Assembly: GCF_000003815.2 (NCBI RefSeq)
Contig: NC_049987.1
Coordinates: 20,702,072 to 20,766,071, forward strand
Reading direction: 5' to 3'
From: Branchiostoma floridae
Lineage: Eukaryota > Chordata > Leptocardii > Amphioxiformes > Branchiostomatidae
Length of the DNA stretch: 64,000 nt
A program made the translations under genes and the position numbers. Position 1 is the first letter of the stretch, and each line of letters begins with the position of its first letter. Below the pieces are notes generated by a model. That model saw only the letters and a list, made by a program, of their open reading frames with translations, was not told where the DNA came from and did no database searches. Shown piece by piece: positions 1-64,000 of the stretch.

Positions 1-1080
1 CTGGGTATGGTTGGCTCTCACTTTGCATGTGTACGTGCCTTCAGTGCCATTGCTCATTGGACGGATGTTTAACACAGAGTAGCACATTTTCTTTGTTTCC
101 AGTCTTGTGATGTTTGACCCTTTACACGACAGTTTGCTTATGTGGGTATAGTTTTTGGAGAACTCGTAACTTGATGATCTGTGGTCTCCGTTTGGTGTGA
201 TCCATGAGAACTTTAGACCATCCAGGCACTCCGTCTGGCAGGTGAAGGAAACGTTACCTGTAACAGTTTTTTTGTCTGCGATAATAGAGACTTCAGGTGA
301 GGCACATGTCAGATCATCCCATCGAACATCATTAATTAGCTTGAAGCTTCCAGTCTCACCATCCATACACGGAATAGTCCATTGCATTTTCCCATTTCCA
401 AGGATCCATTTCTTGACTTCCCTCATACTGCAGTCACATCGAATCTTATTGTAATTCAACTTCAACTGTATAAGGTGCCTCAATTCTACAACATTTCCCA
501 CGGATGTTATAGGATTGTTAGTCAAGTCGACAGACCAGATAGTTGTAGACTCCATACCTTGTGGAATGCCAAAAAGACAATTATTGTTGATAGACAAGAA
601 CCTCAGCTTGACGAGCCCAGGGAAAGCAGCATTGTGGATATGATATATCTCATTATGGTCCAAGTTCAGATTTCTTAGCTGCTCTAGTCCCTTGAACGTT
701 TCTGCCTCCAGTTGCCTGATACTGTTTCGACGGAGATCCAGTTCGGTCAAACTCGTCAAGCCTTCAAAGCAGCCTGGTTGTAGATGCACAACATGACTGT
801 CCTGTATACGCAGATATGCCAAAACCGTCAGACCGCGAAAATCTCCCACCCTGATGTTCGTGATGTTTTGATGCTGTAGTGATAAGTCCTGCAAATTTGG
901 TGGCATCGCAGTGGGGATGTGATGGAAACTGCAAGCTTTTAAACACCATAGCGATGGAATTATATCTATAAGAAATGTCTCACAGCATTCCAAACTAGAG
1001 GACTTGGCCGTGTAGCTTGTTCCACTCCATGCCACAAGGAGTAACGTCATAAACAAACTTACGTGCCTCTGGTTCGCCAT
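1..1080 (-). CDS. LRR and immunoglobulin-domain membrane/secreted protein (LRRIG type), 3' end beyond window
   Basis: One uninterrupted frame of 360 codons begins at the ATG complementary to 1080-1078 and runs off the left edge, so the C-terminus is missing. Residues 1-24 look like a signal peptide (hydrophobic LFMTLLLVAW). A Cys-rich N-cap follows (C32, C33, C46, C50), then about six leucine-rich repeats from 62 to 212 (for example LTELDLRRNSIRQL at 111-124 and LRNLNLDHNEIYHI at 135-148). An LRRCT cap has C215, C217, C238 and C259. An Ig-like domain follows with C281, W293 and the YTC motif at 350-352, and several N-glycosylation sequons. This is the LRR-Ig architecture of adhesion and innate recognition receptors, a group expanded in amphioxus. 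The ligand is unknown. No intron interrupts the visible part. The gene lies antisense 1.4 kb upstream of an internal ATM exon, so it is probably nested in an ATM intron. Confidence 0.85.
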   Translation of the reverse strand, partial: MANQRHVSLFMTLLLVAWSGTSYTAKSSSLECCETFLIDIIPSLWCLKACSFHHIPTAMPPNLQDLSLQHQNITNIRVGDFRGLTVLAYLRIQDSHVVHLQPGCFEGLTSLTELDLRRNSIRQLEAETFKGLEQLRNLNLDHNEIYHIHNAAFPGLVKLRFLSINNNCLFGIPQGMESTTIWSVDLTNNPITSVGNVVELRHLIQLKLNYNKIRCDCSMREVKKWILGNGKMQWTIPCMDGETGSFKLINDVRWDDLTCASPEVSIIADKKTVTGNVSFTCQTECLDGLKFSWITPNGDHRSSSYEFSKNYTHISKLSCKGSNITRLETKKMCYSVLNIRPMSNGTEGTYTCKVRANHTQ

Positions 1081-2074
1081 CTTACAGTTGTGTGTCCAAT
1101 AAGATGTCCAATAAGTACTAGTCATTTAAGCTTCACAACCTAGTACGCATTGTAGGAACTTTGTTCGTATGAAGATTGGAGTAGGCTCACAGCAGTGATC
1201 GTCAGAATGTTCAAACCACCTTATGGTTCTTAAGTAGACTTTCTTCTGTATTAATCTCACCATTCTCATTAATATTTATATTTCTGTCGATACATAGTCA
1301 TCTAAAACTCTCAGACCATCAAGGACTGAAAATATAAAGGATTAAAATTCATGAGCAAGAGGCCGAAGGCCACATATTACTCTGTGATGTATTCAAGGTT
1401 TTTACATTGGGCTGTGATGCGTTTAATTTTTAAATCAAATATGACAATGATAAGAGGGCTATTCGATCACATCTGTGGGTAGCACTGCATCATACATACA
1501 ACCATGCAGCATACTAATTCGATGACATTGACTGAAAAAAAAGGACGAAAAGGAGAAATGAATTTTTGCCCTTGATCCATTTGTTACTCTGTGACAGAGG
1601 GTAACCTCTGATGACAGAGTATTTTTTGTACGTTGTGATGAGTGTTCGCATCTGTATCTCTATGTTCACTTTGCTGCATTCATAAAACTATAGTATGTAG
1701 TTTGGCATGTTGTCTGCACACAGTTGCGCGATGATGCACATCGTTTTTTTTTGCAGTTACTGTAGCTGTTTTTAAAATTGATGTGATAATTTCAGAAGTC
1801 ACCCCTGCGTCCTTGATGGTACACTGGTCCAGGTCTGCGTTATCTCTGCACGTTAGGCCCCGTGGTAATTGGATACTGCCAAGCAGATGTTGCGTGATTT
1901 TCTCTGATTGTTTTGTGCTCGTCGTGTTGTCAGCTGTTCCATGGTTATCAGTGATTAGCTTATCTCCAAGCAGATATGGGGTTACGTCTTCTCTAATGCA
2001 GAACAGCTGTGGCGGCAGACTAAGAGGAAACCCTAAACAGTCAGTCATAGTCATATGGCATATTACAGCACCGT
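1081..2074. other. Non-coding stretch between the LRRIG gene and a SINE
   Basis: This is the 5' flank of the minus-strand LRRIG gene and probably also ATM intron. Overlapping reading frames of about 140-160 codons on both strands at 1680-2208 enter the adjacent SINE, have no recognisable domain and no intron or homology support. I see no convincing gene, terminator or structured RNA here. Confidence 0.5.
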
Positions 2075-2363
2075 TGGGGTTATACCGCCCCTTATGGGGT
2101 GGCATTACCCTTCTAGCTGAATACGAGACGGGGATGCGCCAGCCTGGGGTATGGCTCTCCGCATACACGGGACCTCCATTTAACGTCCTATCCGAGGGAC
2201 AGCTCTAGCCAAAGCTAGGTACTCATTTTCACCTGAGTATAGTGAGGAAAGCCGTGTAAAGTGCCTTTCCCAAGGGCACAAGATCGGTGACACGCAGCCG
2301 GATTCGAACCAGCGACCTCTTAGTTACGAGGCAAACACGCTGCCGCTGCGCCACTCAGTCTCA
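2075..2363 (-). mobile_element. tRNA-derived SINE
   Basis: On the minus strand there is an A box TGGCGCAGCGG (complement of 2343-2353) and a B box GGTTCGAATCC (complement of 2300-2310), spaced as in a tRNA promoter, followed by a body running to about 2163 or further. The tRNA part does not form a proper acceptor stem, so this is a SINE head rather than a functional tRNA gene. Two more diverged copies with the same body lie at 19150-19321 and about 36120-36245. The body resembles deuterostome tRNA-SINE families, but I could not compare it with a library. The left boundary is approximate. Confidence 0.75.
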
Positions 2364-2466
2364 CTAATTATCACTAATCCCTAAACAGATTCAGTTAAAC
2401 CTAGACAGTTAAACCATAGATACGTCACTGAGTATGTTACCTACGGTCACTTGTTTGTCCTTTCAG

Positions 2467-9100
<6,634 letters not shown>

Positions 9101-9360
9101 ATAGTACAAACAGCACAGCAAAGGCTGGCAGGCAATACAACGTAGGCAATGCCAAGCGACTTCATCTCAGCAGGCCTATCTCTAGACTCTATACAGAAAC
9201 TTCAGCAGACCCTACTCCAAATGGCCTTTCTCTCATAAGATAATATACATGCAGGCAACGACCTCTGAGTCAGCAGACTACTCCAGCTGGCAGGTATTAT
9301 AGGCAGTAACTTCAGAGGACTCTACTTAGACTGACAGGCCTATCTCTATCTTAGATAATA
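9101..9360 (+). repeat. Degenerate repeats of the ATM terminal exon in its 3' UTR
   Basis: After the stop codon, pieces matching the exon end (CTCAGCAGAC, GGCTGGCAGG, CAGGCCTATCT) recur four or so times with drift, for example at 9123-9132, 9171-9183, 9204-9216, 9270-9296 and 9303-9348. They read as old tandem duplications of the last coding bases. Confidence 0.6.
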
Positions 9361-9378
9361 CAAGAAAGAGAGGGACTT

Positions 9379-10033
9379 TTAAGGTATCTCGGTTGGCTAA
9401 ATTGGCATTTTGACCTTCCACTGTTTTCTTATTAATAAATTAAGAAAGAATGGAGCCGTAACGAATATTGATAGATGGACATTTGAGAATTCTAAATCTG
9501 ATTTATTTGGGCCGAATTGATGACGTCATCATTTTTATTACCTCTGATATTATTTTTTTCTATGACAAAATACAGCACCTTGGTACATACCACTGTAATG
9601 AAACTTCGTTTTTTGTTGCATAATGATGGAAGCTACAAACGTAGTGTTGCGCAAATTGATATCTACTAATGATCTGTAGTAATTAGAGAATGTTTGTTTT
9701 CATCTAATTAAAAAAAATTAATTCTTAATAACTACGGATCGTTAGTAGATATCAGTTTGCGCAACACTACGTTTGTAGCTTCCATCATTATGCAACGATA
9801 AACGAAGTTTCATTACAGTGGTATGTACCAAAGTGCTGTATTTTGTCATAGAAAAAAATAATATCAGAGGTAATAAAAATGATGACGTCATCAATTTGGC
9901 CCCCAAAAAATCAGATTTAGAATTCTTTAATGCCTATCTATCAACATTCGTTATGGCTCCATTCTTTCTTAATTCATTAATAAGAAAACAGTGGAAAGTC
10001 AAAATGCCAATTTAGCCAACCGAGATACCTTAA
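9379..10033. mobile_element. Long palindromic DNA element flanked by TTAA (piggyBac-type MITE/foldback)
   Basis: The left arm (9383 to about 9690) and right arm (about 9710 to 10029) are near-perfect reverse complements of each other over about 310 bp. They start GGTATCTCGGTTGGC and end with its complement. A TTAA lies directly outside each end (9379-9382 and 10030-10033), the target duplication expected of piggyBac-type transposition. There is no transposase frame. The arms differ by scattered substitutions, so they are not an assembly artefact of one read folding back exactly. The element lies in the ATM-ACOX1 intergenic region, possibly in the ATM 3' UTR. Confidence 0.75.
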
Positions 10034-11615
10034 AGCCATATTAAGCCATTCAAAACGGCCTGGGAACTATATCCTCATACTTTGTGCATGTGACCTTGTC
10101 ACTGGGAGCAAATGCTGCCAACAGTCAGGAAAATTCCGATTGGCTACTGACCATGGCAGTCCATATAGGTTGGCACTCTTGTCACTGATGATCATCCTAG
10201 ATTGCCTTCTCCCTGGCTAACATTGTAAGAAATAGCAAATTGGTAGCCAAATGGCTACTTCTGCAGTGTGCTATACAGGTTATTTTCTATGGTAGGATAG
10301 TACAGAGCAGTCCATGTTCATGACTGCAATTAATGATGCAAAGGGCAATGTTGTAACTAAATCATGGAGCTTCCCAATTTTTGGTAACATCAACTTTTAC
10401 AGTGTATCTAGTGGAACTAGAAGCTGAAGAACTTACAATGCACTGAAAAGTATCTCTGTTCTAGCAAAGTAGATATTATAGACACAATGTATGATAGTTA
10501 ACTTTATTTGAATCGCAACAAAACAATACAATGTGGAGAATCTGAGGCAGCAGGTGCTAGTGTTGTAGTTTGTATGCTGACCATTTGCTTACAAACTTTA
10601 CTTTAGGTTAAGGACTCTGTTTTTTGTATTACAGTATTATAGATACTTGTACATAATGCATCACTGTCGCAAGAAAGCTGACTTGTACTTTATTGTTGGC
10701 AAAGAGTAGCCTGGGTACCATCCTCCGTTGTAACCACTAACTCAATCTTTTCAACCACTGTCAGCCAGCAAAAAAATTTGGGCCAGCAGTCACTATGGTG
10801 GATGGTAACCAGGCTAGGCAAAGAAAGGCAATAGGTAGACTAGCAAGGGAAGAATCCCTTCACAAAGCTTATGATTAGTAAGAATAACAATATGTCTGAG
10901 ACAAGTAGGTCTAAGTGACAAAATTAACATACTATTAGAAAACTACTTACAAATTCTTACCCAGCTACTGTACTGAATAATGAAAGTGCTATAAAATGTT
11001 TTAGAAATTATATGACTTCTCTAGAATATAAGAACATGGTGCTAAAAACGTGTGGTCAGTCTCATTTACTACCTTGTACATAATGGTAGCTATGTGTACA
11101 ATGTGACTGTGTGGAACTCAGTTTCTTAAAAGTGTCCCTGCATAATAATAGCCATAGTTATGAAATCTTGCATGTTCTGTTTTTTAAATGATTATTGATA
11201 TATTACATCATAAACAGTCTATCATCATCTGTATACAAATTCATAAAAATATTTTCTTTCATTCATAATATATTGTTCCAATGACATACATAGCATATGA
11301 TCTGTTAGATACTTAAATCTTCATATATTTGTTTGTGACTCTGCTTCATCTCTAATAATTTCCAAGCAGATCGATGACAGGCTGCAAGGCTAAACAGTAT
11401 TAGTGGTGCATAAAATCAGAGGCCCTATCAATAGCTCACAGCCACCAAATCTCAAGACATCTTACAACTTAATCTTGTAGTTTGTCATTGTCAAGGAGAT
11501 CATTGGATGCCAATCCAAGAAGCATGGATCATCATATGCCACTCATTCCTGTCCATATTAGGCTGTACTGCTGAGTACTGTCTCTCTGCTGATGATGTTG
11601 GTATGCCTTCTTTCC
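10034..11615. other. Convergent 3' region between ATM and ACOX1
   Basis: The two genes point toward each other and this AT-rich stretch should hold both 3' UTRs. I see no coding exon. It contains one short inverted-repeat element (10707-10816). Several AATAAA/TTTATT-like words occur on both strands, but none can be chosen as the poly(A) signal by eye. Confidence 0.6.
10698..10825. mobile_element. 110-bp inverted-repeat element with 8-9-bp target duplication
   Basis: The element runs from TAGCCTGG.TACCATCC at 10707 to its complement GGATGGTA.CCAGGCTA ending at 10816. It is flanked by GGCAAAGAG (10698-10706) and GGCAAAGAA (10817-10825). An 8-bp duplication with such short ends is what hAT-type MITEs leave. 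There is no coding content. Confidence 0.65.
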
Positions 11616-14600
11616 TCACAGCTTGGCCCTGTTACTCTTGAGGAAAGGCTGAAGGTACTTGTAGTAAGACTCGTGAACCTGGAGGGAAAACACAAGAACC
11701 TATTGTAAAAGATAGGTTATTGCTCACTATCAACCTAAAGTTTTAAAAATGTGACTCAAAACAGACACAATTGGAATTGGCCAGATTTTGCTTGACAATC
11801 ACAATAACTGCGGAAGGACAAAATCCACAAGAAAGGCCACGTAAGAGATGGATTTGGAAGGGAAGACTTCTATCTCCTAAACCTAAACAAACAACCCTCA
11901 GACCTGTTGGGTTAGACTTCTCGGCCCACTCTTTGGATGTTTGTACACTCTGTTGCCACAGCAAAGGGTGTTGTCATGGAAACAAATAGACAAACAAACC
12001 TCAGACTTGTTGAGAGGAGACTTCTTGGCCCACTCGTACAGATGTTCGTACACTCTGCCGTCATAGCGACCCAGGACAGAGCGCAGGATCTTGTCGTGGA
12101 GATCAAAGGCATCGACCAACGCCACGGCATCGGGTCGGACTCGAGCTAACATGGCGCTCAGGTGGGAGCTCGCAGCGTCGATGTCTCGGCCTGTCAGGTA
12201 GCCGTCCTACAAAGACAGAAGGAAAGCAGGAAGATTTTTAGGTCATGCATATCGTGGCACCTTGTCCCCCAAATGACCATGAGGTCTAGGAACTAGGTAC
12301 ATTAATTATTATGCATTCCCATGCATATTATGTCTCGTGTTTTTGGAATGATTTTTCTGACATTATGTTAGATGTAATACCTTTGTATGATACAAATTTT
12401 GAAAAATAAAGACACCAAGACAAACAGATTGAAAACAATACCTCTATTTCTACAAAGACAATGGAACATAACAAGACACTCCTTATGCTGACCTTGAGGA
12501 AGTCCCCCGCATGTTCCGTTATGCCGTACAGGGAGTACAGCTGACACAGGGATGTCAGGACCGCCCTGACTGACTCATCCACCTCCACTGTCTGCACCGT
12601 CTCCGCAAAGTTTCTCACCACAAACGAGTGGACATGGGCCTGTCAAAAACAGGTGAAGGAACATGATTAGTACACATGATTCTACTGCTAAGACGCTGCA
12701 AAATCTTAAGGTAGTGTTCCTGCAACTGTAGATTTCCACAGTCCCCTTAACATGGCTGCATTCTTGCTTTAAGAATGATTAAACTTTTACAGACTGGCAG
12801 TGCCTGTATACTCTTGTCAAACACCACAGAGAATTGGCAGATGCTTTCTTTACTTCTTTTGAGAATTTCTAACTTCTACCAGTATATGCAGTAACTAGCA
12901 AACACGGAAAACAAATGTACAATAAGTCATGTAGCTGCTAACAACAGCAACAGACAATGGAAAATCATGTTGACAGCTCGCCTCCGTGTCAGCTGAAATG
13001 GGTAACATCACTTGCTTAAGTCTCAGCTATAAGAAACTTACTTCAGCTGCCTTGATGAGCAGGACAGAGCAGCTGTTCCATGCGTCCTCTCGAGCCTTCC
13101 CTTTCTGCATTTCACCCTGCATCTGCATGGCGGCGTGTCTCACCATCCTACATGTACAAAAGTACGTAAATCGACATGTTTCTATAATCTAAGTACTCTG
13201 GATCTGGACAAATACTGGGAAACATCCCTTTAGTTGGGGTCAAGTGCCCAGGGCATGATTTCCAATGTAGGGAGACCTCCTCCCTGTACTTCACCTGATT
13301 TGATATTTACTTATTCAGATTTACAGAAATGATCTGAGAGGATCCGGCAACAGGAATGTAGCTTTCCTCTACAAGGCCAGTTACATGTAGTTGAATATGA
13401 TAGAAAGTTCCACTCTAAGGAATGTTTTGGGGAAGTACAGTCCTTGTATTTATTTCTTTAGTTCTTTATTTGGATTTATCACAGTGAAAAGGAGGGCAAA
13501 ACAGGTGCAAAATGCACCTTTGAAGGCTGCCCTCCCACACATAAAAACACGTACATGGCACAACATAGACTATACAATAATATATACAATAGAAGCATAA
13601 AATGACATTATCAAGATATACTTTTGTAACTAACATTAGGCAAAATCATGGTAGAGTCGATTCCATATTACCGAGAGGTTGTTTCTTGCCTTTTGTTCTA
13701 ACATTTTGGAAATCGTTGTAACAATCTAACTGTGCTAAGTAACTGTTTAGAACTATTTATAACATCTATGTGATGTTCTAAATATTTCTATAGTATTCAA
13801 ACATGTTAGGAAACATTTCTAACATCAAATACATTATTTCTGTTAGTTTCTAAACTGTTCCAACATAGATGTATCATTTGTGATCACATGTTCGAACATG
13901 GAAACAATATGATGAAACTGGGTCAGTGGGCTGGGAAGAGGGCAATTCACACACCCCTGCCAAGCGCAGGAAATTATGTCTGTCTGACACCTTCTCACAG
14001 AAGACTCACCATTGTATACTAAAGAAAATCTAAAAATACAAGAGCCAAACAAAGGACCAAGCTTAGCAGCTTTGTTTATGGGGTCAATAAAAGTTTTTAT
14101 GGAGGGAAAAAATGACACAAAATGTTGGAACAATAACAAAAACACATAGATGTTTGAAAATCGTTCTAAATAAAGAGATAATTATATCATTACTTTCCCA
14201 AATGTTCCAACAAATATAAAAAGGTTCAAACATGTTTAAACTTTCATTTTGAAATGTTTGAACAATTTCGAACTTTAGTGACTGGAATGTTCTTTTACTC
14301 AAAATAGTTCAAACTTATTACAAATATTATTTCAAAACCATCTCGGTGACTTGGAATTGACTCTACAATGGCACAAAATGAAAAAAACAAAAGCGACTGT
14401 TAGAGACTATGAAAAAATCTCCCTCACCTGGCTGCCCTGTGCTGGAATGCGGCCACCAGTGTCCCCAGATCAGACATGTTCCTGTTACCTGCCACAGGTG
14501 AGGGCTGGACGGCAGACAGGTACGCAACGGTGCCGGTCAGCCTCTTACCTGCCTGGGATTGTGCAAAACACTTCACCAGGTACCTGTGCGACAAAATGTA

Positions 14601-17600
14601 CATATTTTGAATGTATTGAAATTTACAATACATTTTGATCAAGTTTTAAAGTCTTGATGAAGCACATTGTCAACATACAATGACAACTTAAACTTTGAAG
14701 AATTGTTCTAGGGATATCTACTGTATGGATACTTTGATGAAGGTTAGACATCCAGGTAATAAGATATGCCAAATGGCGTTACTCAGACAACTGGATATGA
14801 CTTGGGAAAGTTTTGGAAATTTTCCAAAATCATATCCAATTGCTTGACTTAGTAGTTATCACTAAATAGCAGTTACTCATTGACAAGCAACTGGCTGTGA
14901 AACTTTGGGAAATTTTCCAAAATGATATTCAGTAGCTTGAGTAACTGCTATTTGGTGATAAACATACTGAATAGAGAGTGACCAAGTGAGTACCTTGCTG
15001 TCTGTAGCATCATGACCGTGTTCTCCCCCTCTGCTGTACACAACGCAGCTGCACCACCAAACAGCGCCGGCAGACCGCTGGCGTGGGAGTATCCGTGTCC
15101 CCCACATGCCATTCGACATACATCAATCCCTCTGGCCGTCACTGCTGTGGTGTAAGACTTCAGGCCAGCACTCAGTGCATGCAGCTAGGAGGTAGACAAC
15201 ATAGTCAAAATTACCAATCTAATATCTCTCAGAATTCACCTTCACAGAGCCTTTTCTGTCCCCTGTGCCAGCTGTTAGCCAATCAGTAAATTGATTACAT
15301 TTCCCTAAGTTTTATTTGGGTAAAGTTCATTCTCTGATTGGCTGACAGCTGTCTAGGCGTCAAGCCCATAAAAGTGGAAATCTCAGCCCAGTTTAGGGAC
15401 TTGACTTAAAGTGAAAGATTTTAAAAGGAAAGTAGACAACAATATCTAAAGGCGAGATAAACACTTTGTGAAGAATGACACTGATCACCCTGTAATACAA
15501 ACTATGCTACCTTAACATTGATAACTTAGCTACCCTAACTTAATGATAGACATTAAAATACAAATGAGTCCAATAAACTGAATTAGCATACTATGATGAT
15601 GATTTTAGGTTCAAAGTTATAAACAGATGTAAGAAAAACTGTGATTTACAAACTACAGCTAAAGCTACATTTGTACAGCCTTTTTCAGGATGACTAGCCC
15701 ATGTATTTTGGTCATCTGACCCTACCTGACACACAACCCCAGTAAAGGGTCAAATGCACCTGGAAGCTTGCACCTCTCCCTTGAGGTAAAATAGTTTATT
15801 GTATTGCCCTGCCTCTTCCAGCAAATGGAAGTTTTAATTTGAATCATGTCATCTATCAAATATCAGCACAGATGAGATCAACACAGATTCCACGATTTAT
15901 GTCAGTTCTTTTAAGTAGCCAATTGATTGATTGATTGATTAATTGATTGATTAATCCATCGATCAACAGGCTTTACTTCTGCCAGACAGGACATGTCACC
16001 ATTTTCCGTGCTGCCTGTGATGCTGCCATGCTGATACATCATATCTTTGATTTATGTTTGATTTACCAATAATTGATTATTACTGATCGATTGAATCATT
16101 GACTTATCTATCAGCCTTATTTCTACCAGCATGCGCATGTCCCATTTCTCTATGCTGCTGCTTCATGTCAGTTGGAGTCAAAATTTGACTGACCAATATA
16201 TTGACTAATTTATTCACAAATCAATGGATTGAATGATAGTTGATCAATCGATTAATTGATTGATGGATGGATGGATGGATGGATGGACAGGCCTTATTTC
16301 CGCCAAACAGAACATGTCTCCCTTTTTCCATGCAGCTTCATGTCAGTCCACTAAATTCTAATTGATTAAGTAATTGATTGGTTGATTGATTGATTGATTG
16401 ATTGATTGACAGATGTATTGACAGGCCTTACCTCTGCCAGGCCAGACATGTCTCCCTTCTCCATGCTGCCTGTGATGCTGCCGTGCTGCTGCGTCATGAA
16501 CCATGAAGCGAACCAGAAGGCATAGGCAGCAGCCAGCTGGGGGAACAGCTTGTACTGCTGCGTCTGGTACTCAAGGATCTGCGGCTCCGGCTCTCTGGAC
16601 AAGGAAAATTTCCTTACATTACTTTCAAAATTTCTTCTTTGCTAGAACCATTTTTATGAACCGACTAAGTAATATGTAGTACGCATTCTATACAATTAAT
16701 GAAAATCCAGGGCTCGAAATTCATTTTTGGGATTAGGTGCACTGGTGCACCCAGCTTAAGAAATTGGGTGATTTTTAACCTCCTTGGGTGCACCAAAAAC
16801 TTTTTGGGTGCACCACTTTTGTTATCTTTCTAAACACTTAGATGTCAAGAATATGATGTATACTAGTATACTTTGATATCTTTACATACATAAACTTAAG
16901 AAAATGTTTGGGTGCACCCACAGAAAATAATTGGGTGCACAGTTCCAATTTTGGGTGCACCTGGGTGCACACGCACCCAGTATTTCAAGCCCTGAAATCT
17001 GTTATGCTGAATGTAGATGATCATATCAAACTTACATGAACTAGTCTTGATATTCATAAACTCAAAGGCTCAGTTTTCATACGATTGTGAACAAAAGAAA
17101 TTTGGCATCGAAATGATGTCCAACCATTGAGCTGCTGAACCTACCCTGGCTTCATCTCGCTCTGCCTGCGAACACAGCTGTAGCGGACAGCGATAGTCGT
17201 GGCGGAGGCGAGAGCTTGGGCAGCGCTCATCACAAACGTTCCCCGCAGGTACACCATGTTACTGTACGCCAATTTGGAGCTGGGCGGCTGGACGTACGTC
17301 CCGTCTGCTTCCACGCGGGCGAACTTCATGAGCATGTTCTCTCGTGGGATTCGGACGTGGTCAAACCTGGCAAATCCGTTGTCGTTGCCGTTTGACTCCA
17401 TCTTGGGTCCAATGTCCCCCAGGGTCACCCCTGAAAATAAGAGTCAAGAATCATTTACAAAGGAGCAAAGAATGAATGTTTCAACATTTGAAAATTTGAA
17501 CTAATTTCTGATGAACGGAACCTGGGTTACTAGTATTTCAGAAGGGAAGCAACGGAACAAATTTCATAGACCTGGACATGGCAGCTACAGATTAGGATCT

Positions 17601-20600
17601 GTGTACCTTATACCCCCTTTCAAATAGGACGGCGCTCTCACCCCACTCACTCTGCTACCAAAAATTTGACAGAAAGCTCAACGAATTGTATAGAAAAGAA
17701 ACAATTTTTTTTACATTTTGTGTGTTTTGTTGTCTTCTCGGTCACACTTTTACATTTTGTATGATATACCCATATAAAAGCGAAGACACATATTTTATTT
17801 AGGTCAAAGTGAGAGTGCAGCGCGATCACCGTCTAGTTGAAAGGGGGCCTTAACAACAAGGTCTGAAATTAAACATGGTCAACAATTGAACAATGATGAA
17901 AGCCCAAGCTGACCTGGACAGGGCTGATGGTTCTCCAGACTGCGTATCTGCACCATGAAGTTGTGAGGTCCGTAGCACTTCCCCCGGGTGTACAGTTGGG
18001 CCATCACAGTGGCATGGTTGGCCGTCTTACCCACTGAGGAAAACATGTTAACATTATGTAACAGTTATCACTTCTGATGATATTGCAAGTCTAAAACAGT
18101 GAGTGATAGCTTCAATATTCAAGATTTTTATAGTATGGAGAATAAACTAACGTTGATGCTTTTTATTCCACTTAGTGCATGTGGAAATCAAACAACCAGA
18201 CAAAACATGTAGACTTTTACATATCAAGCTGAACTGATACAAGCTTTTATAATAATGGCAAGGCATACACCAACAGTTGTGAAAAATGTACATTCCTTTT
18301 AGAAATAGGCTCATGGCCAAGGGACATTGCAAGGACTTTGGACAAAGAAATTCTAACTCACATCCGCCCGGCCACCACTTGGTTGAAGTGAGAGTAGGAG
18401 AGTTGATGACAAACTCCTGTGTGGAGGGGTCATAGGTCGCCGTGGTCTCCAACCCCCTCACAAATGTGCCTTAATGAAGAGTTGAAAATGCAAAGATTCA
18501 ACAGAGCAGTTCTAGAGAAAACACTGTGTGAGAGACAAACAATCATTACTTCAATTGAAAAACTCATATTCAATTCAATGATAATAATAAACTACTGTGC
18601 AATCCTTCTTTTCTCCCACCTCATGCACTTTCTTCCCTGATTGTGATCTTTTAAGAGCATGATAAGCAATGGTTCCAGAGTACTTTTGGAAAGGAGTTTA
18701 TACATTGTAATTGTAAAGGCCTAAGAGTACACAGAGCAGGTACACACCATGTCCCATCTCTGTCTGTGCATACGCCCCAACGATAGCGACGTCCTGTGCA
18801 AGTTTCAGCCACTTCTTCTTCTGTTCCTCTGTAGCCTGCTGCTCGATGGTGGGGGTGAAGGCTATCCAGTGTAGGGTGATGCCAATTCCCCCACCCAGAG
18901 TTTGTAATGCTGCACTGTAGGTTAGAAAAGTTGTAGATGAGGCTGTCATCATTTGCTATTCACTGAAAGTGCAGTTCCCTCTTATTATTATTCAGCACTT
19001 GACATCTTGGTACATTGTCTACATCATATAAAATCATCTCTACTAATCTCATAAGTAAAGAGGGTTTCTTGACATGCAGTGCTTTGTCACCTGAAGCTTT
19101 TTCTTTTTCTTCCTTTGGTGCCCACGATCCTTATGATCATCATGGCACAGTCTTTATTTAACGTCCTATCCGAGGGACGACCCTAGCCGAAGCCAGGCAC
19201 TCATTTTCACCTGAGTCAAGTGGGGAAAGTCCAAGGGCACAAGGTCGGTGGCACAGTAGGATTCAAACTCAGGACCTCTTGGGCCTGAGCCCAACACGCT
19301 GTCGATTACGCCATGCCGTCTCACTGAAGCTCTACCCCTGAAGCTCTACCATAATGTTAAACAAGGCCCCCAGCTTGCAGCAAATGCAGTCCCTCACACA
19401 GAGCCCAAACAGGGCTTGAACCTCTGCCGTCTGAATCCACAGAACTTGATCCATACATGGCAATGCAATGGGCTGTTTATATGTATGAAGCTTACTTTCT
19501 GTATGTGTCTAGATCCTCCTCTGCAATGTTGAGTTCCTTGACACGTTGTAACATGGTGATGCAACGTTTCAGACCGCTGCTGTACAGCTCTTCCCTGGAC
19601 ATGAAGGTGGGATCATCACTACTGTATGCTGGGTCGCTGATGGCTAGGGATTCTGGGGGGAAAGAAGAACTTAAATTATTACAGGAAAATCACACTTTTC
19701 ACAACATGTGGTGCTCATCACACAATGTTTACAGCTTTATGAGTTGGGCCATGTTGATTTGATTATATGGATGACATCCTCAGGGACCCCCCAAAAGTGG
19801 TGCGAGAGTGCAAATAAAACAAGAAAGCTTTTAAAAAAAGCTGGCCGGGGCGCATTTGGAAGGACTACCTCAAAATTTCATGTTGTGTTCCAGTAAAATG
19901 TGCATCATTATTAAACTAGAAGTTTATATCTAAAATCTATGGGAAGTTGGCTGGAAACCTTTGTTCACTGGTATAATTGGATTTTCCGGCGTACTTTTGT
20001 GGGCGGAATTGTATCCCTTGTGTGCGCTGTGTGCCGGATATAAAAATCGTAAAAGAAACTCCGGTGCGAGACCACAGCCAAAGGCGGGAAGAGGTCCCGG
20101 ATGTGCATTGTCGTTCTTTCTTCGTGACAGAAATTTCACTGTGGAGAACCTCTTAATTGGAATTCCACACGAATCCAGTGATCTTTGATTCTACCAATGG
20201 GATGTTGTGGACTCTTCAGTATGAAGCGTAGAAGTGCATCAGTGCGTCTATTAAAGTGTATCGCACACATGACAGGGTCTGATCTCATTAGGTTCCATTT
20301 GTCTTGTTGTGGTAATGCTTTAGCTTCTTCATAGGTCAGGTCAGGATTCAGGGTCATGAACAATTCTGGCCAGTTTAAATCATTAGCAGACACAGTGACA
20401 AACCATGTTGGTGGTCCAATAGTGTTTATTTTTGCTAGCAAGTTTAGCAGTTGGTCCTTGAAGTAAGCTGCTGTTCCACGTATATTCTTCATAAAAGTGT
20501 ATGATGTGCTTTCAACATGTTGATCAATTTCATGATGCAGATCGCCTGCTGTTAGTGGCTGTGCTATGGATTGTGATCTAACATTACTCTGCTTTTGCAT

Positions 20601-23600
20601 TCTACATACAATGGATATCTGACTGTACAATTTCTTGATTTCATACGAGTTCAAGGCAAAGAAGAGCCATGGGATGTTTTTTCTCCAGCAATCATTGATA
20701 TTGAGCAAACGTGATTGGAAGTACTGTAAGTCTGTTAGTTGTACATCACGCGTCTGTTTGAAGCCATTTTTACCATATGGGTATAACTGTGGAAAACAGT
20801 GTTCCTCAAGATCAGTCTCTTTAAATATGCTTTGTGGTGGTGATGTTTCACGTGGTAGTGATATCACTGGGACATTGTCTGTTACATTCTGCAACAGAGA
20901 TTGTAACTGGACATTTGGATTAATGTAGTTACAGGGAAAAGCTGAGAGTTCTTGGACAGTAGAAGGTGCACTTGAGAAGTCTGGTTCATTGGCGTCTGTG
21001 ATCATTGGATTGAATTCACTTGACTTTTTTACCCAGTTTTCAAAGGTAGCTATGTTCACATGTGAATATAGATGATTATGCGTTACCAGCCATGTAAGAG
21101 CTTCATGCATTTTGGAAAATCGTACAATGTGTTGTGGGTCTGTTCTTTGTGTTTTACTTTCATTTGTCTGACAAGGGTGTACTATTACTAGCCCAGCTGT
21201 ATCTTGGCTATGTGGTAACAGTTGGCAAGTAGTTTCAATGTTGGTAGGGAAACTTATGGCTTGACCTTGTTCACCAAATTGTCCACCTGGTAATACAATT
21301 AACTTGATGAAGGTGTATTTCAAACTGACAAGTCTTGTTTCCATTCTACTGAGTTGTTTCAGGCATGATGGAATGTCACCTGGATCCATATTGTTAGTCC
21401 AAGCATTGGGTATGGGTTTGTCTTTTTCAAGACAAATCAAACACTTTGAACAGAGATGATGTTGACCAGAAATATCATTGACTATTTTGTCTATGACAGC
21501 ATTGTTGCAGTTTCGCACTTGGTCATGAAATAACAATTGTCTACATATGCTACAGTAGTACTTTGGCTGCTGTTTTATATAGCAATGAAATGCAGGAAAG
21601 TCTGATTTGTATTGTTCACTGGTATAGTCTATGCTATGTTCTCTAACATATTTTGTAGCCAATGTTTTTCTCACTCTATCACAGTTTTTCCTCTGTCGTT
21701 GCGTTTTTTCTTGTGAAGATTCTTGTTCAGCTCTTTTTGCTTTGCTAGCTTTGCGTGATGTCCTTTGTTTTGCAAGTCTTTCGGCTTTTTGCTCAGGGGT
21801 CTCATTTGCTTGTTTTGCTTTGTATGATGCTCTTCGTTTTGCAAGTCTATCGTCTTTTTGCTCAGGGGTCTCATTTGCTCGTTTTGCTCTTTCCTGTGCA
21901 AGTCTATCTGCTTTTTGCTCAGTTGTCTCATCTGCCTGTTTTGCTTTGTATGAAGCTCTTCGTTTTGCAAGTCTTTCATCTTTTTGCTCACGGGTCTCAT
22001 TTGCTTGTTTTGCTTTGTATGATGTTCTTCGTTTTGCAAGTCTTTCATCTTTTTCCTCAGGGGTCTCATTTGCTCGTTTTGCTTTATATGATGCTCTTTG
22101 CTGTGCTGCTTTTTGCTCACAGGTCTCATTTGCTTTCTTTGCTTTGTATGATGTTCTTTGTTCTGCAAGACTCTCTGTCTTCTGTTGATAGGTTTGTTTT
22201 TCTTGTTTGTCCTTGCATATTGCGCTTTGGATTGCAAGACCTTGCACTTTTTTATCATTTAAATTTGATGCTGCATTTGGTGACATTACTAATTGATTCA
22301 AGAGGCCTTCATTCCTGTTCTCTGGCATAGCACTTGGATGTTTGCTTGTGGTGCATGGCACAATGTTTTTCCCAGTACTTTGGTTACAATGTGGTGCAAA
22401 TGGAAATGCTGTGTTTGGTTGTTGTAGGTTCTCTTTCGTAGATACAAACTCTGGTTTAACCAAGGTGTATGTGTGTTGTTGTTGAACTTGAAAGCAGTTT
22501 TCTGACTCAATCATAGAAGAAACATTGCTAGTCAGATTGATAATGTGTATACCAGTAGGTTCAACTGATAAGAAAACATTTTCTGCTTGTACTGGGACAA
22601 CCTCAAAATTGCATGTTGTGTTCCAGTTAAGTTGTTGCAAGAATGAAACTAGATTGCTGTTTGAACTGTGCATGCTTAAAGTAGAAGTGCCATGGCTATC
22701 TGGCAATGCTGTTATGGGACTTCTGGCATGTGAGTCATAAACAAAATACTTGTTATCAGCGTGCAACAATGCTACTGTTGAACCAGTTATTCCATGTGCT
22801 GTTATGAAAAGACAAGTGTTGGATTCAGCAAATGCTGCTTCTAGGGCTTTCTTTAAGGTGTAATAAGGATAGACTGCTTCTGTGGCAAATATGTCTCCAG
22901 TGTAAGACTCTTTTATTGATACACGTACAGTATTGTTGTAAAGTTGCAAATAGTCTGGAATATCATCAACGGAGAGGAACTCCACACCAGATCTTAGTGA
23001 TGGTTTTATGTAGGTGTATAGTGCATCTCCTTGAAAAAGTACACCATCAAGGTCTGTACTTGTCCAGGTAATTGCTTGTCTGCAAGTACTGTGGTTAACA
23101 ACTGCCATTAAAGCATTTGCAGTGCATTGTTTGCCTCTATTATCTCCACTGAAAATGATGTCACCTTGGTGGTATTTTCCCGATAAAATAGATTCACACA
23201 TTGTTCACAATATATGTGTTCTTTGCTTGACTTTATTTGCACAATGCACAGTGCTCAGTGGCACGATTGAGTCTGGTGTGTGCAAAATGCACAGTGCTCA
23301 ATGGCACGATTGGTCTGGTGTGTGCAAAATGCACAGTGCTCAATGGCACGATTGGTCTGGTGTGTGCAAAATGCACAGTGCTCAATGGCACGATAGGTCT
23401 GGTGTGTGCAAAATGCACAGTGCTCAATGGCACGATAGGTCTGGTGTGTGCAAAATGCACAGTGCTCAGTGGCACAATTGGTCTGGTGTGTGCAAAATGC
23501 AGTGCTCAGTGGCACGATTGAGTCTGGTATGTGCAAAATGCACAGTGATCAATGATCTGTTAATAGGTCTCAAGGTCTAATTTGGTTGGATCAAGGACTC

Positions 23601-25643
23601 TCTTTCAAACCTCTTTGGTTGGATGCAAAATGTAATGCGTAGATTTCAGCAGAAGAAGTATAAATGTGTACTGTGTAAAATCTTATTGAGTACAGACTTT
23701 TGCTAGCTGTAAGTTTCTGTATATTACTGTGTCACTTGTATATATAGCAGAGAACAGTCTAAGGCGTCACTGAAACAGAAAGAAAATATTGTCTTGATCA
23801 CATAACATCTTACTAGTACCAACAAAAAGCAAAATCTACAAAAGTTCAGGTGTGACATCTTGCCAACTGCTTTGCTGGATTGTTAACAGTTAGCTACAAT
23901 NNNNNNNNNNNNNNNNNNNNNNNNNNNNNNNNNNNNNNNNNNNNNNNNNNNNNNNNNNNNNNNNNNNNNNNNNNNNNNNNNNNNNNNNNNNNNNNNNNNN
24001 CAAAATGCCCTGCATAATGCCTCGCATCGGCTCAAGCACAGTGCACCATTAAACTATCTAAATTCTCGTCAATCCCCACACACTGGTTTTACTAAAAAAA
24101 CTATATACCGTTCCTTGGAAATATGTTTCAATGTGTCCGAATTCATGATCACTATCTTTTCAAATTGTACGTTACTCTTACGATCGAAAATGTCCTGCAG
24201 GACCTCCTACAGCTGCATATATAGACGCACGCCCCCCTCCCACCCGCACGTAAACTGTTCCAATCGTTGCACAATAAACTTGACTGTATACCCTCCACAA
24301 AATCTTTCGTCAAATGTCGTGCTCATTTTACTCACATGACACTACGCCTTAGAATGTAATGTTATATTTTAATACATCCGAATTCCAGAAAGATAACTTT
24401 ACAAACTGTACCAATTTCTGTACGATAAAAATCTCACCTCCTCCGCACCGTCAACGCCCGTGAGGGTATTTACCGGAATAACCCGAAATGACCCGGAATA
24501 ACCCGGAATAACCGTAATATTTCTTGTTCCCATGGCCATATATACATTATTTTATGCCAAAATATTGCATTCTGCGATCTTAACTTATCAAAGCACACTG
24601 TATTTCGGTAGCTTTCATCCTTTATTAAGGTTATTCCGGGTTATTCCGGGTTATTCCGGGTTATTCCGCTAAATACCCGGACCCGTCAACGCTATCGCAA
24701 AATGAACCGTGCGATTTAACGACAACTCCTCAAATGTTACATGACCAGTGTTTTACTGCAAATCAAGAAACATTTTCCTTTCCTAGACTTTGCTAATGAG
24801 CGCTGCAATGTTTTCTGTACGAGTAGAGGTCATGGATAAACAGTATTCTTACAACGTTTATTTGAAGGGCTAAGAAGGGCTGAGAATTGTCGTAAAAACG
24901 CACGGTACATTGCGTTTATTTGAAGGGCTGAGAAGGGCTGAGAATTGTCGTAAAAACGCACGGTACATTTTGCGACCATAGCAGACCCATCCAAGGACGA
25001 ACCATTAAACCGGGGACAAAGCCGGGCGCCTGCGGCGCCCCGGCAAAAAATAAAAAGTTACCTTGAGTATGAAATCTAAGCAGTCAGAAAGGTTGAACTC
25101 AGACTAAATGAAACACACGGAGTGAAGTATACCAAAGAATATATTTTCATGAGGAGAGATTCCATAGAGTAACAACTCCTACCAAACCGAAGATGCCTAC
25201 TCTAGTCTTCTCTACTCAACCGTAAGGACGTTGACCCTAGAACCTATATAACCTTTGAGCTTTAATATTCGTAACAATCGACCTTGATTATGAGTAAAAA
25301 TTACTCGGTAAAAAGATTCCTCAATTTGCAAAGTAGAGAAAAGCAGATTGCGTTATGTTTGATTCTTTACTACTCAGCAAGTTTCTTGGGAAAAAAAAAA
25401 AAGTTTCACAATTTCAGGTAAGGAAACGCCTACGTTACTGAGAGCTGAGAGAGGTTTGTAACTTTTGAGCCTAAGTTAAACCTGTTTAAAAACGCTGAAG
25501 AAAATATGACAGTCTTTCCTACCGATGTACCGCCTTCTTCTCACTTTTTCTGCCCCGCCATAAAGAAGGTTGGTGAGTTCCTGGGTGTTAAAACTGGCAT
25601 TTTGTCTCTCCTTCGCCAAGTCTGGATTCACCTGTCCTGCCAT
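11616..25643 (-). CDS. ACOX1: Peroxisomal acyl-coenzyme A oxidase (ACOX1 type), complete, 13 coding exons
   Basis: Coding exons, 5' to 3' on the minus strand: 25643-25523, 19652-19496, 18914-18748, 18469-18362, 18033-17914, 17430-17145, 16594-16432, 15184-14994, 14583-14428, 13147-13042, 12639-12493, 12206-12000, 11678-11616. They sum to 1,992 bases (663 aa plus TGA), and every intron phase matches. Length and order match vertebrate ACOX1 (about 660 aa). Landmarks are NPDLAKER at the N-terminus, [11 protein letters not shown] in the acyl-CoA dehydrogenase fold, [15 protein letters not shown] and [10 protein letters not shown] in the middle domain, [17 protein letters not shown], and EGEN with catalytic Glu426. 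The C-terminus is AKL, a type-1 peroxisome signal. The enzyme oxidises very-long and straight-chain acyl-CoA to trans-2-enoyl-CoA, passing electrons to oxygen as H2O2. The first intron is 5.9 kb and carries the Helitron. Residues just before EGEN are unusual (see findings). Confidence 0.96.
11880..11966 (-). repeat. Decayed copy of the 3' end of ACOX1 exon 12 and its donor
   Basis: Plus-strand 11889-11966 repeats 12000-12067 with substitutions: CTCAGACCTGTTGGG, GACTTCTCGGCCCACTC and TTTGTACACTCTG each match the true exon end. It lies downstream of the true donor in transcription direction and is the donor-side counterpart of the acceptor-side copies in the other genes. Confidence 0.7.
13440..13640 (-). 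mobile_element. Probable 3' end of a retroelement in ACOX1 intron 9
   Basis: On the minus strand a GC-rich segment (GGGAGGGCAGCCTTCAAAGG) is followed by AT-rich tail words (AATAAAGAACTAAAGAAATA). This is the composition of a non-LTR retrotransposon or SINE 3' end in antisense to the plus strand. There is no coding part and no clear target duplication, so this is an inference. Confidence 0.3.
14735..14975. mobile_element. Foldback element, dispersed family (copy 1)
   Basis: It begins TGATGAAGGTTAGACATCCA and contains inverted segments of the type ATATGATTTTGGAAA / TTTCCAAAATCATAT and CAAGCAACTGG / GCTTGAGTAACTG. The same words occur at 29584-29710, 56771-56932, 59229-59637, 60053-60165 and 62127-62275. 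Confidence 0.6.
14994..15184 (-). CDS. ACOX1: ACOX1 exon 8 with catalytic glutamate and altered upstream segment
   Basis: This exon encodes residues 375-437: [36 protein letters not shown], a Gly/Ala-rich stretch [11 protein letters not shown], then [13 protein letters not shown]. The glutamate of EGEN (residue 426) is the general base equivalent to the one known in mammalian ACOX. The eleven residues before it, which in the family normally read like an aromatic/Asn/Thr/Pro-rich segment ending CTF or CTY, are here replaced by small residues, while length and flanks stay aligned. Confidence 0.9.
15915..16420. repeat. GATT/GATG-type simple repeats in ACOX1 intron 7
   Basis: Runs of TTGA/GATT units lie at about 15926-15965 and 16370-16412 and a (GATG)n run at about 16260-16288. 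The pieces between repeat the words around 'caggccttat..ctgccag..aca..acatgtc', which match the donor end of ACOX1 exon 7 (16421-16450). Earlier partial copies of that exon edge therefore lie at about 15968-15994, 16112-16146 and 16288-16322. Confidence 0.6.
16703..16999. mobile_element. Inverted-repeat element with CAGGGCTCGAAAT ends, copy 1
   Basis: The element spans 16708-16994 (287 bp) with ends CAGGGCTCGAAAT and ATTTCAAGCCCTG. AAATC flanks both sides (16703-16707 and 16995-16999), a 5-bp target duplication. The interior is rich in GGGTGCACC words. A second copy in opposite orientation, with its own 5-bp duplication, lies at 39359-39683. It is non-autonomous. Confidence 0.8.
19150..19321 (-). 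mobile_element. tRNA-derived SINE, diverged copy
   Basis: This has the same body as the element at 2075-2363 (GTGCCCTTGGA, GGTGAAAATGAGTGCC, GATAGGACGTTAAAT on the minus strand). A-box remnant TGGCGTAATCG is the complement of 19303-19313 and a B-box remnant GAGTTTGAATCCT lies near 19258-19270. It lies in ACOX1 intron 2. Confidence 0.7.
20136..23201 (-). CDS. Truncated Helitron-type element protein with N-terminal cysteine-protease-like domain
   Basis: A 1,021-codon frame inside ACOX1 intron 1. Residues 1-170 resemble a papain-like deubiquitinase fold ([14 protein letters not shown] with Cys26, VYDSHAR with Asp156 and His158). Residues of about 340-490 are a basic, repetitive linker in which a unit like [20 protein letters not shown] recurs six or seven times. 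A Cys/His-rich zinc-binding part follows ([21 protein letters not shown]), then the DUF6570-like [20 protein letters not shown], then the start of the Helitron Rep region ([19 protein letters not shown]). The frame stops at RGSPQ, exactly where Helitron Rep proteins continue with the HUH catalytic motif (RGSPHxH). The helicase half is absent downstream. It is therefore a 3'-truncated, inactive copy. The domain naming is from motif recognition only. Confidence 0.8.
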   Translation of the reverse strand: MCESILSGKYHQGDIIFSGDNRGKQCTANALMAVVNHSTCRQAITWTSTDLDGVLFQGDALYTYIKPSLRSGVEFLSVDDIPDYLQLYNNTVRVSIKESYTGDIFATEAVYPYYTLKKALEAAFAESNTCLFITAHGITGSTVALLHADNKYFVYDSHARSPITALPDSHGTSTLSMHSSNSNLVSFLQQLNWNTTCNFEVVPVQAENVFLSVEPTGIHIINLTSNVSSMIESENCFQVQQQHTYTLVKPEFVSTKENLQQPNTAFPFAPHCNQSTGKNIVPCTTSKHPSAMPENRNEGLLNQLVMSPNAASNLNDKKVQGLAIQSAICKDKQEKQTYQQKTESLAEQRTSYKAKKANETCEQKAAQQRASYKAKRANETPEEKDERLAKRRTSYKAKQANETREQKDERLAKRRASYKAKQADETTEQKADRLAQERAKRANETPEQKDDRLAKRRASYKAKQANETPEQKAERLAKQRTSRKASKAKRAEQESSQEKTQRQRKNCDRVRKTLATKYVREHSIDYTSEQYKSDFPAFHCYIKQQPKYYCSICRQLLFHDQVRNCNNAVIDKIVNDISGQHHLCSKCLICLEKDKPIPNAWTNNMDPGDIPSCLKQLSRMETRLVSLKYTFIKLIVLPGGQFGEQGQAISFPTNIETTCQLLPHSQDTAGLVIVHPCQTNESKTQRTDPQHIVRFSKMHEALTWLVTHNHLYSHVNIATFENWVKKSSEFNPMITDANEPDFSSAPSTVQELSAFPCNYINPNVQLQSLLQNVTDNVPVISLPRETSPPQSIFKETDLEEHCFPQLYPYGKNGFKQTRDVQLTDLQYFQSRLLNINDCWRKNIPWLFFALNSYEIKKLYSQISIVCRMQKQSNVRSQSIAQPLTAGDLHHEIDQHVESTSYTFMKNIRGTAAYFKDQLLNLLAKINTIGPPTWFVTVSANDLNWPELFMTLNPDLTYEEAKALPQQDKWNLMRSDPVMCAIHFNRRTDALLRFILKSPQHPIGRIKDHWIRVEFQLRGSPQ
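23233..23545. repeat. 42-bp minisatellite, about seven units
   Basis: The unit is tgcaaaatgcacagtgctca plus about 22 more bases, and it recurs every 42 bp with few changes, each unit ending TGGTGTG. Because 42 is a multiple of three, frames stay open on both strands, which produces artefactual ORFs of 80-150 codons. It lies immediately upstream of the Helitron frame and could be part of that element. Confidence 0.85.
23901..24000. other. Assembly gap (100 N)
   Basis: One hundred consecutive N mark a scaffold gap of conventional size within ACOX1 intron 1. The true distance is unknown. No exon of ACOX1 is missing, since exons 1 and 2 join in phase across it. Confidence 1.
24448..24692. mobile_element. 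225-bp inverted-repeat element with 10-bp target duplication
   Basis: The direct repeat CCGTCAACGC flanks the element at 24448-24457 and 24683-24692. Inside, the ends carry GGGTATTTA.CGGAATAACC and its complement, each extended by three or four copies of a CCGGAATAAC-type decamer, with about 110 AT-rich bases between. A 9-10-bp duplication is typical of Mutator-like elements. No transposase is present. Confidence 0.75.
24856..24970. repeat. Tandem duplication of about 56 bp
   Basis: Two adjacent copies of a segment running from CGTTTATTTGAAGGGCT to CGCACGGTACATT (first from about 24858, second from about 24913) differ at only one or two bases. They are therefore recent. They lie in ACOX1 intron 1 between the N gap and exon 1. 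Confidence 0.85.
25523..25643 (-). CDS. ACOX1: ACOX1 first coding exon
   Basis: Forty codons from the ATG complementary to 25643-25641: [20 protein letters not shown], then a segment ending VRRRRYI, before a GTAGGA donor in phase 1 that joins exon 2 (19652) to give IESLAISDP. This exon is separated from the rest of the gene by the Helitron, the gap and small repeats. It is easy to miss, but the NPDL..ER..SFN pattern and basic RRR match the ACOX1 N-terminus. Confidence 0.93.
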
Positions 25644-26013
25644 TTCTCTCTTGTTTTAGTAGGGCAAAGGTGAACGGACTGTAGCACTATCATGTAACGT
25701 TAGAGAGAGCAGAGTATTTATTTACCTAGGTAGAAACTGTACTATCCGTTCTCAATCAAAGTTAGTTAATCACATTTAATACTTTTAATATATAATAGAA
25801 TATATTTATGTGCAATTTTTTTTTCTATTCTATGTATTTATATGAGATTGACAGAAATACACCGCCTATTCTGTAATGAACTAATCCAATGACCCAACCC
25901 AGGTCAGTCAGCATTCAAGATGGCGGAAAAATCGTAGGCTGGAAAATTTTCTGATGTTTCTCCTACAACTATTCTGTTTTAACGGACAAAACAACGACTT
26001 TTAAGGATAGAAA
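25644..26013. promoter_or_regulatory. Divergent promoter shared by ACOX1 (-) and ZZEF1 (+)
   Basis: Only 370 bp separate the two start codons, which face away from each other. The interval contains CCAAT in AATCCAATGACCC (about 25884), a YY1-like CAAGATGGCGGA (25916-25927), typical of TATA-less start sites, and TGACCC-N5-AGGTCA (25890-25906), a pair of nuclear-receptor-type half sites in everted arrangement. There is no clear TATA box at a suitable position. Function is inferred from arrangement and motifs only. Confidence 0.6.
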
Positions 26014-26337
26014 ATGGGAAACAACGTCAGCCAAAGCGACAGCGACGACGACTTTCTCTCGGACGAGCCCTCTGATGGCGAGGAGGCGCACGATCCGGCC
26101 CAAACCAGGGGCGGGAAGAAGAGTTTCGATCTGGACTTGCTGTTCGATCACGGGAAGCTTCGCGATGCCGCCTCGAAGATCAAGGACGGGCTGCCGGAGA
26201 ACGTTCTTCAGCAGCACCAGGGGCACCTCATCCGCTGGCTGGAGGACAGGAGCGCGAGGAACGAGGAGACCGTGTCGCTGTCTCAGTTCTGTGACGTGCT
26301 GATGAACCGGGGAGTGGGCAGGGAGGAGAGCGAACAG
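26014..26337 (+). CDS. ZZEF1: ZZEF1 exon 1, N-terminus
   Basis: The ATG at 26014 opens MGNNVSQSDSDDDFLSDEPS. MGN..S is a good N-myristoylation signal and matches the MGN start of vertebrate ZZEF1. It is followed by an acidic stretch and by the conserved block HQGHLIRWLEDRSARNEETV that precedes the EF-hand. The exon ends in phase 0 at a GTCGGG donor. The ATG lies 370 bp from that of ACOX1. Confidence 0.95.
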
Positions 26338-29300
26338 GTCGGGACGTCATACTAGCTATCTAAAAGCAGAAGTACTGCTTTCGCTTGCATTTGTACATGT
26401 TTTTGTACGTCTTTCTATCGATTTGTCACTTTATCTGTTCACCCAGACCTTTGGCACCCTTGAAAAGATTAGAAAAACTCTGCAAAAAAAGTCTGCAAAA
26501 ACAAGTCGAGGCTAAATATTTGCGTTTTGCAACATAGCAATGTTCATTACGTCATAGTCTCTTCGGGTAACATGAGTAAGAGGAAAGCGATTCTGATGTA
26601 GAAAGAGGAATCAGGACGACTCGGACCATTACTAACTCGGCCCATTGAAAATCTGGTCAACTCGGACCACCCCCCTGGTCAACTCGGACCACCCCCATGT
26701 ACCAGTCGGACCAAATTACTTATCTTTTGAAAAAAAGTTAATTTGACATTTCTTGGTACATTTGTACTAGTATTATAAAGATTGTCCACAGCTGCTACTA
26801 CTAGAACGTCAGAAGTTATGGTCATACAGAGTGGCGGTCCTTTGATCTAGTATCATATGTACCGCGGGCGCCGGCGATATTAAAACCGCGATATTAAAAC
26901 AAAGTGGACACGGTCGGCTTGAAAAAATTCTTAATTAGCAATTAATCTTCAACAAGAATGACTCATACTCTGATCAATACCCACATCTTATTTGTCTAAA
27001 ACTATTCCGAAGAGCAAGTAATGATAAAGTTTACTACTGTCCTCTATTAGAAGCGCCTCACACCTATCCACGTGTCCACACACGCTGCGTATTTCGGGGT
27101 CAACGACCTAATGTGCGCCGCCTGGAATGCCGAAAACTTCGATGAATTACACAATCCAATCAATCCAACCTACAGTTTTCTCATTTCAGAGTATATACAT
27201 ATAAAACTAGTGTTGGGATTACATTTTCGAAAAAAATCAATTAAATAGCTGTCCAGGGGGGTTGGTCCGAGTTGTCCCGGCAGATGGGCCGAGTTGACTG
27301 GGCCGAGTTGGTAATGGTCCGAGTCGTCCGACATTCTAAATGAGAGGATGGGGCTAGCTTACAAAGTGGAGTACATTTACCAAGCCAATGACATACACAC
27401 ATATACATACATATTAATATGGATATACTGTATAAGAAAATTGACAGGTTTCACAGTTTATCTACATCTACTAACAATAACTTGAGTAAGGTTAGCTTTT
27501 CTAATGTAATCTTATATCATCACCAGATGGAATGAATTATTACTATAGTACATTGTATTAGAAGATTCAGTGACATAGAAAAGATACATAATGCCACAAG
27601 AAAAGTGAAAGTAAAAGGTAGCATGTGAAGTCTATTGGTTAGTGGTCTGCCTCTGGAACTATAATCATGTACCACGTAGTGCCTGTCTTCTTTTTCTTGA
27701 CCAGTGGAAGAATAACTTTTCAGTGAGCAAAATTGGATCAATATCACTTTCACATTTTTCACTTATCAGACTTATCAGGTGTTCATAATAGTACAGATCT
27801 TGAATTTGAATGTAAGTAATAACAATATTGATAGATTTTGTGCCTTGCTGTGCAGGCGTTTGTCCAGTTTGACACAGAAGGAGATGGCACCACGGAGGTT
27901 CAGGCCATGCTGGAGACGCTGAAGTCCTCCAACGGTGCTGACCTGCAAGGGGAGCTGAACTACGTGGTGCGCACGCTGCAGTCCTGTATCCTCACCCCGG
28001 GCTTCGTGGATGTGTTTGCATCAGACAGGTGGGGACCAAACTACATGTACATTGTACAGCAGGGTTGTAGCCAGCATCCGTCCTTCTGTCCTTTGACGGA
28101 ATTTTGCAGCTGGGGATGGAAAAAAATTTTGCCCATTCTGTCCTCTGTAAGCAAAATCTAACCCTAAAATTGCAGGAAATAGCGTTCATCAAAGGGTCTA
28201 GATTTCAAAATTTTCATTGGGAGTATGTCCCCGGACCCCCTAGGAATGCTGTGTCAAAGTCATTCAAATCTAGGGGAAGGAAAATGATTTCTGGCTGGCT
28301 TCAACCCTGTTGTACAGTATGTGTACTACAGTTGTAAATAATCATGTGTTTTGTTGTATTTTATGTATTGTTTCAATCCTCAAGGCTAAGCTGACTCTTA
28401 TACTAACAGATCTGTTTCGTAGAGTATTTGCATCCTACTGGCATTTCAAAATCCTACAAGGCTAACTGCCACTATACGATTGACTGTAGAAATTACAATA
28501 AACTCCTCATTTAGAACATGGCCACTACCCCTCAGCCAATCAGAGCCCTTGAATTACTGTGTTTGTATCCCCATAGTGCAGAAATGTTTGGTACTATGAA
28601 AAAAAGTGTGGCACTATCAACTCATTTGCATAAATTAGAACCACACTTTTTTCATAGAACAACACTTTTTTAATAGTACAACACTTTTTCTGCACCACTG
28701 GTTGGCTCACACACTGTGCTAATTGCCTCCTAGTGGAGTAGAGAGGATTAAGACACAAAGACCCAATGTCATAAAAGTAGCCAACAGTTTAATGATTTCT
28801 ATAACTGGAAAACAGAACCAGATTTTCAGAAAATAACAAACTGTGCAATATTTTACAGACAGGAACAAATTGAGGCGGTGCCATCAAACTAAATAAAACA
28901 GTTTGATTCTTTGTAATAGATAGAAGATGGGTGTGGGTGGGGGCGTTAAAGGAACCCCCTTGTGGGTGGGACAGCCCCTATTTTCATATAATCAAGCCAC
29001 ACCCATCTTCTATCTATTACTTGTACAGTATTATTACTACAATTGTAAGGAATCATTGGTTTTGTTGTATTACATGTATCGTAGCCAATTCCCAGGGCCA
29101 AGCCAATTCTTATACTAATAGCCATTGGTTAGGGCCTGGGATTTTCCCTACATGTGTGTAGCTAGTCCATGACCAGTGATCTGGTGTCCCAGCAGGGTAA
29201 GCAGTAAGACACTGCCATGTTTGTCGTCTTCCCATCTGTAGACATAACGTGTCCCAGCACGGTAAGCAATAAGACACTACCATGTTTGTCATCCTCCCAT

Positions 29301-32300
29301 TTGTAGACATAATGTGTCCCAGCACGGTAAGCGGATGCTGAACAGGGTAGGAAAGGGCCTCACTCCAAACTGCTGAGAGTGTTACAGTACAATATTATAA
29401 CACCCTACCATTTTTGTCCTTCTCCCATTCTCCCATCTGTAGACATAACGTGTCCCAGCACGGTAAACAGTAAGACACTGCCATGTTTGTTGTCCTCCTA
29501 TGTAGACATAACGTGTCCCAGCACGGTAAGCGGTAAGACACTACCATGTTAAGGCAGTAAGACCTGTTTCTTCCAGATCACTTCAGTGTCACTGACGAAG
29601 GATAGTGGATTCTATCCAAAACGTCAGACCATTTCCTAAACCATATCCAGTTGCTTGAATAACTACTTTTTGGTGTATCTTATTACCTGGATGTCTAACT
29701 TACATCGACGTACACTGCCATGTTTGTTGTCCTCCCATCTGTAGACATAACGTGTCCCAGCATGGTAAGCGGTAAGACACTACCATGTTTGTCATCCTCC
29801 CATGTGTAGACATAACGTGTCCCAGCACGGTAAGCAGTAAGACACTGCCATGTTTGTCATCCTCCCATGTGTAGACATAACGTGTCCCAGCACGGTAAGC
29901 AGTAAGACACTGCCATGTTTGTCATCCTCCCATCTGTAGACATAACGTGTCCCAGCACGGTAAGCAGTAAGACACTGCCATGTTTGTCATCCTCCCATCT
30001 GTAGACATAACGTGTCCCAGCACGGTAAGCAGTAAGACACTGCCATGTTTGTCATCCTCCCATCTGTAGACATAACGTGTCCCAGCACGGTAAGCAGTAA
30101 GACACTGCCATGTTTGTTGTCCTCCCATCTGTAGACATAACGTGTCCCAGTACGGTAAGCAGTAAGACACTACCATGTTTGTCACCCCCCCATTTGTAGA
30201 CATAACGTGTCCCAGCACGGTAAGCAGTAAGACACTGCCATGTTTGTCATCCTCCCATCTGTAGACATAACGTGTCCCAGCACGGTAAGCAGTAAGACAC
30301 TGCCATGTTTGTCATCCTCCCATCTGTAGACATAACGTGTCCCAGCACGGTAAGCAGTAAGACACTGCCATGTTTGTTGTCCTCCCATCTGTAGACATAA
30401 CGTGTCCCAGTACGGTAAGCAGTAAGACACTACCATGTTTGTCACCCCCCCATTTGTAGACATAACGTGTCCCAGCACGGTAAGCAGTAAGACACTACCA
30501 TGTTTGTTGTCCTCCCATCTGTAGACATAATGTGTCCCAGCACGGTAAGCAGTAAGACACTACCATGTTTGTTGTCCTCCCATCTGTAGACATAACTTGT
30601 CCCAGCACGGTAAGCAGTAAGACACTGCCATGTTTGTCATCCTCCCATCTGTAGACATAACGTGTCCCAGCACGGTAAGCAGTAAGACACTACCAGGTTT
30701 GTTGTCCTCCCATCTGTAGACATAACGTGTCCCAGCACGGTAAGCAGTAAGACACTGCCATGTTTGTCCCTCTCCCATTTGTAGACATAACGTGTCCCAG
30801 TGCGGTAAGCAGTAAGACACTACCATGTTTGTCATCCTCCCATCTGTAGAAATAACGTGTCCCAGCACGGTAAGCGGTAAGACACTGCCATGTTTGTCAT
30901 CCTCCCATCTGTAGACATAACTTGTCCCAGCACGGTAAGCAGTAAGACACTGCCATGTTTGTTGTCCTCCCATCTGTAGACATAACGTGTCCCAGCAGGG
31001 TAAGCAGTAAGACACTGCCATGTTTGTTGTCCTCCCATCTGTAAACATAACGTGTCCCAGCATGGTAAGCAATAAGACACTGCCATGTTTGTCATCCTCC
31101 CATCTGTAGACATAACGTGTCCCAGCACGGTAAGCGGATGCTGAACTTCCTCCTGAGGAACCGCACCCCGAGCTCCGCCCTCCCCTTCTCCATCCTGGAC
31201 GGGTTTAACAACACCTCCGCCATGAGGATGGCGGTCCTGAGGGACCATCTGCACAGGCTGAAGGATGCCAGTAAGTATACAAACAAACGAATAATTAAAT
31301 AGTAGAACAAAAACATCTCCGCCACGAGGATGGCTGTCCTGAGAGACTACCTATACAGGCTGAAGGATGCCAGTAAGTATACAAACAAATAAATAAATAA
31401 ATAACGCCAAACACAACAACATTTCTGCCATGAGGATGTCTTGAGAGACTACCTACACAGGTTGAAGGATGCCAGTAAGTATACAAACAAACAGATAAAC
31501 AACTTAACAAACAAATACCCCAAAACAACATCACGGCAGTCATGACAATGGTGGTCTTAGACAAACAAACCCTATAACAACAACACCTCAGTCGTGTGGG
31601 GCCAGTCCCGTGGGGTCAACTGCACAGGTTGATGGATGCCAGTAAGTTTGAATCTTCAATCAATCAATCAATCCTTCAATCAATGAACTATTGCCAAACT
31701 GGATTTTAGTTAAATTTTCCTTTCTCTGACACTAGTATGTTCTACTAGTTCCTCTAGTATGTTATTCAGAAGATATGACAACCATGTGAGACACACATTT
31801 TTCAGCAAACACCAAAGATTTCTTTCGTTGTAAAAGCTAATCTAACATTCATTATAATCCTCCCTCCAGTATCTGAGTCAGATGAGACCATATCCATGAG
31901 CCCCACCCAGGAGCAGAGGGTCATCTCCAAGTGTTACAAGGGCATCGATGTCTCCACCAACAAGGCTGACGTCCACCGCATGACTGACGGCGACATGTCC
32001 ACCTACTGGCAGTCTGACGGAACTTCACGGTCACACTGGGTGAGGACGGACTTTTCATCAATCAATCAATCAATCATCTAATCAACCAATCAATCAATTA
32101 CTGCAATCAATCAATCACCAATTGGCATCAATGCTGATGCATGGCAGCTGTAGACCCCCCCCCTCTCTCTCTAGCATGTTTTATTTCTGATTTAGGATCT
32201 CCAGTTGACTCTGGGGGCCCCTAGCTCTCTGAGTGTGTTGCAGACTTGGTCATTCCACATTTAATCTATCAATGTCTAAATGAAATTCATTACTTCAGCC

Positions 32301-35300
32301 ACATGATTGCATACCACCATATATGGTTGCCAACTAATGCTTGTGTCAATAGGATAATTTATCTAAGGGACCACAGTCACCATGTCCTTATGCATAGATG
32401 ATCACAAGAACAAGTTTGACTGTATTTGTTAATTTGGCTAAAATAACAAGGACATGCAGGAAAACTGTGAAATTTGATGACAAAATGTTGAGCTAGTATC
32501 TTCTTTTTGAGCTCAGTATCAAGTTGTTTCAGATATTTGTGTAACTTATCAATCACTGCTCTTCTTCCAGGTGCGAATCCACATGAAGCCGAACGTGGTG
32601 CTGAAGCAGTTAGCGATCCACGTGCAGTCGTCAGACCAGAGCTACATGCCGCAGACTGTCACTGTGTCTGTGGGGAAGAGTCCAACATCCTTACATGAGA
32701 TTAAAGAGGTGAGACATTTCTAAGATAAGAGTCGGACAAGTCCACTAGTCCGATTGTCCGGGGCAAGTGAAAGTGCTGGTCAGGCAAGCACATGTCTAAC
32801 CCCACTTGCTCGATCGGGCAAATAAGATATTTCTATGAGTGAGGTTTTGAGATACTTGTTATTTTTTACCGTCATGGCATCAAGCATGGGTCAACACAGA
32901 AAAATAGAGCCAATGATCCAAGAACTCCATTGCTGGAAGTGAATTGAATTTCTTCTTTGCAATGCCATATGATTGGCATCTGTTTAAATAGTTTACAGAT
33001 GCTAAATTGCATACTTATTAGCAGAAAAGTTTCCATGTAGAATTGTTTTTAAAAAATTGTTTGGAACAAAAGAACAAAATCATATAAAGATACTAGTACA
33101 CTGTGAAGGGAAATAGCACTGAATTTCACTTCAAACATTGCATTTCTAGTTGTTTACAACAAGAAGTCAAGTGAAGTATCCTGTGCATCTAGGGTGAGCC
33201 CACTGGACAGAGCAGTGTGAAGACTAGCTGACTGCTGCCTACCCTTGTGTCAGGGACCCCAGTATAATCAAATACTGGATACTACTACGTCTCGCATGTT
33301 TCCTTCCCCATGTGCAGGTGCGAATCCCCAGCCATGTTACCGGAGATGTCACCCTGCTGGAGAACGCCAGGATGCACTACCCAGTGGTCCAGATCAACAT
33401 CCGACGTTGCCATAGTGACGGCTGTGACACCCGCATACATGGTCTCAAGACTCTTGGATACAAGGTACTGTGCATTTACTAGTAAGTAGAAAAAGATCTC
33501 AGTAAATGAAGAAATCCTTTATCCTCAGCAAATGGAGAAAGGTCTTAGCAAATGAAGATGAAAACATCTTGCCAAATGAAAAAAGGTTTGATAAAAAATT
33601 GGCAATAATTCTCTACAAGAAGAAGCAATATCTAGTAAGTAGCTATTTTCACAGTGTAGTGGCTTTCCATCTTTACCTCCATTTTAAACTATACCAAGCA
33701 TTCCTGAATCAGATGACATTGTACAATGACATTGACAGTCAAACTTGTTTGTTTTTCCTAGATGTCTGAAGACAGAGGCGTGAGCATCGCTGACGCCTCG
33801 GCTGTGTGGTACCTGTCAGTGCTGGCCTCCACAGCTACAGCTTCCATCCCCACCAACCCTGCCCTGGCCCAGACCATTCTGATCCACACCAGGGAAGCTC
33901 TGCGCCACATGCCTCCCCTGTCCCTCCTCCCCGGCTCCAAGGCCTGCCCAGCGTTCCTTAGCCCCGGTTTACTTGACGAGATAGAGCGCTTCCTGAAGAC
34001 AATCGTGGTAACAGAGGAAGGGAAAGTGCAGAGTGCAGATGGTCTGTTGGTAAGTTCATGTCTGTTTTTTCTTAGATCAGTTCTCAGTTTTTAGAAAGAT
34101 TTAAGATACATTGTACTTGTGAAGATACTGGCTGCTCAGCTGAAGATCTGCCCAAGGCTATGGAGGATAGGGAAGGATGGAGGAAGAGAGTCATGTTCAT
34201 CCGTGCAACCAGCACTCCTGGATGATGATGATATGATGAAGAAACCCCAGAAAATGGTTTATGAATGTAGGACTTCATGCTCAACTTGGAAAGATTAAGA
34301 CATTTGGATTACTGAATATAAAAAGTCCACACATAATGTATCTATGACAATGCTAGATTTCAGGAAAGCTAGATTTGATGTCTTCACACTTTTTTGTCCC
34401 CTGTAGATTCTAATGTCACCATCTCTGGCCCAAGAATGATAGTCTGTACACAAAAGCGGCACATACTGTAACCAGCATTTTTACCTCATATTACAACCAA
34501 TAAAAGAATCTTTCTAAAGTATTAAGGTTTAAAAGATTTAGTTGAAACTTTTTTCTCCCATCCATGTTCTGATGCTCTCCGTCTCTGGCTAAGAATGATT
34601 GTACACAGATTGTGGCATATACATGTATTGTAATTGGTATGTTGCACCCAGCAAGAGAATCTTTCTGTGAACTTAATTTACCACAAATTTCTCTCTGTCC
34701 CATCCAGGTACTGATGTCCCTGTCGCTGGCCCGTGGCCGGCTGGTCAGTGTCCTGGAGACGCTGTCCCTCCTGGCTGATAACCAAGACATGGAGATGCAG
34801 GCCGTTCCGCTCCTCAAGGCCATGCACAAGGTCACCGAGAACTTCTGGAGGAAGTATGGCTACCCCTTACAGGTGGGCAGTTTAACTTATTAGTACACGT
34901 ACATGTATATGCAGTTCATGTATAGTAAAAGAATGCCTTTAACCTTTATGGACTTGTGCACAAAATTTTACCTTGTACAGATCATTCAGTGGCTATATTG
35001 CTACTTAAGCTAAGGGCACAACCCGCTGTACATACAATTTGTCCGTACATTTTTTTGGGAGGCCACATCCGCCACGTATTTCTGAAAATGTTCAGGCTGT
35101 ACAGGGCAGGCACGTTGCCCGTACTGGCACGTACGGGGGGCAAACTCTTAGCCTGATGGTACACAAAGTTTTGCCTGCACGTAAAGTTCTATGGCGTGTC
35201 TGCGTGATTCAAAATCCGGATTCCCTATGAGTTCGCTGACTTGTTGTTGTTTTCCAGTTGTCCCTTACTGGCTGTGATGGCGGGCAGAAGGACAACAACT

Positions 35301-38300
35301 GCCCACCCTCCATCGTCCTGACCTCCGATTGGTCCACAGAAACTTACTACACAGCCATGGGCAAGAAGACAGTCAACTTCTTCTTCAAAACCGAGGGTGA
35401 AACTGCTGTCCAGCTCACCAGGGTTCGCATCAAGGTCCCCAAGGGTGGAACTGGGGCAAAATCAGGGATGCTGTTCCTGTACAATGCTGCCGCTGACTTT
35501 GACATTGAGACGCATTCCCGAAGGTTTGTTTGTTTATTTGTTGTTTGTTTGTTTGTTTGTCTAGCATAACTTAGTAAATTGCCTTTGGGCATAACACATC
35601 TGTTTGGTACTGGAATTGCTAGCTGCGTAAGATTGGACTGTGAGGTTTGTTCCACTCACTCCTAGACAAACTCCTTCTCTTTTAAATTTGTGTGCTGACC
35701 ATAAGTTCTTTAACATGCTCAAAGTGTGGGTCTCTTCAAGAGCAGGGCCTCTGGCTTTAAGTCTAATCTAAAGGATATCCATAACTATTTTGCGCATTTT
35801 GCGCAATGAATGTAAAAAATGTTTAACTTAGTAAAGATGGGATTAATTTTCAGTTGTTTTTCGTGTAGCGTCACATTCTAGTTACGTGTTAATAGCATCC
35901 AGATGGCATCCCTATCATGGGGAGTGCAGCGGTCACTTCTGGGTTTAAAACTCTCGTAACTGGAGTCTCTCGAGGTCGACCCAAATATGGAAACATGGGC
36001 ATGCATAATTACTGTTTTATGCCCTGTCAATCACCATGATTGACGGCATCGGAAGTACGAATCCTGGATATCTAGTTTACGTACGTTTTTGGACGAATCC
36101 TGGAGCCGACGAAATCTAGATGTTACGGTGAGGAAGTGCCTTTGCCAAGGGTACAACATTGGGGCCTACTGGAGATTTGAAGCCTAAACCTTTAGATTGT
36201 AAGCCTACAATTCTAACAATTTAGTGACCCATCTTGCTACCTTGCAGGTTCAAGGAATATGACACGATGACGTCATCGCAGTACGACGTCATGAACAAGA
36301 TGCGAAGCGTGGGAGTGGGAAAGGCGGAGGAGACGCCGATCGCTTTCTTCACGCTGGAGGAAGACTGGGACGAAGTCGACGTCAACATGGACGTGTGCAC
36401 CCGGGGAACATTCATCCTCCTGAAAATCACAGGCCCGCGATCGGACAGCGCGGAGCGCGTGGGCTTAATGGGTGTGAAATTCTACGGTTTCCAGCGACCT
36501 CACTCCGCCAACGCGGCCGAGGACATCGGCATCAACCAGTCCAGTCGTATAACCGTGGACGACACCAACCCGATCGATGCCGTGACCGTTTTCATCCGCA
36601 TGCTGTCGTTCCTGGTTGACATGACGCGGGACGCTCCGGCAAAGAAGGACGGTTTTCGATCGTCGAAGCTCCAGACCATTGACATGACTGGGGTGTCCAT
36701 AGAGATGCTGTGGAAGCTGTACTGCCACATCCCTGGGAAGGACAAGATCTGGGGAGAGAGGATCGCGAAAGTAAAGCTCCTCCAGCTGCTGAAGTGCTGT
36801 TTCCCATTCCTGGCAGCCACAGCAGCAGCCTGTAAGGAGAAGGAGAAGAAGGAAGCCAAACAGAGTAAGTTCTTAAGGTTGTTAACCATCCCCTTTGCTG
36901 CCTAACCCAGTAACTGATAGAGAATCTGTAGCCAAACTACAGTGACCCGAATGTTAACTGCTCAAAATTCTCCCTTTCTCTTTAGTACCTACAATATGTG
37001 GTTTCATTAGACCAACGTATTTCGAGCACTGTTTGTGCCTATTGTACCACCTATAATTTGACCTTCTCGTTACTTGTTCTTTTCTCACCTCTCTACCTTA
37101 ATGTGCTTTCACCATTCCCATATGCATGTGCTTCTTGTTCTTTGTTGCATCCCCATCTCATTTTTCTGTTTCAGCATTGTCTTCTTTAAATTCTGCAATC
37201 ATTGTTACATGAATCTTTTCCGATGTCATACATGTACCAGTTTTGTACTGTACTGCTGGCTCTAGGTCTTGCTTCTCACCCCATTCCCCACTGCCAAGGT
37301 GTTTTGCTGCCCCCGTCCCCACTGTTCTGCTATGATTTCTGCCTGTGTCTGTTGCAGTAATGTTACGATGGCCACTGCTACCTCCCCACATGCTCTTAAC
37401 TGAGGTCCTCAGGCGCAAAGGTGGGGTCTCTATCGTTGCTGAAGGAACTGCTGTCAAAACGTCTTACTCTTTAGCTTTGTCAAGCTTACATTTTACTATA
37501 ATTATTGCATGTCACTTTTAATTAGGTTACGTCTTTCTATCTTTCTATCTTTCCATCTTTATCCCTCCCAGTACTACAGACTGCATAGCTATGTCCCTTA
37601 TATGGATAGAGTTGAAATCTTGGCTCAATCGTTCCCCACTCTAATATTGTCCATGTTTCTTTGAAAGTTTGATGTTAAAAAAGGTATCATGTAATGGTAT
37701 GTCTGCTGAGCACGTCACCGGAACATACTGCGCCTGCGCAAAAAGTATAGACATGCTAAACTCCCGGTTTACTAAAGGGCCGCATTTCAGAAAGTATGTG
37801 CGTATATAAGGGTAAAATCCCGTGTACGTTTTACATGAAACCATGTCTCTAACATATACTGTGCAACAAGCGGGATTTCAATGCAACGTTGACCAAACCA
37901 CCAGGGTTCGCGCAGGCGCAGTGCGTTCTACCGACGTGTTTGTCTGCTGTATGTGCATGTAAGTATCCATAATATATGCTTATAATATGGAGACTCCATG
38001 TATTATGATTTATCAGCTGTACTGTACTGGCTACTCACAGTGTCATGTTTATACTACTGTACATGTACAACCTATTTGTTCCGGCATATCGCCATACTCA
38101 TGCATGTACCAAATCTTCCCTTACTAAAGGAGTACCTACTAGTACTTCCACAGCAGGCTTTTAGCTAGGATTTGATCATAGGGTGTCAAAATTTCTTGCC
38201 GTTCGGCGAGCGCTGCAGGTGCGAGTTTTGTAGGGGGTCTGGGGACATCTTCACTGAGAAAATTTTGAAATTAATAACTCTCTGAAACACCATTTCCCAC

Positions 38301-41300
38301 AGCTTGAGGTGCAAATTTTGGGCAATGAAGTAAATTTACTGTCAGACAGGCCACATGTGACCTGTAGCATCCCTGGTCAATCAGAATTTTATGCTTATCA
38401 GAGGATGTGCTCCCCAGTGTAAGGCCGTACAATTTGAGTTATTTTTTTAACAGGCCGTACAATGTACGCCTGTACGGCTGTCTGGCTTAAAGCCTGTTCC
38501 ACAGTGCCTGCTGTACTAATACCATCTGGGTTGACCAGTTTCCGTTGCCAGCTCCACCTTGCTAACCTTCGATCACAACTCTTCGTCCCCAGACAGCTCA
38601 GGTGAGATTGCGGCAGGTGCCATGTTTACACACCTGTGTGATGTGGTGGACAGCGCTGAGAAACACCTGAAGCCCATCAAGGTGGTAGCCGAGCAGGTCA
38701 TCTTAGACGGTCAGTGTTGCACACAATTATTAAATTTACATGTGTTTATTGTGCAATTTGCATTATGCAGTGCTTTAAATCTTCCCACTTCTAGGCCTAA
38801 CAAAGCCGTAAAACTACATTAAGTGTTTTAAAAAATTAGGAGCAGACAAGGTGAACAGAATGTAATGACACTTCCAATTCTTCTTTTCTTTTTTTGTGTG
38901 GCTTTTCTGCAATTTGAAAACAATTACTGAAGAGCCTCTCCCTCATTATTCAAGAATAAGTGTTACATGTAATTAAGACAGAAAGGAAATTTTCCATTTC
39001 CACCACAGGAGCATCTGTGTTCTTCCCCGTATCCACAAGATCAAGTGTTAATAAGATCACGTCTGTTACTCTCGCGAGTTTACCTTCTGAAGTGATTGGT
39101 CATCAGTATTGATCCTGAAGAAGGCAACAGTGGTCGTTGAAATTTAATCTGTGTGTACTTTTCTGTTGGAAGAAAGTTTTATTAGCATTGTACTAAGAAC
39201 AAGTGTTACATGTGATTAAGTGTCAAAGGACATTGTCCATTTCTCACCGACAGGAGCACCTGTGTTCTTCCCTGTATCCGCAAGATCACATGTCCGTTAC
39301 TGTTGCAAGTTTACCTTCTGAAGTGATTGGTCATCAGTATTGATCCTGTATACCTTTGCAGGGCTCGAAATACTGGGTGCATGTGCACCCAAAATTAGAG
39401 CTGTGCACCCAATTATTTTTTGTGCACCCAAATATTTTCTTAGGCTTATGTATGTAAAGATATCAAAGTATACTAGTATACATCATATTCTTGACATCAA
39501 AGTTTTAGAAAGATAATAAAAAAAGTCTGTCATGATGGTACTAGTTTAAGAATTTGACAGCTTGTAACTATGTTTTAATATTAGGTTTTTCTGACATTGT
39601 ACTTAAATTTAAGTGGTGCATCCAAAAATTTTTAAGCTGGGTGTACCAGTGCACCTAATCCCAAAAATGAATTTCGAGCCCTGCTTTGTGTTGGCAGAAA
39701 GTACAGCATTGTACTAAGAATAAGCATTATGTGTGAGTAAGACAAAGGAAATTTTCTATCCCCCACAGGAGCGTCGGTGTTCTTCCCCGACAAGAACGCC
39801 CGCCGTAAACAGCTGTTCCAGATGATGGAGACCATCTCCAGTCAGGAGCAGCCGGCTTCCGCCGTGCTGACGTTTCAGTCGCTCTGCCAGTTCTTCAGCA
39901 GTGTGGACCCCAGCGGGCTACTGGCGCTGCCCACTGCAGACTCAAAGGTACAAATTGTAGATCCTGTTGTTAAGAACCTTACTTTTACTCAAGTTATTCT
40001 TGAATGTTTCTGTTCTTCAGTGTGGAACAAAGCATACTGGCATTGGCCACTACTGATACAAAGGTAAAGTCTTGTTTGTTAGTTAGTTTTGCATGTACAA
40101 TAAACCGTCTTTAGGCATAACATGCCTGTTTTGTACAGTGGTTTCAAAATATTGCAGTTTGAAACTATGGTCTGTTGACTTTATATCTCTAACCCCACTC
40201 CATTTTTCAAAAACAAAGAATATAAACCTTAATTTACATATTATACAATTTATGTCATACCTGTGACGCAAAAACGTTCGATACCGGTGTTCCGGACCTT
40301 CCGTATCAGACCGGTTCGAAAGGCGTATCACACAGGCTCCATTCGAATAGATCGAACTGTTTCGAGCGGGCCGAATACGGCACGGTTGGCAATTCGAATA
40401 CCTGATTTGGACGTTGGAACATTGCTGTTGCAACACTTTTTTGTTCGAGGGCACCAAATTTGTTCAACTTCTGGTGCATTTCGCATCAAAACAGGGGTTT
40501 TCTCAGGTGGGTATGACATATACAAAATACAACACGGTGTATTCCGCATCACCCTCGGTCTCAGCCCTCCCGCAGGTCGGGCTGATACCTTGGGTGATAC
40601 AGAATATCTGTATCTGTATCTGTATCTGTATCTATATAGCCGGTATAACCGCCATTCGGCGTAACACACCAGCTTGGTGTATTCCGTGTTGTATTCTATA
40701 TGTATCATACCTGTTTATCAAGAATGTTTCTCACCTCTAGGAGGACTTCAAAGTCGATCAGGCACTTGCCGTGATGGACACCCTCCTGTCCGTGGCCCAC
40801 CGGGAATGCTCATCGACGCTGGCTGGAGAGAGGGGCTCCGACGGTCGCGCGTCGTTCCTCGTGCGTCTGCTGTGCTCGTTGCAGGGCAGCCTGGCCACCT
40901 GGTGCTGCAAGCAGATGGAGGGAGAGGATGGCAAGGTCCCGCCCGCACAGGAGTCTGTGGGGCTGGCAACTACACTGCTGCAGAAATGTGAGTTTTAACT
41001 TCTTCTTCCTTACTGCCTCTTTTCAGAGATTAACAGCAGATTGCGCATGGGTTAGTTACAACACAAGTGCCCAGTACAAGTAGACAAGGGAAAATAAAGG
41101 AAAAATGCTAAGGAAAGGGAAAACAACTGATTTTGTGAGTGCAAAGCATTGAAAAAAATGTAACAGCCTTCAGTACTGTTACTCCTTGATGCAATATGCA
41201 CTGTTACAGAAATGTGAGTTTTGTCTATCATCACATGTTTCTGGAAGTTTATACATACCCCCTGTCTTGAAAATGATCGCAATTTCAAGTAAAAGATGTT

Positions 41301-43366
41301 AACCCATAGCATACTGTTCATTACACATGTACTTTTTGGAATTTGCTTAAATGCTGCGGTACATTGAACCTATGTCTTCTATAGTATTACATTACATTAT
41401 TGTCTTTCCATACCACAACCTGTGAAAGACTGGCTTTTTTATAAGAAGCAAGTACTGGATCAGGACACATATAAAGAAAGTATGAGGAGGTGTCTGAGCA
41501 ATGTCCCTTTGTTACCCCTCCCCAGACACATTCCTGCTGAGTTGCCACTGTACAGAGCTGCTGACCCAGCAAGCTCGCAAGGGGTCACATGCACCAGGGA
41601 GTCTGTACAGACTGTTTTAAGGAAAGGATTGCAATGTCAACATAACTTTGGATTGGAATACATTTCCAAAAGAAAGTATTAATAATAAAGTATCTGACTG
41701 ATATCCCTTTGTTACCTCTCCCCAGACACATTCCTGCTGAGTCGCCACTGCACAGAGCTGCTGGGGAATCTTGTAGAGATGGGACAGAAGGCTGAAGCTG
41801 CGCTGGCCAACCTGCAGCACTCCTTCATAGCCACAGCACTGCCACAGGTACCACCAGTCACAAATATGTCCTTGTGACATTTAAACCAGTGACCTCATTC
41901 TATGGTCACCGTGACATAGATATTTGCATTTTAGCCAACATCAACAAAGTTATTTGGACAGCGTTGCCCATTTTACCTTTAAAAATGTGTCTGAAGTATC
42001 CAATTGAAAGCTATAAAAAGTTTCACTTTCCCATGTAACGCCACAAACTATGATCCCACATACCCAGATGTACGTGTAATCCGGATTCACTCTTTATTTA
42101 TTCTGGAGGGGCTGTTTATTTGGGACATACTAGTACAGTAAGAGTAAGTCTCCCATTTTTCTCCCCAGATGATTGTGTGGCTGATGTTGCTGTGTGAGAA
42201 GCCCACCAATCACACAATCATACAAGTCATTGTGACATCTTAGCAAGTGATATCATTCTATGGTCCCCAAGACTTGGATATTTGCATTTTGGCCAACATC
42301 AACAAACTTTTTGATGTCACGTTCCAGGTCCAAGACTTGCATTTCAAAATATTATGAAGGATAGAGCCTCCTGGAGAAGTAGATCTAGCATAGATTTAGT
42401 CTGCGCCAGAGAAGGTGGTAAACATTTATTGTTTAAACAACTTTAGCCCAATGCTAGATGATCCCCAGATTTTAAAGTCTCCAGTGATCTGGCCATATTT
42501 TTTGCCTGAAAATCTACCCTGGACCAGGCTTCAAAACTGGATTTTTCAAAACCACCGAAGAATCCGCCTAGAATCTGTTTTGGAGCATTCATGCTCAAAA
42601 GTAAATCCGGATTTGCTTACCAAAACAAATTAAACAGTTTTGATTTTTGCATCATGATCAGTGCCTAAGTGTCCATTTTTCTCCCCAGATGGGGATGGTT
42701 TAGGTGTCAATTTGGTCGTTTTCTGGGGTCACGTTTCTTCCAGAACGTATATTAGATTGTGAAGATTTGTCTGAAGGGTATGTTTATTCCTGAGCGGTTG
42801 TTTATTTGGGACATCATCGTGCAAAATACACACTTGCACACTTGTACACTGCAACCACTTTTTCCTTGGTGCAAGTTTCTTCTAAGCTCAGGTTGCACAG
42901 GATGCAACTTAGATTTTGATCCTCAGAACTCGATTTTGTTGTCAATTTACTTGGAAGAAATAAATGGACCGTGGCAGCTCCGTTTCATATAAGCCAAACA
43001 TGTAATAAATAAATATATATTGTACCTTTTTTTCAGAAGTTAGAGAACTGTAGGTGGTGCAACTTGAAATGTAGTTGTGCAACCTTGTTTTTGCCCCAGG
43101 TTGCACACTGTGCAACCTGGCTCAGAGAAGTATTTTGTACACTGGACATAAGAGTAAGTCTCCCATTTTTCTCCCCAGATGATTGTGTGGCTGATGCTGC
43201 TGTGTGAGAAGCCCATCCCCCACGTCTCCACCATGCACACACTACAGCCTGTAGCTGCAGAGCTGCACAGACTGGCCAAGAACCTCGCAAACACCTTCTA
43301 CAAGTAAGGAATGGTCCTTAGGCCATGCCAATGTAATAGCTTTTATCAAGAAAGTTACGTATTCAT

Positions 43367-43405
<39 letters not shown>

Positions 43406-46400
43406 CAAACAATGGATAGTGAGTGAGTGAGTGAGTGTGTGTGTATGTGTGTGTTCTTGTGTGTGTGTGCACGTGCATTTGTGTGTGTGCGTGTGTGTGC
43501 ATGCATGCGTGGGTGTGGGTGTGTGAGCAGCATAACTCAAGAAGCCTTGGATGGATATTTATTTAGTTATGATATTCAGTATATGGGTACAGATGTAGAT
43601 GTCAGCAAAACAAGTTAAAGCACAGGTTCAATAATGTGAATTTGTTGCTCAATATATACTTTTAAGTTAAATTAAAATTTATTTGTATGGGTAAAAGTGC
43701 ACTTTTCCTCCAAATGAACTACAATCCCTTTGAAAACTGAGTAAATAGACTTTGTGATATTTCCAGGCTTGACAGTGAGCAGTGGTCGTCCATCGGGAAT
43801 GACCAGGTGGTGTTGAGGACCTGGCACGTGGAGTCTCCACACAACTATGAGAACAACCAGCACTCCACTCAGATCTTCACATGTCCCGGGGCCACGCACT
43901 TCGTGGTGGAGTTTGATCAGAGGAGTGAGACAGAGAAGAGGTGGAGGAGAATCCCTTTTTGGGGCTTTTTAAACCATCATTGTAGTTTCAATTTTTCCTT
44001 AACTGTGAAACAAGTACTACAATCTCATACAATGTCATGTACTTTCTTCATGCATCAGAATCCAGAAATACAACTTATGATGTCATCTTTCTCCATCAAA
44101 AATTCTGAGTACTTTTCAATGCAATTGATCCAAGCTCACCATGTTTTGTGTTTTGAAATAGCAAATCCTGCTTCAAAGCTTTCCTATAACTTTACACAAT
44201 CTTCTCAACAAAATTCCCATCTGCTTACAACAAGTATGTACATGACATTTGTGTACATGCATAAAACGTACTTTTTTATGCTTACAACTTGGTATTTTTG
44301 AAAACTTATCTCTGATTTTCATGTTTTCCATCAGGTATGACTACCTGGAGTTCACAGACGCCCGAGGTGTGCGCACCCGCTATGACCAGAAGGTCGGGAC
44401 AGAGAAATGGCCGCTGAAGGTCACGTTCCGCGGGAGTCACCGGCTGCAGTTCCTCTTTCACTCCGACAGCAGCAATAATGAGTGGGGGTAAGTTTGGGCA
44501 CAAATAAAGCTGTGGTTCAGTGCTGGATAAATATATGATTATCATATATTTCCCAAGCCCCTGCTGTACCTACCTACCTACCTACCTAGTCCCTCCTGGT
44601 CGTTGGGGGGACAAGGTAGACATATAGATGGAGAGTTGTCTCCAGGACGGTATGTCTCTTGCTACAGTCAGTCTGCTGTATAATGGCTTACACATGTGTG
44701 GCCCAGGGCTGCAGAGAAGGAGATGGGTGCAGCCCAAGGCACCATTAGGTGCAGGAAGGACTTCATCTTAACTTTATACTTCCCAGTGGATTCCTATACA
44801 GCTAGCATCCACTTTTGAACTCATGACAAGTATTGTTCCACCAAGCCAGCTCTATAAGCTCATTGTGTTTTTAATTGTGATCTGTTTAATCTACTCAGAC
44901 CTTACAAAAAATTACTATTTACCGTGACTATTATGGTAAATGGTATTTTGCGTTTAAGTGTTGAACAAGGATGTAACTGTTTCCCTTTTCACCCTCTAAG
45001 GTACAAGTTCAAGGTGACGGCGCGCGGATCGCCTGACGTGCCGCTGCCGTGGCTGTTTGACCTTCAGCTGGGGCTGAGTCGGCTGGTGGGGAGACTGTGT
45101 GGGACAGCACTGGGGAAGGCACAGGTGAGTCTGCTGTGTGGGACAGCACTGGGGAAGGCACAGGTCAATGTTTTGTTTTGTTTTTACTTACTCACTACGT
45201 ACAGCGAACTGTAGCTACGTCACTGGCAGCTTGCTGTAAGCACTCCAGCCAGAACCAGCACATCTCCATGGTGCCTCTGGAGAAGGCGGGTACCTACATG
45301 TATTAAGTGCTTGGGTCCTAGGCCACATCTTGCAAAAGGCTATTCGTGCCAGAACCAACAAGCCTCAGCTTTCTGGTCTCATTCTCCTCAAAAGTGTATG
45401 CCGGTGACTTGCAATGTCATTTGACTTGATAAACATTAGTCCATGATTCAAAGGTGCCTTCTTGGGGTACCTGCATTGAAGCTTATTTCTTGTTGTGCAG
45501 TTAGTATTCTGTCCTATACGAGTGTTTGTGGTCTCTTTGTGTCGGCAGGAAATGGGGTTTCTTCAGAACTTGATTTCTTTTAAAGCAGTGTGTTACCTTT
45601 ACGTTATGGTGTATTTTCGTGCATTTACGTTATGGTGTATTAACTTATTAATATATTTATGCAATGAATGTACACTTGTTAGTTACTCTAGATTTCAGCC
45701 TGTTTTGAAGTCATCAGTGTTATCTAAATCAAAAGCACTACAACTCTTCTTGTGGCTGCCCACATGTACAGGGACAAGTGCAGCAAAGAGGAAGAAAACC
45801 TTCTACAGCGTAAATCGTTGTGTCTCAGACGACTATTTCTTTCCATCATGACTTATACAATGAATGTACACTTGTTAGGTACTCTAGATTTTAGCCTCTT
45901 GTGGAGTCACCAGTGTTGATTAAGTTAAGACACTACAACTCTTCTTGTGGCTGCCCACAGGTTGTAGACAAGGACAGCAAAGAGGAAGAGAACCTTCTGC
46001 AACGTAATGAGTTGTGGGGCACCCTGTTCAGGGGAGGATACCTGGTGGGGAGGCTGACCCGGTCTCTGTCCGGCCTCCACACCTCGCAGCCAGCCACCAC
46101 GGACGTCCACTCCTTCCTGTTAAACATGGCCGAGGGCAACGTGGACGCTCCTGCAGCAAGACAACTACTGACAAAGTAAGCCTGGGTTGTCTTCTACATG
46201 TATTACCTTTGTGTTGGTGTGTGTAAGTTTGTTCCTGCTGACTTGGGTCCAAGAATGGTCTGGGTAAAAAAGGGTATAACTGGAGACTTGCAGGTCCAAA
46301 GTTTTTGCCTCTGGCTTGGCCCAGGCCAAAGTCCGACAGGAAATCAGGAAACTATATTAGACAGAATTGGTGAGAAATTCATAAGAAGGCCTAAAACATA

Positions 46401-49400
46401 GTTTTTTTTACAAAGAATCACCAAATCTTCTGTTTCTTCATGTTTCCTGTAGATATTACTGTTTAGATTTGTTGGTACTTAATCTTGATTGAACCTTGTA
46501 GAGATTATCATAAGCAATATTGGAATACATGATAGTCTTGACTGAACTTCTAAATAACATGAAGATGCCAAGAGGCCGGCCTTGGCAAGGTGGTGATCTA
46601 CATTATAGATCTCTTTGACTCATGGCTATAGTTACTGGATGTTTGCAATTTTGTTCATGTTAATATCTAGATGCCAAGAGGCCTGCCCTAACCCTCGGCT
46701 GGGTGGAGACCTGCTGGACCGTACCATTGCTGCTATATTCGGCGCCCTCTTGTGGCACACACAAGAACTGCGGGAGGAGGTGGAGCAGCACATGGGGAAG
46801 GAGGGGACGCCTGTACCTGATGGTGTCACACAGGTGGGAAGTCTTTAAATCTTTCTGTGTCACTTTCTACAGAAGTTAGAAAGTTAGAGACCCCGCCTTT
46901 AAACCTGGGATGGAGAGTTGAGGCCCATCTACACTCTTGGAAAACTTTTGGAAACTTAGATTTGATCAATCATATCTTTGTTATTTCTTTTTAATTGTAT
47001 AATATTCATTGGAAAGTACACTGTCATATTACTTTGATGTTGATGCCATATTTGTCATGATCCTTCTTTTAGGGTTTGAACACTAGAGCTGATTATGGCA
47101 CTTGATTAAAAACAAAATTGCTGAAATTTCCCTAACAACACTGCCCGACATTTGGCACTTTTTGGCACAATTTTGGCACTTTTTTTGACAACTCACCACA
47201 AAATCAGTCATGATGCTTATTGAATGGTTAACACAAACAAGGAATCATCATGTAAAATGTACAGGCTTTTAGGTGAGGAAAGTTGGATTAAGATGATTTT
47301 TATTCATATATGAATTACTGTTTTACTTCAGGCCTATATGGCAGCAGAGAGCTTGCGACCGTACCTCCTGGATCAGCGTCAGAAGCTCATTGTGTCATCC
47401 GACTCAGAAAAGGCAGAAGACAAGAAGGACGAGAACAAAGCACCGCCCAAACTCTTTGCCACCCCAGACAACCTGATTTTAGCCTGTAAAGACAAGGCAC
47501 TGTTTCTACTGCAGTTCTCTGGCCTGGCCAGGTATGGCATGTCCGGGAGGTATGTTTCGGGGGACGGTTTCTTTCCTACTGAGTTTCATTGGTTTTCTGC
47601 ATATTTTTCTGCATTGTCCTCACTTTGGTTGCTTCATTTTATGCACGTTCTCAATACTTCTATGTTTACAGTTTGATTTCTTGCTTATGATTCTATTGTT
47701 GCCCATTTGCAATATTCTGTATGGCAATACCAAGAGCTGAAGCAGCATCTCACAACTTGTTTTCTTTGGGACAGAATATTCTAATAGAAAATTGCTGGGT
47801 ATGTTTAGAGTGGATTTGGCTTCACCCTGTGGAAAAAGAGCAGCATGGCTTGGAACTTACTTGTAAAAGCCTTTCAAGATGTTTTTCCTCCACTTGTTTC
47901 TCCCAGAGTGGAGTCCCAGACGGACCTGCGACCCAAGATGCAGCGGTCCCTGAGCAGGAAGCTGAGTCGGCAGGTTTCTGTGGACAGGGCCAACAGGAAA
48001 CAGGTGAGTCGGGTAGAACCAATATGGACAACAGTTTAACATCAGACGATGTTGTCATGAAAGCTCATCTGTGACTTTTGATACAAGTGCTGTTGCAGTA
48101 GCATTCATAAGACACAATCATGTACCCTGTACCCTGTTTTGGTAGTACATTGGCATCAAGCATTGTTCAACACAGAAAAAAAAGTGCCAATAGTAAAAGA
48201 ATTTCATTACTGGAAGTGGAAATAAGAAAAATATTTTGTTTAATTTTGGTCAAGTGAAATGTTACCTTGGGCAACTAAATGTTTTAAAAGGGAATTTTAG
48301 AACACTTGTTAAACCCTGTGTGCTAGTAGTTAAAAATCAAGTTATGTTTTTGACAAATTTCACAAGGGTGTTTCTAGCAGTGAACGTCCTTTCCCATGAC
48401 ATACATTTTGTATTTTGTAAAATGGCATCCATATCATTATGCATTTCTTCTACTTCTGTCATCCCAAGCACCTTAAGGCCACACCAATTTAATTTCTTGG
48501 TTCACGGATTTGCTCGCTCCTAATTTTTGGAAAAAAAAATAATAAAAAATTTAAATAAAAATTACCACTCAGCAAAATTTTCACCATTAATAAAACCATT
48601 CACCAACTTTCTGGTGTAGCAAATTGGCCTTTATATTTTAAGCTCCTTAAAATGTGGGTATTATTATTGCAGTTATATTTTTCATTCATGAAGAATGGGA
48701 CAAACATAAAAACTGATACTACCTTTGTAATTTTGAACTAACAGGTGCTGTTACTGTACAGTAATAGTGTTTTTGTACTTTTTTCAAGCCGAAAACTTTT
48801 TATTCTTTATGTTTTGGATTAGCCCTTACCTTTACCACAACCATTTTACAATTTTTGTTTTTATTTTTATTTCGCCCTCTCGCTCCATACTTTTTATGAA
48901 AAAATCTGTGAACTAAGAAATTAAATTTTGTGTGGCCTAATCAGTAAAGCTCATATTGTTATTGTTTCTCCCTGTCTCTGTCACCCCTCGCCTATCCATT
49001 CACCATGCCTGTGTGCTGTCGCCCCCCTCCCCCATTGTCCATGTGTTTGCTGCTCTGTTCCTCTGCTGTCAGTTCCATGCTGTTGTGCTCCACCCTCCCA
49101 ACCCTGCCCAAGGACTGGGGACCACCTATGGTCTGCAGCAGGACGTAAGTTTGGCACAGGGGAAACAAACTAACCATGGACTTTGTACTGATTCTAGTTC
49201 TGGAACGTCTTTTGCCACATCTTTTTGTTCAATAGACAGCAGTTACTTAATGCTAGTTCACCTTTATCCGCGGGGTAACCTATATCCGTTTTTTTTCAAA
49301 ACAGGGTATTTAGGCACATCAAGTCGATGGGTGGTAGTTTTAAACTGCAATATACTGAAAATATTTCAATTTGAAACCAACGTCCATCGGCCTGATATCC

Positions 49401-52400
49401 CCAAATACCCTGTTTTTAAAAGCAATGGATATAGGTTACCCGACCGATAAAGGTGAACTAGCGTTAATTGTTTGGTGTGAGATTGCAAATTCAGTTTTCA
49501 CCTGTTGGTCAGATTCCAATCAATAAGACTGAAAGCCATACAGAGATGCAGCAATGTTCTGCTTATTTTCCTTAACCCTTTGTAGAAAGGCCTACAAATT
49601 AGTGCTGAAGGAAGCTGCTAAGTTCCAGTAAAACCATATTTAGCTTGATGTCTATTCTTGCTCCTGTGATCGCATCTCTGCCCCCTTCTCCATTTGAATA
49701 CTGGTTATAATGGTCTTTATGTCAGAGTTACATCGGCCGTGAGGCAGAGGATCAGTACGCCTCCTTCAAACTGGTGCTGGACTTCATGCGAGACGTGAGC
49801 ATCACCAAAGACAAGGTGGAGCGGCTGCTGCAGGAAAGGCTGCAGAAAGCTCAAACTGTCGCAGACGCCTACAAGTTTGCTGCCGAGTACTTAAAGACAA
49901 TGGCTGAGCCTAAAGACTTCCAGGTATCAGACACTTTGTTTTTTGTTTCTTTCTTTAGGAAGATACTACTTAACTGTTACTTAACCGTAGCATGTAACAA
50001 TGTGTAGTAGCTACATTTCTTTCTGTATCTATATCAACTACAGATACCCTATAGTAATTGTTTAACTACTACAATGTTCTGTCCAACCTTAGACATGTAC
50101 ATGTACCAGGTACTAACTTCAACCATCTCATAGTCACATAATTGCCTTGGTAAAGGGCATCTTCAAGGTCAAATAGCTGGTCATTAGCTGGTGTGTTACG
50201 CCGAAGGGCGGTTATACCGGCTATATAGATACAGAAATACCAAGCCTCTACTTCTGGCTACAAAATGGACATGTTCAAAATTTGAATATTATCTTCTTTA
50301 CCTCCCCAGGTGCCAGTGGTGCTGTTCCTTCAGGAGCTCCTGTGCTCCCAGCAACAGTTCCCCCCACACTATGCCAGCGGCATGGAGGGCTGTGGGCTCG
50401 ACCTGGAAGCTCAGGTCAGCATTTGGGGGGGGCAAATCTTCTTTTATTCTAATGATTAAATACATTCAAATAAATGCATCATTGTACATTTTCTACATTG
50501 ATCCCTTATACCTACCCTTGGTTGTTGAGTTGCTATATTACAGAGTGGTGTATGAATTTTCTCAACTCCTCTGCCTACAAAGGAAAAATGATTGAGGTAC
50601 ATGTACATGTACAACTGTTACAGCAAAACCATTTCACTAAAACCTAGGACAGAATTTATAGACAAGCAGATTGGCAGAAACATTCTTATGTGGTGACTCT
50701 CAGTACATGCATGTACTACACACACTCACAACGAAGATTAAAGTAAAACCTATTTGTATTATCTCTACAGGTTCGCACATCATACTACACCCTGGTCCGA
50801 CGACTCGTCAACGTTGTCAATACCTTCCCACAAGGCAATGGGGCACAGCACCTGAATGCAACCTATGACCTGCTCCAGGTACTTTGACATTGTGATGTTC
50901 CATCAGTCTAGCAGCTTATCTTCCTGAAATACAACTGTACAAGAGAAACATAGCAACAATGTTACAATGTTACAATATCTTACTCAGTGTATCTTGCTCT
51001 ACATTACTAAGTTTATTTGTTCTTTCACCACTTGATACTTAATTCTGTATATCATACATACTGGTAAGCTGATGTTAGGGAAAATCTGTGTGGATGGTGT
51101 TCAGCACCAAGGACAAGTCTGTTCTAATGTGTGTGGATGGTGTTCAGCACAAAGGAAAGATCTTTTGTAATGTGTGTATAGCATTCAGCACCAAGGACAG
51201 GTCTGTTTTAATGTGTGTGGATGGCATTCAGAGCCAAGAACAAGCTGGTTCCAATTTATGTGGATAGTGTTCAGCACCAAAGACAGGTCTGTTTTGATTT
51301 GTGTGGATGGTGTTCAGCACCAAGAACAGTCTGTTACCATGTATGTGGATGGTGTTCAGCACCAAGGACACATCTGTTCTCATGTGTGTGGATGGTTTTC
51401 AGCACCAGGGACAGGTGAGTTTACCTGTGTGTGGATTGTGTTCAGCACCAGGGACAGGTGTGTTTATCTGTAGGTGGATTGTGTTCAGCACCAAGGACAG
51501 GTCTAATCCAGTGTGTGTGTGTGGTGTTAAGCAGCAATGACAGCAAAGACTGTGCTAAAAGATGGTGAAATAAGAGCCTGTTCCAGGTCAGTTAAAGTTT
51601 TTTTTTCAGAATCAGTTCTGTCTGTTTTCCAGGCCAGTCTAGTGCATTTCCTGGACATTGATTGGCAGCCGTACGACCTCGGGTTTGTGCAGGAGATCGG
51701 GTTACCTGCCATGCTGCTGCAGATGGCGAAGAGCAGTATCAGTTTACATGATGTCAGCACCAGCCAGCAGGACGAGGAGAAGGAGGACAAGCAGTACCAG
51801 GACTGCATGAAATGGTAGGTTCCATGGCAAGGACTGCATGAAATGGTAGGTTCCATGGCAAGGACTGTGTGAAATGGTAGGTTCCATGGCAATGGTAGGT
51901 TTCATGGCAAGGACTGCATGAAATGGTAGGTTCCATGGCAATGGTAGGTTTCATGGCAAGGACTGCATGAAATGGTAGGTTCCATGGCAATGGTAGGTTC
52001 CATGGCAAGGACTGCATGAAATTGTAGGTTCCATGGCAATGGTAGGTTTCATGGCAAGGACGGCATGAAATGGTAGGTTCCATGGCAATGGTAGGTTTCA
52101 TGGCAAGGACTGCATGAAATGGTAGGTTCCATGGCAAGGACTGCATGAAATGGTACGCCAATATATTGATAGTGATGAAAATTGCTAATTATTTCCATTT
52201 CAAGTCGTAAGATGGCCAGCAATCGGTTGGGAGCCAGTCAGGAGAGATTCAGCAGTCTGCGGCTAGAGGTCAGGATGGTTGGGAATACGTTATATGGCAT
52301 TCGGGATTAGCTTAAATCTTCATTGTCTTGCTTGTGTGCTATCAATAATTGTTGTTCACTTGCAATTAGCAATTTGCATTAAAGTTAACAATGTTTTCTG

Positions 52401-55400
52401 CAGGTTCAACGATTGTAAGAACAACTACACCCCATGTTACACCATGATCAACAACTTCTTACCATCTCTAATTGTGCTTTTATAGGTTCAACGACTGTAA
52501 GAACAACTACACCCCTTGGTACACCATGATCAACAATGCGTCTGACCAGGAGGAGAAGCGGGCGATGCACATGTTCGTGGCGAGGTTCTGCGACCTGCTG
52601 GACGTGGAGATCCGCTGCGACGGGTGCGAAAAGGTGTTGCCGGGGCAACGGTACCGCTGTCTGCAGTGCGCCGACATGGACCTGTGCAACACATGCTTCC
52701 TGGGTATTTTGTTTGTTTGTTTCGCATAATCAAATCACCTTCAGGCATAATGTACAGGTTTTGTACAGTAGGTACAAGCTGCGTAAGACCAGACTGCAAG
52801 ATCAGCTCACACCTGGAATGACCCTTACTCTTCTCATTAAGTGGGGTGGGTTCTTTAATATGCTAGAGGTGTGGCTGTCTTCAAACACAGAACCTCTGGC
52901 TTTAAGTCCCATCCACAAGGATGTCCTTAACAAAAGCTAGGTTCTAGGTTAGAAAATGTGTTAAGTGTCTGCAATGCGCCGACATGGACCTGTGCAACAC
53001 ATGCTTCCTGGGTATTTTATTTGTTTGTTTTTTGGTTTGTTTGTTTTGCATAACAAGTAAATCACCTTCAGGCTTAGTGCACCAGTTTTGTACAGTAGGC
53101 ACAAACTTTGTAAGACCAGACTACAACAAGGTTTGATCCACTCACAGCAGGAATGAGCCTTACGCTTTTCAATAAGTAGGGTGGATTCTTTAACATGCTA
53201 GAGGTATGGCTGATGGACTAGTGCAACACAATTCATGCTTCCTGGGTTAGCATCTATTTCATGACTGGTGATGGTGTCGCAGCTATTAAAACATGATCAG
53301 GGATTGTTTTTTGCGTGTGTTCTTCATTGATTAGTGACTGTTTCCCAGGACTTGCATTGAACATACTTGTACAATCATTATAAGTGGCACATTGAAGATG
53401 GCTTATCAGGTTATCTTTTCTCTATCTATCTATATCCGTCTTCTTATACCATGGAGGGTGTTGCAGGGAGGAGGAGAAGGCGGTTAAGAAGGTTATCTTT
53501 TCAAAAAGCTCAAACTGGATTAGAACTACACTTTTTTTTAACCCTTGTCTGCAGAACACTAATTCCACAGATTTCCCCTCCAGATGGTGCAAAGCCGGAG
53601 GGCCACGAGGATGACCATGACCTTGTGCACCTGCAGTTCAAGTGCGACCAGTGCCAGGCCTTCATCGTGGGAACACGCATCCACTGTAACACCTGCGAGG
53701 ACTTCGACCTCTGTCTGGGCTGCAGCAGGGCAAGGGACTACCCTGAATGGTGAGTCTGCATTTCCTAACTCGAGGGCTTTGTATAAAGGGGTTTGCAGGG
53801 GCTATTCACCCCAATACCCCTTACTCTGGGGCGCAGATACTCTGACAATCATAAAATTCTGATTGACCAGGGATGCCAGGGATGTATATGGCCACAGTAT
53901 TCAACTGTGATCTCTCTGTCAGTATTTTGTCCCATTAGGAAGAATGCTGCATCTTAACTTAAAATTCTCTAAAACTCCACACTGTACAAGTTTGAAAATA
54001 ACCTTCCATGCCATCCCTCTGCTTGGCCGCTATGCTCCCTAGAAGTGTTCCCCCTGTGCAATTTTTCCCTGAGAAAAGCCCTTATAACCTACAAAAAAAA
54101 TGTAGGTTATATTTTAGACCGTGTTCATGTTTGTGTTTGGGACAGTTTATAACTTCTTGGTTGTAAATAAAGAACCTTGATACTCAATCATGTACCAACT
54201 TGAGGGAATTGGATCAAACTTGTTTTATCTTTGCCTACCCTAGCCACAAGGAGAACCATGATGTCACGACCTACCATCTGAAGACCATCAGCAGTAACAA
54301 CCCCTCCACCGGCCAGCACATCAAGACTTACATCCACAACCACGGCTGGCTGCTCCTCTCTTCCCTGGCCCTCTCCCTCTCCAAGGATCTGCACAACAAC
54401 AACCTGGAGGGCCAGTACCTGGCAAACGCACAGCATCTTCTGAAGGACTGTGTGGAGCTGATAACGCAGTGTCTCAAACATATCGTACCAGAGGGAAAGT
54501 CAATACCAACCAGGTATTTAGGATATTGTGATTCTTCAAATTTGCTCTGCGGTTTAATATTTCTATAGTCACCGTTTTTGCTGAAAAACTAGTGTTTCCA
54601 TTACTATTCAGTATGTGACTATAGTGGCATCATAAACTTTAAACCACCGTTAATGCTGCATTTTCACCCTGCCACAAAATTAAAGCTACCACAAAATTAG
54701 AGTCATTTACAGCACACTTTGAATAATTTATTCGGTCCATTAGCTACATTTAACATACGCTCGTAACTAGCTAGTCTTCCTGCACATTAAACAATTCACA
54801 GTCACATAACAACGTCAAAGTTCATCTGTGTTAGTACAAGTCATTCTGGAACAAGTTGAATTGTAATTTCCAACACAAAAATTGGACATACCCAAATGTT
54901 TGACTGATCAGCTCCAGTTTTGGTCAAGAAATGAACCATCCACTGCTTCTGTGATGTCATAGCATTTACTCAAGCAACTGGATACAAAAAGGATCCTTTG
55001 GAACTGTTCACTAGTAGCCTTTCTTTTCTAGGTCCCAGTCTATGGCAGCGTTGTCTCCAAGCGGGGGGCCAGCCAGCCCAGGTTTTCATCCCGTGCTCAA
55101 GAGCATCTCCTTCCCAGGATTCCCAACTGTTGGCAAGGGTGGCATGGAAGGATCGAAATCCAAGACTTCCCAAGATGATTCAAAAAGGAAAGAAGGAAAG
55201 AGTGATGAGAAAGGAGCTACCGCTGTGGCTACAAAGAAAGGAGAAGATAGTGGTGGTGCTAAGAAGGAAGATGTAGCAGCTGCAAAGGGTGAGGAGAAAG
55301 AAACAGCAAAAATCATGACCACATCTGATGAGAAAGCTAAAGATTCCACAGAGAAGAAAGATGAAACAAAGGTAGAAGTTTCATCAGAAGACAAGAAGGA

Positions 55401-58400
55401 AAAGACAGAAGGAGCTGAGAAGACAGAAGAAACATCGCCCAAGGGCAAGGAGAGTAAAGACGGTTGGTCACTGGACAAGGCTTTTGCGGAGTGCTCCCAA
55501 GAGAGGATTCTAGGATTGCTGGCGGCCATGTTGCCTGAACCTGGAAAGGTAAGATTCCTAATGTCAAAGGTCATGTTTCCTTTTACATGATGGACATCCA
55601 AAGCCATGACATCGTCTTTGTTATAGCAGAGGAACTATCATGGTGATAAGGTGTCCTGGGGCATTAGACTTAGAGGGCATGATGCGACATCTTGGAATAA
55701 AGGTGCCTGATCATGGCCACTTCAAGTAGCATAAGTACCTGAGTGGTTACAGATTGTGGCTCTGGCCCAAGAGGTTGAGAGTTCTAATCCCAGATGTTGT
55801 CATTCACTGGACGTGCACACTTCTGGAACTTTTTGAGTTGCAGTCACTTAGGACAGGACGTTAAGCTGTGGTCCACTAGTCTTTGTGGAATCTTATGTAC
55901 ATGTACTACGTACTATATGTACCATCTTGTTTTCCATGTCATAATCAGTGGAAGAAATTCAATATTTTTAATGTTTATCATTATGAAGAAGACTTATTTT
56001 AGGATATTTTTTTATATCCCAGGGTCCTGACTGTGCCATGGATGTGTTTAACATCTCCAAGCTGCTGCCGCTGCTGTTTGACATTGTGAAGGGAGGTGCA
56101 GGGTACAACATCAACACTCAGCACCTGGCTCTGGGTCTCCTGCAGAAGTTCCTCAGGAGGATCAACCCTAACGTATGTGGACACACTTTTCTGTCCTGAT
56201 GCATAATAAAATCAACTCTCATATTTCCAACAGGTGGCATAATACCGCCACATGAGAAAAAAATTTTGAATCATTTAAAGGGAAAATCAAGAGTATCCTC
56301 CTTGTTTATTGGTAGTGAAAAAAAAACTGGTCATATACGGTATGCAATTGCAGTCTTAGGGCATTTTTCATCATAGTCATGCAGTGTCCTGTAAAATTCG
56401 GCTGTCTTGTTACTGTAGAATTATTCTGGATCCATGTCAGTGATTGTTTCTGTCACAACCTGCTTGAAAATTCTACTACATCAAAATCGTAGAATGATCT
56501 AGATTCTACTACAAATGCGAGCATGCCATAAGCTACACTGGATTTTAGAACACTTCTACTTTTCCTAACAGGCCTCGGATACTGCGATCGTGGTGTGTTT
56601 TGCTTGGCCGTCCATCACTGCGGACTTCCTGACTGGACAGACCACCGTCGACTTCCTCTTCTCGCTGGGCGCCTCGTGTCTTGAGTGGCGCGGGCTGGAC
56701 TGGGTGGCACCGCTTGCTACAGCACTTCAGGTATATATCTGTCTGTGTTGTAACAAAGCCAGTGTACATCGATGAAGATTAGACATCCAGGTAATAATGT
56801 GCGAACATGTCTGATCACGTCGACAGATGATGATGATGATGAATAAGATACACCAAAGAGCAGTTACTCAAGTAACTGGATATGGTTTTAGATTTTGACC
56901 GTTTCCAAAGTCATATCCAGTCGCTTGGATAACCAAAGCCAGTGTAACACTTGGAGTGACAATTTAGAAATTTTCTGATACTAACAATAACACTGCCCAC
57001 TACAGCACAAGTCTGTATCTGTTTGAATCATAAATGAGCCGGCATGATACTTAACGAGTTTTTCTTTATCTAACTTTATCTAACTTACTTTCTAAGTTTT
57101 GTAAATAAATTGAAAGACCAAGCTGCCTTCGTTCTTTCATTTGAAGTCATTACCATTTAACTGACAAAGGCTAGGATTCCAAAATTGAACTGTTTGACTG
57201 GATTCTGGAAGAGGACATAAGATTGCACAACTGATTATTTTTTTTGTCCTGTAGTCTCTGTGCCAGACCAAACAGTGGCGTCCCCTGTTAAACACACGCT
57301 TCAGTAAGAGTCTGGAGAGCCTGCCCACAGACCTGTCCCTGTCCCACGTGTTTGCGCTGTTCGTCATGGCGGGGTTTCCGGAGGTGCTGTGTCCGGGCTC
57401 GCAGGCTCTGCTGCAGGACAACGGTGGGGACATCAAACCTGTCGTGGTCGTCAAGCATTTCTCAGAGAAGGTAGGGCACAACTGTTATTATAACAATTAT
57501 CAGTTCTTATTTCATTTAAAACTAAGTGGTACTGAAACTCTTTTGAAGTGGTTTTATGTTTGCATTGACCTCTCCACTTCACTGTTAATATAAGTTTCCG
57601 TTGATCATACCACAGAATTTCTTCAACTGCAAATTACTTACACTGCAAATTAAAGCAGAAACAACCATAAAAGTAATTGAATTCACAATATCATACCTTT
57701 TAGTTTTAATTCCCATAACATGACTTGCCTTTTATATTAAATCAGGTTCTATATAGTACATGACATTGTACTTTGTATACTGTATAATAAATTATATAAT
57801 CTGTCCTTGTCAGCCAGTGAATGATTACCTTTTTAGGAAGCTAAAAGTGAGTGGAGAGCCACTGGGGTGTTGCTTTGAGTATAGAAGTGAATTTCAAACT
57901 TTATTTCTATACTCAAAGCAACACTGCAGTGGCCTTCCTTCTCATTGGTCCAACAGACTTTTTCAATTTATCTTATTTTGTAGATTCTAAAGACATGTAT
58001 AGCCTAGTGTAGCCTAGCAGCCCACATTTGCTTCTCATTACGTAGATTTCGACCTCTGAACTCCCATAGAATGTTATTCACTTTCAAGCTTCCGTAGTAT
58101 TTTATTTCGCATCTCTCTAATACCATTATGTATACACCATTTTATGTAAATTTGTCTTGTACCGTTGTAATTTTATGTTATTTGTAGACCTATGCAATCA
58201 GCTGTGCTGCCTATAGGTCTATGTAATGCATGTACCATCGCATTTTGAATAAATAAATAGACTTTATCAAAATGCATTCTAGCATTCCTCCCTTTCCCAG
58301 GGTGAGGTCATGGTCATGGACGTAAGGTCGCGGAGACGGAAGACAGTGAAGGACTACCAGCTGGACCACCAGGTCAGGGGTCAAAAGTCTTCTTGCAGAG

Positions 58401-61400
58401 ATGATATTTAGGTTGCTTAATGCCAACTATTGTATCATGGTTCTGATGTGCACCACCATTTGATACGAGAGTTTTCTTTATCCAGTAACTGTTGGATATT
58501 TAGGTTGTTGTAACATATTTATTGGAAAGTCTTATTCCAGAAAAGTTGGTTTACTTCTCGAGGCATTGTCCATTTTACATTACTGAACTGACCTACTGGA
58601 AGGTATGGTGTTCAGCACCAAGGACAGGTCTGTTTGTGTATGGATGGTGTTGAGCACCAAGGACATGTCTGTTTGTATGTGGATAGTGTTCAGCACCAAG
58701 GACAGGTATGTTTGCCTGTGTGCAGACTGTGTTCAGAACCAGGGACAGGTCTGTTTGTGTCTGTGGATGATGTTCAGAGCCAAGGACAGGTATGTTTGTG
58801 TGTGAATGGTGTTCAGCACCAGGGACAGGTGTGTTTGTGTATGAATGGTGTTCAGCACCAGGGACAAAACTAAGTTAGTTATTATTATGTGAAATGCTCA
58901 GTTGTGTCTATTATATTGTTATTTTAATTTGTTTAGTGTTCAGTTTCTTTTATTTCGTTGTTTATGTTATTCTGTACAGGGTACGCCTGTAAAGCACAGA
59001 GTGCACCTACCCTGTAGGAGGTAAACAGAGATAAATAAACAAACACCAAATATTTCAGGTGCAGCAGGAGCCTGTACTTGACGGGGAACGTTTCGGGAAG
59101 CTGCTGACGATCCTGTCTGGCGTGAGCCGCGAGGTTAACGAGTCGCGGGAGGATCGCAACAGGGTGGAGCGGGTGTGGGTGCTGGCGCTCACGCTCAAGG
59201 CTGTGCTGCTCTGTATCAAGGTATGGTGATGATACTAATTGCATCATGCCAAATAGCAATCACTCCAGCAACCGGATGTAATTTTGGAAATGGTCACTCA
59301 TTTCAGATAGCATCCACTATCTTTGACAAAGCCTGTGGTGCTCTGTATCAAGGTATGGTAATGGCATTTCATGCATTATGCCAAGTAGCAGTTACTCCAG
59401 CAACCTGATATGATTTTGGAAATGGTCAAGACGTTTTAGATAGCATCCACTATTTTTCGTCAGTCACAACGATCAGACCCTTCAGGTAGCATCCACTATT
59501 TTTCGTCGGTGACAACGGTTAGACATTTTAGATAACATCCACAGTCTACATCAGTGACACTGACAAAACATAGTGGATGCACTGACCGTTTCCAAAATCA
59601 TATCTGCTTGAGTAACGGCTATTTGGCATAGCTGGATGTCTTTATTGACATGTTCTGTTGTCATAGTTTTATGATTATATTATGTTATGGTTTGCCCCCA
59701 GGTATCTTTGTAAAACCTCAACAGGCACAATGCATTTCCCGGATAAATGAATGAAATTAAAATCTATATTTGATGTATAAAAATGATCGCGATGATGTAA
59801 CAGTTAAACAGTGGTAGGCAAAAAGCAGGTGATTAACATATTAACCAGCAATTTAATCTGCTAATTTAAATTTCAATTTTTAATCCAATCTACTGACGTC
59901 CTGGAAGGGCACCAGCGGTTGAATATCCCAGATATAAACAACAATAGCGATCGCTTATATTAAAGTTCTCCCACTGCCTTCCAGAACGACAAGACTGGTT
60001 CGTGTACCCGAGACCTGGTGGAGGCGGGCCTGTGTCCCGCCTTGGTGCAGCTTTGGAAACGGTCAGATGTTTCAGACAACCCTGATTGTCACTGACAAAA
60101 GACACCAGATGGCTGTCTGAAACGTCTGACCGTTTCCAAAATCATTTCCAGTTGCTTTTTGGAGTGTGCATGATAGTTTGTTGATTTATGATGTGTCTAA
60201 GTTCCCCCATTGCCTTCCAGAACGACAAGACCGGGACGTGTACCCAAGACCTGGTGGAACTTTTGGAGTGTGAATAATAGTTTGGATTCTAATGTAATGA
60301 AGTTCCCCCACTGCCTTCTAGAACGACAAGACTGGGAGGTGTACCCGAGACTTGGTGGAGGCGGGTCTGTGCCCCGCCCTGGTGCAGCTGGCCAGTAAAG
60401 GCACCGGCTTCAGCCGACAGTGGCTGCTCAAGGACCTGGAGGTGCTGGGGGTCACGCTGTACCGGCCAGAGAAACCTAACACTGACGAGAAGGTTTGTAA
60501 AATCTCTTGTGATTCGCGAAGCTCTGTCATACTGTAGACTTACTGGAACACTTTCTATAGTGATTCCAATGTTTGACTGAAGGATACACATGTACTGGCT
60601 TGAGAAACCTAACAATGAGGAGAAGGTTTGCACCATCTTTTGTGAACTCTTGTGGAAAATACCATTCATGGCTCCCTTCTGGAAAGGGGATGTGTATCAC
60701 AGAATATGTAGGAAACAATAACAAATTGACTGACTTGGGATACCTTACTGCCTGACTACACTTGTTAACCTACCCAAATTCACACAGATTTTGTGTGCAG
60801 ATGTAGCATGAAGGTGGGTGTTTTGGTAGTTTAAGTCATAGGGTTTCTGTTTGCCATTTAGATTTGAATAAGTTAATGTTATGTGATTTAGCTTTTACTG
60901 TCATGGTGTAAGCTATCTTTTCGAGTATCTTTGCCATGTTGCTACTGTGAAAACCATAATTCTGCCTTGTGCTACCAGTGTTTCTTGTACAAATAAACCA
61001 GACCATATATTCTGTCCAAAAAGGAGGCTTCCGAGACGTCTTCCGAGTCCGATGCCGCCCCCACCTCAAAGGAAGTGACCCCTGACATGCCGGTCGCCCA
61101 GGGGCTGGACCCGTGCGAGGGACTCGATGAAGCAACGAAGATCTGCTTCCAGATTACCCACGAGGCACTGGGAGCTCCAATGGCGATCCTGAGGGCGATC
61201 TACGAGCTGCACGGGAAACAAACCAACGACCTTCTGGACGAGGTGCAGAAGTGTTTCGACGGCGACGCTTTCCATGCGTCCGAGGAAGTACGCAAGATGG
61301 CGGCAAAATGGCAAGTGCCATCGGAGTAGGTTTTGAATCATGTTCCGTCTTGTGTGGTGATTGAAGGGTGCATTTTTCTTTTCTTTTTGTTTCCATAACA

Positions 61401-63736
61401 CACATCTCTTTTTCATGACATGAAAGCGCATATTATATGATGGAGTCTGAAGTGAATTCCTGAGTTGGAAATGATATGCATGTTTATATTCATGTTTACA
61501 TGTAAATCTAGCAAGATTTTTAAAAGGATTGAAGTACAGACACTCATTCAAGTCTCACACTAGAGTTTTCTATAGACTGACCTTCTTCTTAACACAAAGG
61601 AGACAGATTAAACAAAAGTTTTGGTATTGGTTGAATGACTCCACACTACTTATAGTACACTGTACTAGGATCCCATGTCTGTAACTTGTACGGTCATGTG
61701 CTGAACCTATAAATTTGTTACAATCAAGGTTTGGTTTGGAAGGACAATTCAGTCTCTTTAAAACCACACTTTTGTTACTAACAGCCAATTGTCAATGTGG
61801 TCATCCTAACCAGACTATGGGACACATTCTTTATGATTGTCTTCAATTGTAAGCAATCAAGACCTGTATGGAGCTGATCAAGAAGTCCTGAACTGGTTGC
61901 AGTATTGGCGCAAGATTATGGTTGTACAATTTGAGCTTTTTTCCAACAGAAAGAAAATCAAGCACCATGGACTTTTTTAACAAACTTGCCAAGCTTCATC
62001 AGCTATCTGATTCATTGCGCTGACTTTCCGGATACCCGAAGTGTGATGATGTTAGGCCCTTTGTGAGTGAAGGAGACAGTTTGTATCAGGGGCCATCATG
62101 CCTCCCCTTAACTGTGACGGTAGTAGATTCCAAAAAGCAATTACTCGAGCAGCTGGATATGATTTTGGAAACAGTCAAACGTTTCAACTAGCATCCACTA
62201 ATTTTTAACAGTGGATGCTGATGTCTGACTGTTTCCAAAATAATATCCAGGTGCTTGAGTAACTGCTGTTGGTAGATGATGATGATGATCTTCTTACAAA
62301 TGTGCCCTTACACCAACTTTAGGGAGCCGAAGGTTGAGCACACACCTGAGGATTTCGAGAGCCGTGCGACGGACGTTGGCGTGATCCCCTTCATCCCCCT
62401 CCCCATGAAACCCTCGGCACACCTGGTCGCCGTGGAGGAACCATCCACCTGCGGGGAGAAACTCATCAAGACGTCTGAGGCAGAACTCAGGGACAGGTGG
62501 GCTTCCAGAAAACTGTCTACTTCAGAACTGGTAACTTCAAATGTTAAAAGATGTTGGCAATTTGATCATTCCTGCTTCTTAGGCATCTTTGGATATACAC
62601 TTTACACGACTTTCCTCACTCCACCCTTTAATATGGAAATGGATACCTACTGGTAATGTTGGTCAGGAAGGTCAAAGGCAGTGGAAGGAGATGGATGAGT
62701 AATGCTTCCAATACTGTTGGGGAGGTAAAATGCAGTACCAATACCATGCCCTAGACACAGTGGATATCAGCATGTACTTCCCCTACGGGTTTTGAGTTCT
62801 CTATTATGCCATAAACTGTACAGTAATGGAAACACCAGCACCGTTCCGTTGATTCGATAACTTGAGACTGGCAAGGGTGCTACAGATGGACAGAACAGTC
62901 ACTTTCAACAGTGCTGGACAGGTGTGATCAGCTGTCATTTATCTAACCATATCTACCCTCTGGATATGTTTGCAGTAGTTTTGAGTTGGTGGTAAGGCAG
63001 TCCCCATTAAACTACAGACATGAAACCACCAGGAACATTTTTGCATTTACAACTGTATTCAGACATTAAGTAAGCAGTGATAAGTTATTGAATTAAAAAC
63101 AATGTTCTTTTATCTCCCACAGTTACGAGAAGCAGCAGAGATCTAAGAGCTCAGCCCTGCTGAAGAAGGAGGTACAGACACATGGGAAGGCAGCCTCAAG
63201 GAAATACCTGTATCAGGTGAGGACAGTTCAAATTTTACATGGATTTAATGTCGTATTAAGGAGAAAATGAGTGTTCGTGGTGGTAAGTAGTAGGGGTATA
63301 GTCACTTATTGGACACTGAAAATGGGTCAAATTTTAAATGACCACCAGGTCAAATTTGACCTGTGAACACCTTGGTAGAAAGAAAGTGTGTCAGAAGAAA
63401 GTTTAGCAAAGTACAAGAGACTAATTTAAAAGCACGTTTCCCATTTCAGGTGAACATGGCGGTGACTACCCTGTATGCGCGGCACGTGCTGTGCTCGGTG
63501 CTGGCCAACTGGCCTTAAACCCAAGCTCGAATAACTGACTATTAAAAAATGATGTCCCAAAATGATTTCAGGTGAACATGGCAGTGGCCACCCTGTACGC
63601 GCGGCACGTGCTGTGCTCGGTGCTGGCCAACTGGCCGGAGAGCAGCACCATTAAGAGCGAGACGCTGGGCTTCCCGCCCGGGCTGGAGACGCACCTCGCC
63701 AGCCTGCTGGACCTCCTGCAGAGGGTCGTAGAAAAG
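26014..63736 (+). CDS. ZZEF1: ZZEF1, zinc finger ZZ-type and EF-hand protein, first 42 coding exons (3' end beyond window)
   Basis: Exons: 26014-26337, 27856-28028, 31110-31270, 31870-32039, 32571-32708, 33318-33464, 33762-34049, 34708-34872, 35258-35523, 36248-36864, 38593-38709, 39769-39947, 40741-40987, 41726-41847, 43179-43303, 43767-43940, 44335-44487, 45001-45124, 45205-45285, 45961-46175, 46671-46833, 47332-47531, 47907-48003, 49073-49144, 49726-49923, 50310-50414, 50771-50878, 51633-51814, 52486-52703, 53584-53749, 54244-54513, 55032-55548, 56023-56172, 56572-56730, 57255-57470, 58301-58372, 59059-59220, 60322-60492, 61024-61325, 62323-62496, 63123-63216, 63572-63736. They sum to 7,947 bases, 2,649 codons without a break, against about 2,960 in vertebrates, so roughly 300 residues lie to the right. 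Domains are EF-hand (about 109-150), DOC/APC10 (220-371), CUB-like (1080-1235) and two ZZ fingers (1748-1774, 1797-1823). In vertebrates ZZEF1 is a poorly known protein whose ZZ domains bind histone H3 tails or SUMO. The two smallest exons (19, 24) and the acceptor of exon 39 are the least certain. Confidence 0.96.
26614..27329. mobile_element. 716-bp inverted-repeat element in ZZEF1 intron 1
   Basis: The left end GGACGACTCGGACCATTAC is matched by its complement at 27311-27329, and the similarity extends about 60 bp through repeated ACTCGG.CCA words. The interior is AT-rich with a short CG-rich piece (GCGGGCGCCGGCG near 26862-26876) and no coding frame. I could not find a clear target duplication. 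Confidence 0.7.
27856..28028 (+). CDS. ZZEF1: ZZEF1 exon 2, EF-hand
   Basis: It encodes AFVQFDTEGDGTTEVQAMLE, an EF-hand loop with ligands D-x-E-x-D-x-T and a less usual residue at the last position (M instead of E). Calcium binding may therefore be weak. SSNGADLQGELNYVVRTLQS follows. It ends in phase 2 (AG), completed by the first base of exon 3 at 31110, after a 3.1-kb intron dominated by a minisatellite of exon-3 acceptor copies. Confidence 0.95.
28053..28316. mobile_element. 264-bp inverted-repeat element just after ZZEF1 exon 2
   Basis: It begins TGTACAGCAGGGTTGTAGCC and ends with the approximate complement GGCTTCAACCCTGTTGTACA. It starts only 24 bases after the exon 2 donor. There is no transposase. 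An element with similar ends (CAGCAGGCTTTTAGC) lies at about 38150-38504 in intron 10. Confidence 0.6.
28572..28699. repeat. Imperfect hairpin with AAAAAGTGT repeats
   Basis: The left half (CATAGTGCAGAAA, GTACTATGAAAAAAAGTGTG) and right half (ACACTTTTTTCATAG, AATAGTACAACAC, TTTCTGCACCACTG) pair imperfectly, leaving an AT-rich centre. The same ACACTTTTT word also repeats directly. This is probably a small foldback element. Confidence 0.5.
28913..29020. repeat. Perfect 24-bp inverted repeat with 60-bp loop
   Basis: GTAATAGATAGAAGATGGGT plus GTGG at 28913-28936 is exactly complementary to 28997-29020. The loop is G-rich and then AT-rich. Perfect arms suggest a recent insertion or gene conversion between arms. 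Confidence 0.75.
29178..31134 (+). repeat. 65-bp minisatellite made of the ZZEF1 exon-3 splice acceptor and exon start
   Basis: About 27 units. The most regular block places the word CATAAC every 65 bp exactly from 29746 to 31111; older, interrupted units start near 29178, 29243, 29308, 29444 and 29507. Each unit has a pyrimidine-rich tract, CATCTGTAG (acceptor), ACATAACGTGTCCCAGCACG (first 20 exon bases), GTAAGC (donor-like), then about 20 spacer bases. The last unit is the real exon 3. A four-unit (260-bp) block is itself duplicated (29922-30218 repeated at 30182-30478). A foldback element interrupts the array at 29584-29710. The copy at 29308 includes GGATGCTGAAC, more of the exon than the others. 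Confidence 0.95.
31110..31270 (+). CDS. ZZEF1: ZZEF1 exon 3, last member of the acceptor minisatellite
   Basis: After the acceptor CATCTGTAG the exon begins ACATAACGTGTCCCAGCACG, the same 20 bases carried by each 65-bp unit of the array in front. Only this copy continues into GTAAGCGGATGCTGAACTTC and the conserved peptide ending NRTPSSALPFSILDGFNN. The real exon therefore contains the GGTAAGC donor-like word that closes each repeat unit. It ends in phase 1 at GTAAGT. Confidence 0.95.
31300..31640 (+). repeat. Three tandem copies of the 3' end and donor of ZZEF1 exon 3
   Basis: The exon end CTGAAGGATGCCA|GTAAGT recurs at 31361-31376, 31463-31478 and about 31633-31646, each preceded by more or less of the exon (AACATCTCCGCCACGAGGAT in the first). 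Drift increases with distance. Intact GTAAGT donors remain in all three, but no acceptor or full exon does. Confidence 0.85.
31870..33464 (+). CDS. ZZEF1: ZZEF1 exons 4-6, DOC/APC10-like domain
   Basis: Exons 31870-32039, 32571-32708 and 33318-33464 encode residues of about 220-371. They include KMTDGD-like MTDGDMSTYWQSDGTSRSHW, VRIHMKPNVVLKQLAIHVQS, SDQSYMPQTVTVSVGK, VRIPSHVTGDVTLLENA and HSDGCDTRIHGLKTLGYK. This beta-jelly-roll DOC fold is the ligand-binding module shared with APC10 and other ubiquitin-ligase proteins. The match to the vertebrate domain is continuous. Confidence 0.95.
33762..36864 (+). CDS. ZZEF1: ZZEF1 exons 7-10, helical region after DOC
   Basis: Exons 33762-34049, 34708-34872, 35258-35523 and 36248-36864. 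Conserved blocks include SVSDASA-like SIADASAVWYLSVLASTATA, ALRHMPPLSLLPGS, LMSLSLARGRLVSVLETLSL and FFTLEEDWDEVDVNMDVC. Exon 10 (617 bp) is the longest here. Its acceptor lies directly after a diverged tRNA-SINE (about 36120-36245). No known catalytic motif is present and the role is unknown. Confidence 0.93.
34395..34620 (+). repeat. Two decayed copies of the ZZEF1 exon-8 acceptor edge
   Basis: CCTGTAGATTCTAATGTC followed by ACCATCTCTGGCC (about 34401-34432) and CCATCCATGTTCTGATGC with TCTCCGTCTCTGG (about 34558-34588) correspond to the real CCATCCAG|GTACTGATGTCC and CTGTCGCTGGCC at 34700-34730. The intron sequence between copies (AAGAATGAT..GTACACA...) also repeats, showing a unit of about 150 bp. 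Confidence 0.75.
35524..35780. mobile_element. Element with (GTTT)n border starting at the ZZEF1 exon-9 donor
   Basis: The intron begins GTTTGTTTGTTTATTTG, so the donor itself is part of a GTTT-repeat tail. A body follows with GCATAA, TTAGTAAATTGCC.TTGGGCATAA, TCCACTCACTCC, TTTAACATGCT and GGCCTCTGGCTTTAAGTC. The same body follows the exon-29 donor at 52705-52930 and its copy at 53012-53215, and a piece lies at 40070-40130. On the minus strand this looks like a SINE or LINE 3' end with a (CAAA)n tail. Confidence 0.65.
36120..36246 (-). mobile_element. Diverged tRNA-SINE fragment abutting the ZZEF1 exon-10 acceptor
   Basis: GAGGAAGTGCCTTTGCCAAG and GGGTACAACATTGG match the body of the SINE at 2245-2290, and the following part aligns with the position of its B box (GGAGATTTGAAGCC). 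The fragment ends about at the exon-10 acceptor, so the branch-point region may be SINE-derived. Confidence 0.55.
36865..38592. other. ZZEF1 intron 10 with two inverted-repeat elements
   Basis: There is no exon inside. A 250-bp element at about 37697-37953 has inverted ends of about 45 bp containing ACTGCGCCTGCGC and its complement, a word like the NRF1 site, and GTATATAAGG between. A second element, at about 38150-38504, begins CAGCAGGCTTTTAGC and ends AAAGCCTGTTCCACAG. CT-rich repeats (TTTCTATC) lie at 37531-37562. Confidence 0.5.
38593..43303 (+). CDS. ZZEF1: ZZEF1 exons 11-15
   Basis: Exons 38593-38709, 39769-39947, 40741-40987, 41726-41847 and 43179-43303. Recognisable conserved pieces are MFTHLCDVVDSAEKHLKPIK, GASVFFPDKNARRKQLFQMM, LAVMDTLLSVAHRECSSTL and SLQGSLATWCCKQM. 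Exons 12, 14 and 15 each have decayed copies of their acceptor edge lying upstream in the intron; the functional copy is always the one nearest the exon body. The function of this all-helical part is unknown. Confidence 0.92.
38950..39295 (+). repeat. Two tandem units of about 245 bp with the ZZEF1 exon-12 acceptor edge
   Basis: CCACAGGAGCATCTGTGTTC (39003-39022) and GACAGGAGCACCTGTGTTCT (39250-39269) copy the real CCACAGGAGCGTCGGTGTTC at 39764. The long intron pieces AAGTGATTGGTCATCAGTAT and CATTGTACTAAGAA recur in every unit, so whole junction-plus-intron segments were duplicated. The transposon at 39359 has since inserted into the spacer before the real exon. Confidence 0.85.
39354..39688. 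mobile_element. Inverted-repeat element with CAGGGCTCGAAAT ends, copy 2
   Basis: It spans 39359-39683 (325 bp), reversed relative to the copy at 16708-16994, with ends CAGGGCTCGAAAT and ATTTCGAGCCCTG. The 5-bp duplication CTTTG is at 39354-39358 and 39684-39688. Interior GTGCACCCAA words and TAAAGATATCAAAGTATAC match copy 1. There is no coding capacity. Confidence 0.85.
39990..40080 (+). repeat. Decayed copy of the 3' end of ZZEF1 exon 12
   Basis: GTTCTTCAGTGTGGAACAAA, CTGGCATTGGCC and ACTGATACAAAGGTA (40011-40066) follow the order of the real exon end TTCTTCAGCAGTGTGGAC, CTGGCGCTGCCC and ACTCAAAGGTA (39891-39950). Confidence 0.75.
40495..40700. repeat. Foldback/repeat with (TCTGTA)n in ZZEF1 intron 12
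   Basis: TACAACACGGTGTATTCCGC near 40530 and GGTGTATTCCGTGTTGTATT near 40677 form imperfect inverted ends around a TATCTG hexamer run (40604-40637). The segment from 40634 to 40672 recurs inverted at 50188-50236 (GTGTTACGCCGAA.GGCGGTT), just upstream of exon 26. Confidence 0.6.
41195..41640 (+). repeat. Decayed copies of exon-13 donor and exon-14 acceptor edges
   Basis: CTGTTACAGAAATGTGAGTT at 41204-41223 copies the end of exon 13 (CTGCTGCAGAAATGTGAGTT). CCCCAGACACATTCCTGCTG at 41520-41539, followed by AGTTGCCACTGTACAGAGCT, copies the start of exon 14 at 41721. After GCTGCTG the copy diverges and has no usable donor. Confidence 0.8.
42135..42225 (+). repeat. Decayed copy of the ZZEF1 exon-15 acceptor edge, 1 kb upstream
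   Basis: AGAGTAAGTCTCCCATTTTT, CTCCCCAGATGATTGTGTGG and CTGATGTTGCTGTGTGAGAA at 42140-42200 are almost identical to 43150-43210, including the polypyrimidine tract and acceptor. The copy breaks off after AAGCCCA. Of all copies here this is one of the best preserved acceptors. Confidence 0.85.
43366..43530. repeat. (TG)n microsatellite
   Basis: An interrupted TG/GTGA run in ZZEF1 intron 15. It explains the apparent His/Thr-rich frames on the minus strand and Cys/Val-rich frames on the plus strand. Confidence 0.95.
43767..45124 (+). CDS. ZZEF1: ZZEF1 exons 16-18, CUB-like domain
   Basis: Exons 43767-43940, 44335-44487 and 45001-45124 encode residues of about 1080-1235. The order is WHVESPHNYENNQHSTQIF, CPGATHFVVEFDQRSETEKR, YDYLEFTDARGVRTRYDQKV, LQFLFHSDSSNNEWGYKFKV. 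This is the beta-sandwich seen in ZZEF1, HERC2-like and HECTD proteins. The YDYLEF and SD.S.NEWGY motifs are fully conserved. Confidence 0.94.
45125..45170 (+). repeat. Duplicated end of ZZEF1 exon 18 with donor
   Basis: CTGTGTGGGACAGCACTGGG plus GAAGGCACAGGT at 45134-45166 is an exact copy of 45095-45127. It is adjacent to the first, so this is a very recent 39-bp duplication. Using the second donor would add 13 codons in frame. Confidence 0.9.
45205..45285 (+). CDS. ZZEF1: ZZEF1 exon 19, small exon with probable GC donor
   Basis: Between the acceptor CGTACAG and GAGAAG|GCGGGT are 27 in-frame codons with similarity to the vertebrate protein at the same place (ISMVPLEK against a MVVPQAK-like piece). 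A GT donor four bases downstream would break the frame (85 bases). The GC donor gives 81 bases, phase 0 on both sides. GCGGGT matches the GTRRGT consensus except for the C, as minor-class GC-AG introns do. Confidence 0.6.
45640..45860 (+). repeat. Tandem copy (about 200 bp) including the ZZEF1 exon-20 acceptor edge
   Basis: The intron words ATGAATGTACACTTGTTAG and TACTCTAGATTT occur at 45664-45694 and 45861-45891. The exon start copy CTGCCCACATGTACAGGGAC, then AGCAAAGAGGAAGAAAACCT (45756-45804), matches 45951-45993 of the real junction. In the copy the acceptor AG is shifted and the frame is broken. Confidence 0.8.
45961..49923 (+). CDS. ZZEF1: ZZEF1 exons 20-25, central region
   Basis: Exons 45961-46175, 46671-46833, 47332-47531, 47907-48003, 49073-49144 and 49726-49923. 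Pieces such as LWGTLFRGGYLVGRLTRSLS, LLDRTIAAIFGALLWHTQEL, LKFLPMG-like FLLQFSGLAR, SLSRKLSRQVSVDRANRKQ and FKLVLDFMRDVSITKDKVE align with the vertebrate protein. Exon 24 (72 bp, FHAVVLHPPNPAQGLGTTYG) is not conserved but has a strong GTAAGT donor and phase 0 at both ends. It may be alternatively used. Confidence 0.85.
46555..46600 (+). repeat. Short copy of the ZZEF1 exon-21 start
   Basis: GATGCCAAGAGGCCGGCCTT at 46562-46581 copies GATGCCAAGAGGCCTGCCCT at 46670. The preceding polypyrimidine tract is not kept. Confidence 0.7.
48474..48940. mobile_element. 461-bp inverted-repeat element with TAA target duplication (Harbinger-type MITE)
   Basis: The element, 48477-48937, starts GGCCACACCAATTTAATTTC and ends with an approximate complement (GAAATTAAATTTTGTGTGGCC). 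TAA lies outside both ends (48474-48476, 48938-48940). GG-ended inverted repeats plus a TAA/TTA duplication are the mark of PIF/Harbinger elements. A fragment with the same left end (GGCCACACGAATTCATTTTC) lies at about 7841-7870 in ATM. Confidence 0.75.
49247..49467. mobile_element. 213-bp inverted-repeat element flanked by TTAA
   Basis: TTAA at 49247-49250 and 49464-49467 flank a unit whose ends GCTAGTTCACCTTTATC and GATAAAGGTGAACTAGC are complementary. The inner pieces also pair (GGTAACCTATATCCGTT, AACAGGGTATTT). It is a second TTAA-flanked element besides 9379-10033, of different sequence. Confidence 0.8.
50310..51814 (+). CDS. ZZEF1: ZZEF1 exons 26-28
   Basis: Exons 50310-50414, 50771-50878 and 51633-51814 encode VPVVLFLQELLCSQQQFPPH, VRTSYYTLVRRLVNVVNTFP and ASLVHFLDIDWQPYDLGFVQ, matching the helical repeat region before the ZZ fingers. 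Exon 28 ends GACTGCATGAAATG|GTAGGT in phase 2. That junction is the unit of a donor-type minisatellite that fills the start of the next intron. Confidence 0.93.
51085..51545. repeat. 43-bp minisatellite in ZZEF1 intron 27
   Basis: About eleven units of GGTGTTCAGCACCAAGGACA followed by GGTCTGTT.TAATGTGTGTGGAT, spaced about 43 bp. A minisatellite of the same core (39-bp unit) occurs at 58605-58868 in intron 36. Confidence 0.9.
51799..52155 (+). repeat. Minisatellite made of the ZZEF1 exon-28 end and splice donor
   Basis: The junction GGACTGCATGAAATG|GTAGG is repeated as 31-bp units, later as compound 49-bp units (31 plus an 18-bp AATGGTAGGTTTCATGGC unit). About fourteen GGTAGG donors follow the first one, through 52150. 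Extending the exon into the repeat gives ATG AAA TGG TAG, so use of any downstream donor would end the protein at once. Confidence 0.93.
52395..52485 (+). repeat. Copy of the ZZEF1 exon-29 acceptor edge
   Basis: CTGCAGGTTCAACGATTGTA, AGAACAACTACACCCC and TACACCATGATCAACAA at 52400-52456 copy 52482-52536. The copy lacks the TTGG of the real exon (ACCCCATGTTACACC), then runs into intron sequence. Its acceptor CTGCAG is as good as or better than the real TTTATAG. Confidence 0.85.
52486..53749 (+). CDS. ZZEF1: ZZEF1 exons 29-30, two ZZ zinc fingers
   Basis: Exon 52486-52703 carries the first ZZ finger: C1748, C1751, C1762, C1765, C1771, C1774 (CDGC, RCLQC, LCNTC). Exon 53584-53749 carries the second: C1797, C1800, C1811, C1814, C1820, C1823 (CDQC, HCNTC, LCLGC). 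The intervening DGAKPEGHEDDHDLV supplies the His ligands. Spacing matches vertebrate ZZEF1, where the ZZ pair reads histone H3 N-termini and SUMO. All zinc ligands are present. Confidence 0.96.
52704..53250 (+). repeat. Tandem copies of the ZZEF1 exon-29 3' end plus following retroelement tail
   Basis: TGCGCCGACATGGACCTGTG and CAACACATGCTTCCTGGGTA recur at 52976-53015 followed again by the GTTT-tailed body (to about 53215), and a third short piece (TGCTTCCTGGGTTAGC) lies at about 53236. The retroelement tail starting at 52705 was therefore already in place when a unit of about 300 bp was duplicated. Confidence 0.85.
54244..55548 (+). CDS. ZZEF1: ZZEF1 exons 31-32, linker with Lys/Glu-rich disordered tract
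   Basis: Exon 54244-54513 (HGWLLLSSLALSLSKDL) continues the conserved helices after the ZZ pair. Exon 55032-55548 begins with a Ser/Pro/Gly segment, then about 100 residues almost only of K, E, S, T, D, A and G, predicted disordered. It ends in the conserved AFAECSQERILGLLAAMLPE. The charged tract replaces a differently composed linker in vertebrates and is probably lineage-specific. Confidence 0.93.
56023..58372 (+). CDS. ZZEF1: ZZEF1 exons 33-36
   Basis: Exons 56023-56172, 56572-56730, 57255-57470 and 58301-58372. Conserved blocks are LALGLLQKFLRRINPNASDT, VDFLFSLGASCLEWRGLDWV, HVFALFVMAGFPEVLCPGS, VVVVKHFSEKGEVMVMDVRS and RRRKTVKDYQLDHQ. The last lies in a small beta-rich region that is strongly conserved in the family. 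The introns hold a hairpin (57857-57934) and retroelement tails. Confidence 0.94.
56771..56932. mobile_element. Foldback element, dispersed family (copy in ZZEF1 intron 34)
   Basis: It begins GATGAAGATTAGACATCCAG, with GCAGTTACTCAAGTAACTGG and GACCGTTTCCAAAGTCATAT, and ends in the complement of its own beginning. Its centre holds a (GAT)n run. Confidence 0.65.
57857..57934. ncRNA. Short perfect-type hairpin, possible pre-miRNA-like structure or mini-foldback
   Basis: 57857-57886 pairs with 57905-57934 at 27 of 30 positions (core TGTTGCTTTGAGTATAGAA), with an 18-base loop. The length and loop fit a microRNA precursor in the sense strand of ZZEF1 intron 35. A small transposon foldback is an equal or better explanation, since no conserved seed is recognised. 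Confidence 0.3.
57980..58260 (+). mobile_element. Probable retroelement 3' end
   Basis: An AT-rich non-coding segment ends GCATTTTGAATAAATAAATA at about 58240-58259, the type of tail left by non-LTR elements. Similar tails end at about 59044 (AGATAAATAAACAAACA), just before the exon-37 acceptor, and at about 54175. No reverse-transcriptase frame is present. Confidence 0.35.
58605..58868. repeat. 39-bp minisatellite in ZZEF1 intron 36, same core as at 51085
   Basis: About seven units of GGTGTTCAGCACCAAGGACA followed by GGTCTGTTTGTGTGTGGAT, spacing 39 bp. The core is shared with the intron-27 array 7 kb upstream. Confidence 0.9.
59059..63736 (+). CDS. ZZEF1: ZZEF1 exons 37-42, C-terminal helices
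   Basis: Exons 59059-59220, 60322-60492, 61024-61325, 62323-62496, 63123-63216 and 63572-63736. Conserved pieces are LASKGTGFSRQWLLKDLEVL, GLDEATKICFQITHEALGAP, ILRAIYELHGKQTNDLLDEV and VNMAVATLYARHVLCSVLAN. Exon 39 uses a weak acceptor (CCAAAAAG) chosen because it is the only one in frame. The second CUB-like domain of vertebrate ZZEF1 has not been reached; it should lie within the next few kilobases to the right. Confidence 0.9.
59229..59640. mobile_element. Composite foldback elements and a copy of the ZZEF1 exon-37 donor edge
   Basis: Family words TGCCAAATAGCAATCACTCC, ATTTTGGAAATGGTCA, TAGCATCCACTAT and GACCGTTTCCAAAATCATAT occur in direct and inverted order. At 59334-59360 TGTGGTGCTCTGTATCAAGG plus TATGG copies the end of exon 37 (59204-59225). 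The exon edge was therefore duplicated together with the foldback lying next to it. Confidence 0.65.
59975..60265 (+). repeat. Two partial copies of ZZEF1 exon 38 upstream of the real exon
   Basis: Copy 1 (acceptor at 59982, exon part 59984-60052) keeps AACGACAAGACTGG, CGAGACCTGGTGGAGGCGGG and TGGTGCAGCT, then is cut by a foldback element. Copy 2 (acceptor at 60219, exon part 60221-60258) keeps AACGACAAGACCGGGACGTG and GACCTGGTGGAAC. Both have CCTTCCAG acceptors, arguably stronger than the CCTTCTAG of the real exon at 60322. Confidence 0.85.
60053..60165. mobile_element. Foldback element inserted in an exon-38 copy
   Basis: TTGGAAACGGTCAGATGTTT at 60053 is matched by AAACGTCTGACCGTTTCCAA at 60118-60137, with GTCACTGACAAAAGACACC in the centre. 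It replaces the rest of exon copy 1, so the insertion or rearrangement came after the exon duplication. Confidence 0.7.
60575..60635 (+). repeat. Copy of the 3' end of ZZEF1 exon 38
   Basis: GAGAAACCTAACAATGAGGA then GAAGGTTTG at 60602-60630 copies GAGAAACCTAACACTGACGA and GAAGGTTTG at 60468-60496, giving an edge duplication on the donor side of the same exon. Confidence 0.8.
62127..62275. mobile_element. Foldback element, dispersed family (copy before ZZEF1 exon 40)
   Basis: AGCAATTACTCGAGCAGCTG, ATATGATTTTGGAAACAGTC and TAGCATCCACTAAT are matched in reverse by GTGGATGCTGATG, GACTGTTTCCAAAATAATAT and CTTGAGTAACTG. This is the most complete palindrome of the family here and gives its consensus order. 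Confidence 0.75.
63441..63525 (+). pseudogene. Young partial copy of ZZEF1 exon 42
   Basis: CAG|GTGAACATGGCGGTGACT through CTGGCCAACTGGCC (63448-63517) copies the first 68 bases of exon 42 with four substitutions. The copy keeps the reading frame, then ends CCT TAA. It has a good acceptor and no donor. If spliced in and polyadenylated it would truncate the protein at ANWP. Confidence 0.85.
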
Positions 63737-64000
63737 GTGCGAAGTTTTACATATTTTTTTATTATGCAAGTGAGGTGCAAGCTTCCACAACTTATTGTAT
63801 CATTTTTATCATTTCTACCTCCAAACTAGGTGGTTCTGAAAGTCTGGTCATTTTTTCTTAACTCCTTACCAGAGAAAAAGCTACAGTTTTTCTCACTGCT
63901 GCTTCATGACAACTGCTTCCTTTTTTCTGGAGACACTTTTTAGTAATCAAAATGTTAATTATACAGTTATGGTATTCATCATAAATGATGCTTACTGTCA

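Follow-up and report, generated by a model that had tools for sequence, protein, structure and literature searches.

Immediately upstream of exon 3 of the amphioxus gene ZZEF1, the acceptor and opening bases of that exon are repeated many times over, and in our judgement this array is very likely to be a mirage: a minisatellite that arose by tandem duplication spanning the acceptor, for which no function need be supposed, and whose decoy sites are passed over in splicing. Nothing in the data requires the array to have a function. It would have started when the region around the exon 3 acceptor was duplicated in tandem, and have grown by repeated copying of whole units; the donor end of the exon was duplicated too. 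Only the unit joined to the body of exon 3 can serve as the exon without breaking the protein, and the remaining copies are accordingly found on its intron side.

The gene and the repeated ends of exon 3

The window is a stretch of 64,000 nt from a single assembly of Branchiostoma floridae, and all coordinates are positions within it (Table 1). Exon candidates were obtained locally, with splice matrices taken from general knowledge, and used in a protein search; the best 120 of its 363 matches, which are those listed, include P0001, a ZZEF1-like protein of B. floridae (in the database, zinc finger ZZ-type and EF-hand domain-containing protein 1-like), as well as models from B. lanceolatum (P0002) and B. 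belcheri (P0003). A separate exon finder with matrices of the same origin gave 27 exons, many being missed, and its output was replaced by these candidates and then by a model fitted to P0001 (the exon 30-31 and 31-32 junctions were placed by hand from local candidates, and the exact translation confirmed both). The spliced translation of the 42 exons in the window matches residues 1-2670 of P0001 with no mismatches, the final 309 of the 2979 residues falling outside the window. The preliminary description of this DNA had thus named the gene correctly, and its limits for exon 3 (31110-31270, with the donor at 31271) are those of the exact gene model. APC10/DOC and ZZ domains were found by Pfam in a draft translation. 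All 41 introns in the window are GT-AG, and intron 2, at 3081 nt, is the longest of them (median 599).

Some further features may be recorded here. The annotated donor of exon 38 (TACT, GTAGACT; 60492-60534) looks weak; an alternative, earlier donor after 60492 likewise leaves an open exon, and the annotation there may be wrong. On the minus strand, 20136-23204 is a 1022-residue open frame of a Helitron-like element, with Helitron_like_N, DUF6570 and STPRs repeats (and a Herpes_teg_N match just over the cut-off), in which a tandem repeat at 21748-22238 encodes the peptide repeats. A run of 100 N at 23901-24000, probably an assembly gap, lies near this element and a 42-bp repeat.

Table 1. Features of ZZEF1 and its duplicated junctions (positions in the window)
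Feature	Position	Strand	Basis
ZZEF1 gene, 42 exons	26014..63736	+	Spliced translation identical to P0001 residues 1-2670
Intron 2, carrying the acceptor array	28029..31109	+	ZZEF1 gene model
First copy of the exon word, partial and lacking an acceptor	29177..29202	+	Word search
25 decoy acceptor units with two interruptions; 24 keep AG	29203..31070	+	Word search, unit comparison
Last 65-bp unit, holding the genuine exon 3 acceptor; exon start 31110	31071..31135	+	Word search, gene model
Exon 3, 161 nt; latent coding GTAAGC at 31130	31110..31270	+	Gene model
Array on the donor side (period about 102) of the exon 3 end with GTAAGT; its donors are 31271 (genuine), 31373 and 31475	31210..31499	+	Tandem Repeats Finder, unit comparison
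Region around the diverged fourth donor, 31642 (approximate edges)	31572..31680	+	Unit comparison
Exon 15 acceptor-region copy, 200 nt upstream of the genuine one	41490..41563	+	Junction scans
Exon 16 acceptor-region copy, 1010 nt upstream of the genuine one	42139..42205	+	Junction scans
Second large mirage: exon 28 donor (51815) and eight donor-like copies, 51846 to 52153	51799..52155	+	Tandem Repeats Finder, intron scan
Acceptor of exon 38 (60322) and its copies, 59985 and 60221	59963..60389	+	Junction scans

Tandem Repeats Finder reports the 65-bp repeat in two parts, at 29184-29550 (5.6 copies, 65% matches) and at 29712-31135 (21.9 copies, 94% matches, score 2491). When the window was searched for the start word of exon 3, 26 units were found in the sequence as assembled, with word starts from 29242 to 31110: 25 decoy copies of the acceptor and first exon bases at a period of 65, and then the genuine one, exon 3 being the last unit, as had been proposed. 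A looser limit adds a partial copy at 29177 and a single weak match at 17232, and there is no match anywhere on the minus strand of the window. The array is not continuous, being broken by non-repeat blocks at about 29345-29402 and 29553-29710. The second block holds CACTGACGAAGGATAGTGGATTCTATCC, which has diverged minus-strand matches at 59438 and 59485 and is perhaps a dispersed element. For the 65-bp unit itself an origin from a dispersed repeat finds little support in the window, where the weak match at 17232 is the only one beyond the array. Recursive splicing was rejected; after AG the units read ACAT, not GT.

Each unit had been credited with a TAG acceptor, a GTAAGC word and 20 exon bases. 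The two words are each present in 25 of the 26 units, the exceptions being unit 25 (31045), which adjoins the genuine unit and reads TAA, and unit 3, with GTAAAC; the homology to exon 3 is longer than 20 bases. It extends over 24-28 nt in all but one of the 25 decoys; the exception, at 29307, matches over 37 nt and may be a trace of a longer duplication that came first. In the regular part of the array (29706-31135, 22 units) the consensus opens with 39 intron bases, the last five of them TGTAG, followed by ACATAACGTGTCCCAGCACG and GTAAGC, and in genuine exon 3 this last word is coding (GGT AAG CGG, Gly-Lys-Arg). The 302 bp at 29935-30236 recur exactly, 260 bases further on, and growth by the copying of a four-unit block is therefore recent.

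The 21 decoys that are in register differ from the consensus at 11 of 420 exon-part positions and 44 of 819 intron-part positions (five of these where the first unit borders an interruption), and at none of the 126 positions of GTAAGC, counts which are mutually dependent because the units share descent. The unchanged GTAAGC could mean constraint, in units that are not independent. A mere hint of another kind is that the sole dead acceptor, in unit 25, belongs to the nearest rival of the genuine site (one dead acceptor among 25 would fall there by chance with a probability of 0.04).

The private changes of individual units, the nested 260-bp duplication and the two non-repeat blocks all argue against the array, or its length, being an error of assembly, as does the run at 23901-24000 being the only N run in the window; like structures are also described by others in amphioxus, in the parts of their reports to which we refer below. 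Such an error is very unlikely in our view, even though repeats and unlike haplotypes are difficult to assemble and a supplement caption mentions one globin mirage as having been aberrantly assembled in the draft genome (PMC3087553).

The donor side of exon 3, which did not figure in the preliminary description, is also repeated, with donors at 31271, 31373, 31475 and 31642. The copies comprise about the last 60 bases of the exon plus GTAAGT, that at 31642 being diverged. Exon 3 alone among the 42 exons has copies at both ends in a scan of whole adjacent introns.

Splice-site choice and the reading frame

Scored with matrices built from the other introns of ZZEF1, the genuine exon 3 acceptor reaches 6.4, which is the 22nd percentile; two of the 25 decoys score higher (7.7 and 8.3; units 3 and 21), seven score the same and 16, among them the dead unit 25, score lower. 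The four donors of exon 3 each score 5.4 (gene median 7.6). Sequence does not set the genuine acceptor apart, and the accuracy with which it is chosen would therefore have to come from context. With 24 live decoy acceptors, nine of them scoring at least as high as the genuine one, and four donors of equal score, it would be left to context alone to pick one productive pair in a hundred, and the locus offers a ready natural experiment on exon definition and splice-site choice.

The 25 acceptors that have AG (24 decoys and the genuine one) and the four donors define 100 products, and the annotated pair is the only one open through exon 10, the remaining 99 stopping at codon 176, 189 or 230. Skipping of exon 3 leads to a stop, and the frame is closed when a 20-nt decoy unit is added before exon 3 (0/24 open) or when 1 to 25 extra copies of the genuine 20 nt are inserted (none open). 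Products of decoy acceptors, decoy donors or added units thus meet early stops on translation, and would presumably be destroyed. When, by contrast, a single 20-nt unit links exon 2 to exon 4, the product stays open for each of the 25 units (the genuine one and 24 decoys), with the loss of 47 residues; the difference between 161 and 20 nt amounts to exactly 47 codons, which preserves the frame, and one class of mis-splicing would therefore escape decay. The suggestion that any inclusion would shift the frame consequently holds for a unit added before exon 3, but not for a unit that replaces it.

Could the array then be a functional splicing regulator, the decoys binding splicing factors or diverting transcripts to poison or short forms (including the in-frame protein shorter by 47 residues), and so tuning ZZEF1 output? 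It is true that AG and GTAAGC are each kept in 24 of the 25 decoys, but young units retain their sites through recency alone, and a block was duplicated recently; GTAAGC is indeed unaltered in the 21 in-register decoys, but in the genuine exon this latent donor forms part of the coding sequence. The open frame of the exon 2-unit-exon 4 product in all 25 units with AG, the genuine one included, and the position of the one dead acceptor in the nearest rival (the chance of 0.04 given above) would both suit a regulator, whereas other junctions of ZZEF1 bear copies of their own at the background rate, and exons of 20 nt separated by gaps of 45 nt are short for normal splicing. On this balance we regard a regulatory role as unlikely. 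It is highly improbable that exon 3 acts as a splice-choice ladder, in which one of about 25 interchangeable 20-nt microexons sometimes replaces it, to give a protein that stays in frame but is missing 47 residues immediately ahead of the APC10/DOC domain, in a share tuned by copy number between animals and even cells.

In general, exons can be defined as units, there are lower limits to the sizes of exons and introns, and faulty messages are subject to decay. If the array is a mirage, the genuine acceptor is most likely recognised together with the donor that lies 161 nt from it, exon 3 being defined as a whole, and the decoys would be passed over because each offers only a 20-nt exon or a much longer one; the products in which a 20-nt unit stands in for exon 3 would be those to avoid decay.

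Duplicated junctions elsewhere in ZZEF1

The 82 junctions of the gene were scanned for local copies over three ranges, the first two of them with random controls. Within 3000 nt, 11/82 junctions have a copy (mean of circular shifts 12.2, sd 2.8), and within 1500 nt 12/82 have one, compared with 12.8% of 600 random positions. Over the whole adjacent intron, 13/82 junctions have between them 45 intronic copies, 43 of which keep AG or GT; the total takes in 24 of the 25 acceptor decoys (that at 29506, which has an indel close by, is not among them), and neither the diverged donor at 31642 nor the last copy of exon 28, at 52153, is included in it. None of the 45 copies gives an open frame when substituted for the genuine site, although long stretches of intron are seldom open anyway. 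When the 82 junctions were compared with sequence 9-12 kb away as a control for chance matches, none attained the score of a copy (at least 13), the highest being 10.

Seven minisatellites were picked by hand from the Tandem Repeats Finder output (period at least 30, score at least 140, inside the gene, overlaps merged), and four of the seven touch a junction, against a shift mean of 3.8. Local tandem duplication is thus abundant in ZZEF1 and strikes junctions about as often as other positions, and in these three tests on one gene there is no excess at junctions over random placement. A local copy spans 6.5% of exonic positions and 17.1% of intronic ones, with junctions falling between; compared with exon positions alone, junctions are struck more often. 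In a two-sided search within 1500 nt, the best copy lies upstream for 8/8 acceptors and downstream for 4/4 donors, and its presence on the intron side at all 12 junctions is what selection on the protein predicts.

Two introns of ZZEF1 hold minisatellites of 39-43 bp that resemble one another (GTGTTCAGCACCAAGGACAGG; 51083-51543 and 58605-58866), and each of them, when translated, matches the final part of the protein model from B. belcheri.

These figures bear on the notion that the duplication process prefers exon-intron junctions, mirages being targeted rather than accidental. Mirages are reported, in the passages cited below, from several amphioxus genes, exon 3 has been struck at both ends, and junctions are struck more than exon interiors; the deficit in exons is nevertheless the expectation under selection on the protein, and with no excess over random placement within ZZEF1 in any of the three tests we consider targeting extremely improbable. 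Since junctions are duplicated about as often as positions chosen at random, mirages seem to arise passively, from local duplication that is frequent, and to be confined to the intron side by selection on the protein, at least in this one gene. This simple account, of random tandem duplication at junctions filtered by protein selection, is open to genome-wide testing.

Mirages in amphioxus species and genes

The protein models of all three species skip the array or lack it: in P0002 and P0003, as in P0001, exon 2 runs into exon 3 with no residues derived from the array, protein models being unable to show whether the genomes of B. lanceolatum and B. belcheri carry it. In P0003 (residues 1268-1446), the last 40 residues of exon 20 occur three times, with a shorter diverged copy in addition, and the start of exon 21 occurs twice; the copies of exon 20 stop at the end of that exon, and those of exon 21 start at its beginning. 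Neither P0001 nor P0002 has repeats of this kind. To judge from the protein sequences, the B. belcheri repeats are probably mirages at the exon 20-21 intron that annotation has taken for exons, which would mean that mirages are gained and lost within the genus. Amphioxus gene models may therefore annotate mirage copies as exons, as that of B. belcheri seems to.

The exon 3 array has the anatomy by which mirages are known: a unit that spans the boundary (39 intron nt ending in AG plus 24-28 exon nt and, on the donor side, exon end plus GTAAGT), an end that coincides with the true splice site of an actual gene, and a cephalochordate host (2670/2670 residues identical to the B. floridae protein). 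The exact internal duplication at a lag of 260, as seen in one assembly, is also consistent with instability in length and with somatic instability. Mirage minisatellites in the amphioxus Adh3 gene were reportedly described by Canestro et al. in 2002, an account known to us through papers that cite it.

That mirages at amphioxus exon-intron junctions are already in print, as the preliminary description had said, is borne out by passages of two papers (PMC3087553; PMC3902484). The first describes them in the globin genes BflGb6 and BflGb9, citing Adh3 and others, and in the portion available suggests undisturbed splicing, reports variation in length and proposes a role in intron gain (PMC3087553); the second concerns splice-site repeats in PGBD5 and TnC of lancelet (PMC3902484). 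Our search of the literature, which most subscription journals lay outside, found no paper joining ZZEF1 with amphioxus.

To the extent that these excerpts describe them, the Adh3 and globin mirages resemble the ZZEF1 arrays in being tandem copies of an exon-intron boundary beside the genuine site, many of which keep AG or GT, and in that either boundary can be involved. The Adh3 units, of 10-72 bp according to citing papers, cover the 65 bp of ZZEF1. In size there is a difference: BflGb6 has six and three units of 150-160 bp in two haplotypes (PMC3087553), whereas ZZEF1 has 26 acceptor units, and its exon 3 adds a separate donor array on the same exon. Variation in length between haplotypes and undisturbed splicing are reported for the earlier examples, whereas ZZEF1 is known from the DNA of one assembly. 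The 108-bp repeat of the PGBD5 and TnC passage is a triplication, and the PGBD5 copies are imperfect; that passage mentions no long array like that of ZZEF1 (PMC3902484). A further parallel is with the creation of introns by internal duplication (Rogers, 1989; Gao & Lynch, 2009; both as cited in the available part of PMC3087553), in that duplicated AG and GT words could become new introns, although the ZZEF1 copies sit in an existing intron and the annotated protein shows no new one. Set beside these systems, the exon 3 array of ZZEF1 is a large, two-sided addition to the mirages already known from amphioxus.
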